From Caldilineales bacterium (GTDB lineage Bacteria; Chloroflexota; Anaerolineae; J102), in assembly GCA_019695115.1 (NCBI GenBank), contig JAIBAP010000021.1:1-64000 (forward strand): a DNA stretch of 64,000 bases, given 5' to 3'. Below, piece by piece: positions 1-64,000 of the stretch. The notes under the pieces were generated by a model. That model was not told the DNA's origin. It saw only the letters and a program-made list of their open reading frames with translations, and made no database searches. The position numbers and the translations under genes are program-made. The number at the start of each line of letters is the position of its first letter. Within the stretch, counting starts at the first letter, position 1.

Positions 1-360
1 CCCCACGCCGACCACGCGCCCCACCAACACCCCCACGCCGACCACGCGCCCCACCAACACCCCCACGCCGACCACGCGCCCCACCAACACCCCCACGCCC
101 ACCACGCGCCCCACCAACACCCCCACGCCCACCACCCGCCCCACCAACACACCGACGCCGACCACCCGTCCCACTAACACCCCCACGCCGACCACCCGTC
201 CCACTAACACCCCCACGCCGACCACCCGTCCCACTAACACCCCCACGCCGACCACCCGCCCCACCAACACGCCGACGCCGACCACCCGCCCCACCAACAC
301 GCCGACGCCGACCACGCGTCCCACTGATACACCCACACCGACCACTCGTCCCACCAACAC
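1..360 (+). repeat. 30-bp coding tandem repeat, 12 units
   Basis: Twelve consecutive 30-bp units encode [10 protein letters not shown] with few substitutions (one unit has TDT). Neighbouring units share third-position variants, which suggests recent unequal-crossover expansion. The array continues beyond the left edge. It is coding, so it is not a CRISPR or a non-coding satellite. Confidence 0.95.
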
Positions 361-808
361 CCCAACACCTACACCCCTCTCTGGCCCAAAGCCAGGATTC
401 TGGAAGGACACGGTCAATGCAGGCGCTATCGAGTTCACCGTCACATCTGATCGAGCCTATGTCCACAACTTTGCTGTCTATATTTCGGTGGTCGGCTGCG
501 GAAGCTACAAGATCACGCGCAGCACTGACGCTCCGATAAGCAACAATCATTTTTCAGCTTCGGGCGCCTTCTACTTCAATGGCACATTCACTAGTGAGAC
601 TATTAGCAGTGGCACCTGGGGCTTGTACAACTTCTACATTCTTGGCTGCGGCTATTTGACCGGCGGCCCCTATGCTTTTGCAGCAACATGGCAACACACC
701 GCTTCCGCGCCCGACTCTCCCGCCTCCGACATTCACTACATGCCCATCCAGGCCGTCGAACACGCTGACGATGGCCTGAGACAAGGCGAAAAGGGCGATC
801 TCCCATGA
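2..808 (+). CDS. 3' end of a repeat-rich secreted or surface protein (5' truncated)
   Basis: The frame is open from the left edge, so the start lies outside the window. The first ~120 residues are a tandem decapeptide repeat of the type [10 protein letters not shown], and the last ~145 residues form a non-repetitive domain beginning near [18 protein letters not shown]. That domain is rich in aromatic residues and beta-strand-like, with cysteines in CGSYK and GCGYL. I do not recognise its family. The P/T repeat is a typical extracellular linker, so export is likely but the signal peptide would be upstream. Its stop overlaps the start of the next gene (ATGA), which suggests cotranscription with the secreted glycosidase. 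No enzymatic function can be assigned. Confidence 0.75.
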
Positions 809-3690
809 AACACCTCTCCCTTGCCCTCCTCCTCTGCCTGACCCTGCTGGCTCTCCTAAACAGCGCAATCAGCGCCGGCGCGCCGGCCACAGCCCCAGGT
901 GCCAGCCCCGATGCGGCCAATCTCATCCGCAACGGCAGCTTCGAAAACGGCCTCCAGAACTGGCAACTCGGGCTCGCACCCGAACAGGGAGCGACCGGGC
1001 GCTTGGGCATGGATTCCACGACCAAAACCCACGGGCTGGTATCGGCGCGGGCCACTATCACACGCACCAAGAGCGACGCGCCCGATTGGGCCGTCAATCT
1101 CAACCAGGGCGGCCTCGCCCTGCAGGCCCAGCGCCGCTACCTGCTCTCGTTCTGGGCCAAATCAACCGGCCAGCGCTGGTTCATGGGCGCCATGCTGGGA
1201 GGCCAGCGCAGCCCGCTCATCGTGCTCGGCCCCGCTTGGCGCCGCTACGAGGCCGCTTTCATCTTCACCCAGTCCAACCCCAATGCCACTCTCGAGTTCT
1301 ACCTGGCCGGCGAGCCTGAAACGATGTGGGTGGACGACATTCAGCTTGTGGCGGTCCCACACGAAGTCTGGCCCGACATAAGCACGCAAAAGGTGGGGGC
1401 GCAGAAGCAGTTGGTTGCCGGCTCCGGCGTGGCCCCCTTCACCTGGCGCAGCAGCAACAACGCCGTGGGCGTGGTCGCCGCCAGCGGCCAACCGACCACC
1501 ACCTTCAGCGCCCACGCGCCCGGCAGCGCCATCGTCACCGTCACCGACAGCCGCGGCATCACCGGCGCCGCCCAGATCACCGTCATCGACCGCAGCCAGA
1601 TCACGGTCAATGCCAACACCTTCGTGCGCAGGATACCGGCATCGTCCTTTGGCAGCAGCGAGGGCGGCTACTGCAACCAGGCGTGGGGCAGCCTGCTGGC
1701 CAATCCCAACTACGTGGCCGCGGTGCGCGAGCGAGGCGTCACCTTCCTGCGCTTCCCCAATTGCGATGCGAACATCTATGATCCTCGAAACCCAGGCGGC
1801 GTCACTACGGATGAAATCATCGACTTCGCCGTCGCTGCCGGCATCCCTGACCTGATGTTGACGGCCAATGTTACCACGCTCGATAAGACCGTCGCTGCCG
1901 ACTGGGTGGGCGGCACCCGGGATCGGCCGGTGCGCGTGGATTATTGGGAGTTGGGCAACGAAATCTGGGATCCGGTCGACCGGGGCCTCATGACACAGGA
2001 GGAGTACATTCGCAATATCTGCGAATGGTCGGCGGCCATGAAGGCGGTCGATCCGGCGATCAAGATCGGCGCCAGCGTGAAATCGCTGACGCCGCCCTTC
2101 CCCCAGCAGTACTGGAACGGGCCGATCTTGCAGCAGACGGCCCAATGCCTGGATTTCCTGGCCGTCCATCCCTATGTCGATGTCGATCCGGTCCTGAACC
2201 GCGCCCGCGCCTGGGATTTCGCTGTCAACGACGGCGATGGCGCCCGCGCAAACTACCTTCGGGTGACCGACACCGCCGCCAACGGCGCTGCCTCCTTGCG
2301 GGTCAGCGTCACCACCCTGGCGCCGCAACAGATCGATTGGCAGGTTCAACTAGACCAGACGCGCATCCAGGTCATTTCCGGCGCGACCTATCTGCTGAGC
2401 TTCTGGGCCAAAGCCTCGACGGTGAGAGATATACACGTCGTGCTGCAACAAGGAAGGCCCCCCTGGCATGTCTATAGCGGCGTAAGCTTCACCTCGTCCT
2501 TGTCGAACAATTGGCAGCGTTACACCTATTCCTTTACCGCCACCTTGCCAGGCCCGGACGATCCCACCGACGATGGCAAAGACGCCTGGCTGCGCTTTTT
2601 CTTCGGCCACGCGCTGGGCGATGTCTGGCTGGATGACATCTCGTTGACGATCCCACCCAGCGGCGCCAACCTGGTGCGCAACGGCGGCTTCGAGGCCGAG
2701 CCGGGCGCCTTCGACGATCGCACGGCCCAGGCGACGTTCACCCGCATCTGGGGCCTGCATCCTGTCAGTGATCTGCGCGGCGAAATCCGAGACTACGCGC
2801 CTGCGAGATCCAGCGCTATCGAAATCCAGGCCAGCGAGTGGAATCTGTGGTACGACCTCAGCGACAACGGCAGGTGGGGCAACCTGGACCGTAGGATCGA
2901 TGAGACATTGTTCGAGGCTGTGCTGGGGACCGATCTCTTCTGGGATCTCGTCCGCGAAGGCGTGGATGGCGCTATGATCTGGTCGCTCGTCGGCTTGCCG
3001 TGGCTTGACCTGGCAGCCTCGCCCAACGCGCCCCGCGACGCCCAGCACGAAATGGTGATGATGAACCGCCAACGCTCCGGCCCATTGCTCTTGGATAGCC
3101 GCGTGGTTGGCCCCACCTACGAGGACACAATCATCGACGCCTCCTACAAATGGTTTACCTACACGCAACGTTTCTCCGGCATCCCGTATCTCTCGGCCTA
3201 CGCCACCAAGACCGATAACGGTCACAAACTCTTCCTGATCGTCACCAACAAGAACTCGGCGCCGGAGCCGGCCGACATCACCATCGATGGTTTCGTGCCC
3301 ACCACAAGGGCAGTCGTCTGGCAGATGGCCGGCCCCGACTACAGCGACCGCACTGTGCGCCCCACAATCACTGCGATCCCTAACGCCGGTCGCTCCTTCG
3401 CTTACACGTTTCCGGCGCGTTCGGTCACGAACATCGAATTGCTGACATGCACACCGACGCCCACGCCGACGCCCACCCCAACGAACACACCGACCCCAAC
3501 TTCGACTCACACATCTACCTACACTCCAAGCCCGACTCTCCCGCCCACTTCCACAGAAACGCCAACTCCCACCCCAACCATCTCCCCTACCCACACGCTC
3601 ACCCCAACATCCACGCCGACCCTGACGCCTACTTTGTCACCGACGCCGCTGCTCCGCCTGTATCTACCCTTGCTCGTGGCGCACGATTGA
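805..3690 (+). CDS. Secreted clan GH-A glycosidase (GH51-like) with two carbohydrate-binding modules
   Basis: This 961-residue protein begins with a clear signal peptide ([18 protein letters not shown]). A CBM4_9-like module follows (about 37-185, starting [11 protein letters not shown]), then a bacterial Ig-like segment (about 190-265) and a TIM-barrel glycosidase. The likely acid/base is E386 in WELGNE and the likely nucleophile is E678 in ASEWN. A second CBM-like domain (about 465-640, including DVWLDDISL and NLVRNGGFE) lies between these two catalytic residues. The C-terminus is a Pro/Thr-rich linker ending in [12 protein letters not shown], probably a surface or sorting tail. WELGNE is typical of arabinofuranosidase-like GH51/GH39 enzymes; the substrate is unknown. 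Its start overlaps the upstream stop (ATGA). Confidence 0.8.
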
Positions 3691-3717
3691 AAGGAAACGA
3701 TCCAGACCAGGAGACAA

Positions 3718-3745
3718 ACAGGCCCCCGCTTGCGCGGGGGCCTGT
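3718..3745. terminator. Perfect 12-bp hairpin between convergent genes
   Basis: Arms 3718-3729 and 3734-3745 are perfect inverted complements (ACAGGCCCCCGC) around a TTGC loop. The hairpin sits between the plus-strand glycosidase stop and the minus-strand substrate-binding protein stop. It has no long T tract, so rho-independent activity is an inference from position and stem strength. Confidence 0.65.
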
Positions 3746-3777
3746 TCGATCACGGATAAAACGGCGGGACGCCTGTG

Positions 3778-4749
3778 TTACTTCGCCAACCACGCCTCCC
3801 ACTTCGCCTGGTTGGCGTCGATCCAGGCCTTGGCCGCCTCGTCCGCCGTCTTCTTGTCCAACTCCACCGCCGCAATCATCCCAATCTGATCCTCGGTCGA
3901 GTAGTTGAAGTTCTTGAGGAAGGCGTAGGCGTCAGGGGCCTTCGTCTTCAGCTCGTTGCTGAAGATCTTGTACAGCACATCTTCGGGATAGTCACAATCC
4001 ACGCCCTTGTCCGCCGCCTTGGCATAGCATTCATCCGAATAGGGCGGCAGTTGCACCGGCGCCAGGTCATACTTGGCGTGGATCGAGTGCGGCGTCCAGA
4101 AATAGAACAAGATCGGTTCCTGGCGGCTGTAAGCCGAATCGAGCGCGGCCAGCAGCGCCTGCTCGGAACCGGCCACCACCACCTGCATCGGCAGACCCAG
4201 GTTGGCGATGATCTGGTCGTCGTACTGGACAAAACTGGGATCGCCGGCCAGGAACTGCCCCTTGTCGCCGGTTTCGGCGGTGGCGAACAGCTTGGCCAGA
4301 TCGGGATTCTTGAACCCTTCCCACGTCGCCAGTTCAGGGTGCTGGTCTACCACATATTTCGGTTCGTACCAGGAAATCTTGCCGACCACGCCCAGGGGAC
4401 CGCCATCCTCGATGGCCTTCTGCTTGTCGATGTACTCGGCCTTGTCCGCAGCATGGCCCGAGGGCCACACCTCCAGACTGGCATCCAGGTCGCCCTTGGC
4501 TAACCCGGCCCAGGTGGCATTCTCATCCAGATCGACAACATCGACCTTGTAACCCAGCTTCTCGGTCAGCAGCGCCTTCGCCACGGCCACATTCACGGCT
4601 GAGCCTGACCAGGGATTGACCGCTAACTTGAGCGTTGGCTTCTCAGCCGCCTGCTCGGCAGCCTGCTGACCGCCGCAGGCTGCCAACACGAAGACAGCCA
4701 GCATCAGGGCCGCCAACAACAAATACCAGCGAAACGAGAGTTTGTTCAT
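3778..4749 (-). CDS. Glycine betaine/proline ABC transporter substrate-binding lipoprotein (OpuAC/ProX family)
   Basis: The 323-residue protein starts with a lipoprotein signal: a hydrophobic stretch followed by the lipobox LAAC, giving a Cys anchor. The mature part reads KLAVNPWSGSAVNVAVAK and FYFWTPHSIHAKYDL, typical of the OpuAC family, whose aromatic cage binds quaternary ammonium compounds. The role is capture of betaine-like osmolytes outside the membrane. I chose the second of two adjacent ATGs because GGAGGAG sits 6 nt upstream; the longer open frame would need a TTG start inside that ribosome-binding site. No permease or ATPase gene is adjacent, so it is an orphan here. It lies at the 3' edge of the polysaccharide locus and is probably unrelated to it. 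Confidence 0.88.
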   Translation of the reverse strand: MNKLSFRWYLLLAALMLAVFVLAACGGQQAAEQAAEKPTLKLAVNPWSGSAVNVAVAKALLTEKLGYKVDVVDLDENATWAGLAKGDLDASLEVWPSGHAADKAEYIDKQKAIEDGGPLGVVGKISWYEPKYVVDQHPELATWEGFKNPDLAKLFATAETGDKGQFLAGDPSFVQYDDQIIANLGLPMQVVVAGSEQALLAALDSAYSRQEPILFYFWTPHSIHAKYDLAPVQLPPYSDECYAKAADKGVDCDYPEDVLYKIFSNELKTKAPDAYAFLKNFNYSTEDQIGMIAAVELDKKTADEAAKAWIDANQAKWEAWLAK

Positions 4750-4779
4750 CATCTGCTCCTCCAATTAGCAGTGTCGAGA

Positions 4780-4799
4780 GTGATTCAACGGTGAATCAC
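4780..4799. promoter_or_regulatory. Perfect 8-bp inverted repeat upstream of the OpuAC-type gene
   Basis: GTGATTCA and TGAATCAC form a perfect inverted repeat with an ACGG spacer, about 30 bp upstream of the binding-protein start. It could be an operator for that gene or a weak terminator for the operon ending at 4834. No T tract follows, so an operator is slightly favoured. Confidence 0.35.
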
Positions 4800-4833
4800 G
4801 ATACCCTAAGTGTAGACCGTCAGGTGCAAACTG

Positions 4834-5847
4834 TCAATCAACCGCCTCCCCACCCCCTGTCTGCCGCCAGATCCATGGCAGGCCGACGACCATTGGCAGG
4901 CCCAGGACGATGATATGCAACACGATAGCAAAGGCCAGGCCCTGCTCGGCCGGCACATCCGTCAACGACAGCGCCAGCACCGTCAGGCCCTCGAAAACGC
5001 CGATCTGCGCCGGAGCCAGTGGCACGCTCACCCCGCCCAGGATGAACAGCAGCACCAGGGCGGCATTGAGCAAAGTGGCCGGGATGCCAAAGGCCCGAAA
5101 CAGCAGCAGATTGGTCAACAAGGCAAAGGCCCACACCCCCACCGACCAGGCCAACAGCCGCGGCAGCCGCTGACGATGACGTAGCGCCTGCAGACCGTCC
5201 AACAGCCGCGAGATCAGGCTGCTGGCAGAGGCCAACGCCGGCCACCGCCTCCCCAGAGCCGCCAGAGTTCGCTGCATCCAGGGCAGCGCCGCAAACACGC
5301 CCACCCACAGGATGACGCCCACCGCCGCACCCACGAAAACGCCCCGATTCGCCGTCCCTACCCAGGCCGGCAGCACCACATAAGGCAACACCAGCGCCAC
5401 CAGCAGCCCGGTGATGGTCAGGTCGATGACCTTCTCGGCCCCAATGGTGCCTGCGGCCGAGGCTGTGCTGGCCCCGCGATGCCGGCCCATGAAATAGGCG
5501 CGCGAAAGATCGCCGCTGCGCAGCGGCAACAGAAAATTCAGCATCTGCCCGGTCATCAAGGCGCCAAAGACCTGCCAACGCCGGGGCAACGGCTCATCGG
5601 GTGGGAACAGCAGCCGCCAGCGCATGGCCTTGCACAGATTGTTCGATACCACACTCCCCGCGGTCAGCAGCGCCCATCCCACCGACATCTGCCTGAGATA
5701 GGTGACGGCCGTGCCCCAATGAATCTCCCGCGCCAACACAAAGACGGCGATGGCTGCCAGGACGGCGCCCAAAACCAGGCGCAGCAGCCAGCGCCGGTTC
5801 GAGGACGGACGCTCCTTCTTCACACCGGTCACGGTTGTCATCGCCAC
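4834..5847 (-). CDS. Flippase-like integral membrane protein (LPG_synthase_TM / UPF0104 family)
   Basis: A 337-residue protein with about eight hydrophobic segments, for example WLLRLVLGAVLAAIAVFVLA near the N-terminus. It carries the family signature NNLCKAMRWRLLF and MLNFLLPLRSGDLSRAYFMG, matching the membrane domain of lysylphosphatidylglycerol synthases without the soluble aminoacyl-transfer domain. Such stand-alone proteins occur widely next to glycosyltransferases and are thought to move or modify lipid-linked intermediates; that role is inference here. It is the last gene of the tight PglA/C/D/E-like run, 13 bp after the aminotransferase. The listed start is GTG; an ATG two codons later (5841) is equally possible. 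Confidence 0.8.
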   Translation of the reverse strand: MAMTTVTGVKKERPSSNRRWLLRLVLGAVLAAIAVFVLAREIHWGTAVTYLRQMSVGWALLTAGSVVSNNLCKAMRWRLLFPPDEPLPRRWQVFGALMTGQMLNFLLPLRSGDLSRAYFMGRHRGASTASAAGTIGAEKVIDLTITGLLVALVLPYVVLPAWVGTANRGVFVGAAVGVILWVGVFAALPWMQRTLAALGRRWPALASASSLISRLLDGLQALRHRQRLPRLLAWSVGVWAFALLTNLLLFRAFGIPATLLNAALVLLFILGGVSVPLAPAQIGVFEGLTVLALSLTDVPAEQGLAFAIVLHIIVLGLPMVVGLPWIWRQTGGGEAVD

Positions 5848-5860
5848 CCAGCCATTGCCC

Positions 5861-7066
5861 TCAACCCACCACCTTCTTCAACCGGCCGCAGACCCAATCC
5901 ACCTCGTCTTCCGTCATCACGCCCGAGAACGGCAACGCCAACGACACTTGCCCCAATTCCTCGGTGATGGGAAAAGCACCCGGCTCGTAGCCAAAACGCT
6001 GGCGATAGAAAGGCTGAAGATGGATGGGCGAGAAATAGGGGCGGCTGGGGATGCCCACCTTCTCCAGCTCGGTCATCACCTGGTTGCGGCTGGCCGGTGG
6101 GCGCACCCGCACCACATACACGAACCACGACATCCTCGTCGTCGAGGCGGCCACGGTCGGAGTCTGGATCGCCTCCACATCGGCCAGACGCTCCTCGTAC
6201 CAGGCCGCCACCTGCGCCCGCTTGCCCAGCAACTCATCCAGGCGATGGACTTGCACCAGGCCCAGGGCGGCGCTCATCTCGTCCAGCCGGTAGTTGTAGC
6301 CCAGCCGTGAATGATTCAGCCAGGAATCGAACACATCCCGCCCCTGGTTGCGGAGCGAGCGAAACAGGTCGGCCCAGGCATCGTCGTTGGTGACGATGAT
6401 CCCGCCCTCGCCCGTCGTCATCTGCTTGTTAGGATAAAAGGCGAACACCCCCGCCTTGCCGATCACGCCCGTCTCCTGGCCCTGATAGGTGGCGCCGATG
6501 GATTCGCAGGCATCTTCGATCACGGTCAGGCCGTAGGCCTGCGCTGTGGCCATGATGGCATCCATATCGGCAGGTTGCCCGAAGGCATGAACTGGCAAAA
6601 CCGCCTTGAGCAGGCCCTGTCGACCGCCGCTGCGACCATTCCGCAACGCCGGCGGCAGCCATCTGTCCGCGGCCCGCCCGCCCCGGCAGAGGTCGGCCGC
6701 CGCCTCCGCCGCCCGGGCGGCGTCGATATTGCCGGTGACCGGGTCGACATCGACAAAGATCGGCACGCCGCGCTCGTAGAGGACGACGTTGGACGAAGCC
6801 ACGAACGAAAACGGCGTCGTGATCACCAGGTCACCCTCGCCGATGCCGGCGGCGATCACGGTCAGGTGCAGCCCGCTGGTGCCGGAATTGACGGCGATGG
6901 CGTGGGCCGCGCCCACATAATGCGCCAGCGCCTGCTCGAAGGCCACGATCTTGGGGCCGAGGCTAAGAAAGCGCGACTCCAGCACCGACATCACCGCCGC
7001 ACGTTCGGCGGCGGTGATGTCGGGCGACGACATGCCAATATCGATGTAATCACTCAAAGTAGTCAT
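5861..7066 (-). CDS. PLP-dependent UDP-sugar aminotransferase (DegT/DnrJ/EryC1 family, PglE-like)
   Basis: A 401-residue sugar aminotransferase. The PLP lysine is K214 in YPNKQMTTGEGG, and GTSGLHLTVIAAGIGEGD, VIEDACESIG and NYRLDEMSAALGLVQ are classic family motifs. It would aminate a 4-keto-6-deoxy nucleotide sugar. Position between PglD- and PglC-like genes suggests UDP-4-amino sugar synthesis (bacillosamine-type). I start at 7066 (MTTLSDYIDIGMSSPDI), the family N-terminus; the frame is open upstream into the pglD-like gene. An unusual Arg/Gly-rich insert of roughly 30 residues (DNA about 6600-6720, DLCRGGRAADRW...) interrupts the usual stretch before LPVHAFGQPADM. The 4,6-dehydratase (PglF) that would supply its substrate is not in the window. 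Confidence 0.88.
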   Translation of the reverse strand: MTTLSDYIDIGMSSPDITAAERAAVMSVLESRFLSLGPKIVAFEQALAHYVGAAHAIAVNSGTSGLHLTVIAAGIGEGDLVITTPFSFVASSNVVLYERGVPIFVDVDPVTGNIDAARAAEAAADLCRGGRAADRWLPPALRNGRSGGRQGLLKAVLPVHAFGQPADMDAIMATAQAYGLTVIEDACESIGATYQGQETGVIGKAGVFAFYPNKQMTTGEGGIIVTNDDAWADLFRSLRNQGRDVFDSWLNHSRLGYNYRLDEMSAALGLVQVHRLDELLGKRAQVAAWYEERLADVEAIQTPTVAASTTRMSWFVYVVRVRPPASRNQVMTELEKVGIPSRPYFSPIHLQPFYRQRFGYEPGAFPITEELGQVSLALPFSGVMTEDEVDWVCGRLKKVVG

Positions 7067-7073
7067 AAGCCAA

Positions 7074-7742
7074 TCATACCTCATCCACAGCCAAACGGCG
7101 GCGGCCAAGCGGGCGCGCCGGCACCCCGGCCACGGTCTCGCCCGGCGGAACATCGGTGATCACGGCCGCACCGGCCCCCACCACCGCCCATTCTCCCACC
7201 CGGCGGCGAGGCGAGACGACCGCCCCAATCCCTACCAGCGCTCCCTCGCCCACCCACACTTCGCCGCCCAGGTGCGCGCCCGGAGCGATGTGGGCATGGT
7301 CGCCCACCCGGTTGTGGTGATCGACCGTGCAGCCGGTGTTGAGGATGGCGTTGGCGCCGATGCTGCTGGCGGGGTTGACGATGGCCCCGGCGCAGATCAT
7401 GGCCCCCGGCCCGATGATGACATCCGGGGCGATGATGCTGCGCGGGTGCCGGGCGACGGCGAAACACTCGCCCGCCGCCTGCAAACGCGAAAAAAGACGC
7501 TGCCGGGTGTCATTATCGCCGATGGCGACGATGACGGCCTCGTGTGGGATGGCGGCAAGATCCTCGATGCCGCCCAGCACCGGCAGCCCCTGGATCAGCG
7601 CCCCGCGCAGACCGGGCGCGTCATCCAAAAAGCCCACTGGCTCGATCTCGTCGCCCGCCGCCTGCCGCAAAATATCGGCCACCACCTGGGCATGGCCGCC
7701 CGCCCCCAGGATGAGCACGCGGCGACGGGTGTTCGCGACCAT
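7074..7742 (-). CDS. Sugar O/N-acetyltransferase with left-handed beta-helix (PglD/NeuD family)
   Basis: A 222-residue protein. The N-terminal Rossmann-like domain starts VLILGAGGHAQVVADIL, the signature of PglD/NeuD-type transferases. The C-terminal hexapeptide-repeat beta-helix includes NTGCTVDHHNRVGDHAHIAP, where the DHH histidine is the expected catalytic base, and ends with AAVITDVPPGETVAGVPARP. It probably transfers acetyl from acetyl-CoA to the amino sugar made by the adjacent aminotransferase. The gene is 2 bp downstream of the PglC-like gene and 7 bp upstream of the aminotransferase, so the three are surely cotranscribed. Confidence 0.88.
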   Translation of the reverse strand: MVANTRRRVLILGAGGHAQVVADILRQAAGDEIEPVGFLDDAPGLRGALIQGLPVLGGIEDLAAIPHEAVIVAIGDNDTRQRLFSRLQAAGECFAVARHPRSIIAPDVIIGPGAMICAGAIVNPASSIGANAILNTGCTVDHHNRVGDHAHIAPGAHLGGEVWVGEGALVGIGAVVSPRRRVGEWAVVGAGAAVITDVPPGETVAGVPARPLGRRRLAVDEV

Positions 7743-7744
7743 AC

Positions 7745-8377
7745 TCAGAGCCGACCCCCGGCGCTGTACTCAGCGCCAAATTCCTGCATCGTCGCCTGGC
7801 CTGGTTCGCTGATCCCCTCGCGCTTGAGGATGCGCCACAACGTCATCGCCATGATCTTGAGGTCGAAACAGAAAGACAGGTGATCGACATACCACACATC
7901 CAGGGCGAACTTCTCTTCCCAACTAATGGCATTGCGCCCGTTGACCTGCGCCCAGCCGGTGATGCCCGACCGCACCTCGTGCCGCCGGCGCTGTTCGGGC
8001 GTGTAGCGGTCGAGATATTGCACCAGCAGCGGCCTCGGCCCCACCAGACTCATCTCCCCGGCCAACACGTTGATCAACTCCGGCAGTTCGTCTAGGCTGG
8101 TGCTGCGCAAAAAGCGACCAAAGGGGGTCAGACGGTCGGCGTCGGGCAGCAGGCGGCCTTGCTCGTCGCGGGCGTTGGTCATGCTGCGGAACTTGTAGAG
8201 GTTGAACAGCTTGCCGTCTTTGCCCGGCCGCCGCTGCCGGAAAAGCACCGGTGAGCCGTGATAGTAGCGCACAGCCAGCGCCAGGGCCAGAAAAAGCGGT
8301 GAAAACAGGATCATGGCCGGTGCAGCCACGACCAGATCGAACCAGCGTTTGCCGTGCTGGCGATAGAACCCAGTCAT
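7745..8377 (-). CDS. Initiating phosphoglycosyltransferase (bacterial sugar transferase, PglC-like)
   Basis: A 210-residue monotopic phosphoglycosyltransferase. It has one N-terminal membrane element (FDLVVAAPAMILFSPLFLAL), the conserved FNLYKFRSM, the catalytic Asp-Glu pair in TSLDELPEL, then VGPRPLL and GITGWAQVNGRN. Its job is to move a sugar-phosphate from a UDP-sugar to undecaprenyl phosphate at the cytoplasmic face, starting the repeat unit. It is the short PglC/WcaJ-C-terminal form, not the large multi-membrane form. The start overlaps the upstream glycosyltransferase stop (ATGA). The last residues, GAEYSAGGRL, are encoded by a REP-like palindrome (7760-7777). Confidence 0.93.
   Translation of the reverse strand: MTGFYRQHGKRWFDLVVAAPAMILFSPLFLALALAVRYYHGSPVLFRQRRPGKDGKLFNLYKFRSMTNARDEQGRLLPDADRLTPFGRFLRSTSLDELPELINVLAGEMSLVGPRPLLVQYLDRYTPEQRRRHEVRSGITGWAQVNGRNAISWEEKFALDVWYVDHLSFCFDLKIMAMTLWRILKREGISEPGQATMQEFGAEYSAGGRL
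7760..7777. repeat. REP-like palindrome in the 3' end of the pglC-like gene
   Basis: GGCGCTG-TACT-CAGCGCC is a perfect 7-bp inverted repeat with a 4-nt spacer. It encodes the AEYSA part of the C-terminus. Related palindromes occur at 43621-43640, 56312-56327 and 56342-56357. Confidence 0.75.
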
Positions 8378-9651
8378 CCTCGCTCCTGTCGTTTGGCTCT
8401 GGCGCCCAGCCGCTGCAAGAGGGCGGCGAACTGCTCGGCCTGCTGGCGGCGGTCGAAATTCTGCAGGACGTAGCGTCGCGCAGCCTCCCCCATCGCTTTG
8501 GCCCGGTCGGGGGCCGCAGCCAGGCGGGTGATGGCTGCCGCCAGGGCCTCGTCATCGCCCGGCCGCACGAAAATCCCGCCCTGCGCCGCCTCCATCGCCT
8601 GGCGGATGACGCCATCGATGGCCAGGACGGTGGGCCGGCCGGCGGCCATATAGTCGAAGACCTTGTTGGGGTAGCAGGTGCGGAACATGGGGATGTCTTG
8701 CAGGATGGCCACACAGGCATCAGAGGCGGCCAGGACTTCGGGCATGGCCGCTTTGGGCACAGGGCCGGTGAAGGTGACGTTGTCCAGTTGCCACTCGGCT
8801 GTCAGCGCCTCTAGATTGGCCCGCTCCTTGCCATCGCCAACGAGGAGGAAGTGAATGGGCCTGGCATCTCGATCAAAGCGGTCGGAGCGCTGCGAGCGCT
8901 CCGACCGCTCCGACAACCGTTTCGCGGCTTTCAGCAAGGTGGGGATGTCGTTGGCGGCGCCCAGAGCGCCGGCATAGGTGACGACGAAGCGATCTTCCAG
9001 CCCCCAGGCCCGGCGGAAGCCCTGGCCCTGGTCGGGGTCGGGGTCGAACATGCCGGCCTCGACGCCGTTGGCAATAAAGGTGATCTTGGCGGGCGGGATG
9101 CCTTTTGCGATCAGATAGTCGCGATAGGCCGGGGAGTTGACCAGGAGATGGGTGGAGCGGGCGTAGAGGAAGCGTTCGAGCCAGCGCGCCAGGACGATGA
9201 CGATGGGGTTTTTCAGCACCCCCATGTCGATGGCGAATTCAGGCCAGAGGTCGCGCACTTCCAACAAGAAGGGCCGCCGCCGCACCGCCGCTGTCGCCCA
9301 GGCCGAGACCGCCTGGAAAATGGGCGGGGTGGTGCCCATCACCACATCGGCGGGGCCGGAACGCAGAGCCAGCCAACCCGACGTGATCATGAAATTTAGG
9401 AAGGCTATGATACGCCAGACAAAGCTGCGGTGCAAAGTGGCGGGCGTGTAAGCGCGCAACACCCGCACCCCATCGTAGTCCTCGACGCCCGCCCGGCCCG
9501 AAGTCTGGCCAGAGAGATAGCTGACCGGGCTGGCGACGACGGTGAAGCGGATGCCGTGCTCGTCGGCGCAGTGTCGGGCCAGTTCGTAGTGGCGAGTGCC
9601 GCCGGCCTCGCCGGGACCGACGAAGGCCTGGTGGATGAGGAGGACGCGCAT
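8374..9651 (-). CDS. Glycosyltransferase family 4 (GT-B fold)
   Basis: A 425-residue GT4 glycosyltransferase. The N-terminal acceptor domain begins RVLLIHQAFVGPGEAGGTRH. The nucleotide-sugar half has VVTYAGALGAANDIPTLLKA, FLLVGDGKERANLEAL and the late acidic motif near EAAQGGIFVRPGDDEALAAA. It resembles WbuB/PglA-type transferases that add the second sugar to a lipid-linked unit. It directly precedes and overlaps the PglC-like gene by 4 bp, so it probably acts early in repeat-unit assembly. A short low-complexity stretch (SERSERSQRSDRFDRD) lies near residue 245. The donor and linkage cannot be read from sequence. Confidence 0.88.
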   Translation of the reverse strand: MRVLLIHQAFVGPGEAGGTRHYELARHCADEHGIRFTVVASPVSYLSGQTSGRAGVEDYDGVRVLRAYTPATLHRSFVWRIIAFLNFMITSGWLALRSGPADVVMGTTPPIFQAVSAWATAAVRRRPFLLEVRDLWPEFAIDMGVLKNPIVIVLARWLERFLYARSTHLLVNSPAYRDYLIAKGIPPAKITFIANGVEAGMFDPDPDQGQGFRRAWGLEDRFVVTYAGALGAANDIPTLLKAAKRLSERSERSQRSDRFDRDARPIHFLLVGDGKERANLEALTAEWQLDNVTFTGPVPKAAMPEVLAASDACVAILQDIPMFRTCYPNKVFDYMAAGRPTVLAIDGVIRQAMEAAQGGIFVRPGDDEALAAAITRLAAAPDRAKAMGEAARRYVLQNFDRRQQAEQFAALLQRLGARAKRQERG

Positions 9652-9752
9652 GGGGTCAGTGGTCAGTGGTCAGTGGTCGGGGGTCAGTAGTCAGTGGTCG
9701 GGGGTCAGTGGTCAGTGGTCGGGGGTCGGGGGTCGGGGGTCAGTGGTCGGTA
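9652..9752. repeat. Heptanucleotide tandem repeat (GGTCAGT/GGTCGGG)
   Basis: About fourteen imperfect 7-bp units alternating GTCAGTG and GTCGGGG fill the space just upstream of the GT4 start. It is the same family as the arrays at 13099, 23773, 25290, 32548, 33441, 51838, 53935, 57184, 57787 and 63900. Confidence 0.85.
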
Positions 9753-9773
9753 CGGGGAAGAAGTTGCCGGCGT

Positions 9774-9811
9774 TTGTCGTCCTTCGTCCTTCGCCATTGT
9801 CCTTCGTCCTC
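9774..9811. repeat. Heptanucleotide tandem repeat (CGTCCTT)
   Basis: Five or so 7-bp units of the CGTCCTT type lie immediately downstream of the heparinase-like stop codon. This is a third heptamer family, distinct from CAGTGGT and CGTGTTG. Confidence 0.7.
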
Positions 9812-12010
9812 TCAGGTGTCGAGGGTCAGGGAATCGAGGTGCGGGCGGGTGAGGGCGGCGCTGCTGAGCAAGGGGGCGCGAGGGTTGGGGCTGGCGAGCA
9901 GCTCGGCCTGGAGGTGCGGTGATTCCAGGCTGAGGCGCTGCCTGGTGCGCGTCAGCTGGGCCGGTTCGGGGCTGAACAGGGAGAGGAAGTCGATGATTTC
10001 ACCGCCGGCGCTGAGGTCGAGCGAGAGGGCCGGGGCCAGGGCATGATAGTGCGGAGCCAGCCAGCCACGCGGGGAATCAGGGTCGGCCCGCACCAGCGAG
10101 GCTTCGGCATCGGGCGCCGAGGTCTGGACAAGGAGGTGATAGGGGCCGGCCTGGGTTCGCAACGAAAGACGGCGTGTCTCGGCCTCCCAGGCAAAGGGGA
10201 GGTCGGGCAGCAGCCAGTGCAGCCGGTAGGTGTGCGAGCCGCGGCTGACCAGGCGATCCCAGACCAACCAGGCTTCGTCGCCCAGCCGCAACAGCCCGCG
10301 ACGGTGCCAGACCGGGCTGGACAGGCGCTCGTAGCCGTTGTGGGCACCCTCCCAATAGGCCAGGTGTCCGTCAGGCGCATACCAGCGGCCGCGGGATTGG
10401 CCCCGCAACCAGGGCAACCACAAGAAACGGCTGGCCAGGCGCATCTGGTCGAGACCATCGACGGTGACGGTGTTGTGCCGGGAGGTGCGGGCCAGGGCAT
10501 TGTCCCAGGGCGGGGCGATGTTGTACGAGTAGGTTCCGGGGTCGAGAGCGATGTTCTGGCCCCGCCGCCAGAGGTCGACGTGCAGCATGTCGGCCTGGCC
10601 GGGACGATGGCGAAAGCCAGCGCAACGGACGAAAGCAAAACTGGTGGGCGAACGCAGGGTGTAGTAGCCGCCGGTTTCGGCGTCGAGGTCACGGCGCTCG
10701 TCGGCCGGCATGGGCGCTGCCAGAGCCTGCGAGCCGCCGAACCAGAGCAGGGCCTCATCCCAGGGGCCATCGGCAAAGCGACGCTGGCCGGAGAACAAAA
10801 CCTGCGCGACCTGGAGCAGGGGCCGGAAATCGGCGTAGTCGCAGTTATCCAGCGGCAGGAGCAGGGCGCCATCGTTCTGGCCGTAGTTGGGCAGGCGGCC
10901 GCTGGCGGCGTCTTGAAGCTGATACAGGAAGTCGGCGGAGGTTCGCAGGCGTTGTTTCAGGCTGTCGCTCAGGGGCTGGCGGGCCAGGTCGCCCAGGCGG
11001 ACGGCCCACAGCCAGGCGTGCAGGGCCAGCCGCTGGTAGTTGAAGGAATGCTGTGCGAAGGCGCCATCGTCGTAGAGCAGCGATTGGCCCAGCTCCTCCA
11101 ACACTTTGCGCCCTTGCTCTTTCCAGGCCCCGGCCTGGCGCAGTTCGGGGAAGATGAGGCCGATTGTCCACAGCCCGGCCGCCTCGCTGACGCCGTGGTT
11201 GTTCTGCTGGCTGAGGGCGTAGTCGATGTTGGCGGCGATGCGGTCGCCCGAAACGGCGGCCATCTGCGCCAGCATGGCCGCGCGCGCGGGCGTGGTGGCG
11301 GGCGCAGCCAAAAAGCCGTAGAAACCAAAGCACCAGGCCATCACCCGGATGGCTGCTTCCTGGCCGCTGTGCCAGTTGGCGCCCAGTTGGGGCGGGTTGG
11401 CGTCGCGCCAGCTTTCCACCGCCTGCCAGAAGAGTTCGGCCAGACGGTCGTCGCCGCTGCGCCAATAGGCCCGCACCAGGGCAAAGACGAAGGCGAAGCG
11501 GCTCGGCTCCCAGATTAGCTTGATATCGACCGGGCCGGCGTCGCCGATTTGAGTCCAGTGGCGGTCGGCGGGGAGACGCTGGCCGCTGAAGGGGTCGCGA
11601 TGCCAGTCGGGCGGGAAGCCGATCTCGACCGGCTCGCCGGAAAAGTAACGGAGATGGCCGGCTGCCAGTTCATCGGCCAACTGAACGGGCGTGGTGGCGC
11701 TGGCGGCGTCCCAGGCGGCGAAATGGGGCTGGAAGGCGGCGCGGTCGGCGGGGGAGAAAAAGAAGGGTGGGGCGGCGGCGCCGCGGCGATGGGCCAGATA
11801 GGCGGCGGGGTCGGCCAGGCTGGCGTCGTTCAGCCAGGCGGCCAGGGGTTGGGCCTGCCAGGGGCGGGCGGGCAGGCGGCGCCGGAGTCGCCCTAGCCGA
11901 TGTTGGGCGGCGTAGAGGCCGCGATAGGCGAGCCAACGCGGCCCCAACGAGCCGAGGACGTGGGGAAGGACAGCCAGGGCGCGGGGCAATCGTTTTATCG
12001 CTGCGACCAT
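9812..12010 (-). CDS. Heparinase II/III family protein (alginate-lyase-like plus heparinase-like domains)
   Basis: A 732-residue protein. The N-terminal alpha/alpha-toroid half contains DIKLIWEPSRFAFVFALVRA and GANWHSGQEAAIRVMAW. The beta-sandwich half contains LHVDLWRRGQNIALDPGTYSY and RHNTVTVDG, where heparinase II/III catalytic histidines are found. I start at 12010 (MVAAIKRLPRALAVLPHVLG), overlapping the wecB stop by 16 bp; the open frame further upstream is only a shadow of wecB. No signal peptide is obvious, which is usual for homologues in exopolysaccharide operons. It may cleave or trim uronic-acid polymers or act during polymer assembly. In a sulfated-glycan locus a heparinase relative is especially fitting, but the substrate is inferred only. 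Confidence 0.88.
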   Translation of the reverse strand: MVAAIKRLPRALAVLPHVLGSLGPRWLAYRGLYAAQHRLGRLRRRLPARPWQAQPLAAWLNDASLADPAAYLAHRRGAAAPPFFFSPADRAAFQPHFAAWDAASATTPVQLADELAAGHLRYFSGEPVEIGFPPDWHRDPFSGQRLPADRHWTQIGDAGPVDIKLIWEPSRFAFVFALVRAYWRSGDDRLAELFWQAVESWRDANPPQLGANWHSGQEAAIRVMAWCFGFYGFLAAPATTPARAAMLAQMAAVSGDRIAANIDYALSQQNNHGVSEAAGLWTIGLIFPELRQAGAWKEQGRKVLEELGQSLLYDDGAFAQHSFNYQRLALHAWLWAVRLGDLARQPLSDSLKQRLRTSADFLYQLQDAASGRLPNYGQNDGALLLPLDNCDYADFRPLLQVAQVLFSGQRRFADGPWDEALLWFGGSQALAAPMPADERRDLDAETGGYYTLRSPTSFAFVRCAGFRHRPGQADMLHVDLWRRGQNIALDPGTYSYNIAPPWDNALARTSRHNTVTVDGLDQMRLASRFLWLPWLRGQSRGRWYAPDGHLAYWEGAHNGYERLSSPVWHRRGLLRLGDEAWLVWDRLVSRGSHTYRLHWLLPDLPFAWEAETRRLSLRTQAGPYHLLVQTSAPDAEASLVRADPDSPRGWLAPHYHALAPALSLDLSAGGEIIDFLSLFSPEPAQLTRTRQRLSLESPHLQAELLASPNPRAPLLSSAALTRPHLDSLTLDT

Positions 12011-13098
12011 GTCTGGGTGATGATGTCGGCGATGCGCTTGCCGGCGTGGCCGTCCCACAACGGTGGGATGCGGCCGCTCTTGGCCTGGCCGCGGGCGATG
12101 GCGTCGATCTCGCGGCGGAGGCGGGCCATGTCCTGGCCGACGAGGATGTTGGTGCCCATCTCGACCGTGATCGGGCGCTCGGTGTTGGCGCGCACGGTCA
12201 GGCAGGGGATGCCCAGGAAGGTGCTTTCTTCCTGCACCCCGCCGGAATCGGTGACGACGGCAGTGGCGGCCTGCTGCAAGGCCAGGAAGTCGAGATAGGA
12301 GAGGGGGTCGGCGAGATGGAGGTCGGGCGAGTCCGGCGCCCAACCGATCTCTTGCAAACGACGGCGGGTGCGCGGGTGGACGGGAAAGAGCACGGGGAAA
12401 GTGCGGCTGATGTCACCCAGCGCGGCCATGATCTCGGCCAACATGGCGGGGTCGTCCACGTTCGAAGGCCGGTGGAGGGTGACGAGGACGAAGCGCCGGT
12501 CGCGCCAGGGTTGCAGGGCGGGGTCGACCCAACGTTCGGCGGCCAGAGGCAACAGCCGGGCAAGGGTGTCGATCATGACGTTGCCGACACAATGGATTTT
12601 GTGGGGGGCGATGCCTTCGCGGTGCAGGTTGGCGTCGCCATCGCCCGACGGGGTGAACAGCAGATCGGCGATCTGGTCGGTGAGCAGACGGTTGATCTCC
12701 TCGGGCATGGTGCGGTCGAAGGAACGGAGTCCGGCCTCGACATGGGCGACGGGGATGAGCAGCTTGGCGCAGACCAGAGCCGCAGCCACGGTCGAGTTGA
12801 CATCGCCATAGACCAGCACCAAATCGGGCCGGTTGGCGAGCGCCAGGGCCTCGAATCCGGTCATGATCTGCGCCGTCTGGGCCGCGTGCGAGCCGGAGCC
12901 GACGCCCAGGTTGGCATCTGGCTCCGGCAGGCCAAGCTGGGCGAAGAAGATGTCGGACATGTTGGCGTCGTAGTGCTGACCGGTGTGCACCAACGTCTGG
13001 CGGATGCCCGGCTGCGGCGCCAATGCCGCCCAGACCGGTGCGACTTTCATAAAGTTCGGGCGGGCGCCGACGACGTGGAGGAGATGAAGGGGGGACAT
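11995..13098 (-). CDS. wecB: UDP-N-acetylglucosamine 2-epimerase, non-hydrolysing
   Basis: A 367-residue epimerase with the full WecB pattern: VVGARPNFMKVAPV, VHTGQHYDANMSDIFF, VYGDVNSTVAAALVCAKL, HVEAGLRSFDRTMPEEINR, NVMIDTL and TDSGGVQEESTFLGIPCLT. It interconverts UDP-GlcNAc and UDP-ManNAc in the cytoplasm. It could feed ManNAc residues into the repeat unit, or supply ManNAc for the nonulosonate genes about 43 kb upstream, although those enzymes usually use free ManNAc from hydrolysing epimerases. It overlaps the heparinase-like gene by 16 bp, and a heptamer array fills the space in front of its start. Confidence 0.95.
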   Translation of the reverse strand: MSPLHLLHVVGARPNFMKVAPVWAALAPQPGIRQTLVHTGQHYDANMSDIFFAQLGLPEPDANLGVGSGSHAAQTAQIMTGFEALALANRPDLVLVYGDVNSTVAAALVCAKLLIPVAHVEAGLRSFDRTMPEEINRLLTDQIADLLFTPSGDGDANLHREGIAPHKIHCVGNVMIDTLARLLPLAAERWVDPALQPWRDRRFVLVTLHRPSNVDDPAMLAEIMAALGDISRTFPVLFPVHPRTRRRLQEIGWAPDSPDLHLADPLSYLDFLALQQAATAVVTDSGGVQEESTFLGIPCLTVRANTERPITVEMGTNILVGQDMARLRREIDAIARGQAKSGRIPPLWDGHAGKRIADIITQTWSQR

Positions 13099-13189
13099 GG
13101 GGGGCAGTGGTCAGTGGTCAGTGGTCAGTAATCAGTGGGCGTAGTCAGTGGGCGGTGGGCAGTAACCAGTAACCAGTAACCAGTAATCA
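13099..13189. repeat. Heptanucleotide tandem repeat (CAGTGGT/CAGTAAC)
   Basis: Units run from CAGTGGT through GGGCGTA variants to CAGTAAC and CAGTAAT. The array fills the gap between wecB and the bi-domain oxidoreductase and supplies the TGA stop codon of the latter (13187-13189). Confidence 0.85.
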
Positions 13190-15382
13190 GTCGGCGGTGG
13201 GGGGGATTGCGACCGGCTGGCCGAGGAGGAGGCTTTGTTGGGCGGAGAGGGCGACGCCGGTGGAGTGGAAGATGTCGGCCACGGGGATGGGGGCCGGGCC
13301 GCCAGCGGTCAGGTGGGCGATGATGGCCTCCCACTCGGCCCGATGGCCTTTGTCTTGCCTGAGGCGCGCCCGCTGAACCGAACGACTGCTGCCCCGGTAG
13401 AGTTCCAGGAGCCGAAAATCGTCCAGCGCCGCCGAAAGGCCGCCGCCAAAGACTTCCAGCCGTTCTTTGCTCATCCGCCGGCTGCCGTTGGCCAGGTAGT
13501 GGACGACGCCCAGGCTGCCGTTGGCGAAGGTGAGGCTGAGGCTGAGGTTGTCCTGGCGGTAGCGGTCGGCATCGGGCGCGGCCTGGGCCATGACCTGGCT
13601 GACGGGCGAGTCTGCCAGGTAGAAGAGCAGGTCGAGGGCATGGCAGGCTTCGGCCAGCAGCCGGCCGCCGCCCTGGGCCGGGTCGTGCACCCAATGGCCG
13701 GGCGGCAGATAGCCGGCGTTGAAACGATAGTGCATGACCAGCGGCTCGCGCACCGCCGCCAGGGCTGCTTTGAGCGCCACGACAAAGGGCGCAAAACGGC
13801 GGTTGAAGCCCACCATCAGCATGGGCTTGCCCGCCGCGGCTTTGTGGGCCTGGCGGATCTGCTCCAACTCATCGAAAGACAAACAGAGGGGCTTCTCGAC
13901 AAAGACGTGTTTGCCGGCCGCGAGTGCGGCCACGGTCTGGCGGGCGTGCTGGTCGTGGCGGGTGAGGATGGCGACAGTATTGATAGCCGGATGCTGGAGT
14001 AGCTCGGTTTCGTCGCTGGCGCAGAAGCCAAAGCCAAAGCGGTCGGCGCTGGTGCGGGCGCTGAGTCCGCCGCGGCTGGCGATGCCGGCCAGTTCCAGCC
14101 CCGGCAGACCCTTGATCGCCGGCAGCAGGGTGGCGTTGGCGAAGTTGCCGGCGCCCAACACACCCAACTTCACAGCCGGAACCGGGGCGGGAGAAGCAGA
14201 GGGGACCGTGGCCAGGGAGACGAGCCGGGCCGGGCGCTCAGAAGCAGCAGGGAGGGGGGCTTCGGGATAGGTGAGCACCACGCCCAGGTAGGGTTCGGGG
14301 CGCTGGCCGGTGATCAGTTCATAGGCGCGGGGGGCTTCGTCCAGCGGGAAACGATGGCTGATGAGCGCAGCGACATCGACGGCGCCAGCGGCCACCATCT
14401 GGGCGAAGGCAGCCATGTTGCGGCCCTCGGTCCAGCGGACATAGGGGTAGGGATAATCCTGGCCCTCCTCCTCATACGAGTGATCGTAGCGACCGGGGCC
14501 GTAAGAACGCGAAATGCGGAAATCCAGTTCTTTTTCGTAGTAGATCTTGCGGGGCAGAGTCAGGCCCACCGCTCCCACCGCCACCACCACGCCCTTGTCG
14601 CGGGCGATCTGCCCGGCCAATTCGACCGGCTGGTTGCTCTTGGTGTCGGCGGTGATGAGGACGGCGTCGGCGCCGTGCCCGCCCGAAAGCGCACGGCAGA
14701 GAGCGTCCAGTTCCTCGGCCGAGGTGGTTCCTGCCTCCAGCCCCAGCTTTTTCGCCAGCACCACCCGGCTTTGTTGGATGTCCATCCCCACCACCCGGCA
14801 GCCGGACGCCCGCAGCATCTGGCAGGTCATCTGTCCCAGCAGCCCCAGGCCGATCACGGCCGCCACCTCGCCCAGCCGGACTTCGGCCAGCCGGATGCCC
14901 TGCAAGGCGATGGCGCCCAGGGTGGTGAAGGCGGCCGTCTCGAAGGCGATGCCATCGGGCAGGGGGGTGAGCAGGTTGACCGGAACGGTGACGATTTCGG
15001 CGTGGACGGCATAGCCGCCGCCGGCGCAGGCCACGCGGTCGCCCGGCTGGAAACCCTCGACCCCGGCCCCGGCGGCGATGACGACGCCCGCCGACGAGTA
15101 GCCGAGCGGCATCGGCTGCTCCAGGCGGTTGCGGGCGGCTTCCCAGGTAGTCAGCAGCCCCTGCATCTGCGCCTTCTCCCACATCTGCTTCACCAGATCG
15201 GGGCGCGAGCGCGCCTTGTCGAGCAGGTTTTTCTGGGCGAAGTCGACGATCATGCGCTCGGTGCCAGCCGAAACGAGCGAAGCACGCGTGGCCACCAACA
15301 CCTGACCGGGCGCAGGCAGGGGGGCGGGGACATCGAGGACGACGACTTCGCCCCTTGCCAGGTTCTGGATGACTTGTTTCAT
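13187..15382 (-). CDS. Bi-domain oxidoreductase: zinc-type dehydrogenase fused to Gfo/Idh/MocA
   Basis: A 731-residue fusion. The N-terminal half (about 1-360) is a medium-chain dehydrogenase-like domain: SAGTERMIVDFAQKNLLDKA, MPLGYSSAGVVIAAG, GDRVACAGGGYAVHAE and VIGLGLLGQMTCQMLRASG. The C-terminal half is a Gfo/Idh/MocA domain with VLGAGNFANATLLPAI, VEKPLCLSFDELEQI and MVGFNRRFAPFV. This fusion recurs in exopolysaccharide loci together with WecB and heparinase-like genes, as here. It probably oxidises or isomerises a nucleotide sugar, though the reaction is not established. I start at MKQVIQNLARGEV, the usual N-terminus; no strong ribosome-binding site precedes it. Its stop codon is provided by a heptamer repeat. 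Confidence 0.88.
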   Translation of the reverse strand: MKQVIQNLARGEVVVLDVPAPLPAPGQVLVATRASLVSAGTERMIVDFAQKNLLDKARSRPDLVKQMWEKAQMQGLLTTWEAARNRLEQPMPLGYSSAGVVIAAGAGVEGFQPGDRVACAGGGYAVHAEIVTVPVNLLTPLPDGIAFETAAFTTLGAIALQGIRLAEVRLGEVAAVIGLGLLGQMTCQMLRASGCRVVGMDIQQSRVVLAKKLGLEAGTTSAEELDALCRALSGGHGADAVLITADTKSNQPVELAGQIARDKGVVVAVGAVGLTLPRKIYYEKELDFRISRSYGPGRYDHSYEEEGQDYPYPYVRWTEGRNMAAFAQMVAAGAVDVAALISHRFPLDEAPRAYELITGQRPEPYLGVVLTYPEAPLPAASERPARLVSLATVPSASPAPVPAVKLGVLGAGNFANATLLPAIKGLPGLELAGIASRGGLSARTSADRFGFGFCASDETELLQHPAINTVAILTRHDQHARQTVAALAAGKHVFVEKPLCLSFDELEQIRQAHKAAAGKPMLMVGFNRRFAPFVVALKAALAAVREPLVMHYRFNAGYLPPGHWVHDPAQGGGRLLAEACHALDLLFYLADSPVSQVMAQAAPDADRYRQDNLSLSLTFANGSLGVVHYLANGSRRMSKERLEVFGGGLSAALDDFRLLELYRGSSRSVQRARLRQDKGHRAEWEAIIAHLTAGGPAPIPVADIFHSTGVALSAQQSLLLGQPVAIPPTAD

Positions 15383-15397
15383 GGGGATGATCTTTGT

Positions 15398-15432
15398 CAG
15401 GTGCGACGCACTTCCAAAGTGCGTCGCACCTG
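15398..15432. repeat. Perfect 16-bp hairpin (REP-like) between polymerase and bi-domain genes
   Basis: Arms 15398-15413 (CAGGTGCGACGCACTT) and 15417-15432 are perfect inverted complements around a CCA loop. It lies in the 60-bp gap between two cotranscribed genes. It could be a REP-type repeat stabilising mRNA or an attenuator; no T tract follows. Confidence 0.7.
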
Positions 15433-15442
15433 CGAACCGCAC

Positions 15443-16669
15443 CTACTGCCGCGCCTGTTCTTCACTAAACAAATACAGCGTCACCGCCACCGCCAGCAAG
15501 ATCCAGGCCAACACGGCCGGTTTGGCGCTCCACGAGACGGCGTCGAGCAGCCCGTGCACCAGCATGACCACCATCCCGGCCCACACCGCCAGGGCCACCG
15601 CCGCCAGATCCCTGGCTCCGGCGGCCAGGAAGCGCCGGCGCGCACGCTGCACCAGGCCGAAGCTGAGCGCCAGCAGGCCGCCGTAGGTCGCCAGGCCGAC
15701 GACCCCCAGATCGAGGCCCACCTGTAACAGCAAGTTGTGGACATGGGGCACATCCTGGCCGGTGGCGATCAAGGCCGTGGGGTAGAGCAAGGGGCCGAGT
15801 CGGCCCCAGCTGCCGATGCCCATGCCGGTGAGGGCAAAATCATGCAGGGCCGCCAGTCCGCGCGCCCAGATATCCATCCGCACAGCAAAGCCGCCAAGCG
15901 CATCGTGACTGAAGAGAGCCTGCGCCAGGCTTTGATACCAACCTTGCGCCAGCCCCAGCCAGGCCAACGCCAGCGCCAGAGGCGTCAGGCGCCACAGTCG
16001 CGGCCAATAGACGGCCGCCGCCAGACACGCGGCCACTGCCAGCGCCATCCAAACCCCGCGCGCCGACAGCATGAGGATGGCCGCCAGGATGAGGGCGCTG
16101 CTCGCCAGAGCCACGCCCCGCATCAGGGGCCGATGGCGGACCTGAATGCAACAAGGGTAGGCGGCCATTGCCAACGCCAGGGGCAGCCAGATAGCCAGGG
16201 TCCCCGACATGACATTGGCGTTGACGTGTTCGGGCAGGCGCTGGCTGAGGGTGCGCAGAACTGGCGGCAGGAACGACCTGACGCCCTCGCCCGAACCATC
16301 CTGCACCAGCAGCGGACTGACCGCAGCCAGGATGCTGACGACACCCAGCACGATCACCAGCAGCCACCCCAGCCGAGTACCACTCACCGTCCAGTTGATC
16401 ACCCATTGGTAAAAGGCGATGCCGGCAATCAGGTAGCCGAGGCTGGCGCGGGTGAGATCGGGCGTTACACTGACGGCATAGGTCATCGGCAGCAGCAGGA
16501 CAAGGACGACCATCAGCAGACCGGTCGGCGCTGGCCGCGCCAATCGCCTGGTTTGATGCCAGCGCGCTGCCGCCAGTAGCAGGAGCACGCCCACCAACGG
16601 CCAGAACAAACGGCTGGCGAAGATCAAGCCGGGCGTGATGGCGACCAGGATAAGCGGCTCAGCCGCCAT
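15443..16669 (-). CDS. O-antigen ligase/polymerase family membrane protein (Wzy/WaaL type)
   Basis: A polytopic membrane protein of about 408 residues with ten or more hydrophobic segments. The large extracytoplasmic loop after VRMDIWARGLAALHDF contains ALTGMGIGSWGRLGPLLYP and DVPHVHNLLLQVGLDLGVVG, the Wzy_C pattern with its conserved His. It would polymerise lipid-linked repeat units or ligate the finished glycan on the outer face. The start is uncertain: the frame is open back to 16804, but the first ~45 residues of that form are hydrophilic and Arg/His-rich, so I prefer 16669 (MAAEPLILVAITPGLIF). It lies between the chain-length regulator and the bi-domain oxidoreductase. Confidence 0.82.
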   Translation of the reverse strand: MAAEPLILVAITPGLIFASRLFWPLVGVLLLLAAARWHQTRRLARPAPTGLLMVVLVLLLPMTYAVSVTPDLTRASLGYLIAGIAFYQWVINWTVSGTRLGWLLVIVLGVVSILAAVSPLLVQDGSGEGVRSFLPPVLRTLSQRLPEHVNANVMSGTLAIWLPLALAMAAYPCCIQVRHRPLMRGVALASSALILAAILMLSARGVWMALAVAACLAAAVYWPRLWRLTPLALALAWLGLAQGWYQSLAQALFSHDALGGFAVRMDIWARGLAALHDFALTGMGIGSWGRLGPLLYPTALIATGQDVPHVHNLLLQVGLDLGVVGLATYGGLLALSFGLVQRARRRFLAAGARDLAAVALAVWAGMVVMLVHGLLDAVSWSAKPAVLAWILLAVAVTLYLFSEEQARQ

Positions 16670-16821
16670 GAGCGCCCGGCTGAGGCCGGCCAGGCGGTGG
16701 GAAATCGCACGATCAGGCGCGTCGGGCACGTGACGATGAAGGGGGTGACGAAAACAGAAAGGGATGCCAGGAGAAGCGATGACATCTCCAGGCATCCCGA
16801 TCAAGGTTTGGCCCGGTCGCG

Positions 16822-18954
16822 CTAGGCCGAGACGGCCGCACGTCGGTGACCTGAGGTGTTGGCTGCAGAGGGCGCCGGCCGCAGGGACCGGGGTCTGCGA
16901 ACATCATTGAGGACGACGCCCAGGATGCGTCCCTTCACCATTTCCACCGCCTCGCGCACATGCTGGATGTCAGCGACGGTGGATTTGCCAGAGCGCACGA
17001 CGAGGACGACGCCATCGGCGTGTTCGGCCAGCAGGACGGCGTCGGAGGCGGTATTGGCCGAGGCAGCGTCGATCAGGATCAGGTCGGCGTGCTGGCGCAG
17101 GTCATCGAGGATGGCCGCCATCGCCGGCGAGGCCAGCAGGTCGGGGCTGAGCCGCTCGGCGCTGCCAGTGGTCAGCAGGCGCAGGCCAGGGATGGCGGTC
17201 GGACGCAGGATGGCCTCGAGGCCGGGGGCCGGTATGGTCATCAGGTTGGCCAGGCCGACATCGTTGGGCAGCCCAAACCACTGATGAAGCTGGGGCCTGC
17301 GGATGTCGGCATCGAGGAGGATGACCTGACGGCCGGCCTGCGCGCTGACGATGGCGACATGAGCGGCCAGGCTGCTGGCGCCACTGCGCGGGGCCACGGG
17401 CGTGAAGAGAATGACCTGAGAAGCCTGGGCGTGTGATTCCAGCAGGTCGCGCAGGAAGCGGGCCGATTCGACCATCGGCGCACTCGTATCGGTGAGGGCG
17501 ATAGGGGCGCCGTTCTGGTGGGTGGGACCGCGGGGGACGAGGCCCAGCAGCGGCAACTGCACCACCTGCTCGACATCCTCACGACGGCGCACTTTGTTGT
17601 CCGTGATTTCCAGCAAGAAGGCCAGGGCGATGCCGGCCATCAGACCGGCCAGGGCGCCAAGGATGACCTGTTGGTTGGGCGGGCTGGCCAGCGGGCGGCG
17701 AGGCACAGAGGCGGGCACGGCAAAACGCACTACCGAGCCATCGGTGGCGCCGGCGGTGATGCTCAGTTCTTCGGACTCGTTGGCCAGCAAGGTGTAGCCA
17801 TCCCACAACAGGTCGCGCTCACGCTCCAGCGCCTGGCGTTGGGCGGCCAGGGCTGCGCTGTCTGAACGCAAGTCGCGGATTTCGGTCAGGATGCTGGCGA
17901 TGAGGGGATCCTGCTCGAGTTGTTGGGCCGAACCGATCTTGGCCGAGATCGCGACAATGGCGCTATCGTTTTCTTGCTGGCGTTGATCGAGTACGGCGAT
18001 CAAGTGATCCAGATCGTTGAGAAACTGCTCGGGCGACGAGGTAACCTCATCGAGCGAACGGGGACTGAACTGGATCTGCGGTTCATTCGATAGCACACCT
18101 GAGGCTGCGCCCCCCGCTGCTGCACTTCCTGTGCTTTCGACCGATGCCAACTGCAACAGGAGCAAGCCCAAGGTGTTGGCGGCGCCGGTGGCCACGGATT
18201 CGTTCTTGGCCTGCAGGTCCTTGAGCGTCCGCGCCGCCGTCAGAAGATCGACGATCTTGGTGCGCCGATCTACCAGCCGGTTCAATTCCCCGGTCAGCGA
18301 AATACGGCGCAGGCGCAGCAACTCATCGACCATCGCCTGTTTTTCGTCGATGTCCAGTTTTTTCTGATCGACATCATTGGCGCGGATGAAATCGACCACC
18401 GCCGCTTCGGCCGTCTGGTAACGCTGTTTGGCCGCCTCCACCTGCGGCCCCAGATCGACGTCCTCTGATTTGCCGGAGTAGATGCGATTGATGTAGAGGG
18501 CGTAATCGCGCGCCCAGGCGTTGGCCAGCTTGGCGGCAAAAACGGGGTCGTTGGAGCGGACCTTGACGCGAATGACGCCGTCGCGAACTTCGGAACTGAC
18601 GGCGCTAACCAGATCGGAGGGCGTCTTGAAACGGGCCGGGATCGAGTCGAGCGACGATTGGAGGGAGGTGAACACCGTCTCGGCGATCGCCTCGTTGGTC
18701 ACGACCGACGCCAGGGTGGTGAGGCCGTTGTTGGTGCGGCTGTCGCTGGCGAGGATGTCGGAGGTGGTGGTTTGGACGCGCGGCTCCAGTTTGACCTCGA
18801 AATCGCGCCGGATGGGGACGACGCCGGCAGTGGCTTCGTAGACAGAGGGACGACGGGCGACGTTGATGAAGCCCAGCACCCCGCCGATGACGACAGCCAG
18901 GATCAGTAGCCAGAGCCACCGTCTGAAGATATTAAAGATCTCACGAAGAAGCAT
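16822..18954 (-). CDS. Wzz-type polysaccharide co-polymerase fused to a degenerate BY-kinase-like domain
   Basis: A 710-residue chain-length regulator. There is an N-terminal membrane segment (RRWLWLLILAVVIGGVLGF), a long extracytoplasmic coiled-coil region (about 60-410) and a second membrane segment near 430-450 (LGALAGLMAGIALAFLLEI). A cytoplasmic MinD/BY-kinase-like domain follows. The Walker A' segment LLDADIRRPQLHQWFGLP is present, but the P-loop reads VAPRSGASSLAAHVA, where the expected GKS/T lysine is alanine. No tyrosine cluster is seen at the C-terminus (RPAPSAANTSGHRRAAVSA). It is therefore probably a catalytically dead kinase retained as a scaffold for Wzy-dependent assembly. The gene precedes the polymerase gene by about 150 bp. 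Confidence 0.88.
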   Translation of the reverse strand: MLLREIFNIFRRWLWLLILAVVIGGVLGFINVARRPSVYEATAGVVPIRRDFEVKLEPRVQTTTSDILASDSRTNNGLTTLASVVTNEAIAETVFTSLQSSLDSIPARFKTPSDLVSAVSSEVRDGVIRVKVRSNDPVFAAKLANAWARDYALYINRIYSGKSEDVDLGPQVEAAKQRYQTAEAAVVDFIRANDVDQKKLDIDEKQAMVDELLRLRRISLTGELNRLVDRRTKIVDLLTAARTLKDLQAKNESVATGAANTLGLLLLQLASVESTGSAAAGGAASGVLSNEPQIQFSPRSLDEVTSSPEQFLNDLDHLIAVLDQRQQENDSAIVAISAKIGSAQQLEQDPLIASILTEIRDLRSDSAALAAQRQALERERDLLWDGYTLLANESEELSITAGATDGSVVRFAVPASVPRRPLASPPNQQVILGALAGLMAGIALAFLLEITDNKVRRREDVEQVVQLPLLGLVPRGPTHQNGAPIALTDTSAPMVESARFLRDLLESHAQASQVILFTPVAPRSGASSLAAHVAIVSAQAGRQVILLDADIRRPQLHQWFGLPNDVGLANLMTIPAPGLEAILRPTAIPGLRLLTTGSAERLSPDLLASPAMAAILDDLRQHADLILIDAASANTASDAVLLAEHADGVVLVVRSGKSTVADIQHVREAVEMVKGRILGVVLNDVRRPRSLRPAPSAANTSGHRRAAVSA

Positions 18955-19023
18955 ATCTGATGGTCTCCAATGGAAGATTTGACGTTATCGATCGCGCGGT
19001 TGGTGCGCGAGGAAGGTCGGGGG

Positions 19024-19150
19024 GCGTGTTGCGTGTTCCGTGTTGCGTGTTCCTTGTTCCGTGGTGCGTGAAACATCCAGCGGAGTGAGCACGCCTACGT
19101 GCGAATGGGTGGCGTGAAACGTGGTGTGGAGGGCGTGGTGCGTGATAAGT
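19024..19150. repeat. Heptanucleotide tandem repeats (CGTGTTG/CGTGTTC/CGTGGTG)
   Basis: A run of 7-bp units (CGTGTTG, CGTGTTC, CGTGAAA variants) occupies 19024-19075, with a second partial copy near 19111-19150. It is in the 284-bp gap upstream of the chain-length regulator. Similar units occur at 34350-34425 and 56259-56288. Nothing else recognisable lies in this gap. Confidence 0.8.
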
Positions 19151-19238
19151 TCGCTTGCTGTGACAGTGCAAGCAGCGGAAGTGTAATCAAGGCAGGCGAC
19201 AGCCAGCAAACTCGGCGGTCGGGATGGTTGCGTCCCTT

Positions 19239-20222
19239 CTACTTACACGCCTTCAGGTCTTTGTCCAGCAGTTTTTGCGCTTCACCCGCCAGGCGGGCGT
19301 TGTCCGAACCGGCGACTACTTGCGCATAGGTTCTCGCCGCCTGGCATTGTCCCGCGGCCAGGGCATCGAGCGCCAGATAGTAGTTGGCCCAGGGTTCGTC
19401 AGGAACGATAGAGACGGCCTTCTCGAAGTAGGGGTGCGCTTCAGCCTGCCGTTTTTGGGCAACCAGAGCGCGACCCAGATTGACCAGGCCGGTCGTCCAG
19501 CGGTCATCCAGCGCCACGGCCCGCCCGAACGACTGCTCGGCCTCCTGCCATCGTCGTTGCGCCAGCAGCGTCAGGCCTAGGCTGTTCCAGGCCTCTTTGC
19601 TTTCGGGCGAGACCTCGGTCAGGCGTTGGCAGGCGACCAAAGAAGCCTCCAATCGCCTGCCGCTACGGTAGATGGCGCAGGCCCAAAAGTAGAGGTTACG
19701 GCGGTCGGGCTGGGCCGGTTCGGTGATGGCCGCCTGCACCCCATCGAGCAGGCGCATGGCGGTCTTGTTGTCGTCCTGCTGAAACGCCTGGCGCGCCTGC
19801 TCGACGGCCACGCCCCAATCGGTTGGCCCGGCCAGCACCTCGCTCCCCGCCGCCTGTGGTGTGACCGAGGCAAGACGCACAAGTAAGGCTAGGGTGGGAT
19901 CGGCATAGTCGGCCCGAACCGCCTGTTGAAAATGCGCCTCCGCCTGTTCGCGGTCGCCGCAGGCCAGATCGATCAGGCCTTGCAGCCGTGACTGGCGGCC
20001 GGCAAAGACGCTGCTGGCTGGCAGAAGCCCGAAGGAGGGGGCCGCTTCACAGGAGCCGGTTGGAACCGTTTCCAGCCACCAGCCGGGGGTAAGGTCGGAG
20101 GCGGCCATGAACCCTGCCGTCTGCAGGGCCGTTCGGTTGAGCCGCCAAAGGCCGGGCAGCCGGCCCACCAACAGGGCCAGCAGGGCCAGGACGATGACGG
20201 CGATGAGGACGAAGTATTTCAT
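19239..20222 (-). CDS. Membrane-anchored TPR-repeat protein
   Basis: A 327-residue protein with an N-terminal membrane anchor (YFVLIAVIVLALLALLVG) and an extracytoplasmic part made of tetratricopeptide-like repeats. Clear TPR units include EAWNSLGLTLLAQRRWQEAE, then GLVNLGRALVAQKRQAEAHP and PWANYYLALDALAAGQCQAA. TPR scaffolds are common in exopolysaccharide assembly loci, where they help organise the polymerase or export apparatus; a role like that is inferred from position directly upstream of the chain-length regulator. A single Cys in TGSCEAAPSFGLLP lies after the anchor region but is not a lipobox. Confidence 0.8.
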   Translation of the reverse strand: MKYFVLIAVIVLALLALLVGRLPGLWRLNRTALQTAGFMAASDLTPGWWLETVPTGSCEAAPSFGLLPASSVFAGRQSRLQGLIDLACGDREQAEAHFQQAVRADYADPTLALLVRLASVTPQAAGSEVLAGPTDWGVAVEQARQAFQQDDNKTAMRLLDGVQAAITEPAQPDRRNLYFWACAIYRSGRRLEASLVACQRLTEVSPESKEAWNSLGLTLLAQRRWQEAEQSFGRAVALDDRWTTGLVNLGRALVAQKRQAEAHPYFEKAVSIVPDEPWANYYLALDALAAGQCQAARTYAQVVAGSDNARLAGEAQKLLDKDLKACK

Positions 20223-20331
20223 GTCAGGGTGGCCAAGAGGCGTCGGTGTTTGCCTTTTTCTTCTCTGGCTTCTTCCGGTGTCTTCACGCTTTGACTGTCA
20301 ACCATTGCAGGCGCCGATTCTAAGACGCACA

Positions 20332-21183
20332 TCACAAAACCTCAAACCCTCGAACTATCACCCCAGCTTGGGCTAGCCTGTCTACCAAGGACGATTCACG
20401 AAATATCTGATACTCTTTTATGCGCGATGTGGTCAAGCGCCCGAAGACCGCGCCATCAGCCATGGTCGCCGGATGGATCACCAGTTCTACTGGACGAGTC
20501 AATTGGCTGAATTTTGGTCTGCGTACTACCTGCTCTAACTCTCCCTTACCATCAGTTGCACCAGGCATTTCTAGCGTGCCTGCTGGCATACGGGTCCCGT
20601 GCGCTTCAACAGCTTCAGACCATCTGGCGATGATCAGACCCTTGAGCCAGTAGAGAGGATGACGTAACTGGTGCTGTGTTGTAGAGATGCGTACCGGTAT
20701 GGTGATCCGGCGATAGCAACGCATAGCAGGGATTTCCAGGGACTGTCCTATTGTTGCAACAGTCTGAAACAGAACGGGAAATACGTGGATATTCTGGTGT
20801 GTATTCCAGTAGTCAGGAGAGCCAGCCAGTGCCGAAAAACGTGTATATTGCGCATACAGCTCTCTCTGAATCTCGGCACGTCGAATCTGTCCACGCATCC
20901 ACCGATTACGAAACTCGCCAATAGAAAGAAACTCGCCATCACTGTTTACCAGACTACCAATTTCTGCTGGTGGCAATACAGGTTTTCCAAGTGTAAGCGT
21001 CCAGTGAATACCTAATGAAGCATACGGAAAACGATCTCGCAAATCGCATGCTCCTGTGGCATCTGGCATATTGGTCATGACACATGTAGAGCGTACCGTT
21101 CCAGCTGCTAGACATTCTTCTATTGCTGTATTTACGGCCGGATGAAGCCCGTAATCATCGGCAGTGATTATCAGATGTGGCAT
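20332..21183 (-). CDS. ChbG/YdjC-family carbohydrate deacetylase
   Basis: A 283-residue protein beginning LIITADDYGLHPAVNTAIEE, the metal-binding ADDYG motif of YdjC/ChbG deacetylases. LGIHWTLTLGKPVLP provides the second metal-binding His, and NTHQNIHVFP and ELVIHPA carry further conserved histidines. Family members remove acetyl groups from N-acetylated sugars such as chitobiose. Here it may de-N-acetylate a precursor or the nascent glycan. A good ribosome-binding site (GAGGA) precedes the ATG. Its base composition is visibly more A+T-rich than neighbouring genes, suggesting recent acquisition together with the next upstream glycosyltransferase. Confidence 0.85.
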   Translation of the reverse strand: MPHLIITADDYGLHPAVNTAIEECLAAGTVRSTCVMTNMPDATGACDLRDRFPYASLGIHWTLTLGKPVLPPAEIGSLVNSDGEFLSIGEFRNRWMRGQIRRAEIQRELYAQYTRFSALAGSPDYWNTHQNIHVFPVLFQTVATIGQSLEIPAMRCYRRITIPVRISTTQHQLRHPLYWLKGLIIARWSEAVEAHGTRMPAGTLEMPGATDGKGELEQVVRRPKFSQLTRPVELVIHPATMADGAVFGRLTTSRIKEYQIFRESSLVDRLAQAGVIVRGFEVL

Positions 21184-21215
21184 GAATTCCTCAATATCTC
21201 AGAAGTTGAGCGAAT

Positions 21216-21221
21216 ATTATC
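21216..21221 (-). promoter_or_regulatory. Possible -10 element upstream of the chbG-like gene
   Basis: GATAAT on the minus strand lies about 33 bp before the ATG in an A+T-rich 194-bp gap (21184-21377). No convincing -35 box is found at 17 bp, so this is only a candidate. Nothing else was recognised in the gap. Confidence 0.25.
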
Positions 21222-21377
21222 AGAAAGATGTGCGACATAGCTGTAGAATAAGACACTCACCAGTCATTCACACATAAGGTGAAAACTTACAGAAAAAGAA
21301 ACTTGCCGCCATATCAGGCGCTTGAAAAAAGACCTATTAACTACCGATCACCTTATGAAGATATAGCTACTCCTAAT

Positions 21378-22472
21378 TCAACGCAGTCCCTCGAGAAGGC
21401 GTTTGTGCTCATCTGTAAGTACGTACATGTTTCTTGGCAGAGCAGCTATATTTTGTCGCCATTGATCCAAATCAGAAAAACGGGTAGAAAGAACGGTCTG
21501 CACACATGCATCCTTGTCCGCTAGATCAAGACATAACCCGAGACCTTTCGAGGCCACTACCTCGCCGTCCACCGTCCCTATCTGTGCAAACATAGGTTTC
21601 TGAAAATAACAGCCTTCATAGAAGCGGTTGCCGCGCGCCCATTTCGTGTTATTGATACCATGAAAGTGCGCAGCCCAGGAGACATCAACCTGACTGTAAA
21701 GGGCAGGTAGATCATCGGGCGAGACAAAGGAGCCACGGTAAATCATACCCGGTGTGGCTGCCAAATCCACTTGGGCGGTAGCAATGTCGTTAAGGATACC
21801 GGCTACCTGTACTTGGACGCGGCCTTCGCTTACCCGCGCTACCTCCTTCAGCACCTCCCAGGACGCCCGGCAGCGAATGTGACCGAAATAGCCGATGCGC
21901 AGCACACCATCATTCGGGCGCGACACAGGTGTGAAGACCGGCATCGCCTCGGCCATCAATTTGTTCTCGATGACGAGATACGGTACTTGAACCCCCTGGA
22001 CACCCTGATAATAGCCAGAAACAAACGCTTCCGAGGTGACCACCAATAGGTGGACGCGGCGCAAAAGAAAGCGTTCAAGCCAGCGCAGTGCGACTGATTG
22101 AGGAGTCTGCTGTGTGAGGATGCTGCGAATGTCTGTGGCTTCGTAGACGAGCTTAGGGGCCCGGCTAAGGCCACGCGTGGCCAGAAAAGCCTGCAGCAGG
22201 ATGTCCAGTCCAAATGCGTAAACTACATCGGCGCTCTCGGCTGCCTTCCGGATCGTGGTCATTGCCCTTGCCAAGGGAACCAAGCGCTTGTAATACCTGC
22301 CGTGCGAGATCGAACCCAAGGATACATACTCCGCGGGCCGCAACTTGCTCGGGTAGTAGTCGCGTTCGAATGAGTAGATGTCGGTCTCGACGCCCAAGTC
22401 TTGCAAGCATCTGATCCTCTTATAGCAGTGAACGGCCGATTGCACCGGCAACACAAAAACGATCTTGGTCAT
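21378..22472 (-). CDS. Glycosyltransferase, GT4-like (GT-B fold)
   Basis: A 364-residue GT-B transferase. The N-terminal half reads KIVFVLPVQSAVHCYKRIRC and AESADVVYAFGLDILLQAFL, and the C-terminal half IGYFGHIRCRASWEVLKEVA and LYSQVDVSWAAHFHGINN with RFYEGCYFQKPMFAQIGTVD. The family match is to group-1-type glycosyltransferases, but donor and acceptor are unknown. I start at 22472 (MTKIVFVLPV). The gene shares lower G+C with the chbG-like gene, and the two are separated by an A+T-rich spacer of 194 bp. Confidence 0.78.
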   Translation of the reverse strand: MTKIVFVLPVQSAVHCYKRIRCLQDLGVETDIYSFERDYYPSKLRPAEYVSLGSISHGRYYKRLVPLARAMTTIRKAAESADVVYAFGLDILLQAFLATRGLSRAPKLVYEATDIRSILTQQTPQSVALRWLERFLLRRVHLLVVTSEAFVSGYYQGVQGVQVPYLVIENKLMAEAMPVFTPVSRPNDGVLRIGYFGHIRCRASWEVLKEVARVSEGRVQVQVAGILNDIATAQVDLAATPGMIYRGSFVSPDDLPALYSQVDVSWAAHFHGINNTKWARGNRFYEGCYFQKPMFAQIGTVDGEVVASKGLGLCLDLADKDACVQTVLSTRFSDLDQWRQNIAALPRNMYVLTDEHKRLLEGLR

Positions 22473-22581
22473 GCTTCTCGGTAAGGCGCCAAGCATCCTG
22501 GCTGGATGGCTGCTGCGCTGGTCAAGGGAACAAGAGAAAGAGCCAACGTTGGGCTGGGCGAAGACAAATCAATGACGCGTT

Positions 22582-23772
22582 TCAAGCAGCGAGCAGCGTG
22601 CGATAAAGGTCGGCCGTGCGTTCGGCAATGGCCGGCCAGCCAAGCTCGGTGAGGACGTAGCGCCTGGCTCGCTCCGCCTTCTGCCTGGCTTCGGCGGGAT
22701 GGCTGAGCACGAACGCCAGTTGCGCGGCCAGGTCGTGGGGCGCTTCAGGCTGACAGACGAAGCCCAAATCCTGCCCGCGGATGATCTCGGCCATGCCCCC
22801 TACGTCGCTGGCCACCACCGGGATGCCCAGCCCCAAGGCCGAGAGCAGGACGCCGCTCTGATCGATGTAGAGGTAGGGCAGGACGATGGCATCGGCCACA
22901 GCAAAGTAGAAGGCCAGTTCGGAAGTGGGAAGGTAATCGAAGCGACAATGCACATTCGCTTCCAGGCCGCGCAAACGAATGCAGTCGCGCAAGACCTGTT
23001 CTCTCTCAGCCGTGGCCTTGCCTACCAGCAGCAATTGCAGGTCGGGATGCTCTTGGCGCAGGAGGGCGGCGGCCTCGATCAAGCCCTCGGTGCCCTTGTA
23101 GGGCCGCATGTGCCCGAAATGCAGCAGCAGGGGCCGAGCAGGGTCCAGCCCCAGCCGTTTGGCGGCCTCGGCCCGCGGGGGCAAGCTCAGGCGATGGAAG
23201 AACGGCCCCATCTGCACCACCGAGACTTTGACGGCGGCGATGCCGAAGCGGTCGACAATCTGCTCTTTCTGATAGTCGGTATGGACGATGATGTGATCGA
23301 CCAGGTGATAGAGGCGAGCGTAGCCGGCGATGAGGGCGGCGTTGTCGTGGCGGTCGGGAGGCAGCACGTCGTGCACGGTGTAGACGATGTGCGAGGAACG
23401 GGCTTTGAGCCAGTCCAACCAGCGGGCCTCGAGCGAACTGCGCCCGAAGAGCGACAGAAATTGAATGTGGATGATCGGTTTCGGGCGGGCAAACAGCAGG
23501 CCGGCCGCTGCATAAAACTCGTTGAGGAAATAGTCGTAGCCCTGGACGGGCCGGCCAAACAGCCGGCCGGAGCCTCTCGTCAGACCATGCAGGCTGGCGC
23601 CGTGGATGCGGGGCATGTCGGCGGGCAGGGGATAGCTGCGGTCGCGGAGGGCAATGGGCGCCCAAAGGCTGAAGTCATCGACATGGTATTGGAGCGCCGT
23701 GGACAGCTCGACATCGTAATGAAAGAGCGAGAACGACGGGTCCACCATGCGGACGTGAAGGGGGGAGGGCAT
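22582..23772 (-). CDS. Glycosyltransferase family 4
   Basis: A 396-residue GT4 enzyme. Features include YTVHDVLPPDRHDNAALIAG, HTDYQKEQIVDRFGIAAVKV, LLLHFGHMRPYKGTEGLIEA, LQLLLVGKATAERE and the donor-site stretch LPYLYIDQSGVLLSALGLG followed by PVVASDVGGMAEIIRG. It transfers a sugar from a nucleotide donor in the cytoplasm. It is separated from the next upstream gene by a 554-bp repeat-filled gap, so it may begin a separate transcript. Confidence 0.88.
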   Translation of the reverse strand: MPSPLHVRMVDPSFSLFHYDVELSTALQYHVDDFSLWAPIALRDRSYPLPADMPRIHGASLHGLTRGSGRLFGRPVQGYDYFLNEFYAAAGLLFARPKPIIHIQFLSLFGRSSLEARWLDWLKARSSHIVYTVHDVLPPDRHDNAALIAGYARLYHLVDHIIVHTDYQKEQIVDRFGIAAVKVSVVQMGPFFHRLSLPPRAEAAKRLGLDPARPLLLHFGHMRPYKGTEGLIEAAALLRQEHPDLQLLLVGKATAEREQVLRDCIRLRGLEANVHCRFDYLPTSELAFYFAVADAIVLPYLYIDQSGVLLSALGLGIPVVASDVGGMAEIIRGQDLGFVCQPEAPHDLAAQLAFVLSHPAEARQKAERARRYVLTELGWPAIAERTADLYRTLLAA

Positions 23773-23981
23773 GGGCGGTGTTCAGTGGTCAGTATTCAGT
23801 CGTCAGTATTCAGTCGTTAGTCGTCAGTATTCAGTATTCAGTATTCAGTCGTCAGTATTCAGTCGTTAGTGGCTAGTATTCAGTGATAAGCGGTCAGTAT
23901 TCAGCATTTGGTCGTCAATGGTCAGCAACCGCTGATTACCGGTTACTGATTACTGAACACTGAAAACTGAAAACTGATTAC
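23773..23981. repeat. Long heptanucleotide tandem repeat (CAGTATT/CAGTCGT)
   Basis: Roughly thirty 7-bp units (CAGTATT, CAGTCGT, CAGTGGT), switching to the opposite orientation (ACTGATT/ACTGAAA) near 23940. With the element at 23982-24272 and the array at 24273-24340 it accounts for the whole 554-bp gene-free stretch 23773-24326. Confidence 0.9.
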
Positions 23982-24272
23982 CAGGGCTTTCCGTTTCTCA
24001 TTTGATGCAAGAGAACTCCTCGATAGTGTGTCATGCTGAGCGGGTCAATCGGCCAACTTACATGGTGAAGACCATACCAGCGAAGCATCTCGCGCGTCTT
24101 AGGTCAGCACTAACGGAAAGGCATCATACAATTCATGAGATTTGGATGGCCCACGCGAGATGCTTCGCTGGAATTCCTCTGCAACAACCTTGTGTGATCG
24201 ACCCGCTCAGCATGACATAATTAGCACTCTGACGCTTTACGACTCAGTGGATATGAGAACCGGAAAGCCCTG
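23982..24272. mobile_element. MITE-like nested palindrome inserted in a heptamer array
   Basis: The ends are 20-bp inverted repeats with one mismatch (CAGGGCTTTCCG at the left, 23982-24001; complement at 24253-24272). Inside are two more inverted pairs: TGTCATGCTGAGCGGGTC (24029-24050 with 24196-24217) and CCAGCGAAGCATCTCGCG (24077-24094 with 24154-24171). The order and spacing are symmetrical, so the whole 291 bp could fold as one interrupted hairpin. It has no ORF of its own. An AC dinucleotide flanks each end within the ACTGATT array, compatible with a 2-bp target duplication. It is likely a non-autonomous transposable element. Confidence 0.75.
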
Positions 24273-24340
24273 ACTGATTACTGATTACTGATTACTGATT
24301 ACTGATTACTGATTACTGATTACTGATTACCGATTACCGA
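24273..24340. repeat. Heptanucleotide tandem repeat (ACTGATT)
   Basis: About nine near-perfect ACTGATT units ending in ACCGATT variants. The TAA stop and the final GNR codons of the GT2 gene (24327-25289) are made from these units. Confidence 0.9.
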
Positions 24341-25289
24341 TTCCTCTTCCTTGCAGACGAAGACGAAGGGTCACCAGTTTGCCCATGAGGGCCGGGTAGG
24401 CGTAGGCAAGCCAGGTGGAGCGGCGTCTGGCCGAAAGGAGAAGGGCGGAGGCGATCAGGCGACGGCGATGGCGCGGCTGCCACTGGATCGATTGCCGCAG
24501 GGCGGCTTCGGCCTTGTCGTACTGGCCTTGCTGGAGATAGATCAGGCCCAAATAGTAGTACTGGCGGCCGTAGAAGGTCGGTCGAGCAGCCAGCGCCTCG
24601 GCGGGTGTGTCGGGGCGTCGGAAGTAATTGTCGAGGATGGCGATCTCGCTCAGGCGGGTGGGGCTGCGGTCGCGCACCGATTTCGATTCGGGGTGCTCGC
24701 GCATGGTGGCCAGCAGGGCTGGCTCGTAGTAGATCGGGGTGCGCCCGGCCATGCGCAGAAAGAGATCGCGATCCATGGCGAAATGGATCTTGCTGTCGAG
24801 CGGGCCGAACTGTTCCCAGGCGGCCCGGCTGAAGAAGCTGGCCGGCTGTGGCACCGTGGCATAGATGGTCAGGGTGCGCAGACTGTAGGGTTTGCCCAGG
24901 CAAACGCCGATCTTCTCCCCCGCCGGGTCGGTAAGCAAGGCGTCGCCGTAGATCATGCCGGCATCGGGGTGTCGGGCAAAGAGATCGACGATGGTCGAGA
25001 CGGCGCCCGGCAAGAGGGTGTCGTCCGAACAGACCCAGGTCAGGATGTCGCCGGTGGCGTGGGCAAAACCCTTGTTGATCGCATCCGATTGGCCTTTGTC
25101 CGGCTCGCTCACCCACCAGGCCAGCTGCGATTCGTATTTGCGGATGATCTCCGGGCTGCCATCGGTCGAGGCCCCGTCGACGATGATGTATTCGATGTCG
25201 GGGTAGTTCTGGCCCAGAATCGATTGGATGGTTTCCTCGATGAAACCGGCCTGGTTGTAGGAGGGGGTGACGATAGAGACTTTTGGCAC
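24327..25289 (-). CDS. Glycosyltransferase family 2
   Basis: A 320-residue GT-A fold transferase: SIVTPSYNQAGFIEETIQSI, EYIIVDGASTDGSPEIIRKY, SEPDKGQSDAINKGFAHATG and the metal-binding WVCSDDTLLPGA. The C-terminal third has TPR-like helices (YYYLGLIYLQQGQYDKAEAA). It is closely similar in its first half to the GT2 at 38612-39658, which also has EYIIMDGGSRDDS and the DKGQ/DRGQ segment. Donor unknown. Its last codons and stop fall inside a heptamer repeat (24327-24340), so the original C-terminus may have been altered. Confidence 0.9.
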   Translation of the reverse strand: MPKVSIVTPSYNQAGFIEETIQSILGQNYPDIEYIIVDGASTDGSPEIIRKYESQLAWWVSEPDKGQSDAINKGFAHATGDILTWVCSDDTLLPGAVSTIVDLFARHPDAGMIYGDALLTDPAGEKIGVCLGKPYSLRTLTIYATVPQPASFFSRAAWEQFGPLDSKIHFAMDRDLFLRMAGRTPIYYEPALLATMREHPESKSVRDRSPTRLSEIAILDNYFRRPDTPAEALAARPTFYGRQYYYLGLIYLQQGQYDKAEAALRQSIQWQPRHRRRLIASALLLSARRRSTWLAYAYPALMGKLVTLRLRLQGRGIGNR

Positions 25290-25408
25290 GGGAGTCAGTG
25301 GTCAGTGGTCAGTGGTCAGTGGTCAGTGGTCAGTGGTCAGTAAACAGTGGTCAGGGTCGCTGATCACTGAATACTGAATACTGAATACTGAATACTGACC
25401 ACTGATCG
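25290..25408. repeat. Back-to-back heptamer arrays in opposite orientation
   Basis: CAGTGGT units (25292-25355) are followed by the complementary-strand form ACTGAAT (25360-25405). The transcript could fold into a hairpin between a sulfotransferase and a GT2 gene. Confidence 0.88.
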
Positions 25409-25417
25409 CGAAGATGG

Positions 25418-26248
25418 TTACCAGTTATGGTCGGTCTCGTATCCCAGATCGATCAGCAGGTCTCCGGCCAGTTCCTTGAACCGGGCCTTGTGTTCGGGGG
25501 TGAAATGGTTGCGCCAATCGCCCGAAATGCCTTTGCGGGCGAAGGATGAGGCGTCTTCTTGACCCGGTTTGCGTCCGCTCACCTGCTCGAAGGCGTTGCG
25601 AGCTACGGCCTGTTCGATCAGCGGCGCCGGCACCTCGCCAAGAACGAAACGACATGCCGCCCCAAAAACGCCCAGGGTGTCCGCCCGCAGGCGCTCATAA
25701 GTGATTTCCACGCTCATGGCCGGGTCGCGATGGGTGCGCCAATCGCGGATCCACTGCACTTCCGAGGCCAGGAAGTGATCGATGTAGTAGTGGATGCCCT
25801 GCTCGACCGAAAGCGACGCCACGGCCTCGCGCAGGTAGTGGTTGGACCGATTCTTGGTGATGAAGAAATACCAGCTGACAACGGCATCGCGCAGGTCGCG
25901 ATAGATGATCACATAGCGCAAGCCCGATTGCTTCAGCATCTGTTCGTTCTGCGCCGACCAGTAGGTGTGGAGATGCAACACGGCCAGGTTGCGGTCATAA
26001 GCGCGAAACGTATCCGCTTGCAGGTTGTAATCGGTCGGGGTGACATGGTGCGGTTGGAAGCCGTAGAAGCCGGGGATGCCACAGAACATGTCGCGCAGCC
26101 AGGTCGACCCTGATTTGGGCAAGGCGGCGATGAAGACGATGTTTTGGCGATAGCGGCGATGGTAGAGCAGCCACTTGGCCCGAGCCCGGAGCATGTGCGC
26201 AGGGCCTCGGATGCCTGCCGGAAGCATCTTGGCAAGGGGATGGGTCAT
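25418..26248 (-). CDS. Sulfotransferase domain protein (group A paralogue)
   Basis: A 276-residue PAPS-dependent sulfotransferase. The 5'-phosphosulfate loop is AALPKSGSTWLRDMF near residue 42, and the 3'-phosphate motif is VIIYRDLRDAVVSWYFF, with the expected Arg and Ser. It ends in GISGDWRNHFTPEHKARF, a Sulfotransfer_1 hallmark (KxGxxGDWKNxFT). It would transfer sulfate from PAPS to a sugar hydroxyl or amine. It is a close paralogue of the gene at 31729-32544. The short 6-bp gap to the upstream sulfotransferase shows an operon. Confidence 0.9.
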   Translation of the reverse strand: MTHPLAKMLPAGIRGPAHMLRARAKWLLYHRRYRQNIVFIAALPKSGSTWLRDMFCGIPGFYGFQPHHVTPTDYNLQADTFRAYDRNLAVLHLHTYWSAQNEQMLKQSGLRYVIIYRDLRDAVVSWYFFITKNRSNHYLREAVASLSVEQGIHYYIDHFLASEVQWIRDWRTHRDPAMSVEITYERLRADTLGVFGAACRFVLGEVPAPLIEQAVARNAFEQVSGRKPGQEDASSFARKGISGDWRNHFTPEHKARFKELAGDLLIDLGYETDHNW

Positions 26249-26254
26249 TCGATG

Positions 26255-27028
26255 TCAGTCCTGGTCGAGAAAGGCGGCATAAGGCGTGCCCTGGAGTGCC
26301 TGGGCCACCTGGTCGTAGTTGGCGATGGCTGCGCGCAGGGCCACGGGCGACAGTTTGCGATAGGAGGTCGTCACGACAGCCGGCTCCAGTCCGAGATATT
26401 CGCAGATTGTGTTTGCGGTCGTCTGATGCCTGGCTTCATCAGCAAGATGGTCCTCATAGGTCAACGACAAATGCGGCACGGTTTGCAGTGATCCGGCCTC
26501 GAAAGCGGCCAGGCTGGCGCTGCCGTGCAGCCATTGCATCAGCACTTGCGGGTCGACGACGATGGGCGCCGACGGCACGGTTTCCGAGGTCCTGGCATGA
26601 AAGCCGAACTCCCTGGCCCGCAGGTTCGACAAGGCATGCCGCAGCAGGTCGCGACGGCGGAGGTAGATCACCCGAAAGCCGTGGTCGTACAACTGACGCA
26701 CGAAGACCGTGCGCTGCCGAAGCGGCTGCACCTGGCTGAGTTGATAGCTGAGGATCTTGCAGCCGTAGACCGAGGCCGAGGCATTGGCGCAGTGGGCGAG
26801 CACGTGCTCGAGCGGCCAGAAGACCGGGCGGGAGAGGATTTCGCCTTCACAGACGATCGACGGGTGGGCGTCCAGCAGGCTCACCAGGGTGGTGGTGCCC
26901 GACCGCCCGCGGCCAAAGATGACAAAACGGGTAGTGCTCAGGGCGGGGCGCAGGAGCCGGTATCTTGCCAAATGCAGGACATGGTCGGCGTAGGCTTTTA
27001 GCCCGCGCAGGTTGAGTGTCTCACTCAT
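26255..27028 (-). CDS. Sulfotransferase family protein
   Basis: A 257-residue protein with the nucleotide loop FVIFGRGRSGTTTLVSLLDA and an acidic residue shortly after (CEGEIL), then the 3'-phosphate motif VIYLRRRDLLRHALSNLRA. This fits the Stf0/nodulation-type sulfotransferase group, distinct from the GDWKNxFT type next to it. I start at 27028 (MSETLNLRGLKAY); the frame extends a further 40 codons upstream with poor protein character. The target is presumably a sugar of the polymer, by context. It sits 6 bp upstream of the next sulfotransferase and downstream of the GH123-like gene. Confidence 0.85.
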   Translation of the reverse strand: MSETLNLRGLKAYADHVLHLARYRLLRPALSTTRFVIFGRGRSGTTTLVSLLDAHPSIVCEGEILSRPVFWPLEHVLAHCANASASVYGCKILSYQLSQVQPLRQRTVFVRQLYDHGFRVIYLRRRDLLRHALSNLRAREFGFHARTSETVPSAPIVVDPQVLMQWLHGSASLAAFEAGSLQTVPHLSLTYEDHLADEARHQTTANTICEYLGLEPAVVTTSYRKLSPVALRAAIANYDQVAQALQGTPYAAFLDQD

Positions 27029-27126
27029 GTTCAACCGCCCACAGACGCCAACCGTCCCGGTCTGTTGCCTCCATGACCGGGACGGGCTGCCCAACAAGGG
27101 ATTGCCAGAAGGGTGTGTATCGTCGT

Positions 27127-28788
27127 TCAGACTGCCAGCGGCAGCCAACGCACCGGCGCCCAGTGACCGCTTAGCACATAATACAGTCGCACTTCGCCGC
27201 TGGCAGCGTTCTCGGCCCGCTGAACGATGTACTGGGCGCCGCTAAAGGTCGTCTCGAATTCGTTGGAAGTGGGGATGAAGCCGTCGCGGAGAATAGTAGC
27301 AAGCAGCGCCGCCTGACGGTTGATGCGCACGAAGGGCACGGTCTTTGCCGCCTCGCGCAGGGTGTTGTCGAGCAGGGGCGCCGTCGCCAGAAGGGTGCGG
27401 CGCACGGCCTCGACATCGGGCAACAGTGCCAGTGCTGTCTGCACGGCCGCCCGGCCTTTGCTCTTCTCGACCGCGACCAGCAGCGAGTGGAAGGAAAGCG
27501 CCTCGCGCCAATGATAGGCGCGCAGGCTGAGACTGAAATCGGGGTACATCCAGATGTCGACGTTGTTGCCGGTCAGTTTCATGGCCGGGTCCTCGTCCTC
27601 GTCGCCGGCGTCCATACGGTTGATGGCCCAATAGAGGATGCCTTTGGCGCCAAAACGCCAGGCGTCGACCACCATTTGGATGGCAGGCAGGCCTCCGGTG
27701 GCCATATAGAAGGCCGGGTGCCGGGCGGCGCCATAGAACCACAACTCGACGCCGCTGGGGATGAGGCTGGCCGGCGACGTCTGCTGCCAGTCCCACTTGG
27801 CGTGCGCCAGCACATAGCGCCCATAGTGGATGCGGCTATCCGCCCACCGCTTCAGGGCGGACTCGGCGAAGGCCGTGCCGCCCACCATCACCCCGGCTGC
27901 AGCCCCCGACTCGGCGAGGCGCCTGACGCGGGCCATGCTGGTGGGGGTGTCGTAGCGGCCGCCGGCTTCATCGACATGCACCCAGGCCCTGAGGCCGGTG
28001 CGGGCCTGCCACCTGGCAATGGCCTGGTAGAAGGCTACCAGGTTGGCCTGGTCTTGCGGCACACCGTTGGGGGCAAAGGCGCCCGGCCGGGTCTGGCGCA
28101 AGTAGAGGCCGATCGATTGCACCATAAATTCGCGCCCGTACTCGGCCAGGTATTGGTCAGCGCTGCCGTAGCTGAATTCCTGGCCGTCGAAGTACTGGCT
28201 GCTATCGGATGTCGATCCCTTACCCAGGAGCCACAGCCACCAATGCGGTTGGTAGGGCGTCAGGCCGAGCCCGTGGAGTCGTTCATGCCAACTCTGGATG
28301 ATCTCGGCCCGTTGCGCCGCTGTGGTGGCCTTGAAATGGCCAAAATAGCGATCCCACAGCGCCGGCTCAACGTCCGTCCCAAAGGCTGTTGACAACACCG
28401 GCGTCTCCGGCGCCTTCACTGCGCCCACATTCAGGATCACGTCATCATTGCCCACTCGCAAGGTGTAGCGGCCGGGTGTTTGGCTGCGCAGTTCCAGCAG
28501 CCAACCGTCTTCAGGCCCGGTTTCCCGCTCCATCTCGCTCCCGGCCACCACTTCATAGGCCAGACCCTCGCGGACCGGCGGATAGGGGTAGCCAATGGCT
28601 CGGCGGCGCACAGGCAGTGGGTGGACGCATTTCAGCGACCACTCCACCCCACCGGGGGCGGTGACGCTGGGGCGCGAGCCGGGCACGAAGGCCGTCCGCC
28701 ATTCGCCGCTCATGGCATGAAGTTCGCCGACCGGGGCCGCCGGTACGGGATCAGCCCACAAAGGCTGTCTGACATCCAGGATGGTCAT
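27127..28788 (-). CDS. Putative glycoside hydrolase (DUF4091/GH123-like), no signal peptide
   Basis: A 553-residue protein. The N-terminal ~130 residues look like a beta-sandwich (SEWRT/SLKCVHPLPV, GRYTLRVGNDDVILNVG). The remaining part resembles a TIM barrel with HWWLWLLGKGSTSDSSQYFD, WVHVDEAGG, YVLAHAKWDW, ELWFYGAARHP and the late GAKGILYWAINRMD. The last motif and the D-E in HVDEAGG recall DUF4091/GH123 enzymes (N-acetylgalactosaminidases using substrate-assisted catalysis). Similarity is by eye, so the family call is tentative. There is no export signal, unusual for a polysaccharide hydrolase; it may act on cytoplasmic lipid-linked oligosaccharide or need another export route. It is followed by an approximately 250-bp A+T-rich gap to the polymerase gene with no recognised signals. 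Confidence 0.6.
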   Translation of the reverse strand: MTILDVRQPLWADPVPAAPVGELHAMSGEWRTAFVPGSRPSVTAPGGVEWSLKCVHPLPVRRRAIGYPYPPVREGLAYEVVAGSEMERETGPEDGWLLELRSQTPGRYTLRVGNDDVILNVGAVKAPETPVLSTAFGTDVEPALWDRYFGHFKATTAAQRAEIIQSWHERLHGLGLTPYQPHWWLWLLGKGSTSDSSQYFDGQEFSYGSADQYLAEYGREFMVQSIGLYLRQTRPGAFAPNGVPQDQANLVAFYQAIARWQARTGLRAWVHVDEAGGRYDTPTSMARVRRLAESGAAAGVMVGGTAFAESALKRWADSRIHYGRYVLAHAKWDWQQTSPASLIPSGVELWFYGAARHPAFYMATGGLPAIQMVVDAWRFGAKGILYWAINRMDAGDEDEDPAMKLTGNNVDIWMYPDFSLSLRAYHWREALSFHSLLVAVEKSKGRAAVQTALALLPDVEAVRRTLLATAPLLDNTLREAAKTVPFVRINRQAALLATILRDGFIPTSNEFETTFSGAQYIVQRAENAASGEVRLYYVLSGHWAPVRWLPLAV

Positions 28789-29042
28789 GAGATTACCTCC
28801 GCCGTGATGGCTCGTTTGGTTCGAGGGTCGGAAAATCGGTGGATCGCCGCACCATGTACAGCGCTACAGCGCCGACGTTGCACCATTTGCGCACAACGGC
28901 GGCTGAACCATGGAAAGAGAGTTCGAACGCCACTGCACCTAGATTTATTCAGGAAAGCTAACAGTCAATCGTTGGTCATACTATTCATATCAAAGAAAAA
29001 GTCAAATCGCTCAAAAGCGGGTCGGCGGCGAGATGACGCTTT

Positions 29043-30416
29043 CTACTGGCCGCGCCTCGAAGCCGCCAGACTTCGCCGACTGACCGGCCCGACGCCGGCC
29101 CGACGATCCAAGGTCGCCAACTTGAGGGCAATCCCCAAACAGATGGCGGTAGCATGGACGAGCGGCAGATGCCCCCAATAGTAGCTTACCAAACTGACCA
29201 GGAAGGCATACATCAAGTAGCCGCATAGGGCCGCCTTTTCGATCCTGAACTCATGGAATCGCAAATTGCGCAAGAGATAGCTCGTCAGGAAAATGATGCT
29301 TGAGAACAGGGCGATCACGCCAACAAGGCCATAGCTGAGCAGAAAATCAAGGATGATGCTGTGAGGATAGGAATATCTGCCGCTGAGGTACGGATGCGGA
29401 AAGGCGGCGCCGATGCCCAAACCAAAGAGCGGATTCTCCCTGATCAGATTCCAGGCCAGCCCATAATACTCAAGCCGCCCGCCGTCGATGCGGCCCTCGG
29501 AAGCGCCGGTGGTGGGATTGACCTTCAGGAAACGATCGTAGAAGATGAGCACATACTCCCTGAGAAAGCTCGAGGGTGTGATGAGTTCGAGAAAGGCGAC
29601 TGCTGCCACAATCATGGCGATCAGCAACAAGGCCCGCCCGAGGATGCTGGCGCCTGATAGCCGGCGATGAAAGAAGAAAACGATCAGGAGGACCAGCCCG
29701 GTGAGCAGAAGCGTGAAGAACAAAGGCACCACCACCGGTTTCTGAAGTCGGCTGATTACGCCCAGAATGGCAACGCCCAGAATGATGCCATTCCTCAGCA
29801 CCTTTCCTGGTTCGGTCAAATACCTGACCAGCCAGTAGACAGAGGCAAATGGTATCACATATTGGAACTCGAGTAACTGAAAATTGACTTCACCCGCTCC
29901 CATCAGTTTGGCAACCACACTCATCAGTTCGAAAAATGCCATCATCGTCAAGAAATAGGCGATGGCTCTGACCAGGCGAGCGCCAACTTTCTGGCTGGGA
30001 ACGGCATAGACGACACCCATGGTCACGAAGAAGAGGATGAGCATCCCTTGCTGATAGTCCGGTAGATAGAAATTTTGACCAAACACACCCCGCAACAAGC
30101 CGGTGAACAGGCCCACCGCCACCAAGGCGAAGAAGATGCCGAGACCCAGGCGCCCGGTGGATGCATCGCCCAGATGCCGTCGCTGTGTGAGGGTGTGGGC
30201 CAGCGAAACTGCCAGCAGCAAAGACACCCCCAACGTGACCGGACGTGCGTAGACACCGAGAAAGCCATAGCCAAAATTCGTGACTACGGCAAACAGCCAC
30301 AGGCTGTAGAACGCCACTGTTCCCAGATAGAAATAGAGAGCGTTGAGGGGCGTAATGGCGTCAGCGAGGATGAATCGCAACGGTTTGGCGCCCGGTCGCA
30401 GACGATAGCTAAGCAT
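29043..30416 (-). CDS. Second O-antigen ligase/polymerase family membrane protein
   Basis: A 457-residue polytopic protein with about ten hydrophobic segments (YLGTVAFYSLWLFAVV, LLLAVSLAHTL, ILFFVTMGVVYAVP). The Wzy_C signature is in the large loop: YGLAWNLIRENPLFGLGIGA and SYPHSIILDFLLSYGLVGVI, with the conserved His. It would polymerise or ligate glycan at the outer membrane face, and is divergent from the one at 15443-16669. I start at 30416 (MLSYRLRPGAKPLRFILADA), overlapping the upstream GT4 stop by 8 bp. Two such enzymes suggest two polymers, or one polymerase and one ligase. Confidence 0.85.
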   Translation of the reverse strand: MLSYRLRPGAKPLRFILADAITPLNALYFYLGTVAFYSLWLFAVVTNFGYGFLGVYARPVTLGVSLLLAVSLAHTLTQRRHLGDASTGRLGLGIFFALVAVGLFTGLLRGVFGQNFYLPDYQQGMLILFFVTMGVVYAVPSQKVGARLVRAIAYFLTMMAFFELMSVVAKLMGAGEVNFQLLEFQYVIPFASVYWLVRYLTEPGKVLRNGIILGVAILGVISRLQKPVVVPLFFTLLLTGLVLLIVFFFHRRLSGASILGRALLLIAMIVAAVAFLELITPSSFLREYVLIFYDRFLKVNPTTGASEGRIDGGRLEYYGLAWNLIRENPLFGLGIGAAFPHPYLSGRYSYPHSIILDFLLSYGLVGVIALFSSIIFLTSYLLRNLRFHEFRIEKAALCGYLMYAFLVSLVSYYWGHLPLVHATAICLGIALKLATLDRRAGVGPVSRRSLAASRRGQ

Positions 30417-31725
30417 TGGCAATTGCAAGAGGAGACGAAGACGCCGACCTGCGGGGGGAGAGGCGCGTCTGACGGTAAAGGTCGAGATACTGTCCGGCGA
30501 CCCGGCTGGCCTCGAACGACTGTCGCACCCTTTCTGGCGCCTGTGCGCCCATCCGATGGCGCAAGGCATCATCGCTCAGCACCAGATCGATGCCGTGGGC
30601 CAGATCATCGGCCGCCTGCGGCCGGGCCAGGTAGCCAGTCTGGAGGTGTTCGATGATCTCGGGGCAGCCGCCGACATCGAAACAGACGCAGGGCGTGCCA
30701 CAGGCCAGGCTCTCGACCAATGAGTTCGGCAGATTTTCGGCCAGCGAGGCCATGACAAAGACATCGGCGGCGGCATAGCACAGCGCCATCAAGGTCTCGT
30801 TGTCGACTTTTCCCATCTCGATCACAGGGATGTCATGCAAGGCGTCGGTGATCTCACCGGCTTTGCCGCCGACCAGAAGCAAGGTCGAGTTGCGCTGCAC
30901 GTGCTCAGGCAACGAAGCCAGGGCCTGGCGCAGATAGCGGGCGCCCTTGCGCGGATCGGCCAGCGACGCCGCCCCAAACATGATGATCTTACGGTCGCGG
31001 GGCAGGCCCAGCGCCTCGCGCGCCACCGGCCTGGCCACAGGCCGAAAGAGATCGAGGTCAAGCCCGTTGGCAATGGTGTGGATGGGGAAGCGGTTGAGCA
31101 AGGGGCTTTGCCGCATCTTGCCGGCCAGCCAGTCCGACGGGCACACCGTCACCAGGCGCGAGCGAGCATAGGTGCGCGCTTTCAGACGCCACATGGTGGC
31201 AGTGAGGTCGGTGCGAACTGCGGGCGAGTCATCCAGGCGGGGACAATTGCCGCAGCCGGTCAGCCAGCGGTTGCAGTCATCGGCGGCGGCGAAGGCGCAG
31301 TGGCCGCTGACGGCCCAGAGGTCGTGCATCGTCCATACCAACGGCGCCCTACGGCTGAGCCTGGGCAGGGCGCGGGTGGAAAGGTAGCCGCCGTGGCCGA
31401 GATGGAGGTTGACGATGTCGGCCTCCCGCAGCCAGGGATGCTCCGGTAGACGCATCGAGGCCGGGTGGAACAGATATTGCAGGCCGAACTCGTCCAGCTT
31501 GCGGCCCACCACCTGGCTCAGGCCGCGGCGGAAAGCGCCCTTTTCGAAGATCTCGACGAAGGGATCGTCGGTGTATTTGCGCCAGACCAGCATGCGCGAA
31601 TCGTGGCCGGCGCGACGCAGGGCCAGATGCAGCCGCCGGGCGGCGATGGCGGCCCCGCCCTGCGAATCGGTGAGGTTGATGTGGACGATGCGAAGCGGTG
31701 CATTCGTCGTCTCGGATGGCGCCAT
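30409..31725 (-). CDS. Glycosyltransferase family 4
   Basis: A 438-residue GT4 enzyme. The N-terminal acceptor domain starts RIVHINLTDSQGGAAIAARR, with LVWTMHDLWAVSGHCAF and a Cys-rich stretch (CNRWLTGCGNCPRL). That stretch is typical of a WcaC/WbaZ-like subgroup with HxxH/Cys elements. The donor domain shows IIMFGAASLADPRKGARYLR, FVMASLAENLPNSLVESLAC and CFDVGGCPEII. Position 3 bp downstream of a sulfotransferase suggests translational coupling, as if transfer and sulfation of one residue were coordinated. Confidence 0.9.
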   Translation of the reverse strand: MAPSETTNAPLRIVHINLTDSQGGAAIAARRLHLALRRAGHDSRMLVWRKYTDDPFVEIFEKGAFRRGLSQVVGRKLDEFGLQYLFHPASMRLPEHPWLREADIVNLHLGHGGYLSTRALPRLSRRAPLVWTMHDLWAVSGHCAFAAADDCNRWLTGCGNCPRLDDSPAVRTDLTATMWRLKARTYARSRLVTVCPSDWLAGKMRQSPLLNRFPIHTIANGLDLDLFRPVARPVAREALGLPRDRKIIMFGAASLADPRKGARYLRQALASLPEHVQRNSTLLLVGGKAGEITDALHDIPVIEMGKVDNETLMALCYAAADVFVMASLAENLPNSLVESLACGTPCVCFDVGGCPEIIEHLQTGYLARPQAADDLAHGIDLVLSDDALRHRMGAQAPERVRQSFEASRVAGQYLDLYRQTRLSPRRSASSSPLAIANA

Positions 31726-31728
31726 CGT

Positions 31729-32544
31729 CTACCAGTCCATGTCCTTCTCGTAGCCCAGCTCGATCAGAAGTTCGCCGGCGGTGGCTTTGACGCGATCCTT
31801 CTGCGCCGGCGTGAAGTAGTTGCGCCAGTCACCGCTGACGCCCTTGCGCACGAAGGCTTTGCGGTCCTCGTCGCCAGGGTTGCGGCCGGTGACGCGGCGG
31901 AAGCTGTTCCGTTCGACGGCGGCGGCGATTGCCTGATCGGAGATGCCAGGCCCCAGGCAGGCGCGCGCCAGGCGGCCAAACGTACCCACGGTATCACGGC
32001 GAAGGGCCTCATAGCTGACCTCGTGCCCCCATTCAGGGTCGAGATGGCCGCGCCAATCGCGAATGAAGCGGGCGCGCACCGGCAGCAGACGGTCGATGTA
32101 CCAGTCCAAACCCTGCTCCAACGACATGGCCGCGATTTTGTCGTGAAGGACGTGTCTGTTCTGCACTTCGACGACATAGAAATACCAACTCACGGCGGTG
32201 TCGCGCAGGTCGCGATACTGAACGATGTAGGGCACCTGTTCGTGACGCAAGACCTCGCTGGCTTCGGGCGTCCACACGGTATGCAGACGGACGACCGCCA
32301 AGCGCCGGCGATAGGGGTCGAACATGCCTGGCCGCAGGCTGTGATCCAGCGGTGTGATATGTTTGGGGAGGTAGGTATGAAAACCCGGCAAGGCATTGAA
32401 CATATTGCGCAGCCAGGTGGAGCCGGATTTTTCCAGACCGAGGAGGAGAACGGCGTGATGGTCGTAACGCCGGCGATAAAGATACCATTCAGCGGCGCCT
32501 TTCAGGTTCACGGCCGCCCGCTTCAGGGTTTGCATGGGCTTCAT
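31729..32544 (-). CDS. Sulfotransferase domain protein (group A paralogue)
   Basis: A 271-residue PAPS-dependent sulfotransferase, close paralogue of 25418-26248. Nucleotide loop LGLEKSGSTWLRNMF (the usual Pro is Glu), 3'-phosphate motif VQYRDLRDTAVSWYFYV and the terminal GVSGDWRNYFTPAQKDRV. The two paralogues also share RRRYDHHAVLL/RRRYRQNIVFI near the N-terminus and end in GYEKDMDW / GYETDHNW. The difference in the middle third (acceptor side) suggests distinct acceptors. A heptamer array lies just upstream of its start. Confidence 0.92.
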   Translation of the reverse strand: MKPMQTLKRAAVNLKGAAEWYLYRRRYDHHAVLLLGLEKSGSTWLRNMFNALPGFHTYLPKHITPLDHSLRPGMFDPYRRRLAVVRLHTVWTPEASEVLRHEQVPYIVQYRDLRDTAVSWYFYVVEVQNRHVLHDKIAAMSLEQGLDWYIDRLLPVRARFIRDWRGHLDPEWGHEVSYEALRRDTVGTFGRLARACLGPGISDQAIAAAVERNSFRRVTGRNPGDEDRKAFVRKGVSGDWRNYFTPAQKDRVKATAGELLIELGYEKDMDW

Positions 32545-32547
32545 GAT

Positions 32548-32634
32548 TCAGATCAGTGGTCGGTGGTCGGTGGTCAGTGGTCAGTGGTCAGTAATCAGTG
32601 GTCAGTGGTCAGTTGGTGGCTGGTGGTCGGTAGA
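32548..32634. repeat. Heptanucleotide tandem repeat (CAGTGGT)
   Basis: About twelve units of CAGTGGT/CGGTGGT/CAGTAAT between two sulfotransferase genes. Confidence 0.88.
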
Positions 32635-32687
32635 GTAAGGTGGAGGAGCGGGTGAGTCTGAATGACCTATGGGCTGAACGCTGAATC

Positions 32688-33437
32688 TCAATCATCGAAA
32701 AACGATCTGAGTTCGGTGCCGATCATACTGTCCTTGAGTTCAGCATAGTTGGTGATGATATCAGAGAGTTTTCTGGTATTTTGTCTTCTTAGGGTCGTCT
32801 TTGGTGGGTGTTCGGCCAGAGAGAGGAAATCCGTCACCCTCCCAAACTCCGTCTCGGGCTGATTGACCAGGTCCTCATACGTGAGCTCCAGCACCTGCTG
32901 ATCGGCAAACAGCAGCAGGCGGCTGGACTGCATGGCGCGCGTCTTCTCATAGGCGGATTGAAGTTCGGCTGGCTCGATGTGAAACACAGGCGCTTGCATG
33001 TCGATCGGTGATCGTTGTCCGCGAATGGACCATACATCCTGTTGTTCGGCTATCTTTCTGGAAACGTAAGTGCGGAGAAAATTGAGCCGGGTGAGATGGA
33101 TGAGGCGCAGGTTCTTCAGCCCCGCCAGCGCCTGCCAGAGTCCGCTATCGGGGTCGTCGAAAGGCTGATTGTAGAAGATCTTGAAGCCAACCGCCTTGAT
33201 CGGGCGCGGGTGGGGCGAAAAGACCTCGGCCAGCATGTCCTGGTACGGCTTCCCATCCAGCCGGCTGAAGTATTCGCCATAAACCTCTACCTGAGGATGG
33301 GAACGGAGAAAGGACATCAACATGCTCGAGCCGGTGCGCGAGCGCGTGAGCACCAAAAAGCGCGTATAGGCGCTATGACCGAATGCCCGCGTCAGCCGCC
33401 GATTCACAGCCTCGAACAGACTCACCCGCTCCTCCAC
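32688..33437 (-). CDS. Sulfotransferase family protein (Stf0-like)
   Basis: A 249-residue protein with nucleotide loop FLVLTRSRTGSSMLMSFLRS, the acceptor-side VYGEYFSR that follows it in Stf0 and carbohydrate sulfotransferases, and LRLIHLTRLNFLRTYVSRKI as the 3'-phosphate motif. QVLELTYEDLVNQPETEFGR is a classic sulfotransferase/NodH segment. It probably sulfates a sugar hydroxyl. A heptamer array precedes it, so it may be on its own transcript or a resumed one. Confidence 0.88.
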   Translation of the reverse strand: MEERVSLFEAVNRRLTRAFGHSAYTRFLVLTRSRTGSSMLMSFLRSHPQVEVYGEYFSRLDGKPYQDMLAEVFSPHPRPIKAVGFKIFYNQPFDDPDSGLWQALAGLKNLRLIHLTRLNFLRTYVSRKIAEQQDVWSIRGQRSPIDMQAPVFHIEPAELQSAYEKTRAMQSSRLLLFADQQVLELTYEDLVNQPETEFGRVTDFLSLAEHPPKTTLRRQNTRKLSDIITNYAELKDSMIGTELRSFFDD

Positions 33438-33440
33438 CTT

Positions 33441-33513
33441 AATCAGTGGTCAGTGGTCAGTAATCAGTAATCAGTAATCAGTGGTCAGTGGTCAGTGGTC
33501 AGTGGTCAGTGCA
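33441..33513. repeat. Heptanucleotide tandem repeat (CAGTGGT/CAGTAAT)
   Basis: About ten units that overlap the 3' end of the next gene: the final LTTDH codons and the TGA of 33492-34298 are read from the repeat. Confidence 0.9.
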
Positions 33514-34298
33514 CCATACCCCAACTGACCCAACACCGCGCCAAATTCCCGGTTGAGTTGTGCGACTGTTTCCTGGCTCAGTTTGCGTTGGTAGTCGCCG
33601 GGTGTGATCTGGCGCTTGTGCCGGAAGACATCCTCTTCTTCAACCAGGAAGTCATCCTTGAACTTCTCATAGAATGTCTCCTGCATCCGCTCCAGCGGGT
33701 CCTTCGACTTTCGCAACAGGCCCAGCCCCGCTTTCTTTTCGGCGGAGATTTGGCTGAAGGCAGAGAGATAACGGCCCAGCCAGGTGTGGTAGTCAGCGAC
33801 CATGTCTTCGTAGCGGACAAAAACCACGTTTGGGCGGCCCAGCAAGGTGGCGCACAATTCCGCATAGCGCTGGCTGAGCTTGGGCGCTCGTTCGAGCACG
33901 AAGGCATCGACGCCCTGTTCTTCCCATTGCCGCCGCAGATCGTCGCTGGGATTGAAACTCCTCTCCGAGCGGGTGTGGCTGTAGGTGGAAGAGAAGTAGG
34001 CCGAGGTCAGAGCATCCCTGGGGTCGCGCAGGTGCAGGATGACCGCGTAGGAACCGATGTCGTCAGGGAAGATCGGCTCCGCCTCGCCGGCGCGAATCGG
34101 CCCAAAACAGCCGCTTCTGGACTCATCTTCGATGAAGGCTTTCCATGACCGGCGCTTGATTTCATCGCCGTAGCCGACTGTTCCCACTGCGTTTGGCGAA
34201 TAAAACGCTATCCCTAACTCTTTGGTGATGTTGAGCGTCAGTTTGTGCAGAAACATCGACGCCGCTTTGTGCACGGTGTAGATCAAGATATCTCTCAT
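33492..34298 (-). CDS. Sulfotransferase family protein (group B paralogue, HKAASMFLH type)
   Basis: A 268-residue protein with a variant nucleotide loop, YTVHKAASMFLHKLTLNI, in place of PKSGTTWL. The 3'-phosphate motif is normal (VILHLRDPRDALTSAYFS), and VVFVRYEDMVADYHTWLGRY is the usual third motif. It is the paralogue of 40644-41435, sharing GCFGPIRAG and VDAFVLERAP/VDVFVLKQTP. Family members are seen beside polysaccharide genes; the substrate is inferred to be the glycan. Its C-terminus LTTDH and stop come from a heptamer repeat; the paralogue instead ends in DYPVH. Confidence 0.85.
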   Translation of the reverse strand: MRDILIYTVHKAASMFLHKLTLNITKELGIAFYSPNAVGTVGYGDEIKRRSWKAFIEDESRSGCFGPIRAGEAEPIFPDDIGSYAVILHLRDPRDALTSAYFSSTYSHTRSERSFNPSDDLRRQWEEQGVDAFVLERAPKLSQRYAELCATLLGRPNVVFVRYEDMVADYHTWLGRYLSAFSQISAEKKAGLGLLRKSKDPLERMQETFYEKFKDDFLVEEEDVFRHKRQITPGDYQRKLSQETVAQLNREFGAVLGQLGYGALTTDH

Positions 34299-34349
34299 GG
34301 TCTCTTCCTTGCTGTAGATGGCTAGCCAAAGAAATGATACTCGGTCCTG

Positions 34350-34425
34350 AAACGTGATGCGTGATGCGTGAAAATCGCCGACGTTTTCTCACGTTTCACG
34401 TTTCACGGTTTACGACCTTCATAAC
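34350..34425. repeat. CGTGATG/CGTGAAA heptamers arranged as an imperfect hairpin
   Basis: CGTGATG-CGTGATG-CGTGAAA on the left pairs imperfectly with ACGTTTC-ACGTTTC units on the right around a CGCCGAC loop. It lies in the 174-bp gap between two sulfotransferase genes. Confidence 0.75.
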
Positions 34426-34472
34426 AAATCAACCTGGCGGTCAATAAATCGCTTGAGGGTCTGTTCCCGGCC

Positions 34473-35390
34473 TCAACCCGCGTCCTGATACCAGCGTTCG
34501 AGGTCGAACTGCCGGGCAATGCCAAGCACCGCCTGCACCTCGGCCTCGGTCAGCCCCTCCCAGAACACCCTCATGCCACGCGCGGCGATGTCGTTTTCCG
34601 ACGGCGCGAAGCCATGCAGGGTGCGAAGGGTGGTCATCGAGGGGACGAAGAGGTGAGCGGGGTGGATGGGCGTCGAGCCGAACCCCAGATAGGCCAACAG
34701 ACGCCGGGTGGTCTCGAACGGCTGGTGGTAGAAATCCTCATACCGAAACACTGGCAGGCCAAAACGCTCGAGCTGAGCCGCCGCCAACAGCGAACTGACG
34801 CCCCACATCACCGCCTGCTGTTCCAGGGGCGTGGTGGCGCCAGCGATGACCGGCAGGCGCGGCCTCAGCCAGTCCTGCACCTCCGGTTCGCGCTGGAGGA
34901 TGCGTTCGCGAAACATCGCCCAATGGCGCTCCCACCCGAACTCGTTCCAGAAGTTGCGGCGGCGGCGGATGGAGGCCAGCACCGCGCAGGGATGGCGCAG
35001 GACGAAAACGATGCGGGCGTTCAACTGCTCGATCAATGAGGCGATCATGAAGTTGGCCCGGATTTCCTTGAACCCGATCACCTGGCACTGCGCCCAGACC
35101 ATGTCCACGAACGAGGCGCTGACATCCTCCAGCGGCGACAGGAGGTGGTTGCGCAGCAGCCAGCGATGGCGGATTTCGCCGCCAAGCGCCCGCCGCCAAT
35201 GGTCGGACAGGCGCTGATTGGGGGTCGCGAGCGAGCTGGGGGCGTAGCATACCTCGGCGGCAAAGTCACACACCTGCGGGTGCAGCGGCTCGAAGAGGAT
35301 CAACCCGCCCAGCGTCTTGGAAACGATATCCGAAAGCCAGGTGGTTCCGGAGCGCCCGAAACCGAGGATGGCGATGGGGCGATTGCTCAC
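34473..35390 (-). CDS. Sulfotransferase family protein
   Basis: A 305-residue sulfotransferase with nucleotide loop ILGFGRSGTTWLSDIVSK and 3'-phosphate motif RIVFVLRHPCAVLASIRRRR. The C-terminal PVFRYEDFYHQPFETTRRLL is the third motif. It starts with GTG at 35390, where GTGA overlaps the stop of the epimerase gene; the longer reading of the frame is antisense-like Arg/Pro/His-rich sequence and is rejected. Translational coupling with the epimerase suggests both act on the same sugar pathway. Confidence 0.88.
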   Translation of the reverse strand: MSNRPIAILGFGRSGTTWLSDIVSKTLGGLILFEPLHPQVCDFAAEVCYAPSSLATPNQRLSDHWRRALGGEIRHRWLLRNHLLSPLEDVSASFVDMVWAQCQVIGFKEIRANFMIASLIEQLNARIVFVLRHPCAVLASIRRRRNFWNEFGWERHWAMFRERILQREPEVQDWLRPRLPVIAGATTPLEQQAVMWGVSSLLAAAQLERFGLPVFRYEDFYHQPFETTRRLLAYLGFGSTPIHPAHLFVPSMTTLRTLHGFAPSENDIAARGMRVFWEGLTEAEVQAVLGIARQFDLERWYQDAG

Positions 35391-36406
35391 GCCCCGGCCC
35401 CTTCGCTCGCCGCGGACAGCGGCGGCGATGCCCGCTCGGACATAGAGGCGGCGACGCGGGCCAGGATCTGGTCGAGGGTGGTGTGGGCGCGCCAGCCGCA
35501 GAGGGCCTGGATGCGGGCGGTGTCGGGGACGCGGCGGCGCATGTCCTCGAAGCCGGGGGTGTAGGCCTGGTCGTAGGGGATGAAGCGGATGGGAGAGCGG
35601 CTGCCCGTGACCTGCTTCACCCGCGCCGCCAGCTCGGCAATGGTGACTTCCTCGGTCGAACCGACATTGAAGACCCTGCCCACGGCGGCTTCGTGTTCGA
35701 TCAGCGCCCACAGGGCCTGGGTGGCGTCGGCGACGTCGCAGAAGCAACGGCTCTGTTGGCCGTCGCCATAGACGGTGATCGCTTCGTCGGCCAGGGCCTG
35801 GCCGACGAAGCGCGGGATGACCATGCCATAGCGCCCGGTCTGGCGCGGGCCGACGGTGTTGAACAGCCGGGCGATGACCACGGGCAGCCCTTTTTCATGA
35901 TGGTAGGCCAGGGACAGGAATTCATCCACCATCTTGGAGGCGGCGTAGGACCAGCGGTTGCGGCTACTGGCCCCCAGCACCACATCATCCTCTTCGTGGA
36001 AGGGGACGCGACTGCCCTTGCCGTAGACCTCGGAGGTGGAAGCGATGAGGACTTTGACCCGATAGCGGGCGGCGGCGGTCAGCACGGCCTCGGTGCCCAT
36101 GATGTTGGTCTCGATGGTGTGGACGGGGCGCTGGATGATCAATTGCACGCCCACTGCCGCGGCCAGATGGACGATGACATCGCACTCGCTGGCCAGACGG
36201 TCGAGCACGGCCGTGTTGGCGATGCTGGCGATGGCAAAGCGGAAGCCCGGCCGGCCAACAAAGGGGGCGATATTTTCGAAGCGTCCGGTCGAAAGGTCAT
36301 CGAGGACGGTGACTTGTTTGCCGGCGGCCAGCAGCATCTCGGCCATGTGGCTGCCGATGAAGCCGGCGCCGCCGGTGATCAGGAAGTGTTCGGGTGGGGC
36401 CATCAT
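35387..36406 (-). CDS. NAD-dependent nucleotide-sugar epimerase/decarboxylase (extended SDR)
   Basis: A 339-residue extended SDR. It has the NAD-binding FLITGGAGFIGSHMAE, then the DLSTG segment, VIVHLAAAVGVQLII, catalytic IASTSEVYG (Ser) and YAASK (Tyr and Lys), RLFNTVGPRQTGRYGMVIPR and the late ITVYGDGQQSRCF. The pattern fits the large UDP-glucose/UDP-glucuronate-type epimerase and decarboxylase group; the exact reaction cannot be fixed. If it makes a uronic acid or pentose precursor, that would fit the heparinase-like lyase in the same locus. It overlaps the propeller gene upstream and the sulfotransferase downstream by 4 bp each. Confidence 0.88.
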   Translation of the reverse strand: MMAPPEHFLITGGAGFIGSHMAEMLLAAGKQVTVLDDLSTGRFENIAPFVGRPGFRFAIASIANTAVLDRLASECDVIVHLAAAVGVQLIIQRPVHTIETNIMGTEAVLTAAARYRVKVLIASTSEVYGKGSRVPFHEEDDVVLGASSRNRWSYAASKMVDEFLSLAYHHEKGLPVVIARLFNTVGPRQTGRYGMVIPRFVGQALADEAITVYGDGQQSRCFCDVADATQALWALIEHEAAVGRVFNVGSTEEVTIAELAARVKQVTGSRSPIRFIPYDQAYTPGFEDMRRRVPDTARIQALCGWRAHTTLDQILARVAASMSERASPPLSAASEGAGA

Positions 36407-37395
36407 TGTCGAGTGGGAGATGGCTGCGGGTGTGGTAACGTCCGCAGCTTGTTGGAGACGAGGCGAAGATAACGCCGCATTATGCTCTCTCGTCTAAGCC
36501 GAAATGACCTCAGGTCATGGAGATCGGATTGGCGACCGGCGTGGGCATAATCGCGATGTGAAAGACAGCGGATCTCGTTGACATTGCCGATTGGGCCGTC
36601 TTGATTCAGGTCGACAGTGGCAATATGGTCGTGGTCCTGCCGGTCGATGACCAACACCGATCCCGGTGATGAAACCCGCTCTGGCCGCGGGGCATGGGCG
36701 GAAAGACCGATGACGACGTAACGCTCGGTGACGGACATGCCTTTGGCGTGACCATCGAAGACTAACTCACGCACCGCAGTAGGCGTTGCTTTGGGGATGA
36801 TCACCCACTTCCCGGCAGCCGAGGCATTGTAGAACAGGTGCTGGTCATCGACGAAGACATTATGGCAACCGAAATGGGCAAGGCCAATCGTCTCCCGCAC
36901 CTTGAAGCCGGTCGCCGGCGAGTGCTCAAAGAGCACAGCCTGGCTTGGCTCGCGGTTGTGATTGTGCAGCAGCGCCAACACCAGCGAACCGCACGGGAAC
37001 ACCGAGTTGACGTGGTTGATATCCTCATCACGGCGTCCACCAAAGTGATGCTCATGCCAGATGTCACCGGCATCATCCTGAAAGACGAGGCTATTGTGGG
37101 TCGTGTTGGTGATGTAAAGGCCGCCATTGGCGCGAGCAATCTGATGAACATAGTCCACAGGCTGCCGAAATGCAAGCTGCCCATCCGCCGCCCAAACGCC
37201 ATTGTCCGGCTGGCGGCGATAGCGCGTGAGCAGCCGGTCGTCGTGTTTGGCAAGAAAGCCTGGGGCGCCCTCGGTTTCGAGGGCAATGCCGTAGTGATGG
37301 CCTGTGGCCAGAACCTGACGCCGGTGGAGCTGCAAGTGGTCGTCCAGATCCACCACTAACAGCATCGCATGGGTTGCTACTGCCAGTTCGAACAT
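36403..37395 (-). CDS. Uncharacterised beta-propeller-like protein, paralogue 1
   Basis: A 330-residue cytoplasmic-looking protein without signal peptide. Repeated His-anchored segments suggest propeller blades: HQIARANGGLYITNTTHNSL, HVNSVFPCGSLVLALLHNHN, CHNVFVDDQHLFYNAS and HAKGMSVTERYVVIGLSAHA, then VNEIRC. The gene at 60360-61346 has the same four segments in the same order, so they are paralogues. The sequence recalls small propeller proteins found near sulfotransferase and glycosyltransferase genes, but I cannot name a characterised family. The conserved His and Cys could bind metal or a nucleotide. It overlaps the epimerase gene by 4 bp (ATGA). Function unknown; a role in sulfation or sugar-nucleotide handling is inference. 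Confidence 0.75.
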   Translation of the reverse strand: MFELAVATHAMLLVVDLDDHLQLHRRQVLATGHHYGIALETEGAPGFLAKHDDRLLTRYRRQPDNGVWAADGQLAFRQPVDYVHQIARANGGLYITNTTHNSLVFQDDAGDIWHEHHFGGRRDEDINHVNSVFPCGSLVLALLHNHNREPSQAVLFEHSPATGFKVRETIGLAHFGCHNVFVDDQHLFYNASAAGKWVIIPKATPTAVRELVFDGHAKGMSVTERYVVIGLSAHAPRPERVSSPGSVLVIDRQDHDHIATVDLNQDGPIGNVNEIRCLSHRDYAHAGRQSDLHDLRSFRLRRESIMRRYLRLVSNKLRTLPHPQPSPTRQ

Positions 37396-37404
37396 AGCTC
37401 CAGA

Positions 37405-38604
37405 TTATTGTCGGGCAGCCGGGCGATCAGCCAGCAGAGGCTCGACCTGCGCCATCAGGCGAGGGATGCGGTGCTCGAAACAATGTTCGGCGAGGGTGCG
37501 CTTCTGCCCACGGCGGGCAACCTCGGCCCGCTCGTCTTCGTGTTCCAGATAGTAGATGAGTTTGTCCACACAGTCCTGCACGTTGCTGAAGGTAATGGCT
37601 TCGACGCCCGGCTGAAACAGGTCGGGCAGGTTGGGGAGGTCATCGGTCAGCAACATCGCCCCGGCGCCGGTGATCTCGAACAGCCGGAAGATGCTGGCGT
37701 AGGGGCCAGAGACCTCGGCATGGACATTGAGGGCGATCCTGGCCCGACGATAGACATCGTACATCTCCAATCCGTAGACGGGCGGATGCGCCGCCTGGCG
37801 GATGGCTGCCGGCACGGCGGCTTTGTCCATGTTATCCAACGAGACCCAGAACTCGATCAAGCCCGTCTCGGCCAACGCCGCCATCAGGCGCATGCGCTCT
37901 TTGTGCTGGATGGAGAACGAACCGACGAAGACGGCCTTGTGCTGGCGCGGGGCTTCGCCCGGATAGCGTTGCGCGCATCGCGCCATGAAGGTCGGTTCGA
38001 AGGCCAGGGGCATGTGGACGCTGGGCAGCCCCGATTCGTTGAAACAAGTGACGAACTGAGGGTAGGAGGAGAAGATGAGGTCGTAGCAGTCGATGAGGTC
38101 GAGATAGCGGGGAAAGGGGGCATCCAACTGGGCGACGACGACCGTGGCGAACTGGCGGGCCTGGCGGATGACCGCCGGTGAGAGGGGCGTGACCAGGGCA
38201 ATCCAAAGGATGTCGGGCCGATAGCGCCTGACCTGCTCCAGGAAGACGGTGTCGAGGAGCCGCCGGCGATGGGTGGCATAGATCGAGCCGGCGCCGGTTT
38301 TGTCGAGCAGGGTTTCGACCGCAGGCGCCGACAAGAACGAGAACTGTCGGGCCAGGCGGTTCAGGCCGTTTTCGCGCGCCCATTGCAGCTGCAACTGAGC
38401 CACATTCGGCGCCACCATCTCCACTTCGTGCCCGAACTTGGGGAAATTGATGCCGTAGGCGTCGGCATAGCCGTTCAGGCTCTCGAACAGGATCGCCTGC
38501 AACTGCTCGTGGTAGGGCGCAGACGCGAGGCGCGGATGGGCGGCATAGAGCTTCTCGATCGCCGCGGGCGATGGGATGGTCGTTACCAGCAGGCGGCGTC
38601 CCAT
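37405..38604 (-). CDS. Glycosyltransferase (CgeB-like, GT-B)
   Basis: A 399-residue protein resembling the CgeB/spore-maturation group of GT-B transferases. The N-terminal half includes RYRPDILWIALVTPLSPAVI and VVAQLDAPFPRYLDLIDCYD. The C-terminal half has KAVFVGSFSIQHKERMRLMA and the characteristic IFRLFEITGAGAMLLTDDL followed by LPDLFQPGVEAITF. Such enzymes occur in polysaccharide clusters with unknown donor specificity. The gene is 9 bp upstream of the propeller gene and 7 bp downstream of the GT2 gene. Confidence 0.82.
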   Translation of the reverse strand: MGRRLLVTTIPSPAAIEKLYAAHPRLASAPYHEQLQAILFESLNGYADAYGINFPKFGHEVEMVAPNVAQLQLQWARENGLNRLARQFSFLSAPAVETLLDKTGAGSIYATHRRRLLDTVFLEQVRRYRPDILWIALVTPLSPAVIRQARQFATVVVAQLDAPFPRYLDLIDCYDLIFSSYPQFVTCFNESGLPSVHMPLAFEPTFMARCAQRYPGEAPRQHKAVFVGSFSIQHKERMRLMAALAETGLIEFWVSLDNMDKAAVPAAIRQAAHPPVYGLEMYDVYRRARIALNVHAEVSGPYASIFRLFEITGAGAMLLTDDLPNLPDLFQPGVEAITFSNVQDCVDKLIYYLEHEDERAEVARRGQKRTLAEHCFEHRIPRLMAQVEPLLADRPAARQ

Positions 38605-38611
38605 CGGCTGT

Positions 38612-39658
38612 TCAGGCTTTTGCCGGGCGCTGCGAGGAAGCTCTTCGCCGCGAGAGCAGGGTGCGATACTGTCGCCAGCGGCCGGTCATGCCCTGGACGA
38701 ACCAGGCCGGGTGGGCCAGCATCTGGCGTAGGACGAAGCCATAGGCCTGAGCGCGTCGATTCGCCTTGATCCTGCCCTGGTAGCCGCGCACGATGAGCCG
38801 CCAATACAGGCGTTGCCCCTCCTGCCGGGTGAGATGCTTGAAGTATTCGGGGCGAAAACGGTCGGCTTCGGCCACGTAGTTGCCCTTCTGCGAGACGGTT
38901 TTGGAGCTATCGTGCAGGACGTAGACCGAGAAAACGTCGTCCACGATCATCGGCAGCAGGTCGGCAAAGAGCAGGCGCACCATGAACTCGGTGTCGAAGG
39001 TCAGATCCAGGTCTTCGCGGAAGTCCCCGGCCTTCTGAAAACACTTGCTGCGCCAGAAGCTGGAGGGCTGGTTGGTCGGCCAGCCATCCACCCACTGCGA
39101 GCGGTCTTTGGGCAGAGGCGGCATCTGGGCCACATAGCGGCCCGGATCGACATAGCCCACGCCTTCTTCGTAGTAACGGCAGACGCCGCCCAGCCAGGCC
39201 GCGTCGGGATGTTGGTCGAATAGCTGCGCCACCCGCCGCAAAGCGCCAGGCAGATAGAAATCATCGCTGTTGATGAAGGCGATGATGTCGCCGGTGCAAT
39301 GGGTGAGCGATTTGTTGAGCGCGTGCGGCTGGCCGCGGTCCTTCTGGCTTTCCCAGTAGGCGATATGATCGGCGTATTTCTGGATCACCGCCACCGAATC
39401 GTCACGCGAGCCGCCATCCATGATGATGTATTCCAGGTTGGGATAGTCCTGCATCAGCACCGAGCGGATGGTGCGCTCCAGGAACTGAGCCTGGTTGTAG
39501 GAGGGGGTGATGATGCTGATCTTGGGCCAGGCGGTCTTGGGCCAGGCGGTCAGCGAGATGTGCTGAGCGGCGTCGTGGCCTTCGTTCCAGGGCCAACCGG
39601 TCTTGCCGGGCGGTGGGGGGGGTAAAGTTGGGGGCTGGGGGGCGGGTATTGGATTCAA
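38612..39658 (-). CDS. Glycosyltransferase family 2
   Basis: A 348-residue GT2 enzyme: SIITPSYNQAQFLERTIRSV, EYIIMDGGSRDDSVAVIQKY, DRGQPHALNKSLTHCTGDI and the metal site FINSDDFYLPGALRRV. An N-terminal Pro-rich leader (PAPQPPTLPPPPPGKTG) precedes WPWNEGHDAAQ. It is related to the GT2 at 24327-25289, probably by duplication. A 42-bp gap with a degenerate CAGTGGT heptamer lies between it and the next upstream sulfotransferase. Confidence 0.9.
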   Translation of the reverse strand: MNPIPAPQPPTLPPPPPGKTGWPWNEGHDAAQHISLTAWPKTAWPKISIITPSYNQAQFLERTIRSVLMQDYPNLEYIIMDGGSRDDSVAVIQKYADHIAYWESQKDRGQPHALNKSLTHCTGDIIAFINSDDFYLPGALRRVAQLFDQHPDAAWLGGVCRYYEEGVGYVDPGRYVAQMPPLPKDRSQWVDGWPTNQPSSFWRSKCFQKAGDFREDLDLTFDTEFMVRLLFADLLPMIVDDVFSVYVLHDSSKTVSQKGNYVAEADRFRPEYFKHLTRQEGQRLYWRLIVRGYQGRIKANRRAQAYGFVLRQMLAHPAWFVQGMTGRWRQYRTLLSRRRASSQRPAKA

Positions 39659-39700
39659 CGTTGCACCTCATCTATGTCATGGCCGACCACTGACCACTGC

Positions 39701-40591
39701 CTACCGCCCCAGCCGCCTGAGCAGCCGGACGGCGCCGGTCACGACAGGGCTATGGCGCAGGGATGCGCGGCGCTGAAAGCGATCCAGGTCGGACACAAAG
39801 GCATCGCCCAGGCCGGCAATCGTCGCCGCGAAGCGTTTTTCGGCGGCGTGGTAGAGGCCGAAATCGAACTCGTTGATCTGCTCGATCAAGCTTCGCGTCG
39901 CCGCCGGCACGGATTCGGCGGCGGGCCGGTTCAGGCCGACGTTGCGCCGCAGATAGGCGTCCATCTTCCAGCCCAAGGCTCGCTTGAGGAGGATGAGAGT
40001 CTCATCGAACTGTTCGGTGAAGCCGACCAGGGTGAAATGGCCCTCGATATTGGCTTGCGCCTGGGCCAGCATGTCGGCAGTGCAGGCGCCATAGGGGACA
40101 TCTTCGCCCGCGCACAAGGCCCGCACCTGCCCATTATCGACGATGCGCGACACGCCGGCCAACATGAAATCGTGCAGGCTCATGTTCTTGCCGACGATGG
40201 TGGCGTGGTGGGTGTGTTCGGGCGAACGGAGAATATGATAGTAATGTGAGATGGTGCGCTCGACGGGGTCGCGCAGGAGGGTGATGTAGGTGGAGGGTTG
40301 GGGCAGCCAATTGTGCAGCCCGAACGACATATGGCCCTTGAGAACCTGTAGCCGTCGCCTCTCTGCCTCCGGCAGGGCCTTGAATTCGGCAATCGACTCG
40401 CGCACATGATGACCATCGATGGTGAAGATGCGCTCCGCCGGATACTGTCGCTCGATGATGGCGTGCAGGGTGGTGCCGCCCGATTTGGGGATGTGCAAGA
40501 AGATCACAGCTCGTCCCGCCGCGTCGGTAAGCGACGCTTGCGGTTGCGCGTCGTTGCCGCCGTTGGCGGTTCTGTCAGGACTTCTTGCCAT
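39701..40591 (-). CDS. Sulfotransferase family 2-type protein (carbohydrate 2-O/uronyl-like)
   Basis: A 296-residue protein with the Sulfotransfer_2 pattern: VIFLHIPKSGGTTLHAII (nucleotide loop), KGHMSFGLHNWLP (acceptor-site GH) and YITLLRDPVERTISHYYHIL (3'-phosphate). The middle has PYGACTADMLAQA, shared with 51049-51828 (PFGACTEAMLEQA). In animals this family includes heparan-sulfate 2-O and uronyl sulfotransferases; bacterial members are largely uncharacterised. By motif it should sulfate a sugar of the polymer. One of three family-2 members here, with 51049-51828 and 59510-60349. Confidence 0.88.
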   Translation of the reverse strand: MARSPDRTANGGNDAQPQASLTDAAGRAVIFLHIPKSGGTTLHAIIERQYPAERIFTIDGHHVRESIAEFKALPEAERRRLQVLKGHMSFGLHNWLPQPSTYITLLRDPVERTISHYYHILRSPEHTHHATIVGKNMSLHDFMLAGVSRIVDNGQVRALCAGEDVPYGACTADMLAQAQANIEGHFTLVGFTEQFDETLILLKRALGWKMDAYLRRNVGLNRPAAESVPAATRSLIEQINEFDFGLYHAAEKRFAATIAGLGDAFVSDLDRFQRRASLRHSPVVTGAVRLLRRLGR

Positions 40592-40643
40592 GATCCAACA
40601 CCTCTTCTCCGCTCATATGCACCCAGTTGTGGCGCTGGCGCGC

Positions 40644-41435
40644 TCAGTGCACAGGGTAGTCCAGCGCCTTCAGCACCTGATCGAGTTCGGCGTTGAGTTG
40701 GGCAATCGTCGCCGGGGCCAGTTTGCGCTCATGGTCGCCCGGCATCAGCTGCCGGATGTGTTTGTGGACATCCTCGGCGGGCGGGACGAAGTCCTGGCGA
40801 TATTTCTGATACAGCTGCTCATGCACCGCCGCCACTGAGTTGGGGGCGCTGAAAAGGCCCAGGCGTCGTTTGGGCGGCAAGGGGAGGTGGGAGAAGGCAG
40901 CCAGAAAGCGGTTCAGCCAGGTCGAGTAGTCGGTGACCATGTCTTCGTATTTGAGCAGGGTCACGTTCTCCTTGCCCAGCAGCCCGGAGATCAGGGTCTC
41001 GTAACGCTGTTTGAAGGTAGGAGTCTGCTTGAGGACGAAGACATCGACGCCTTCATCCTCCCACTGTTTTCTTTTCTCGTCGCTCGGGTTGAAGCGGCCC
41101 TCTTTGCGGGGGTGATTATAGACATTCGAGTAGTAGAGCGAAGTCAGGACATCGCGGGGGTCGCGCAAATGGAGGACGACCGAGAAGGTGGAGAGATCAT
41201 CGGGGAGGATGGGGTCGGCGGTGCCTGCGCGGATGGGGCCAAAACACCCTTCGTGCGACGGGTTCTCGATGAAAGCCTTCCAGCTCACTCGCCTGATCTC
41301 GGCATAGATGTCTGCATCGCCGCGATTGTTGGGCGAGTAGTGGGTGATGCCAAACTCCTTCGCGACATCTTCCGAGATGCTGTGCAGGAACATCGAAGCG
41401 GCTTTGTGGACGGTGTAGACGAGGATGCTTTTCAT
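40644..41435 (-). CDS. Sulfotransferase family protein (group B paralogue, HKAASMFLH type)
   Basis: A 263-residue paralogue of 33492-34298. Nucleotide loop YTVHKAASMFLHSISEDV, conserved GCFGPIRAGTADPILPDDL, 3'-phosphate motif VVLHLRDPRDVLTSLYYS and VTLLKYEDMVTDYSTWLNRF. The HKAASMFLH loop replaces the usual KSGTT, yet the Lys and small residues remain. Here the C-terminus (QVLKALDYPVH) is not altered by repeats. It overlaps the Gfo/Idh/MocA gene by 4 bp. Confidence 0.85.
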   Translation of the reverse strand: MKSILVYTVHKAASMFLHSISEDVAKEFGITHYSPNNRGDADIYAEIRRVSWKAFIENPSHEGCFGPIRAGTADPILPDDLSTFSVVLHLRDPRDVLTSLYYSNVYNHPRKEGRFNPSDEKRKQWEDEGVDVFVLKQTPTFKQRYETLISGLLGKENVTLLKYEDMVTDYSTWLNRFLAAFSHLPLPPKRRLGLFSAPNSVAAVHEQLYQKYRQDFVPPAEDVHKHIRQLMPGDHERKLAPATIAQLNAELDQVLKALDYPVH

Positions 41436-42469
41436 GGATCAGGGGGCAGGGGGACGGGGAGGCCGGTGGAGGCGGATTGGTAGATGGCCAGCACCAGGGC
41501 CACGGATTTGCGCGCCTCGGGGCCGTTGGTCCGTGGCTGGCGGTCGTGGGCAATGGCTTCGATCATATCGGCGATGACGGCCAGATGGCTGCTGCCGTAG
41601 ACCGAGGGCGGGTCGACCATCTGGCTCGTCAAGAGCTGGTGCTCGTGTTCTAGCTCGCCCTCGATCTTCCAGATCGTCTTGCGGTTGAGGGCCGTGCCGC
41701 CGACTTTGACCGAGCCGCGCTCGCCAAAGAGGGCGATCGAGCCTTCGAGGTTTTCGGGATAGGTGAGGGTCGAACCTTCGATCACGCCCAGGGCGCCGCC
41801 GCGAAAGCGCAGAGCCACGACGCCGGCGTCCTCGGCCTCCATGCGATGGGCCAACGTAGCGGTGTAGGCAAAGACGCTTTCGACTTCGCCCATCAACCAC
41901 TGCAAGGCGTCGATGTGGTGGATGGATTGGTTCATCAGGGCGCCGCCGTCCATGGCCCAGGTGCCGTGCCAGCCGTCCTCGTAGTATTCCTGTGGCCGAT
42001 ACCAACGCACCGTGGCGTTGCCCAACAACAGCCGGCCCAGTTTGCCCTCATCGACGATGCGACGCACGTCCTGCATGGGCGGGTTGTAGCGATTTTGGAG
42101 GACGACGCAGAGCTTGCGCCCGGTCTCGGCCACCGTCTGCAGGATGCGGTCGGCCTCGGCCAACGAGAGCGCCATCGGTTTTTCGAGGATGACGTGCTTG
42201 CCCGCCTGCATGGCCTCGATGGCCATCTGCGGGTGCAGCCCGCTGGGGGTGCAGATGTTGACGACCTCGATGTCGGGGCGGTCGAGCAGGCGACGATAGT
42301 CGGTGTAAGCCTCGGCGCCAGCCTGGGCGGCGGCCCGCTGCGCCCGCCCCTCCACCACATCCGCCACGGCCAGTAGCCGGGCATGGTCGGCAAGATCATG
42401 CAACGACTGGATGTGCCGGAACGAGACGCGACCGCAGCCGATCAGACCAAAGCGGATCAGGTCGCCCAT
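41432..42469 (-). CDS. Gfo/Idh/MocA-family sugar oxidoreductase
   Basis: A 345-residue NAD(P)-dependent oxidoreductase: RFGLIGCGRVSFRHIQSLHD (dinucleotide fold), NICTPSGLHPQMAIEAMQ and the catalytic-Lys motif HVILEKPMALSLAEADRI, followed by QNRYNPPMQDVRRI and MNQSIHHIDALQWLMGEV. The last pair is typical of WlbA/WbpB-type enzymes that oxidise UDP-GlcNAcA at C3. If so, it would supply a 3-keto sugar for an aminotransferase; substrate is inferred. It overlaps both neighbours, so it is part of one operon. Confidence 0.88.
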   Translation of the reverse strand: MGDLIRFGLIGCGRVSFRHIQSLHDLADHARLLAVADVVEGRAQRAAAQAGAEAYTDYRRLLDRPDIEVVNICTPSGLHPQMAIEAMQAGKHVILEKPMALSLAEADRILQTVAETGRKLCVVLQNRYNPPMQDVRRIVDEGKLGRLLLGNATVRWYRPQEYYEDGWHGTWAMDGGALMNQSIHHIDALQWLMGEVESVFAYTATLAHRMEAEDAGVVALRFRGGALGVIEGSTLTYPENLEGSIALFGERGSVKVGGTALNRKTIWKIEGELEHEHQLLTSQMVDPPSVYGSSHLAVIADMIEAIAHDRQPRTNGPEARKSVALVLAIYQSASTGLPVPLPPDP

Positions 42470-43602
42470 GCCTCAAGCTCACGGTAGATGGCCAGAAACT
42501 GGCCGGCGGTGGCATCCCAAGAGAATGCCCCGGCCCGCTCGATGCCCGCCCTGATTCGCTCTGCCCGCCCCGCGTCGCCTGGTGGCGCCGCCAGCGCTGC
42601 CGAAAGCGCCGCTTGTAGTCCGGCGGCGTCGGTTGGCTCGAAGTAGAAGGGGATGTCGCCGGCGACATCGCGGGTGGTGGGGATGGCCGATGCCACCAAC
42701 GGACAGCCACAGGCCATCGCTTCCAGCAAGGGGATGCCGAAGCCTTCGTACAAGGAGGGGTAGACGAACGCCTGGGCCTGGTTGTAGAAGCGGCACAGAG
42801 CTTCGTCGTCGATGTTGACGTAGCTGCTTACGCGTTCTGTGACGCCCAGCGATGCGATCAAAGCGAGCTCCTGCGGCGTGAACTTGGGGCCTACCACGAC
42901 CAGCGATACATCGTCTCGCCCAGACCAGCTGGCATAGCCGCGCAGCAGAAACTCGAAATTCTTGTAAGCCGAACGGTCGCCAACATAGAGAACATAGGGG
43001 ACTGGTGGCGCCGATGGGCTGGCGCTCACCTCGTTCGGCGCCAGCCGCCTGAAGTCTGGGCTGGCCGCCAGCGTGACCAGACGCGTTTTCGAGGCTGCGA
43101 TGCCGAAGAAGTCACACACATCCTGTCGGGTGGTAACTGAATTACAGATCACCAGGTCCGACGCATGGACGCAATCCCGCTTTGAGCGGCGCACGTCTTC
43201 GTGGCGTGGCTGATCGAAGAACTGCGGATATCGCTCTTCGATCAGATCGTGAACCACGACGGCAAAACGGCCCGGCCATGCTGGCGGCGGCGTGTAGTAG
43301 GTGGCCTGCCAGATCGTGGACCTGATAGGTTGGGTCCAGCGGTCGCGAGTGACACGCTTCAAACGCATGATCTGGCGTCGCCACAGCCGCCCGGGGCGCA
43401 GCAATTTTTGATAGGCGGGCATGGCGCGAGGCGTGATCGCCGCATGGGCCGGGGGCGGTTGCTTGAGCGCGCCATCTGTGATCAAGGTGATGCGCAGATC
43501 GGGCGCCAGGTTGCATAGCCGCGGCAGCACCTCATTGTAGAGGCGCGAGATGCCGCCCGCGGCCTGCCGCTGCCAAATCTCGCCATCGACGACCAGCCTC
43601 AT
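42457..43602 (-). CDS. Glycosyltransferase family 4
   Basis: A 381-residue GT4 enzyme of the mannosyltransferase-like group: RLVVDGEIWQRQAAGGISRL at the N-terminus, VVVHDLIEERYPQFFD, VLYVGDRSAYKNFEFLLRGY and the donor-site AFVYPSLYEGFGIPLLEAMA followed by CGCPLVASAIPTTRDVAGD. These are strong WbdA/mtfB-like features. It overlaps the oxidoreductase gene by 13 bp and the next upstream gene by 4 bp. Confidence 0.92.
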   Translation of the reverse strand: MRLVVDGEIWQRQAAGGISRLYNEVLPRLCNLAPDLRITLITDGALKQPPPAHAAITPRAMPAYQKLLRPGRLWRRQIMRLKRVTRDRWTQPIRSTIWQATYYTPPPAWPGRFAVVVHDLIEERYPQFFDQPRHEDVRRSKRDCVHASDLVICNSVTTRQDVCDFFGIAASKTRLVTLAASPDFRRLAPNEVSASPSAPPVPYVLYVGDRSAYKNFEFLLRGYASWSGRDDVSLVVVGPKFTPQELALIASLGVTERVSSYVNIDDEALCRFYNQAQAFVYPSLYEGFGIPLLEAMACGCPLVASAIPTTRDVAGDIPFYFEPTDAAGLQAALSAALAAPPGDAGRAERIRAGIERAGAFSWDATAGQFLAIYRELEAWAT

Positions 43603-45341
43603 ACTGGCGCCGCCTCGCCGCCGGCGCTGTACTCGGCCGGGTAGATGAAGGGCCGACCGGGCGGGATGCCTTCGTGCAGGATGCCATCACAGATGATGTC
43701 GAGGCCAGGGTCGCCGCCCGGACGCAGGGGGGCGAGTGAATCGGCGCTGACCCGGTACGGCGGCCAGCCCGAAAGCGGCTCCATGACCGAGACCGGGATC
43801 ATCCGCCGGAAGAAGAAGTGAAAGGCATATTTGCGCGCCCGCTGCATGGTGGCTTCATCCAGCCGAGCGCCTCGCGGCAAGGTATCGAGCAGATCGAAAT
43901 AACCGGCGGCGTCGGCGGCGTCCATGGTCACGCCCTTGTTGCGGATCCAGGCTTCGCCGGCGACGATGACGGGGATGCCGAAACTGGTCAGTTCCACGCC
44001 GGTCTTGGTGCCGTAGATGATGACCGTGTCGCACTTGAGCATGATGGCGTAGGTGCTGATCTGGCTTTCGGGCGGGATGACGAAGACATTGGCGGGCAGG
44101 GTGGGGAAGGCGCGGGCGATCTCGTCGGCGATCTTTTGGCGCGAGGGCACCGTGCCGCGAATCTCGGCGGGGTGGACGCGGATGACCAGTTGAAGGTCGG
44201 GCCGGGCGGCGAAATAGGCGATGGTGCGCAGCACCCAGTCCAGCATACTGGGGAAGGCGTTGGCGGGATAGTGCAATTGCGCATCCCACATCACGTTCGT
44301 CAACAGGCCAATGAGCGGTTTGTTCAGGTCCAGCCCCAGCTCGGCCACAATGGCGCTCAGGTCTTCTTGCGGGTGCTCGTGGAACCACACCCAGTCGTGG
44401 GTTCCGTACCAGCGACTGACCAGATAATCCATGGTCTGCCGCTCCATTTCCGGCGTCCAGGGCAGGTTCTCCCAGGCCGAGGTCGGCTCGTTCATCAGCG
44501 TGTGGTGGTAGGTGTCATCGTGGCTGAAGATGAAGCAGCGCTTGCGATAGGCGGTGTTCCAGTTGACGACCCTCACCCCGCGCTGGCGGAGCACCTCGCC
44601 GATCAGCCCCTGGGGGACATAGATGCCGTGGTTGAAGCACGACGAGGCGAAATCGACCTGGTCGAGAAGACGCTGCGTGGCCCTGGTGGCCAGGATCGAA
44701 GCCTCGAAATAGCGGCGCAACACCGCCTCGCCATCGGGTTCGGCCAGCAGGTCGCCACGGGCGAAGTAACGCAGGGCGCCGGCCAGGGCGTGCTCGCCGA
44801 CGGCCAAATCATCGAGACGGTAGGCCGGGATGTCGGCAGCGGCCACGTTCTGGGCCAGTTGCCGCGCTTCCTCGCGGGCGGCCGGGTCTGTCAGATCGCT
44901 GTAGCGATGGACAGGGAGACCCAACGGCCCGTAGATCGCCTGGCCATCGCCCCAGCAGCGGGCGCAGAGATGCGTCTGCGGCCCCCCGGCCACAAACTTG
45001 GCGTGCTGTTGCGGCCTCTTGAGCGTGGCGTGCATACAGGCCGGCAGAAAGGCGTCGCAAAGCAGGAAATGGACCTCGGCCCCGCGCAGGGTGAGGGCGA
45101 TGCCCAATAAGGTTTCGACCGGTGTCAGGCCCTCGTGACCGCCGACGCTGGTGGCGACGAGGACTTTGGGGCCGCCCCGCGCCCTGAGCCTGGCATCATC
45201 CCACTCAGCCCGCTCTGTCTCGAGCAGCCGCTCCCAGGGAACCAGTTCGACTGTCTTTTCAGCCGGCAGCGGGGCCGGTTGCGCTGGCGACAAGAGGCGC
45301 GCGAGCGTCCGCTTGATAGCCCGCCTGGCAGTCTGGATCAA
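43599..45341 (-). CDS. Capsule polysaccharide biosynthesis-like protein (GT-B-like, large)
   Basis: A 580-residue protein, larger than typical GT4 enzymes. It has KVLVATSVGGHEGLTPVETL, a Cys pair in HLCARCWGDGQAIYGPLGLP, and a C-terminal half like capsule polysaccharide (KpsC/KpsS, Capsule_synth) proteins: VIRVHPAEIRGTVPSRQKI, VFVIPPESQISTYAIMLKCD and VIIYGTKTGVELTSFGIPVI. In that family the HP and the late GxE motif bind nucleotide-sugar. It may be a Kdo-like or other transferase; the CMP-nonulosonate made in this locus is one possible donor (speculative). The last residues AEYSAGG come from a REP-like palindrome. GTGA/ATGA-type overlap with the GT4 gene. Confidence 0.75.
   Translation of the reverse strand: MIQTARRAIKRTLARLLSPAQPAPLPAEKTVELVPWERLLETERAEWDDARLRARGGPKVLVATSVGGHEGLTPVETLLGIALTLRGAEVHFLLCDAFLPACMHATLKRPQQHAKFVAGGPQTHLCARCWGDGQAIYGPLGLPVHRYSDLTDPAAREEARQLAQNVAAADIPAYRLDDLAVGEHALAGALRYFARGDLLAEPDGEAVLRRYFEASILATRATQRLLDQVDFASSCFNHGIYVPQGLIGEVLRQRGVRVVNWNTAYRKRCFIFSHDDTYHHTLMNEPTSAWENLPWTPEMERQTMDYLVSRWYGTHDWVWFHEHPQEDLSAIVAELGLDLNKPLIGLLTNVMWDAQLHYPANAFPSMLDWVLRTIAYFAARPDLQLVIRVHPAEIRGTVPSRQKIADEIARAFPTLPANVFVIPPESQISTYAIMLKCDTVIIYGTKTGVELTSFGIPVIVAGEAWIRNKGVTMDAADAAGYFDLLDTLPRGARLDEATMQRARKYAFHFFFRRMIPVSVMEPLSGWPPYRVSADSLAPLRPGGDPGLDIICDGILHEGIPPGRPFIYPAEYSAGGEAAPV
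43621..43640. repeat. REP-like palindrome in the 3' end of the capsule-type gene
   Basis: CCGGCGCTGTACTCGGCCGG resembles the palindrome at 7760-7777. It encodes AEYSAGG near the C-terminus, the same peptide as in the unrelated PglC-like protein. Confidence 0.65.
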
Positions 45342-45378
45342 AGTGAGTTACCTGGCTTAATGCGAGAGTTGCTCAAAT

Positions 45379-45765
45379 TCAGGAGCGAGCAGCGATGATC
45401 AGGCCCAGGCAGACGATCAGCACACCCAGCCAGCGGCCGGTTGAGACCTGCTCGCCAAAGACGACGCCCGACAGGGCCAACACAAGAACGATGGCAAGGG
45501 CCATGAACGGGTAGGCAAAGCTGATGTCGCTGCGCGAGACGGCGCCCATCCACAGGACGGCTGCCATCACCGCCGAGGCCAAACCCACCACTACCTTGAC
45601 ATTGGTGAAGGCTGCGCCCAAGAAAGCGGGCAGCGCGGCCAGGTCGCCCGGCACAGCGCCTACCTCAAGCATGCCTGCCTTGAGTGACAACTGGCCCAGT
45701 ACGGTGAAGAAGATGGTGCCGCCAATAAAGAGATAGACAAACATCGGTTTTTGGGAACTCGCCAC
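45379..45765 (-). CDS. Small multidrug-resistance/EamA-type transporter (probable Und-P-sugar flippase subunit)
   Basis: A 128-residue protein with four hydrophobic segments (FVYLFIGGTIFFTVLGQLSL, VGLASAVMAAVLWMGAV, YPFMALAIVLVLALSGVV and LGVLIVCLGLIIAA). It has the SMR layout seen in ArnE/ArnF and EmrE. In amino-arabinose pathways such proteins flip the Und-P-linked sugar. Next to a WecE-type transaminase, an acetyltransferase and an ArnC-type transferase, it most likely moves an Und-P amino sugar to the outer face. Drug efflux is possible but the context speaks against it. It is 12 bp downstream of the transaminase. Confidence 0.82.
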   Translation of the reverse strand: MASSQKPMFVYLFIGGTIFFTVLGQLSLKAGMLEVGAVPGDLAALPAFLGAAFTNVKVVVGLASAVMAAVLWMGAVSRSDISFAYPFMALAIVLVLALSGVVFGEQVSTGRWLGVLIVCLGLIIAARS

Positions 45766-45777
45766 GAGAACAAACCT

Positions 45778-46917
45778 TCAATCCAGGGAAAAGGCCGTTA
45801 CTGCTTCGACCACCTGCATCTGTTCGGCGTTGGTGAGGGAATTGTAAAAGGGCAGCCGCAGCAAGCGGTCACTGACATCTTCGGTCACCGGGCAGTCGCC
45901 AGGCTGACCGCCCAAACGCCGGCCCATATCGGAAAGATGCAATGGCAGGTAGTGAAAGACGCTGAGGATGCCCTGGGCCTTGAGATGATCGATCAGGTTT
46001 TGGCGGGCTGCGAGTGACGGCAACAGCAGATAGTACATGTGATAGGCCTGGTCGCACTCTGCCGGGATGATCGGCCGTCGCACACCCTGCTGCGAGGCCC
46101 ATCCCTCCAGACACTCGTCATAGCACTCCCAGATCTGGCGGCGCCGGGCCTGGATTGTCTGACGCTGCTCCAATTGCGCCAGGAGAAACGCCGCCAGCAG
46201 ATCGGAAGGCAGATAGCTGGAACCGATGTCCACCCAGGTGTATTTGTCCACCTGCCCGCGAAAGAAACGGCTGCGGTTGGTGCCCTTCTCGCGGATGATC
46301 TCGGCTCGTTCGATATAGCGCCGGTCGTTGATCAGCAAGGCGCCGCCTTCGCCGCAGGTGAAGTTCTTGGTCTCGTGAAAACTCTGGGTGGCCAGGGCGC
46401 CAAAGCCGCCCAGGTAGCGCCCCTTGTATTTGCCGAACAGTCCGTGAGCGTTGTCTTCGACCACTGGCAGGCCGTACTTATCGGCAATGGCCATGATCGC
46501 ATCCATCTCGCAGCCCACCCCGGCATAATGCACGACCACAACGGCTTTGGTGCGGGGGGTGATCAGGCTGGCAAGCCGGCTTTCGTCAAGGTTGAGCGTA
46601 TCCGGCCGGATGTCGGCGAAGACAGGTCGGGCGCCGCGCAGCACGAAGGCGTTGACGGTGGAGACGAAGGTGAAGTCGGGGAGGATGACCTCGTCGCCAG
46701 GCTCGATATCGAGCAGCAAGGCCGTCATCTCCAAAGCGTGGGTGCAGGAGGTGGTCAGCAGGGCTTTGGCAACGCCGAGTTGCTCTTCGAGCAGCGCATG
46801 GCACCGTTTGGTGAATGACCCATCCCCCGAGGCATGGCCCGAGGCGATGGCCTGCTGCATGTAGACCGTCTCGTTGCCGGCCAGGACGGGCTGATTGAAA
46901 GGAATGCGATAGGTCAT
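45778..46917 (-). CDS. wecE: dTDP-4-amino-4,6-dideoxygalactose transaminase (WecE/RffA-like)
   Basis: A 379-residue PLP aminotransferase. It matches the WecE family from its first residues (IPFNQPVLAGNETVYMQQAI, DGSFTKRCHALLE, TTSCTHALEMTALLLDIEPG). The PLP Lys is in FHETKNFTCGEGGA, and the late segment is KYTWVDIGSSYLPSDLLAAF. It forms a 4-amino-4,6-dideoxyhexose from dTDP-4-keto-6-deoxyglucose. I start at 46917 because ATGA overlaps the upstream acetyltransferase stop; the four extra codons upstream are unlikely. rmlA/rmlB, needed for its substrate, are not in the window. Confidence 0.9.
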   Translation of the reverse strand: MTYRIPFNQPVLAGNETVYMQQAIASGHASGDGSFTKRCHALLEEQLGVAKALLTTSCTHALEMTALLLDIEPGDEVILPDFTFVSTVNAFVLRGARPVFADIRPDTLNLDESRLASLITPRTKAVVVVHYAGVGCEMDAIMAIADKYGLPVVEDNAHGLFGKYKGRYLGGFGALATQSFHETKNFTCGEGGALLINDRRYIERAEIIREKGTNRSRFFRGQVDKYTWVDIGSSYLPSDLLAAFLLAQLEQRQTIQARRRQIWECYDECLEGWASQQGVRRPIIPAECDQAYHMYYLLLPSLAARQNLIDHLKAQGILSVFHYLPLHLSDMGRRLGGQPGDCPVTEDVSDRLLRLPFYNSLTNAEQMQVVEAVTAFSLD

Positions 46918-47951
46918 ACGGTCAACCATTTGTGAAACGCATGACGAGCATCGGCGATCCGCCAGCGCAGGTTGGCATAGCCCCGTTGCACAGGATAGTT
47001 GTTGATGTGGGTAGGCCCCTCGATCAGTTCGGCGCTGCCATCGAGTTGTCGCATCCCGTGAACGGTCAGAAGCGAGAACAACCCTCTGCCAAAATACTGC
47101 GGATGGATGCCGGCAATGCTGTAGTGACCCACCCGAGCTTTCAAATTGGCTTCTAGCGCCGAAGGTTTCTTCCAGGCCGAGTAGCCCGCCAGCTTGCCGT
47201 CGATCTCAGCGACGATGATCCAATCGGCGTAGCCGCGCACACAAGAGCGAATCCATTCGACATAGACGTTGACGGCGTCCTGGTGTGAAATGTTGGGGTC
47301 GGCGTGAAAACGACCAAAATGGTTGCCAAATGAGGCCAGCGCCAGCTCGCACAGTTCTGGCTCATCGCCACTGCCGGCAATGCGAATCTGAACGTCGCCC
47401 GCCGGCTGTGGGCGGCCCGGCGATGGTCGGGCGGCGGTGGCCGGGGGCCAGTCGGGCGTGAGCGGGTTGCGGCGGTAGTCGAAGATGAAATCGAGCAGCG
47501 TATCCACGAGGAGGAAGCCATTCGTCTCCAGGGCATGGATGGTGGGGATATCATCGGTATAGGTCTTGCAGAGCAGGCCGTGGATGCCCCGCTTGCTGGC
47601 AGACTGCGTGGCCGCGTCGAGCAAGCGGGCGCGCGTCGAGAGGGCATCGCCGTTTTCTGGCCCCACGCCCAGGTGTTTGAGCGCCGCCATCGGCTTGCCC
47701 AGAACCCTCGTCTCCCAGGGCAAAGGCGTGAGGGCAAGCATGCCGATGAGCTGCCCCCCCTGGCTGGCGAGGAACAACTCGCCCTCCCCATCCTGAACAC
47801 TGGCGGCAAGGTCCTGAAACCAGTAATCGTCGAGATCGGCGCCCAATTCCGGCGCCAGAAAACGGTAGGGTTTCTGGCCGGCCTGGGCCAGAAGCGGGCG
47901 TACCAGGTCTAGCTGGTCGCTTGGGCAGGAAGAGATTGCGATCGGGCTCAT
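46914..47951 (-). CDS. GNAT acetyltransferase (probable dTDP-fucosamine acetyltransferase, WecD-like)
   Basis: A 345-residue protein with an N-terminal GNAT-like half (FLASQGGQLIGMLALTPLPW) and a C-terminal GNAT domain. The C-terminal half has NHFGRFHADPNISHQDAVNV and YVEWIRSCVRGYADWIIVAE, the WecD-type signature, plus GIHPQYFGRGLFSLLTV as the acetyl-CoA loop. Combined with WecE it should make dTDP-4-acetamido-4,6-dideoxygalactose. The N-terminal half looks like a second, degenerate GNAT repeat. It overlaps neighbouring genes by 4 bp on each side. Confidence 0.82.
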   Translation of the reverse strand: MSPIAISSCPSDQLDLVRPLLAQAGQKPYRFLAPELGADLDDYWFQDLAASVQDGEGELFLASQGGQLIGMLALTPLPWETRVLGKPMAALKHLGVGPENGDALSTRARLLDAATQSASKRGIHGLLCKTYTDDIPTIHALETNGFLLVDTLLDFIFDYRRNPLTPDWPPATAARPSPGRPQPAGDVQIRIAGSGDEPELCELALASFGNHFGRFHADPNISHQDAVNVYVEWIRSCVRGYADWIIVAEIDGKLAGYSAWKKPSALEANLKARVGHYSIAGIHPQYFGRGLFSLLTVHGMRQLDGSAELIEGPTHINNYPVQRGYANLRWRIADARHAFHKWLTV

Positions 47952-48883
47952 CGCCCCTCCTCTGGTTCAGTCGTTGTGCGGATGACGTAGACGGGTCGAT
48001 CCATCATGCGGAAATGCATGCGCGCCAGATACTCGCCGATGATGCCGAGGGCGAAAAGTTGTGCGCCAGCGAAGACGGCGATGACAGAAGCCAGGAACGG
48101 AAAGCCCGGCACGCTGTAGCCGAGCAGCAAATAACGGCCGATCACGTAGGCCAGGATGGCCATCCCAAACAGCGTGAAGCTGAAGCCGATCAGGCTGGCA
48201 AGCTGCAACGGCCAGGTGCTGAACCCGGTCATCATGTTCAGGGCCAGGGTGACGAGCCGGCCAAAGGTGTAGTTAGAGACGCCCATCTGCCGCGGGTCGT
48301 GCCGCACCGGGATGGCGGCGAAGCGGGTGGTGCCCCAGGTCAGCAGGACATCGATCGAGGTGAACGCGCCCCGGTAGGAGGTGAAAGCCTGGCGCAGATC
48401 GGTGCGAAACGCCCGAAAGGGACTGACTTTGCGGGCCGTCTCGGCGCCCATGGCCCCTTGCAGCGCCAGCTTGGTGATGCTGGAGGCCAGGTTGCGCCAG
48501 AGGCCGTGCTGCTGCATTTGCGGAGCGCCGTAGACCACATCGAAGCCTTCCGCCAGTTTGTCCAGCAGTCGGGGGATTTCTTCGGGTGGGTTTTGCAGGT
48601 CGTCGTCGAGTGTGACCACGATGTCGTGGCGTGCGGCCCGAATGCCACACAGCAGGGCGTTATGCTGGCCGTAGTTGCGCATCAGGTTGATACCCCGCAC
48701 CTGGGGGTGCGCCTGGGCCTGCGACTCGATGGCTTGCCAGGAACGATCCCGGCTGCCATCGTTGACCAGGATGATCTCGAAGGGCCGGCCGAGGTCGCTG
48801 AGCACGGGTTCGAGACGCGCGATCAAAAGCGGCAGCGAGCCTTCGCTATTATAAACAGGGATGACAATCGAAAGGGATTCCAT
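47948..48883 (-). CDS. Polyprenyl-phosphate glycosyltransferase (GT2, ArnC/GtrB-like)
   Basis: A 311-residue GT2 enzyme: SIVIPVYNSEGSLPLLIARL, EIILVNDGSRDRSWQAIESQ, RNYGQHNALLCGIRAARHD and the metal site VVTLDDDLQNPPEEIPRLL. Two C-terminal membrane segments follow (LIGFSFTLFGMAILAYVIG, FLASVIAVFAGAQLFALGIIG) with EYLARMHFRMMDRPVYVI. This is the ArnC/GtrB/DPM1-type layout, making Und-P-sugar at the cytoplasmic face. Donor is likely the dTDP-4-acetamido sugar of the two adjacent genes. It overlaps the acetyltransferase gene by 4 bp. Confidence 0.92.
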   Translation of the reverse strand: MESLSIVIPVYNSEGSLPLLIARLEPVLSDLGRPFEIILVNDGSRDRSWQAIESQAQAHPQVRGINLMRNYGQHNALLCGIRAARHDIVVTLDDDLQNPPEEIPRLLDKLAEGFDVVYGAPQMQQHGLWRNLASSITKLALQGAMGAETARKVSPFRAFRTDLRQAFTSYRGAFTSIDVLLTWGTTRFAAIPVRHDPRQMGVSNYTFGRLVTLALNMMTGFSTWPLQLASLIGFSFTLFGMAILAYVIGRYLLLGYSVPGFPFLASVIAVFAGAQLFALGIIGEYLARMHFRMMDRPVYVIRTTTEPEEGR

Positions 48884-48913
48884 TCGCTTCAGGGGCAGGA
48901 CTGGCTGCCCATC

Positions 48914-51052
48914 TCAAGGCACAAGGGACGGGAACATGGGTTTGCTGGCCTCCTGCTGTCGGATGGCCGCCTCTTGTTGGCGCAGCCACTCAAGCCCCGC
49001 CCCAGGATGCGCCATCTCGATGGCGGCCATCTCATAGAGCCGCAAGTTCTCCGTCTCGGCCACAACCTGCCCCAGGCCCGTCCCATCGAGATAGTCCGCC
49101 GGCTTCGAGACCAAAATGAAGTCAGGAACTCGGTCCAGTTCGGCCAACCAGAGATTCTGAAAACTGAGGTCGCCATCGATGATCAACCCGGATTGGTAGT
49201 AGGTGGGGTGCTCCGACAAAGCCAGCATGACGTAGAAAGCAAAAAAGAAGGGATCGTCACGCGGCACATTGACCAGGACCAGGGCGGGGTTGGCGCGATT
49301 GAGGGCGGTGGTGATCGGATTCAGATCGAGCGCATAATCGACCCGATTGGCGCGGGCGCGGGCAAACCGTCCCCCTGCCACAGGGTCGAAGGGAAGCAAG
49401 AGGCCAACTCCGATCACAAGGGCCAACCACACCGCCAGGAAAGCCAGGAGGATCCGCCGGCGGGGCGCTTGCAGACGGTTGGCCAGGCGGTCGGCGCCGA
49501 TCACCATGCCCAAAACGATGCAGGCAAAGACATAGGTGTACGCTTTCCCGGCTGCCTTCGGGTTCTGAAGTAACCACAGAGCAAGGAAGGTGAGGACGCC
49601 GGCCAGCCCCACGAAGAAGAGGGCGCGCTGCCGGTTCTGGCTGCGGTCGCGCAGACAGGATAGCAAACCGAACAGCCAGAAGACGGCAAGGGCAAGCCCC
49701 GCTACCTGAAGAATGAGCGTCAGAACCAGGGAGATGGTGGGCGGGGCGCCTCGCCAAAGCTGATAAATCGGCAGGCTGGTCAAGCCGCCGAGCTTGTCGG
49801 CCAGAAGCACATTGAAAGTCACCGCTTCATGCTGCATTTCTGCCTCGACGCTGCCGGCTGCGTTCAAGAAGCCGGGCAGATAATAGCCAACCTGGCCCGT
49901 GAGGACGAGGAGAAGCAGGGCGATGATCGCCACCGAAGCATAGCTTGCCAGCCATCCCTTCCCATCGCGCAGGACGACCAGATCGTAGACCAGGTGGAGC
50001 AGTAATGCCCCGACGATGATGATGCCAAACGGCCGATACACCACCGCCAACGCCGCCCAGGCGAGCGCCGTCAGGAAACGCCACCGCCAGCGATTCCCGG
50101 CCTGCTCCGGGCCGCTCTCGCCGCCGGAGGGTCGGCTCTCGCCGCCGGAGGGTCGGCTCTCGCCGCCGGAGGGTCGGCTCTCGCCGCCGGAGCCTCGTGC
50201 GACCAGCATCCAGCCAAATACAGCCAGGGCCAGCAACGGGGTGGCGCCAAGTTCGGCGCTGGCATCCGTCTCGATCACCAGCCGCACCCAGAAGCCGACC
50301 GTAGCCGCCAGCGCCGTCAATGCCAGCAGCCAGCGTCGCAAGTTGACTTGAAAGCCCAAAGCGACCAGGGTTGGCAGCATCATCACACTCAGAATGATGT
50401 GAAACGGGTAGTAGAAACGCTGGGTGCTGACGCCTGCAAGCTGCGCCAGCCAGGCCAGGTTCGATACATGGTTGATCGGGAAGCTGCGACCGAGAAAACG
50501 GGCCGAGTAGAGGGCGGTGGGCGACTCGGCGGCCAGGCGCGTGATGTTGTCAAGGTTGGCGGCGGTGAGGCTGGAGCCGGCCCGAATCACATCCCAATCG
50601 ACCTTTCGCACCGTTTCGGCCAGCGACATGTAGGTGAACGAGTCGCCGGGGTTGGAGCGAAAGGCCGTGTATTGCCCGCCCATGACCAGGGCCGGCGCCC
50701 ACAAGATGGCGACGCCAACCAGGAAAACGCCGGCCCACTTGAAAAGTGTGGGCAGCCGAATATCGCTCAGCAGCGCCTGATCCCTGTGGCGCTCCCAGAT
50801 GACCAGACCGGCGCTCAAGATCAACAACGATGCCGCCAGAGGAAAGGCCCAACGGCTGACAGGGCCGATGAACATGACCAGCGGCAGCCCCAGGACAGAT
50901 GTCATGGCCAGGGCCGTGACCGGCGCAAGCGCCAAAGCCAGGAGGGAGCGCCGATGGACGCCGCGCAGCAAGGCCAGGGCCGGCCCCCAGCCGATGCCAA
51001 AGAGGATGATCAGGCAAAGCAAGAGGCCACGGCTCAGATCGGCGCTCATCAC
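48914..51052 (-). CDS. GT-C-type membrane glycosyltransferase with internal SGGESRP repeat
   Basis: A 712-residue polytopic protein with about 12 hydrophobic segments (LLLCLIILFGIGWGPALALL, LGAVLLHL-type helices) and a C-terminal soluble part of about 140 residues. A loop after the first membrane helices contains GGQYTAFRSNPGDSFTYMSL, and the layout is that of Und-P-sugar-dependent GT-C transferases. It should receive the flipped sugar and attach it to glycan or protein outside. A four-unit SGGESRP repeat (50114-50197) interrupts a loop near residue 295. It overlaps the sulfotransferase gene at 51049 by 4 bp. Confidence 0.7.
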   Translation of the reverse strand: MMSADLSRGLLLCLIILFGIGWGPALALLRGVHRRSLLALALAPVTALAMTSVLGLPLVMFIGPVSRWAFPLAASLLILSAGLVIWERHRDQALLSDIRLPTLFKWAGVFLVGVAILWAPALVMGGQYTAFRSNPGDSFTYMSLAETVRKVDWDVIRAGSSLTAANLDNITRLAAESPTALYSARFLGRSFPINHVSNLAWLAQLAGVSTQRFYYPFHIILSVMMLPTLVALGFQVNLRRWLLALTALAATVGFWVRLVIETDASAELGATPLLALAVFGWMLVARGSGGESRPSGGESRPSGGESRPSGGESGPEQAGNRWRWRFLTALAWAALAVVYRPFGIIIVGALLLHLVYDLVVLRDGKGWLASYASVAIIALLLLVLTGQVGYYLPGFLNAAGSVEAEMQHEAVTFNVLLADKLGGLTSLPIYQLWRGAPPTISLVLTLILQVAGLALAVFWLFGLLSCLRDRSQNRQRALFFVGLAGVLTFLALWLLQNPKAAGKAYTYVFACIVLGMVIGADRLANRLQAPRRRILLAFLAVWLALVIGVGLLLPFDPVAGGRFARARANRVDYALDLNPITTALNRANPALVLVNVPRDDPFFFAFYVMLALSEHPTYYQSGLIIDGDLSFQNLWLAELDRVPDFILVSKPADYLDGTGLGQVVAETENLRLYEMAAIEMAHPGAGLEWLRQQEAAIRQQEASKPMFPSLVP
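50114..50197 (-). repeat. 21-bp coding tandem repeat, four units
   Basis: GCTCTCGCCGCCGGAGGGTCG is repeated three times perfectly with a fourth variant copy. It adds SGGESRP units in a loop of the GT-C protein and looks recently expanded. Confidence 0.92.
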
Positions 51053-51828
51053 TCGTGCACCTGCCAGGCGCGCAAGCGATTCATGACCCGCAGCCGCCGC
51101 CGATCCCAGGCCAGACGAGTGCTCTGCGCCCGCACGGTCTCCTCGAAGCGCTGCCGTGCGTAATCGTAGAGTCGTTGGTCGAGGCGGTTGTAGTCGCGCA
51201 GCCGATCGAGGAGGTCATCGGTCAGTTCAGCGTCGCCGAGACGATGTTTGCTGACATTGATCGAACGGTAGACCGGCAGTCGCCACTTCAAAGCGCGGGC
51301 CATGAGCAGAAGCGAGTCGTCGAAGGCTTCGACCAGGCCCACGGCGACGAAACGCTCGTCCATGCGCCGGATGGCCTGTTCGAGCATGGCCTCGGTGCAG
51401 GCGCCAAAGGGCGCATCCTGGGCGGTGGCGAGGTAGCGCAGTTGGGCGTTGTCCAGTTGTCGGGATTGAGTTTCGTTGATGAAGCCCGCCAGCCCATTCG
51501 CCATCACTGTGGCGTGGTTCTTGTGTTCGGGATGGTCGCGCACGAAACGGTAATAGGAAATCACGCGGGCGATGGGGTCGCGCAACATCGTTGCATAGAC
51601 CGCAGGCCCATCGACGTGCTCGTGCAGACCGTAGGGAAAGTGACCCTGTACGAGGCGGACTTGAGCCTTCTGCTCTGCCGGCAGGTTCAGGTAGTCGCGA
51701 AAGGGATCGCCTGCTGTCTGGCTGGTGATGCAGATTTGCTGGCGACGGTATTGGCCGCGGATGACCGTCCGCAGGGTTCGCCCGGCCGTTTTGGGGATGT
51801 GGATGAAGATGATCAGGGGTTCGGGCAC
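51049..51828 (-). CDS. Sulfotransferase family 2-type protein
   Basis: A 259-residue member of the same subgroup as 39701-40591: nucleotide loop IFIHIPKTAGRTLRTVIR, acceptor-site QGHFPYGLHEHVDGPAV, 3'-phosphate motif YATMLRDPIARVISYYRFV, the PFGACTEAMLEQA segment and FVAVGLVEAFDDSLLLMARA. It would transfer sulfate from PAPS to a polymer sugar. It overlaps the GT-C gene by 4 bp, so sulfation may be linked to the Und-P-sugar module. A heptamer array lies upstream of its start. Confidence 0.9.
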   Translation of the reverse strand: MPEPLIIFIHIPKTAGRTLRTVIRGQYRRQQICITSQTAGDPFRDYLNLPAEQKAQVRLVQGHFPYGLHEHVDGPAVYATMLRDPIARVISYYRFVRDHPEHKNHATVMANGLAGFINETQSRQLDNAQLRYLATAQDAPFGACTEAMLEQAIRRMDERFVAVGLVEAFDDSLLLMARALKWRLPVYRSINVSKHRLGDAELTDDLLDRLRDYNRLDQRLYDYARQRFEETVRAQSTRLAWDRRRLRVMNRLRAWQVHE

Positions 51829-51837
51829 GGAGTGATC

Positions 51838-51918
51838 GGTGGTTAGTGGTTATTGGTTAGTGGGCGGTAATCAGTAATCGGTAATCAGTCGTCAATAACC
51901 AGTAACCACTAACCAGGG
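51838..51918. repeat. Heptanucleotide tandem repeat (GGTTAGT/CAGTAAT, both orientations)
   Basis: GGTTAGT and GTAATCA units are followed by complementary-orientation AACCAGT/AACCACT units, giving hairpin potential. It lies in the gap between transketolase and sulfotransferase. Confidence 0.85.
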
Positions 51919-51951
51919 GCCGGGGGTAGCGAGTGCGGCGTGGTGGGGAAG

Positions 51952-53931
51952 TTAGAGGGTGGTCGCGCCGGTGATGCGCACGGCCAGCGAGGCGCCATCC
52001 AGGCGGTGGTGGCGCAGGGCTTCGGCGGGTGTGCCGCAGGCCGGGTAGCCCTCCACCGCCAGTTTGATCACCGGCCGGCTCGACTCACCGCCGGCCGCCA
52101 GCGCGCCGAGCAGACTATCGGCCAGTCCGCCCACCGGGGCATGGTCTTCGAGCACGAAGACGCGGGGGTAGGGGCCGATGGTCTCGGCCAGCCAGTCCGC
52201 ATCGACACGATTCAGCCAGGGCATGTCGATCACCTTCAGCCCGAAGCCCTGTTCGGCCAGTAGTTCGGCGGCGGTCAGGGCCTCGTGCAGCATCACCGGG
52301 CCATAGGCGAGGAGGACGGCGTCCCGGCCGGTGGTCAGGGCGACGCCGCGGCCGGGCGTGAGGCGATAGGCGGGGGGGAGGTCGATGTGGCGGGGCGAAG
52401 GGCCGATGGCCAGACGGATGGCGCAGTTCTCGCTCGCCTGGTTGACGCAATACTCGACCGCCATCGCCGTCTCGGCCGGGTTGCACGGCTGCAGGATGGT
52501 CAGGTTGGGCAGGGCCGCCAGCAGCGAGATGTCGCGCAGGCTCTGGTGCGACTTGCCGGGGCCGGCCGGGATCAGCCCGGCGTAGTGCAGGGCATAGATG
52601 ACCTTCGTTTTCTCGCTGGCGTTGTTGTAGATCTGCTCGTTGGCGCGCGAGGCCAGGAAGCTGGCGAAGGAATTGACCACCGGCAGCAGCCCCATCCTGG
52701 CCAGCCCGCCGGCCATGCTCACCATGTCCTGCTCGGCAATGCCGTTCTGGATGAAGCGGTCGGGGTAGGTCAGCTCGAACTCGCGCACACGGCAATCGGC
52801 GGCCAGGTCGGCATCCAACACCACCAGGTCGGGGCGCTCGGCCGCCAGCTTGACCAGGGCCTTGCCGTAGGCCTCGACCACATACTCGGCCGCCGCTTTG
52901 AGCGATTGGCCCGCCTCGGCGCCTTTGCTGATCGGCTCGCCCAGGGCATTGCGGGCCACCGGCGCCGCCGCTGCTTCGGCGGCGATGGTCTTGAGCGCGA
53001 CGGCGGGCAGGCCCAGGCTGCGCAGGAGATCATCGACGCGGGCGATGATCTCGGCGTGCCCGGCTGCAAACGAGGCGTCGTCGGGCGCGCCAGCGTGCCA
53101 GCGATAGTAGCCGCCGGCATCCTTCAGCGCCCGCGGGTGTTCCATGAACGAGACGCCCCGGCCCTTGATCGTGTCGGCGATCAGGGCGGTGGGGCGGTCT
53201 GTGATCTGGCGGAACTCGGCCAGGGCGGCGGCCATCTGGCTGAAGTCGTGGCCGTAGCAACGCCGCACCTGCCAGCCGAAATCGGCGAATTTGCGCTCGA
53301 TGTCGCCCAAATCGACGATTTCACGCACCTGTTTATCCGATTGCACCTTGTTGTGGTCGACGATCACCGTCAGGTTGCCGATGCCCTGGTGGACGGTGGA
53401 GTGCAGGGCCTCGTAGTTCTGGCCTTCCTGCAATTCACCGTCCCCCAGCATCACGAACACCCGCCCGCCGTGGCCGGCCATGCGCTTGGCCCAGGCCATG
53501 CCCCGGCCCTTGGAGATGCCCATGCCCAATGAGCCAGAGTTGGCCTCGATGCCTCTCACACCTACATCGGGGTGCCCATCCAGGCCGCCGAAGCGCCGTA
53601 ACTTGAGCAGTTTCTCTTCGGGCAGGACGCCGAGCGAAAAGAGCACAGCATACAAGCCGGGCACGTCGTGGCCTTTGGACGAGAAGTAGATGTCGCGATT
53701 GGGGTCGTCGTAGCCCAGGGCGATGGTGTTCATCTCCTGGTAATACAGCCAGACGACGATGTCCATGGCGCTGAAGCTGGAGCCGAGATGCCCGGAACCG
53801 GCTCGTTTGACGGCGGCGAGGGCGTTGGCCCGGCACATGTCGGCCAGCAGGGCCAGGCGCTGGTGCGGTTCCGCGACGGCCTGGTTGACGCGGGTGAATT
53901 CGGCTTGGGGGATGAGGTGGATGTCGGGCAC
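51952..53931 (-). CDS. Transketolase family protein (complete, single chain)
   Basis: A 659-residue ThDP enzyme. The N-terminal half has SGHLGSSFSAMDIVVWLYY, FSSKGHDVPGLYAVL and the ThDP site MLGDGELQEGQNYEALH followed by VDHNKVQSD. The pyrimidine-binding half has FIQNGIAEQDMVSMAGGLA, where the catalytic Glu is in AEQDM, and FASFLASRANEQIYNN. It matches the transketolase-like enzymes of surface-sugar loci more than the central-metabolism enzyme (shorter linker). It could make an unusual ketose or aldose for the nonulosonate module upstream; substrates are unknown. A heptamer array precedes its start. Confidence 0.88.
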   Translation of the reverse strand: MPDIHLIPQAEFTRVNQAVAEPHQRLALLADMCRANALAAVKRAGSGHLGSSFSAMDIVVWLYYQEMNTIALGYDDPNRDIYFSSKGHDVPGLYAVLFSLGVLPEEKLLKLRRFGGLDGHPDVGVRGIEANSGSLGMGISKGRGMAWAKRMAGHGGRVFVMLGDGELQEGQNYEALHSTVHQGIGNLTVIVDHNKVQSDKQVREIVDLGDIERKFADFGWQVRRCYGHDFSQMAAALAEFRQITDRPTALIADTIKGRGVSFMEHPRALKDAGGYYRWHAGAPDDASFAAGHAEIIARVDDLLRSLGLPAVALKTIAAEAAAAPVARNALGEPISKGAEAGQSLKAAAEYVVEAYGKALVKLAAERPDLVVLDADLAADCRVREFELTYPDRFIQNGIAEQDMVSMAGGLARMGLLPVVNSFASFLASRANEQIYNNASEKTKVIYALHYAGLIPAGPGKSHQSLRDISLLAALPNLTILQPCNPAETAMAVEYCVNQASENCAIRLAIGPSPRHIDLPPAYRLTPGRGVALTTGRDAVLLAYGPVMLHEALTAAELLAEQGFGLKVIDMPWLNRVDADWLAETIGPYPRVFVLEDHAPVGGLADSLLGALAAGGESSRPVIKLAVEGYPACGTPAEALRHHRLDGASLAVRITGATTL

Positions 53932-53934
53932 GGG

Positions 53935-53990
53935 GCAGTGGGCAGTGGTTAGTGGGCAGTGGTTAGTGGTTAGTGATTAGTGTTCGGGGG
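53935..53990. repeat. Heptanucleotide tandem repeat (CAGTGGT/TAGTGGT)
   Basis: Seven or eight units in the gap between the GDSL hydrolase stop and the transketolase start. Confidence 0.85.
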
Positions 53991-55439
53991 TTAGGGGCGG
54001 AGGAGGCGGGGCAGCCAGAGGTCGTGGCCGAGGATGAGGACGGTGGGGGTGGCCGTGGGGGTGACGGTGGCGGTCGGGGTCGAGGTCGGCGGCTCGGCGG
54101 GGGTTTCGGTGGGGGTGGGGGTCGGGGTGTCGGTTGGCTGCGGTGTATCGGTTGGCGTTGCCGTCGCGGTGGGGGTCGGGGTGTCGGTCGGCAGCGGCGT
54201 GGGGGTCGGGGTGTCGGTCGGCAGTGGCGTAGGGGTCAGCGTTGGCGTGGCCGTCGGCGTGGGGGTGGGGGTGGCGGTGGGGGACGGCGTGGGGGTGGGG
54301 GTGGCGGCCTGGAAGTGGAAGCGGTTTTCGTGCACTTCGGGCGCGGCCTGGCGCCAATAGACCTGGCCCGGCCCCAGAATTTGACCATCCTCCGTCCATG
54401 TCCCCGACACCGACAGCCCGGCCGGCGGCTCGGCGACTAGCAGGAAGTTGTCGCGGTAGTTGACTTCCGGCACGAAGAAGTTGAAGAAGCCGGCGGCGTC
54501 GGTGATGCGGGTGTCGAGCAAGGTTCCGGGCGGGGTCTGGCTATCGGTGTAGCCATACAGCCGCAGGGTGACGTTGCCAAGCGCCTGCGTGGTAACGCCA
54601 TCAGGCCCCAGGTAGGTGTTGCCGCGGAAGCGCCAGACGTTGCACAGGTTGTCGATGAAGGCCTTGAGCTGGGGATACATCGCATTGGCGATCTTGAGAT
54701 AGCCGGAGTCATTGGGGTGCAGACCATCACCGTCTGCCAGGTTGGTGGCTTTGTCGAAGAGCGGATAGATCTCGACGAAACGCACGCGGCTGCCCTTGCT
54801 ATTGGCAATACTCTTGACCAGCGGGTTGAACGCTTTGGCCAGATTGTCTTTGGCCTGCGCCTCGGCGGGCGTCTCGCCCCGTTTGGTGGTGTCGATGGGA
54901 GGGATCGAAGCCAGGACGATGTAGGTGTTGGGGTAGCCATTGAGGATGTGATCGACCAGGGTGTTCAATTGCCCGGCCATCACACTGGGGGTGATGAAGG
55001 AGTATTCCTGGTTGATCGTGGCCGTGCCCGCCATGAGCAGGATGATGTCGGGGGTGTTGCTGGTCATGGCATAGTTGGCGTAGGAATCAAGGTCCACGAT
55101 CCGAAAACCGCCAAGCCCCTCGTGCTTATAAGGGTCGGTGCCGTAGGTGCCTACAAAGTTGAATTGCACCCGCTCCGCCTGGGCGCGGTTCCAAACGAAG
55201 AAGCGGTAGCCGGGTCCCACGGCGCTGGTCGCGCCGCGAGTCACCGAGTCGCCGAACGGCATCACCCGCAACGGACAGGTCAGGGAGGGGGCCAGGGGTG
55301 CAGCCGGGGCCTGGGCCGGCTGGGGGCTGGGGCTGGCGGCGGGCAGCGCCGCCACCGTCGAAATCATAAGGCTGAGAACGACGAGCAAAACAGCAACGAC
55401 TGTCGTGTAGCGGCCGGCGCTAGTTGTCCAACGTTTCAT
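53991..55439 (-). CDS. Secreted SGNH/GDSL hydrolase with Cna-B-like domain and P/T-rich tail
   Basis: A 482-residue exported protein with signal peptide ([20 protein letters not shown]). The SGNH domain (about 55-265) has the nucleophile Ser in [12 protein letters not shown] and the Asp-His pair in [13 protein letters not shown]. Block III, normally GxND, reads [13 protein letters not shown], so the oxyanion Asn seems missing. A beta-sandwich resembling Cna-B/SdrD follows ([19 protein letters not shown]). The rest is a Thr/Pro repeat ([11 protein letters not shown]-type) ending in [12 protein letters not shown], like other locus proteins. It may deacetylate or esterify/hydrolyse the surface glycan; acyl-ester substrate is inferred from family. 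Confidence 0.85.
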
Positions 55440-55522
55440 GGTCTTGCAGAGCTCCTTTTTCGATCAGGGATGAAGGCAACAGAGTGCGATGGGAGACGAT
55501 TCCTCGATAGAGATACGACAAG

Positions 55523-56251
55523 CTATGAGATGGAAGGCAGCCGCGCCTGGCCGCGCTCGATCAGGTATTCGGCATACCACCAATCTTTTTCATCGTTGAT
55601 GTCCAGCCCCTCGAAGTTGGTGGTCAGAAAAGGCGTGACCGCGACCCCGGCAATCGTCCTTGTCTCCAACACAACCCGCGTCCAGGCGATTTCCAGGCTG
55701 GCGTTCTGGATGTAGATCTCGGGCAGGGCCTGGTAGGGTGTGCTGTGCCAGGGTTGCGCGGCCGGGCCAAAGGGGAGGAGGGGCAAGAGCCTTTCGCCAC
55801 GGATCACCCACATCTTGCCGGGGTGCTGTTTGCATTTCTCGACCGCCCGCAACGAGTCGGCGCCTTCGGCCTGCAGGAACTGTTCCCAGGCCCGACGGAT
55901 GGTCTCGGGCTGGCGGAAGGGGCTGGTGGGACGCAGGATGCTGAAGCCATCATAGTTGCGGCCGCCAGCCTGTAAGCGGCGCAATGTGTATTCCACCCAC
56001 TCGATGTCGGGCGAAAGCTCGCCTGCCATCTCGACCGGGCGCAGAAAAGGCGCTTCAGCCCCGTACCGCCGTCCGATCTCGGCGTACTCCTCGGCATCGG
56101 TGGAGAGGACGACATCGGCAAAAACGCCACTCTGTCGGGCAGCGGCGATGGTGTAGGCCAGCAAGGGATGTCCGGCCAGCGGACGTACATTCTTGCCGAT
56201 CACGCGTTTCGAGCCGGCGCGGGCAGGGATAAGGGCGATGCAGGTGGGCAT
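55523..56251 (-). CDS. neuA: CMP-nonulosonate cytidylyltransferase (NeuA/KdnC family)
   Basis: A 242-residue cytidylyltransferase: CIALIPARAGSKRVIGKNVR (nucleotide loop), LAGHPLLAYTIAAARQSG, VVLSTDAEEYAEIGRRYGAE and ILRPTSPFRQPETIRRAWEQ with LDINDEKDWWYAEYLIERG at the end. It activates a nonulosonic acid to its CMP form. I start at 56251 (MPTCIALIPARAG); the longer frame upstream is repeat-derived. With NeuB and the KdsC-like phosphatase it forms a nonulosonate module. An 83-bp gap (55440-55522) to the GDSL gene has nothing recognisable. Confidence 0.92.
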   Translation of the reverse strand: MPTCIALIPARAGSKRVIGKNVRPLAGHPLLAYTIAAARQSGVFADVVLSTDAEEYAEIGRRYGAEAPFLRPVEMAGELSPDIEWVEYTLRRLQAGGRNYDGFSILRPTSPFRQPETIRRAWEQFLQAEGADSLRAVEKCKQHPGKMWVIRGERLLPLLPFGPAAQPWHSTPYQALPEIYIQNASLEIAWTRVVLETRTIAGVAVTPFLTTNFEGLDINDEKDWWYAEYLIERGQARLPSIS

Positions 56252-56258
56252 GGGGGAT

Positions 56259-56288
56259 GCGTGTTCCGTGTTGCGTGTTCCGTGCTCA
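56259..56288. repeat. Heptanucleotide repeat (CGTGTTC/CGTGTTG)
   Basis: Four units of the CGTGTTG family immediately upstream of neuA; same family as 19024-19150. Confidence 0.8.
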
Positions 56289-56304
56289 GCCTTCATGGGG
56301 CAGC

Positions 56305-56364
56305 ACTCCCCGCGCTGTACCCAGCGCCCTCCCTACTCCCCGCGCTGTACCCAGCGCCCTCCCT
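56305..56364. repeat. Two tandem 30-bp units each holding a REP-like palindrome
   Basis: Two identical 30-bp units (56305-56334 and 56335-56364) each contain GCGCTG-TACC-CAGCGC. They lie between the SDR stop and the neuA start, where they may act as mRNA-stabilising or pausing hairpins. Confidence 0.85.
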
Positions 56365-57182
56365 CACCACGCCGTCCAGCCGCCGTCCAGGACGACATTG
56401 GCCCCGGTCATGTACGATGAAGCCTCGGAAGCCAGGAAAATGACGGCGCCGTTGTACTCGTCCTCGCGCGCCATCCGGCCCAGGGGGACGCGAGCGGTGT
56501 AGTTGCGCAGGAAGGTCTCGTCCTGGTGGTTGAAGACGCCGCCGAAGGTGAGGGTGTTGACTCGCACGCCCTTTTCGGCCCAATACGTGGCCAGGTAGCG
56601 GGTGAGATTGAGCAAGCCCGATTTCGAGACCGAGTAGGCCACCGGCTTGAAGAAGGGGGCGCCGCTCTGCGCTCGATAGGTGTAAAGGCGCTGGTCGGGC
56701 GAGACCAGGCCATAAATGGAGGAGATATTGATGATCGAGCCGCGCCCGGCTGCCGCCATCGCCCCGCCAAATACCTGGCAACACAGGACCACGCCCTTGA
56801 GGTTGACATCGAGCACACGGTCGAGCGAGGCGACGGGGTAGGTCTCGAAGGGGCCGTTTTCCTCGGCCGGGGCATTGGGCGGAGAATCGAGGCCGGCATT
56901 GTTCACCAGGATGTGGGGCGTCCCCCAGGCCGTCTCGATCTGCCTCAGCCCGGCCGCCAACGACGCCCGCTCGGTGACATCCACCTGGCAGAACAGCAGG
57001 TCGCCGGCCCCGGCGCGGTCGCCAAATCGGGCGGCGACGAAATCGGCGTCGGTGCGCACATCCAGCACGGCCACACGGGCGCCGCGCCCGGCCAGGGCCA
57101 GCGTGAATTGGCGGCCCAACTGCCCCAAGCCGCCGGTGACGACGGCGATTTTGCCTTCGAGACTGAAGAGGTCTGGACTCAT
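56364..57182 (-). CDS. Short-chain dehydrogenase/reductase (PtmA-like)
   Basis: A 272-residue classical SDR: cofactor-binding AVVTGGLGQLGRQFTLALAG, catalytic INISSIYGLVSPDQ (Ser) and YSVSKSGLLNLTRYLA (Tyr and Lys), HILVNNAGLDSPPNA, ending GANVVLDGGWTAW. In nonulosonate loci such SDRs (PtmA-like) oxidise or reduce a sugar precursor or the final acid. Position between neuA and the phosphatase gene supports such a role; reaction unknown. Heptamer arrays bound it on the upstream side. Confidence 0.9.
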   Translation of the reverse strand: MSPDLFSLEGKIAVVTGGLGQLGRQFTLALAGRGARVAVLDVRTDADFVAARFGDRAGAGDLLFCQVDVTERASLAAGLRQIETAWGTPHILVNNAGLDSPPNAPAEENGPFETYPVASLDRVLDVNLKGVVLCCQVFGGAMAAAGRGSIINISSIYGLVSPDQRLYTYRAQSGAPFFKPVAYSVSKSGLLNLTRYLATYWAEKGVRVNTLTFGGVFNHQDETFLRNYTARVPLGRMAREDEYNGAVIFLASEASSYMTGANVVLDGGWTAW

Positions 57183-57183
57183 G

Positions 57184-57240
57184 GTCAGTGGTCAGTGGTC
57201 AGTATTCAGTGGTCAGTATTCAGTGGTCGGTATTCAGTGG
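57184..57240. repeat. Heptanucleotide tandem repeat (CAGTGGT/CAGTATT)
   Basis: Seven to eight units; it provides the TGA stop (57234-57236) of the KdsC-like gene. Confidence 0.88.
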
Positions 57241-57782
57241 TTGGGGCTTGCCCTGAGCGTAGCCGAAGGGGTCGGGGTCGGTTCAGAAAGGCACAGGTTG
57301 AAGAGGTCGCAGATTTCGCGCACGGCGCCGTAACCGCCTGGGCGCTGCGTGCGGTGAGCGGCTGCCGCCAGGACATCGGGATGAGCATCGGCGACGACAA
57401 TAGGCAGGCCGGTCACGGCCAACACCGCCAGATCGTTGATGTCGTTGCCCACGAAGGCGGTCTGGTCGAGGCCGAGACCCCTCTCGCTGGCCAGACGAGC
57501 CAGGGCCTGGGCTTTGTCTTTGCAGTCGTGAATGCAGGCGATCCTCAGTTTGCGGCTGCGCTCGAGCACCACCGGGTTCGACTCGGACGAGATGATGACC
57601 GGTTCGATGCCCAGGGCCTCGAGTTTGCGCAGACCGATGCCATCTCCCCGCCAGCAACGCACCGCCTCGCGCCCATCCTCGAACACATAGACAGCGTTAT
57701 CGGTGAAGACGCCGTCGAAATCGAACGCTACCAGACGGACGCGGCGGATGCGGTCGGTCAGGGTGGGGGTTGGGGCCGGCAT
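57234..57782 (-). CDS. KdsC-like HAD phosphatase (nonulosonate/Kdo-phosphate phosphatase)
   Basis: A 182-residue C0-type HAD phosphatase. Motif I is VAFDFDGVFTDNAVYVFED (both Asp), motif II VIISSESNP, and motif III/IV the Lys region followed by FVGNDINDLAVL. KdsC and the KDN-9-phosphate phosphatase of Bacteroides are close relatives. Here it should dephosphorylate the product of the adjacent NeuB. The final ~20 residues (EPTPTPSATLRASPNH) and stop are translated from a GAGCGTAGCCGAAGGG-type repeat plus the heptamer array, so the native C-terminus was probably about 165 residues. Confidence 0.9.
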   Translation of the reverse strand: MPAPTPTLTDRIRRVRLVAFDFDGVFTDNAVYVFEDGREAVRCWRGDGIGLRKLEALGIEPVIISSESNPVVLERSRKLRIACIHDCKDKAQALARLASERGLGLDQTAFVGNDINDLAVLAVTGLPIVVADAHPDVLAAAAHRTQRPGGYGAVREICDLFNLCLSEPTPTPSATLRASPNH

Positions 57783-57786
57783 GGGG

Positions 57787-57846
57787 TCGGTAACCAGTAA
57801 CCAGTAACCAGTAACCAGTAACCAGTAGTCAGTAGTCAGTGCTCAG
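57787..57846. repeat. Heptanucleotide tandem repeat (CAGTAAC/CAGTAGT)
   Basis: Eight near-perfect units between the neuB stop and the KdsC-like start. Confidence 0.9.
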
Positions 57847-58901
57847 GGGCTGGGGTTGAGGTCGGCCCAGGTGATGGCCGCATCCGCTGCCAGGGGGTGC
57901 AAGGTGCGGCGGCCGAGGACGTCATCCAGATGGTAGGGTGGCAGCCCGCCGCTCGGCGACTTGATGGCCACATCGCCGGGGGCGAGGGTATGACCGGCGG
58001 GCAAGTCGTGGGCGGCAACAAGCGACTTGGACATCTTGCGCAGGGCCTCTTCTTCGGGCGGGAGCACATGTTTGATGCCATCGCCCAGGGCGGCGCGGGC
58101 GCGGTGCAGGTCGCGCGTCATCTTGCTCATCCCGATCGGCTCCAGCGACATGGCATGGTCCGAGCCTTTCCAGGTGTGGTTGAGCGTGAAGTGCTTTTCG
58201 ATCACTCGCGCCCCCAGCAGATAGGCCACCACCGCCATAGCGATGCCGTTGTAGTGGTCCGAGAGACCGATCACCAGTTCCGGATAGCGGTCGCGCAGAC
58301 TGGAGATGACCCGCAGGTTCATATCCTCGGCGGCGGCGGGATAGATGGCCGTGCACTGGAGGAGGCAAAGCTGGGGGTTGATGGGCATGATGGCATCGTA
58401 GGCGCGCTGGATGTCGTCCCACGTCCCGCCGCCGGTGCTGAGCAAGAGCGGTTTCTGGACACGGGCGGCATACTTCAGCAGCGGGATGTTCTTGAGGTCG
58501 CCGGAGGCCAGCTTGATGGCGGGAGCGTCGAGTTCGGCCAGGAAATCGACACTGGGCATGTCGAAGGCGGTGGAGAAGAAGGTGACGCCGATCTCCTGGG
58601 CGTATGCCTTCAGTTCCAGATATTCCGCCATGCCAAATTCCAGATATTCCCGGTGTTCGCCGTAGGTGCGACCAAAGCTGTTGCGATGCTCGTAAGGTTT
58701 GTTATAGGCCTCGCGGGTGAAAAGCGTGCGGTTGTCGCGTTTCTGCAGTTTGACGGCATCGGCGCCGCACTCTTTGGCCGCATGAAACAGCGCCTTGGCC
58801 TTTTCTACCTCACCCTGATGGTTGTGGCCGATTTCGGCGATGATGTAGCAGTTGCTATCATCATTGATCTCGAAGTTGTCGATGGTGAGACTGCGGTTCA
58901 T
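57843..58901 (-). CDS. neuB: Nonulosonic acid synthase (NeuB family, with SAF domain)
   Basis: A 352-residue PEP-condensing synthase: YIIAEIGHNHQGEVEKAKAL, DAVKLQKRDNRTLFTREAY, FFSTAFDMPSVDFLAEL, KLASGDLKNIPLL, LLSTGGGTWDDIQRA and IGLSDHYNGIAMAVVAYLLG. The C-terminal ~60 residues form the antifreeze-like SAF domain (LVAAHDLPAGHTLAPGDVAI). It condenses PEP with a six-carbon aldose or its phosphate to a nine-carbon acid. The phosphatase next to it suggests a phosphorylated product, as in KDN synthesis from mannose 6-phosphate; ManNAc cannot be excluded. A good match to the family length. Confidence 0.92.
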   Translation of the reverse strand: MNRSLTIDNFEINDDSNCYIIAEIGHNHQGEVEKAKALFHAAKECGADAVKLQKRDNRTLFTREAYNKPYEHRNSFGRTYGEHREYLEFGMAEYLELKAYAQEIGVTFFSTAFDMPSVDFLAELDAPAIKLASGDLKNIPLLKYAARVQKPLLLSTGGGTWDDIQRAYDAIMPINPQLCLLQCTAIYPAAAEDMNLRVISSLRDRYPELVIGLSDHYNGIAMAVVAYLLGARVIEKHFTLNHTWKGSDHAMSLEPIGMSKMTRDLHRARAALGDGIKHVLPPEEEALRKMSKSLVAAHDLPAGHTLAPGDVAIKSPSGGLPPYHLDDVLGRRTLHPLAADAAITWADLNPSP

Positions 58902-58930
58902 GGCTCCTTACCTCTGCAAGACGAATGGGA

Positions 58931-59491
58931 TCAGGACACTGAGTCAGTAAGCGATGCACGGGATGCGTCCTGGTCGAGCATGTGGACGCTGCCGATGATC
59001 TTGGCCGGCACGCCGCCGACGATGGAACCGGCCGGCACATCTTTGGTGACGACCGCGCCCGCCGCCACCAGACAGTTATCGCCAATGGTCACACCGCCCA
59101 AAACGATGGCGCCGGAGGCAATCCAGCAGCCCCTGCCGATGTGAATGTCATAGCCCGAATCGGGCACCTGGCGCGAGCGCGGCTGCTTGAGCTGGCCGTG
59201 CTCGAATTCGTGCCGGCCGGTGAGAAACATGCAGTAGAAGCTCAATACCGAATCATCGCCGATGGTGATGTGACCCGACCGGGTGTTGAAAAAGACATTG
59301 TTGGTGCATCCCACCCCTTTGCCCAAATGCAGCCGGTCGCGCGGGCCATGCACCACACAGCGCCCGATATTGATGAAGCCCAGGCTGCAAAGCGCATCGA
59401 TCACCCGCTCGCGCAGCCGCCGCCGGGTCTTGGGAATCAGCCGCTGCCAGCGTCGGACCCGGCTGCCCAGACTCTGCCCTAACCCGGCCAT
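58931..59491 (-). CDS. Hexapeptide-repeat acetyltransferase (WcaF/maltose acetyltransferase type)
   Basis: A 186-residue left-handed beta-helix acyltransferase: [40 protein letters not shown] (catalytic His expected in this region), [20 protein letters not shown] and [20 protein letters not shown]. These are typical O-acetyltransferases. Next to neuB it may O-acetylate the nonulosonic acid or another sugar. I start at ATG 59491, 3 nt after a GGGGGAG; a GTG at 59509 directly after the upstream stop is the alternative. Confidence 0.82.
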
Positions 59492-59509
59492 CGGCTCCCC
59501 CGTGCACAC

Positions 59510-60349
59510 TCACATACCCAGAGCAGCACGAATCCTCCCCCCGATCGTCTGGCCCGCATAGGCGACCTGGCTTTGTGCGGGGCGCTTTCCCATCTGCTGG
59601 CGATGAAGCGCACAGGCATAATCATAGAGTTCGCTGTCAAGGGCGTTCTCTTCTCTGATCCGCATCAGGAGGCGCGGATCGATCTGCTTTTCGCCGCTGG
59701 AGGCATTGGCGACGGCATCGAAAGCGACATCCCTGAAAGCCATCGCCGTGGTCAGATAGCTGAGGTCAGCAGCAAAGGTCTCGGTCGTACCGATGAACCA
59801 CATCGCCTCCAACACCTTCTTCCCCGCTTCCAGATGCTCTCTGCTCAACTGGCGCTCGTGGAGCACTTCTTTGTGGCTCCAAAGCAGCAGCTGGCGCAAC
59901 TGCCCATTGCGGAGCCAGAGGCCGCTACTGTTGCGAAACCACTCCTCCAGCGACCAGTCTTGCTCGACGATCTCGTGATGCCAGGCGTTCGTCGAGTGGC
60001 TGCGCAAGTAGTTGTACAGAGAGACAATGCGCGCCCCCGGTTCGCGCAGGAAGACGATGTAGCGCACATCGCGCCCGGCCGCCTGTGGCAGTTCGTGGAT
60101 GCCATAGAAGGCCATGTGCCCGAACAGGCAGCGCGTGTCAGGCCCCAGCTTGGCGCCCAAATACTCGAGCACGCGCTCCTCCTCCCAACCGGGGTTGGCG
60201 CCGGCGTCGGCTTTGTCCAGACCCATCCTGCTGGTGTACATACGCACGAAGCCGCGCCCCCTCATGTTGTTCTGGAAGTGGCGCAAGAGCGTCTTGCCGG
60301 CCGTCTTGTAAAGATGCAAGACGACGTAGAGCGGCGGCTGTACTGGCAT
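59510..60349 (-). CDS. Sulfotransferase family 2-type protein
   Basis: A 279-residue protein with nucleotide loop VVLHLYKTAGKTLLRHF, acceptor-site FGHMAFYGIHELPQAAG and 3'-phosphate motif YIVFLREPGARIVSLYNYLR. The usual PKSGGTTL is varied (YKTAGKTL) and the 3'-motif Asp is Glu, but all expected core residues are present. It follows the propeller paralogue 2 by 10 bp and precedes the acetyltransferase, so it belongs to one transcript with them. Confidence 0.85.
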   Translation of the reverse strand: MPVQPPLYVVLHLYKTAGKTLLRHFQNNMRGRGFVRMYTSRMGLDKADAGANPGWEEERVLEYLGAKLGPDTRCLFGHMAFYGIHELPQAAGRDVRYIVFLREPGARIVSLYNYLRSHSTNAWHHEIVEQDWSLEEWFRNSSGLWLRNGQLRQLLLWSHKEVLHERQLSREHLEAGKKVLEAMWFIGTTETFAADLSYLTTAMAFRDVAFDAVANASSGEKQIDPRLLMRIREENALDSELYDYACALHRQQMGKRPAQSQVAYAGQTIGGRIRAALGM

Positions 60350-60359
60350 GTGGCGTCAG

Positions 60360-61346
60360 TCAGCTGGTCGTCTGGCTCTGCATCGAAGCCCTCGACGCCG
60401 CCAAACGCGATCGGATAGTGCCGGCGGCGCCGATGAGACGCTCGCCCACGCCGCCGCCCCGCGCCAGGGTAAAGGAACGCAGGTTCTTGGCGATACTGCG
60501 CTCACCCGACCGCGCGAGTTCAGGCAAGGTGACGCTACGGATCTCATTGACATTGCCGACATTCCCCTCGGCGTTGAGATCGATCATGGCCACGATCCCG
60601 AACTTGCGGCGATCGAGCACCAGCAGTTGTCCACGCGACGTGCGGCGGGCCTCGCGTTCGGCGTGCTCCGACACGCCGATGACGAGATGGTTATCCGTTA
60701 CCGAGAGGCCCTTGGTATGACCGCTGGCGAGGATGTCCTTGACAATGCGATGTTTGCGATAGTCGACCACAATGAAGCGGCGACTGCCGGAAGCGCAGTA
60801 GTAGAGATGCCGGTCATCTACGAAGACATTGTGACAGCTGGGGTCGGCGAGATGGATCACATGCCGGGGCGTAAAGCCACGCCGCAGATCATGCTCCATC
60901 ACCCAAACTTGACTCTTCTGCTTGTGGTTGTGCAACAGCACCAGCACCAGGTCGCCGCAAGGAAAGACGGAGTTGACATGATTGGTGTCGGTATTCGAGT
61001 TGTAGAAGTGATACTCCTGCCGCACACTACCATCCAGCGTCTGATAGGTCACCGAGTTATAGAACGTGTTGGCGACATAGATGCCACCGTTGGCGTAGGT
61101 CATCTGGTGAATATGGTCATTGTCCTTGTGCAGGAAAACCTGGTTGTCGACCACATCGCTGCCGGTCATTCTGTACTCGGTCAGTTCGGATTTGTGGCTT
61201 TTCGCCACAAAATGCAACGGATCGCTGGATATAAGTGCTATACCATAATGATGGTCGTTATTGATCGTTTCTCTGGCTGTGATCCGCCAATGCTGATCGA
61301 AATCGTAAAGAAACAGATAGGCGTGCGTCGAAATCAGGTATTGCAT
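60360..61346 (-). CDS. Uncharacterised beta-propeller-like protein, paralogue 2
   Basis: A 328-residue soluble protein and paralogue of 36403-37395. Shared blades: HQMTYANGGIYVANTFYNSV, HVNSVFPCGDLVLVLLHNHK, CHNVFVDDRHLYYCAS and HTKGLSVTDNHLVIGVSEHA, then NVGNVNEIRSV. Each blade starts with an invariant His, followed by hydrophobic strands. It has no signal peptide. Its immediate downstream gene is a sulfotransferase, while paralogue 1 lies two genes from one. It may be a partner or regulator of sulfotransferases, or an enzyme with a His/Cys site; no characterised relative is known to me. Confidence 0.75.
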   Translation of the reverse strand: MQYLISTHAYLFLYDFDQHWRITARETINNDHHYGIALISSDPLHFVAKSHKSELTEYRMTGSDVVDNQVFLHKDNDHIHQMTYANGGIYVANTFYNSVTYQTLDGSVRQEYHFYNSNTDTNHVNSVFPCGDLVLVLLHNHKQKSQVWVMEHDLRRGFTPRHVIHLADPSCHNVFVDDRHLYYCASGSRRFIVVDYRKHRIVKDILASGHTKGLSVTDNHLVIGVSEHAEREARRTSRGQLLVLDRRKFGIVAMIDLNAEGNVGNVNEIRSVTLPELARSGERSIAKNLRSFTLARGGGVGERLIGAAGTIRSRLAASRASMQSQTTS

Positions 61347-61355
61347 GGGAGATGA

Positions 61356-63899
61356 CTACTCCGTAGAGTGTGAGAAGATCGCACGGTCGCCGGATGGCGG
61401 GCGCGACGGCTGGCCGGAAACCAGCAACAAGGGTAGGTAGTGGAACAGACCCACGGTCGGCGTTACCGTCGGCGTTACCGTCGGCGTCGCCGATGGCGTT
61501 GCCGATGGCGTTGGTGTTGCCGAGGGCGAGGGCGTCATGGTCAAGGTCGGCGTGGCGGTGGCGGTGGGCGCGGATGTGGCTGTAGGAGAGGGGGTGGTCG
61601 AAGCGGTGGCAGTGGGCGTCGCTGTGATCGGCGGTTGGGATTCGGCCAGATAAAGATGGAAATTGTCCATCTCCATCTCCAGGTCGGGGTCGGCAGCCGG
61701 CATATCCATACGCACCCCGGCCCGGTCGAGCGTGAAGACGATGCCGGGCAGGACGGCAACAGCGTCGCCAATCCGCCAGTTTTCGGTCAGGTTGTAGAGC
61801 GTGGCGACAGCAGTGCTGGTGGCGGGATTCCACACCAGTCGGGCGCGCAGCCAGTCGCCCTCGTGCGGCCACAGGGCCAGGTCGGGGCCTGTGCGAGACC
61901 CCTGCCCCAGTCGCTGGCTAGCGCCGTTTGCTCCCGCCAGCACGCCCCACCGCTTACCGCCATCGTCCAGCCACACCGCCAGCAAAGGATTTCGCCCGGC
62001 AGCGCCGTTGGCCATCAAGCCCACCAACGCTCCAGCGCCCGGCGTGCGCGTGTTGGCCGTCAGGCGGAAATCGAATTCCCAGGCAAAGGCATCGTCTTCG
62101 GTCAACGGCCGTGCGAGCAACCTGGTTCTGGCGTTGATCGTGCCATTGCGGTCGAAAACGCCCACCAACCGGCCCGACTCCACCCGCCAAAGGTCTCGGC
62201 CCTCTGTCTCGACCAGGCGGCCGTAACCATGCTCGAAATCCTCGCGCCATTGCTCCACCCAGGTGGCTCCGCCGATGGCATCGCCCTCGAATTCGAAAGC
62301 AAAAACATCGGCCTGTCGCAGCTGCAAGCGCAACCGTATTTCCTGGCCACTGTAGGCGCTCAGGTCGCTCCGGCCCTGCCAGCTGACCACCTGCTCGAAT
62401 TCGTCGCCCTGCAAACGATCGCACTGCCCCTGGCCATAACCGTTCAACTCGCGGCCGGCCTTGTCGAGCAGGGTGGCGCAGACCCAGCCACCGGCCTCGG
62501 TTCTAAAATTAAGGGTCAGGCGACCGCCCTGGAAGCTGAAGGGCCTGGTCGTGATCAGGCGTTCGCTCTCGTCGGCGTGCAGCGAAGCAAAACGATGCAA
62601 CTGGCTGACCGCCAGATAGACGCCCCCGCGGTCACCGTTCATCCATGCCGTCCTGGTCTGCTCGTTCTCCAGAATCGGACGCCACTCGCCGCCCAGGTTG
62701 GCGCCAAAACCGTGTGAGCGCGGTAGGGCAATAAAGTATTGATAGAGTTCGTTGCCGCGGCGGACCATGCCCTGGCCCATACTCACCATGACCATCTGCG
62801 CCCCATCCAGCACACCTCTGGCCACAAAGGGTGTGCGTTGTCGCGTCCAATTGACGCCGTCGCGACTGGCTGCGAGTTGGACTTCGAACTCGCCATCATT
62901 GAGGCCGATGGCCGGCGGGGTGGTGCGGGTTGAATAGTGGTAGTAGATGTCGGGGAAGGCCAGATAGACATTGCGCGCCCACGGATATTTGAAGGCGGCG
63001 CTGTGATAGATGTCCACCATGCCCGGCCGGGGGTCCTGCCACGCCTGCCAATCCTGGCTGTCGGCGGCCAGGGCCAGCGGTAGTTCAGCGCCGATGGGCG
63101 GATACTCGCGGCTGGGTGCAGCCACGTTGCCGGGTTCGGGCGTGGTATCCAGCATGCCCTTCAGAGTGGCGGCTTCGCCCCGCACCACTGTCCTGGCTTC
63201 ATCGATCCGTCCGCGCAAGAAGAAGATATAGCGTTCCAGAGTGTCGTCCCAGAGGACGACATTCTGCGTATCGACGAAGAACGGCAGCAAGAGGATCTGC
63301 TTGCGCTCGAAATCGAGACCATCGACGCTAGAGCCGGTGATCCCAAAGGCGCCATCGTCGAGTTGGCCCAGTTTCTTGAACGGCGTCGATGTCCTGCTGT
63401 TGGGATCGACGAGAATGAACTGATAACCGTTCTCGGTGCAGTTCGTCTGCTGGCCGCGGAACCTGACGCCATCCAGCGGAGGTTTCTCCCAGTTCACGCC
63501 ATCTGCCGACTGCGCCACACAGTAGAGGCCGGCGCCATCTGCCTCATCGACGGGCACACGACGGTAATAAAGCCGATAGCCATCGCCAAGCTCGAAAATC
63601 TGGCTCCAGTAATGATAACCCATCGCCTCCCAGGGGGCGTCCGGTGCGACCACTCGCCCCCGGATTTCGGGCGGGTGCACCTTCAGGTCGAAGGCAGAAG
63701 ATTTCGCGGCATCGATCAGTGAGTCATCGATGAAGAGATAGGGACCATCGATGATGGCGGCAGAGGCCGCGCCGGGGTCCGACAGCAGCGTTTGCGGGTC
63801 GGTGACGGCCGACTTCGTAACTTCGGAAACCGAAGCAATCAGCAGGGTGGCGCCCAAAAAGAGCACGGATTTGACCAAAAGTAAGAGAGAAGCGAACAT
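61356..63899 (-). CDS. Secreted GH32/GH43-like beta-propeller protein with P/T-rich tail
   Basis: An 847-residue exported protein: N-terminal signal (LLLLVKSVLFLGATLLIASV), then a large domain (about 50-420) of the uncharacterised GH32/43-like type that starts PYLFIDDSLIDAAKSSAFDL and contains VVAPDAPWEAMGYHYWSQIF, SADGVNWEKPPLDGV, and SRDGVNWTRQRTPFVARGVL. These repeated S-x-DGVNW segments are blade motifs. Two beta-sandwich domains follow (about 420-640 and 640-770), then a Thr/Pro linker and a tail containing LFHYLPLLLVSG. Its activity on the polymer is inferred; catalytic acids cannot be picked with confidence. It is 9 bp upstream of the propeller gene. Confidence 0.78.
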   Translation of the reverse strand: MFASLLLLVKSVLFLGATLLIASVSEVTKSAVTDPQTLLSDPGAASAAIIDGPYLFIDDSLIDAAKSSAFDLKVHPPEIRGRVVAPDAPWEAMGYHYWSQIFELGDGYRLYYRRVPVDEADGAGLYCVAQSADGVNWEKPPLDGVRFRGQQTNCTENGYQFILVDPNSRTSTPFKKLGQLDDGAFGITGSSVDGLDFERKQILLLPFFVDTQNVVLWDDTLERYIFFLRGRIDEARTVVRGEAATLKGMLDTTPEPGNVAAPSREYPPIGAELPLALAADSQDWQAWQDPRPGMVDIYHSAAFKYPWARNVYLAFPDIYYHYSTRTTPPAIGLNDGEFEVQLAASRDGVNWTRQRTPFVARGVLDGAQMVMVSMGQGMVRRGNELYQYFIALPRSHGFGANLGGEWRPILENEQTRTAWMNGDRGGVYLAVSQLHRFASLHADESERLITTRPFSFQGGRLTLNFRTEAGGWVCATLLDKAGRELNGYGQGQCDRLQGDEFEQVVSWQGRSDLSAYSGQEIRLRLQLRQADVFAFEFEGDAIGGATWVEQWREDFEHGYGRLVETEGRDLWRVESGRLVGVFDRNGTINARTRLLARPLTEDDAFAWEFDFRLTANTRTPGAGALVGLMANGAAGRNPLLAVWLDDGGKRWGVLAGANGASQRLGQGSRTGPDLALWPHEGDWLRARLVWNPATSTAVATLYNLTENWRIGDAVAVLPGIVFTLDRAGVRMDMPAADPDLEMEMDNFHLYLAESQPPITATPTATASTTPSPTATSAPTATATPTLTMTPSPSATPTPSATPSATPTVTPTVTPTVGLFHYLPLLLVSGQPSRPPSGDRAIFSHSTE

Positions 63900-63960
63900 G
63901 GTCAGAAATCAGCAGGCAAAAACCACCGAACACTGATCACCGAACACTGATCACTGATCG
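63900..63960. repeat. Heptanucleotide repeat (ACTGATC/CACTGAT), complementary orientation
   Basis: Degenerate CACTGATC units lie just upstream of the propeller hydrolase and include the stop of the partial gene at 63951. Confidence 0.75.
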
Positions 63961-64000
63961 ACTGTCAAAAACTGCCACTTGCCATCGGGGACGAGAATGG
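63951..64000 (-). CDS. Possible 3' end of another minus-strand gene (truncated at the window edge)
   Basis: A frame read from the right edge gives ILVPDGKWQFLTVDQ followed by TGA inside the heptamer array. Fifteen residues are too few to identify. It fits the pattern of minus-strand genes ending in repeats. Confidence 0.4.
   Translation of the reverse strand, partial: ILVPDGKWQFLTVDQ

Follow-up and report, generated by a model that had tools for sequence, protein, structure and literature searches.

Five adjacent genes of an uncultured Caldilineales bacterium (Chloroflexota) probably encode a three-component glycosylation system acting via undecaprenyl phosphate (Und-P) and carrying its own sugar-making genes. 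They lie on contig JAIBAP010000021.1, in the 64,000-nt stretch of DNA analyzed as a whole (the window). The assignment to an Und-P pathway is well supported by protein families, folds, gene order, co-occurrence, and the presence of rmlA and rmlB in the genome; for the exact sugar, the donor of the GT2, the flippase, and the acceptor, putative assignments are given. RmlA and RmlB, encoded elsewhere in the genome, would supply dTDP-4-keto-6-deoxyglucose, which WecE would aminate at C4, yielding dTDP-Fuc4N as a substrate for acetylation by a WecD-like enzyme. An ArnC-like GT2 would then move the 4-acetamido-4,6-dideoxyhexose, a rare amino sugar, from dTDP to undecaprenyl phosphate, an SMR protein may flip the Und-P-sugar across the membrane, and a GT-C would pass the sugar to a glycan, or possibly to a protein, made by the surrounding sulfated, nonulosonate-containing polysaccharide cluster.

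Gene layout and conservation of the module

Six tightly packed ORFs, all encoded on the minus strand, occupy positions 45379-51828:

45379..45765, minus strand: SMR/EamA-type small membrane protein (128 aa), candidate for flipping the Und-P-linked sugar
45778..46929, minus strand: WecE, dTDP-4-amino-4,6-dideoxygalactose transaminase (equivalog models above cut-off)
46914..47951, minus strand: WecD-like N-acetyltransferase with N-terminal extension and tandem-GNAT shape (family profile and fold)
47948..48883, minus strand: ArnC/GtrB-type GT2, proposed Und-P transferase for a 4-acetamido sugar (sequence comparison, separate clade)
48914..51052, minus strand: GT-C fold protein (712 aa), the proposed extracytoplasmic sugar transferase (model fold)
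51049..51828, minus strand: sulfotransferase, an associated gene outside the core (PF06990, PF03567, motifs)

The order of transcription is GT-C, GT2, acetyltransferase, WecE, SMR. A gap of 30 bp separates the GT-C gene from the GT2 gene, which overlaps the acetyltransferase gene by 4 bp; the latter overlaps wecE by 16 bp, and the SMR gene follows after 12 bp. Upstream, the sulfotransferase gene and the start of the GT-C gene share 4 bp. A sequence-only reading of this DNA had described a complete module of five genes, those at 45778-48883 overlapping or nearly touching. Positions and strand agree exactly with this description, and all five genes are present, but completeness holds only with rmlA and rmlB supplied from elsewhere (contig C4).

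The five genes occur in identical order in L053 (G441, same family as the Caldilineales host) and in near-identical order in L052 (G477, same genus), with two additional membrane proteins encoded between WecE and SMR. The full set was seen only in the Caldilineales genome and these two relatives of its family. Since the same five genes recur in L053 and nearly so in L052, and the core is found across phyla, the gene order is not due to chance. By gene content and order, the window, L053, and L052 each combine an Und-P-sugar synthase, a proposed flippase, and a GT-C, the three components of such systems; L147 and L159 carry a GtrA variant of the core.

Sugar-nucleotide synthesis

The transaminase was correctly recognized as WecE-type. 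In profile searches it exceeds both equivalog cut-offs (NF008687, 576.5 bits, cut-off 375; TIGR02379, 538.2 bits, cut-off 434.85), it is 56% identical to E. coli WecE, and the SFHETKN lysine motif is located at residues 183-189. WecE also scores above the curated cut-off in all eight other cassettes tested. Equivalog membership and the identity to the E. coli enzyme suggest the galacto configuration at C4 of its product. Absence of rmlA/rmlB from the genome had been named as an observation that would speak against the pathway; true rmlA (452.6 bits, cut-off 320.25) and rmlB (473.6 bits, cut-off 365.1) are both present on contig C4, outside the module. RmlA/RmlB are encoded within the cassette stretch in four loci, L062 among them.

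The acetyltransferase falls below the WecD equivalog cut-offs (NF008212, 25.6 bits, cut-off 219; TIGR02382, 22.2 bits, cut-off 195.1), and when the GNATs of the same genome were compared on the WecD HMM, another one (C61) reached 32.7 bits vs 25.3 for the module gene. As this score alone does not set the module enzyme apart, family profile and fold were used instead. The family profile matches E. coli WecD over 216/224 residues (hhalign, 99.3%, E 1.9e-20), and the predicted model (pLDDT 90.9) aligns with WecD 2fs5 over 217/222 residues (VIA-align, Z 20.1, rmsd 2.5). The enzyme shows the two-domain architecture of WecD, extended by an extra N-terminal part of ~70 residues. Full-length profile and fold matches thus bear out its description as WecD-like.

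In some cassettes, e.g. L062, WbqC takes the place of the acetyltransferase, so that the N-acyl group may vary. It is conceivable, yet unlikely, that the same pathway delivers a different 4-acylamino-4,6-dideoxyhexose in the window, e.g. Qui4NAc or a sugar with another N-acyl group. The WbqC replacement would fit such a product, as would an acetyltransferase far from WecD in sequence and no better matched than unrelated GNATs of the genome, but WecE lies far over its equivalog cut-off and scores just 130 bits with the model for DesI.

The GT2 clade and its association with WecE

The GT2 shares 36% identity with E. coli ArnC and 27% with GtrB, and matches PF00535 with 104 bits. The GT2 domain, a DDD motif, C-terminal membrane helices, and a full-length alignment to ArnC (residues 3-308 to 9bhc) place it in the polyprenyl-phosphate GT2 superfamily (ArnC/GtrB/DPMS-like). 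An identity as ArnC or GtrB was rejected, since the protein stays below the ArnC equivalog cut-off (NF007986, 214.6 bits, cut-off 529) and belongs to a separate clade of the tree that is spread over many phyla. Of the designation as ArnC/GtrB-type Und-P transferase, the Und-P type is retained, for a clade tied to WecE that is neither ArnC nor GtrB.

This tie was surveyed in 249 genomes of the class, with the GT2 counted at at least 51% identity. WecE is encoded in 20 of the 21 genomes with the GT2 vs 13 of the 228 without it (Fisher p ~7e-20, a value that ignores shared ancestry), and both genes lie within ~4 kb of each other in 15 of the 21. GT2 paralogues below 40% identity mostly show no link to WecE. 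Among the 80 best GT2 relatives in a named collection, 48 have WecE at a distance of at most 5 kb on the same strand; in five more, WecE lies alongside on the opposite strand (L083, L111) or the stretch is ended by a contig end (L100, L125, L156), which makes these absences apparent ones. About one third of the relatives have no WecE nearby. The near/far labels change 26 times along the GT2 tree vs 31 times in shuffles, a weak clustering, so WecE absence is scattered through the clade and does not mark a sub-lineage. The three-gene core of GT2, acetyltransferase, and WecE recurs in ~12 bacterial phyla, its carriers including two cultured isolates, Thiohalocapsa marina and Thauera sp. 28. No WecF homologue was detected in the ~93 loci searched, which leaves this GT2 as the sole transferase observed to act after WecE.

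All prototypes of Und-P GT2 enzymes known to us use UDP- or GDP-sugars. It appears very unlikely that the present GT2 makes a GtrB-like Und-P-hexose from a UDP-sugar, with the WecE/WecD sugar consumed by an unrelated cytoplasmic glycosyltransferase in a repeat unit and the two pathways being mere neighbors. ArnC uses a UDP-sugar, GtrB-type enzymes are described as users of UDP-sugars (PMC11127046), and the surrounding cluster also encodes a WcaJ-type initiating transferase and further glycosyltransferase-like genes. Against these points stand the company of WecE that the GT2 clade keeps across phyla, its co-occurrence with WecE in the class, and the paralogues, mostly devoid of this link. The GT2 would rather use dTDP-Fuc4NAc as donor than a UDP-sugar.

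Membrane proteins and the surrounding cluster

The SMR protein stays below the equivalog cut-offs of ArnF (NF002816, 36 bits, cut-off 99) and ArnE (NF011625, 28.8 bits, cut-off 92), and just under that of EamA. Close homologues (60-83% identity) are encoded directly after WecE in L053, L060/L082, and L093. In the core cassettes of Thiohalocapsa marina and Thauera sp. 28 (L147 and L159), a gene for a GtrA flippase is embedded; by its analogous position, the SMR protein is a candidate flippase of the Und-P-sugar.

The 712-aa protein has no sequence match in Pfam, NCBIfam, or PDB. Its predicted model (pLDDT 81.7) gave few confident Foldseek matches and the fold was settled by VIA-align, where the best 42 matches are GT-C fold proteins or complexes; alignment with ArnT yields Z 18.1 over 438 residues. 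D137, an acidic residue in the first outer loop, is invariant in eight homologues and may be catalytic. The transmembrane fold and this residue agree with the GT-C superfamily, and the GT-C fold of the predicted transferase was borne out by the model. Membership in the ArnT (GT83) family by sequence was rejected (hhalign 0.2%, no Pfam match).

In the three WecE-bearing genomes of the family, the GT-C gene is immediately upstream of the GT2 gene (matched stretches 14-64 bp apart in L053 and L052), and the GT-Cs of the window, L053, and L052 are each other's closest (39%). Four further genomes (L178-L181) encode homologues with 30-35% identity that adjoin transketolase-like, sulfotransferase, or NeuB-type genes and lack ArnC/WecE as neighbors. 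The GT-C thus follows its host cluster, where its donor may be a different one, which weakens its candidacy as a cassette-specific part. These homologues would be expected if the GT2 loaded the predicted dTDP-4-acetamido sugar on Und-P while the GT-C used another Und-P-sugar for the sulfated-polysaccharide cluster, the true acceptor transferase being encoded elsewhere. This division of labor is held to be improbable, given the position of the GT-C gene directly before that of the GT2, the mutual closeness of these GT-Cs, and GT-C type or multi-spanning proteins flanking the core in other lineages. Transfer of the 4-acetamido sugar by the GT-C itself is preferred.

The sulfotransferase matches PF06990 (40.4 bits, cut-off 27) and PF03567 (33.0 bits, cut-off 22) and contains PKTAG and LRDP motifs. 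The surrounding cluster is predicted to produce a sulfated, nonulosonate-containing (sialic-acid-like) polysaccharide. A connection of the module to sulfation had been proposed from the overlap with the GT-C gene, and L053 and L181 likewise encode a sulfotransferase next to the GT-C, whereas L052 has none at this place; with the GT-C occurring without ArnC/WecE in L178-L181, the connection suggested for the module is weakened.

Relation to known systems

The module resembles E. coli ArnBCADTEF (Und-P-L-Ara4N, lipid A) in combining a C4 sugar aminotransferase, a GT2 acting on Und-P, an SMR-type flippase, and a GT-C, a fold common to the window protein and ArnT. It differs by WecE in place of ArnB, with a dTDP- rather than a UDP-sugar expected, by N-acetylation instead of N-formylation without a deformylase, by one SMR gene instead of two, and by a GT-C without sequence similarity to ArnT. 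With the Fuc4NAc branch of the enterobacterial common antigen (RffG, RffH, WecD, WecE, WecF) it shares the sugar-nucleotide route, as seen from WecE, the WecD profile match, and RmlA plus RmlB. WecF is replaced by an ArnC-like GT2, which would place the sugar on Und-P and not within a lipid-PP repeat unit. GtrABC-type and pentofuranose three-component systems (PMC11127046) likewise comprise an Und-P-sugar synthase, a flippase, and a GT-C, and GtrA occurs inside the L147 and L159 cassettes; in contrast to these systems, the cassette itself includes the donor-making genes, and the expected donor is a dTDP-sugar.

In the literature searched, which covered few subscription papers, no description of Und-P-Fuc4NAc was found, nor one of a dTDP-sugar donor for three-component Und-P systems. 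Should dTDP-Fuc4NAc prove to be its donor, the GT2 would represent this class of Und-P transferase with a dTDP donor and offer a handle for 4-acetamido-sugar side chains in glycoengineering. A survey of 12,939 genomes in 2020 found Fuc4NAc pathways only in Gammaproteobacteria (PMC7725333), which contrasts with the core, including WecE above the curated cut-off, in ~12 phyla. The balance tips slightly towards an as yet undescribed kind of extracytoplasmic glycosylation system, widespread in these phyla, in which a dedicated ArnC-like clade would take a dTDP-4-acylamino-4,6-dideoxyhexose, with the acyl group exchangeable (WecD-like/WbqC) and flippase (SMR/GtrA) and GT-C swapped by lineage; Fuc4NAc-type sugars would then not be confined to Gammaproteobacteria. 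For Chloroflexota such as the present one, the proposed pathway would help to tell what decorates their predicted sulfated, sialic-acid-like polymers.

Distribution and conservation of the core

The five ORFs that had been proposed to attach a 4-acetamido-4,6-dideoxyhexose (Fuc4NAc-type) to undecaprenyl phosphate (Und-P) are found in the window as described, together with an overlapping sulfotransferase gene. All are located on the minus strand, with spacings of -16 to +30 bp between adjacent ORFs of the set:

51828-51049, minus strand: sulfotransferase, overlapping the GT-C start (associated gene)
51052-48914, minus strand: GT-C transferase
48883-47948, minus strand: GT2 transferase (core)
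47951-46914, minus strand: acetyltransferase (core)
46929-45778, minus strand: WecE (core)
45765-45379, minus strand: SMR protein

The genome comprises 5.99 Mb on 135 contigs, of which the window represents contig C21. Its relatives carry Anaerolineae/Chloroflexota MAG names, and the host most likely falls within this class. In 249 genomes drawn from the class, GT2 homologues form two groups separated by a clear gap, 21 genes with at least 51% identity and many with 38% or less. WecE is encoded in 20 of the 21 genomes harboring the closer type (sole exception, genome G520) versus 13 of the 228 others (Fisher p ~7e-20, uncorrected for ancestry), and in 15 of these 21 genomes the two genes lie at most about 4 kb apart. 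Named genomes were scanned separately; of the best 80 GT2 relatives obtained (58-75% identity), 48 have a same-strand WecE no more than 5 kb away, or 48 of 61 after setting aside short-flank loci without WecE. The median GT2-WecE gap (789 bp) is the size of one acetyltransferase gene. In five further loci, WecE lies on the opposite strand or is truncated by the end of the contig. Core loci are labelled Chloroflexota, Acidobacteriota, Myxococcota, Planctomycetota, Verrucomicrobiota, Pseudomonadota, Methylomirabilota, Omnitrophota, Zixiibacteriota, Sumerlaeota, Armatimonadota, and, in one MAG, Actinomycetota, with the caveat that MAG labels may be wrong; two of the carriers, Thauera sp. 28 and Thiohalocapsa marina, are cultured isolates. 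The core is genuine and ancient.

Proposed sugar synthesis and loading

The window WecE clearly exceeds both curated cut-offs (576.5 vs 375 and 538.2 vs 434.85 bits). It shows 56% identity to E. coli WecE and retains the SFHETKN lysine motif, and WecE passes its cut-off in all eight further cassettes tested. The absence of rmlA/rmlB from the genome had been named as a finding that would refute the pathway; a genuine RmlB (473.6 vs 365.1 bits) and, near it, a genuine long-type RmlA (452.6 vs 320.25 bits) are encoded on contig C4, and this objection therefore falls. In four loci, RmlA and RmlB are found within the same stretch as the core (both equivalogs in L062).

The acetyltransferase resembles nearly the full length of WecD but fails the WecD cut-off (25.6 vs 219 bits), a model on which other GNATs of the genome score equally well. 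A profile of its cassette relatives aligns with 216 of 224 residues of E. coli WecD (99.3%, E 1.9e-20), and the confidently predicted structure (pLDDT 90.9) superimposes on WecD over 217 of 222 residues (rmsd 2.5, Z 20.1); tandem GNATs reach slightly higher Z and more residues, but with larger rmsd (3.8-5.4). In L062, a WbqC-family gene takes the place of the acetyltransferase, and therefore the N-acyl group may vary between cassettes. There (9900-11218), WbqC, which could be N-acyl-modifying, and a methyltransferase-like gene lie between GT2 and WecE, and RmlB and RmlA follow WecE; L066 and L069 resemble this layout, the WbqC assignment being made in L062 only.

The GT2 is related to ArnC (36% identity) and GtrB (27%), as the sequence-only reading held, but scores below the ArnC cut-off (214.6 vs 529 bits), and in the GT2 tree the relatives from the scan of named genomes cluster together with good support (SH-aLRT 99), distinct from the E. 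coli enzymes ArnC and GtrB. At G000:C6:39969-42102 (L183) of the window genome, a second DegT aminotransferase adjoins an ArnC-like GT2, ~30% identical to the module GT2, perhaps another Und-P-amino-sugar pair.

Proposed flipping and transfer

The SMR protein stays below the ArnE/ArnF cut-offs. The mostly overlapping ORFs of Thauera sp. 28 (GT2, WecD-like GNAT, GtrA, WecE) and Thiohalocapsa marina (the same, with a methyltransferase-like gene before WecE) include a GtrA that passes PF04138 (55.1 and 58.6 vs 26.1 bits), GtrA being the proposed Und-P-glucose flippase of classical systems (PMC11127046). In the Chloroflexota loci L053, L060/L082, and L093, a single SMR gene after WecE replaces it. 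Since two unrelated types of proposed flippase occur in the same setting, we argue that the sugar would be flipped while on Und-P. No WecF homologue was found among about 93 loci searched. In L178 (1374-4614), a cluster lacking both ArnC and WecE, a GT-C homologue adjoins a distinct small 4-TM protein with 38% identity to ArnE.

The 712-aa GT-C protein has no match in family models or PDB sequences; the proposed fold is borne out by its predicted model (pLDDT 81.7), for which the 42 top VIA-align rows all correspond to proteins or complexes of the GT-C fold (OST/STT3, PglB, ArnT, AftA, PMT, ALG12, and others); ArnT aligns over 438 residues with Z 18.1. R132, N134, D137, and Y141, likely located in the first outer loop, are invariant in eight homologues. 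Between two membrane segments, poorly predicted residues 288-315 comprise an in-frame heptapeptide repeat (three SGGESRP, then SGGESGP) not present in relatives L052 and L053.

The full set with window-type GT-C and SMR was observed only in the window genome, L052 (same genus), and L053 (same family). In L046, L087, L093, and L102, the core has neighbours that carry GT-C Pfam domains (PMT_2, GT87); other multi-spanning core neighbours tested gave no GT-C family match. In L178-L181, GT-C homologues accompany transketolase-like, sulfotransferase, or NeuB-type genes without ArnC/WecE; the GT-C may therefore be a recruited part of the host cluster or use another Und-P-sugar.

Relation to known systems and the surrounding cluster

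The module is predicted to share its mode of working with the Arn pathway and three-component systems, while the genes for making the sugar are those of the enterobacterial common antigen. Applying model cut-offs or sequence tests, membership in ArnC, WecD, ArnE/F, and ArnT was rejected. A survey recorded Fuc4NAc in Gammaproteobacteria alone (PMC7725333), and no report of Und-P-linked Fuc4NAc was found among the open-access papers searched. The module is a known mode of glycosylation in new form; the surprise is its wide distribution.

The suggested link to sulfation is less firm: a sulfotransferase gene accompanies the GT-C gene in the window and in L053 and L181, but L052 does not share this arrangement. 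A transketolase-like protein (51952-53931), which does not reach the cut-offs of the transketolase and DXP synthase models tested, has counterparts of 64-81% identity in the related clusters L052, L053, L178, L181, and L182. A nonulosonic-acid-type pathway (55523-58901) comprises a NeuB/PseI-like synthase, a KdsC-like phosphatase, a PseF-like cytidylyltransferase, and an SDR, with each NeuB/PseI/PseF/KdsC model below cut-off. At 5861-8377, an adjacent NeuD/PglB/VioB-family acetyltransferase (228 vs 160.8 bits), DegT aminotransferase, and WcaJ-like initiating transferase possibly constitute a diacetamido-sugar initiation module.
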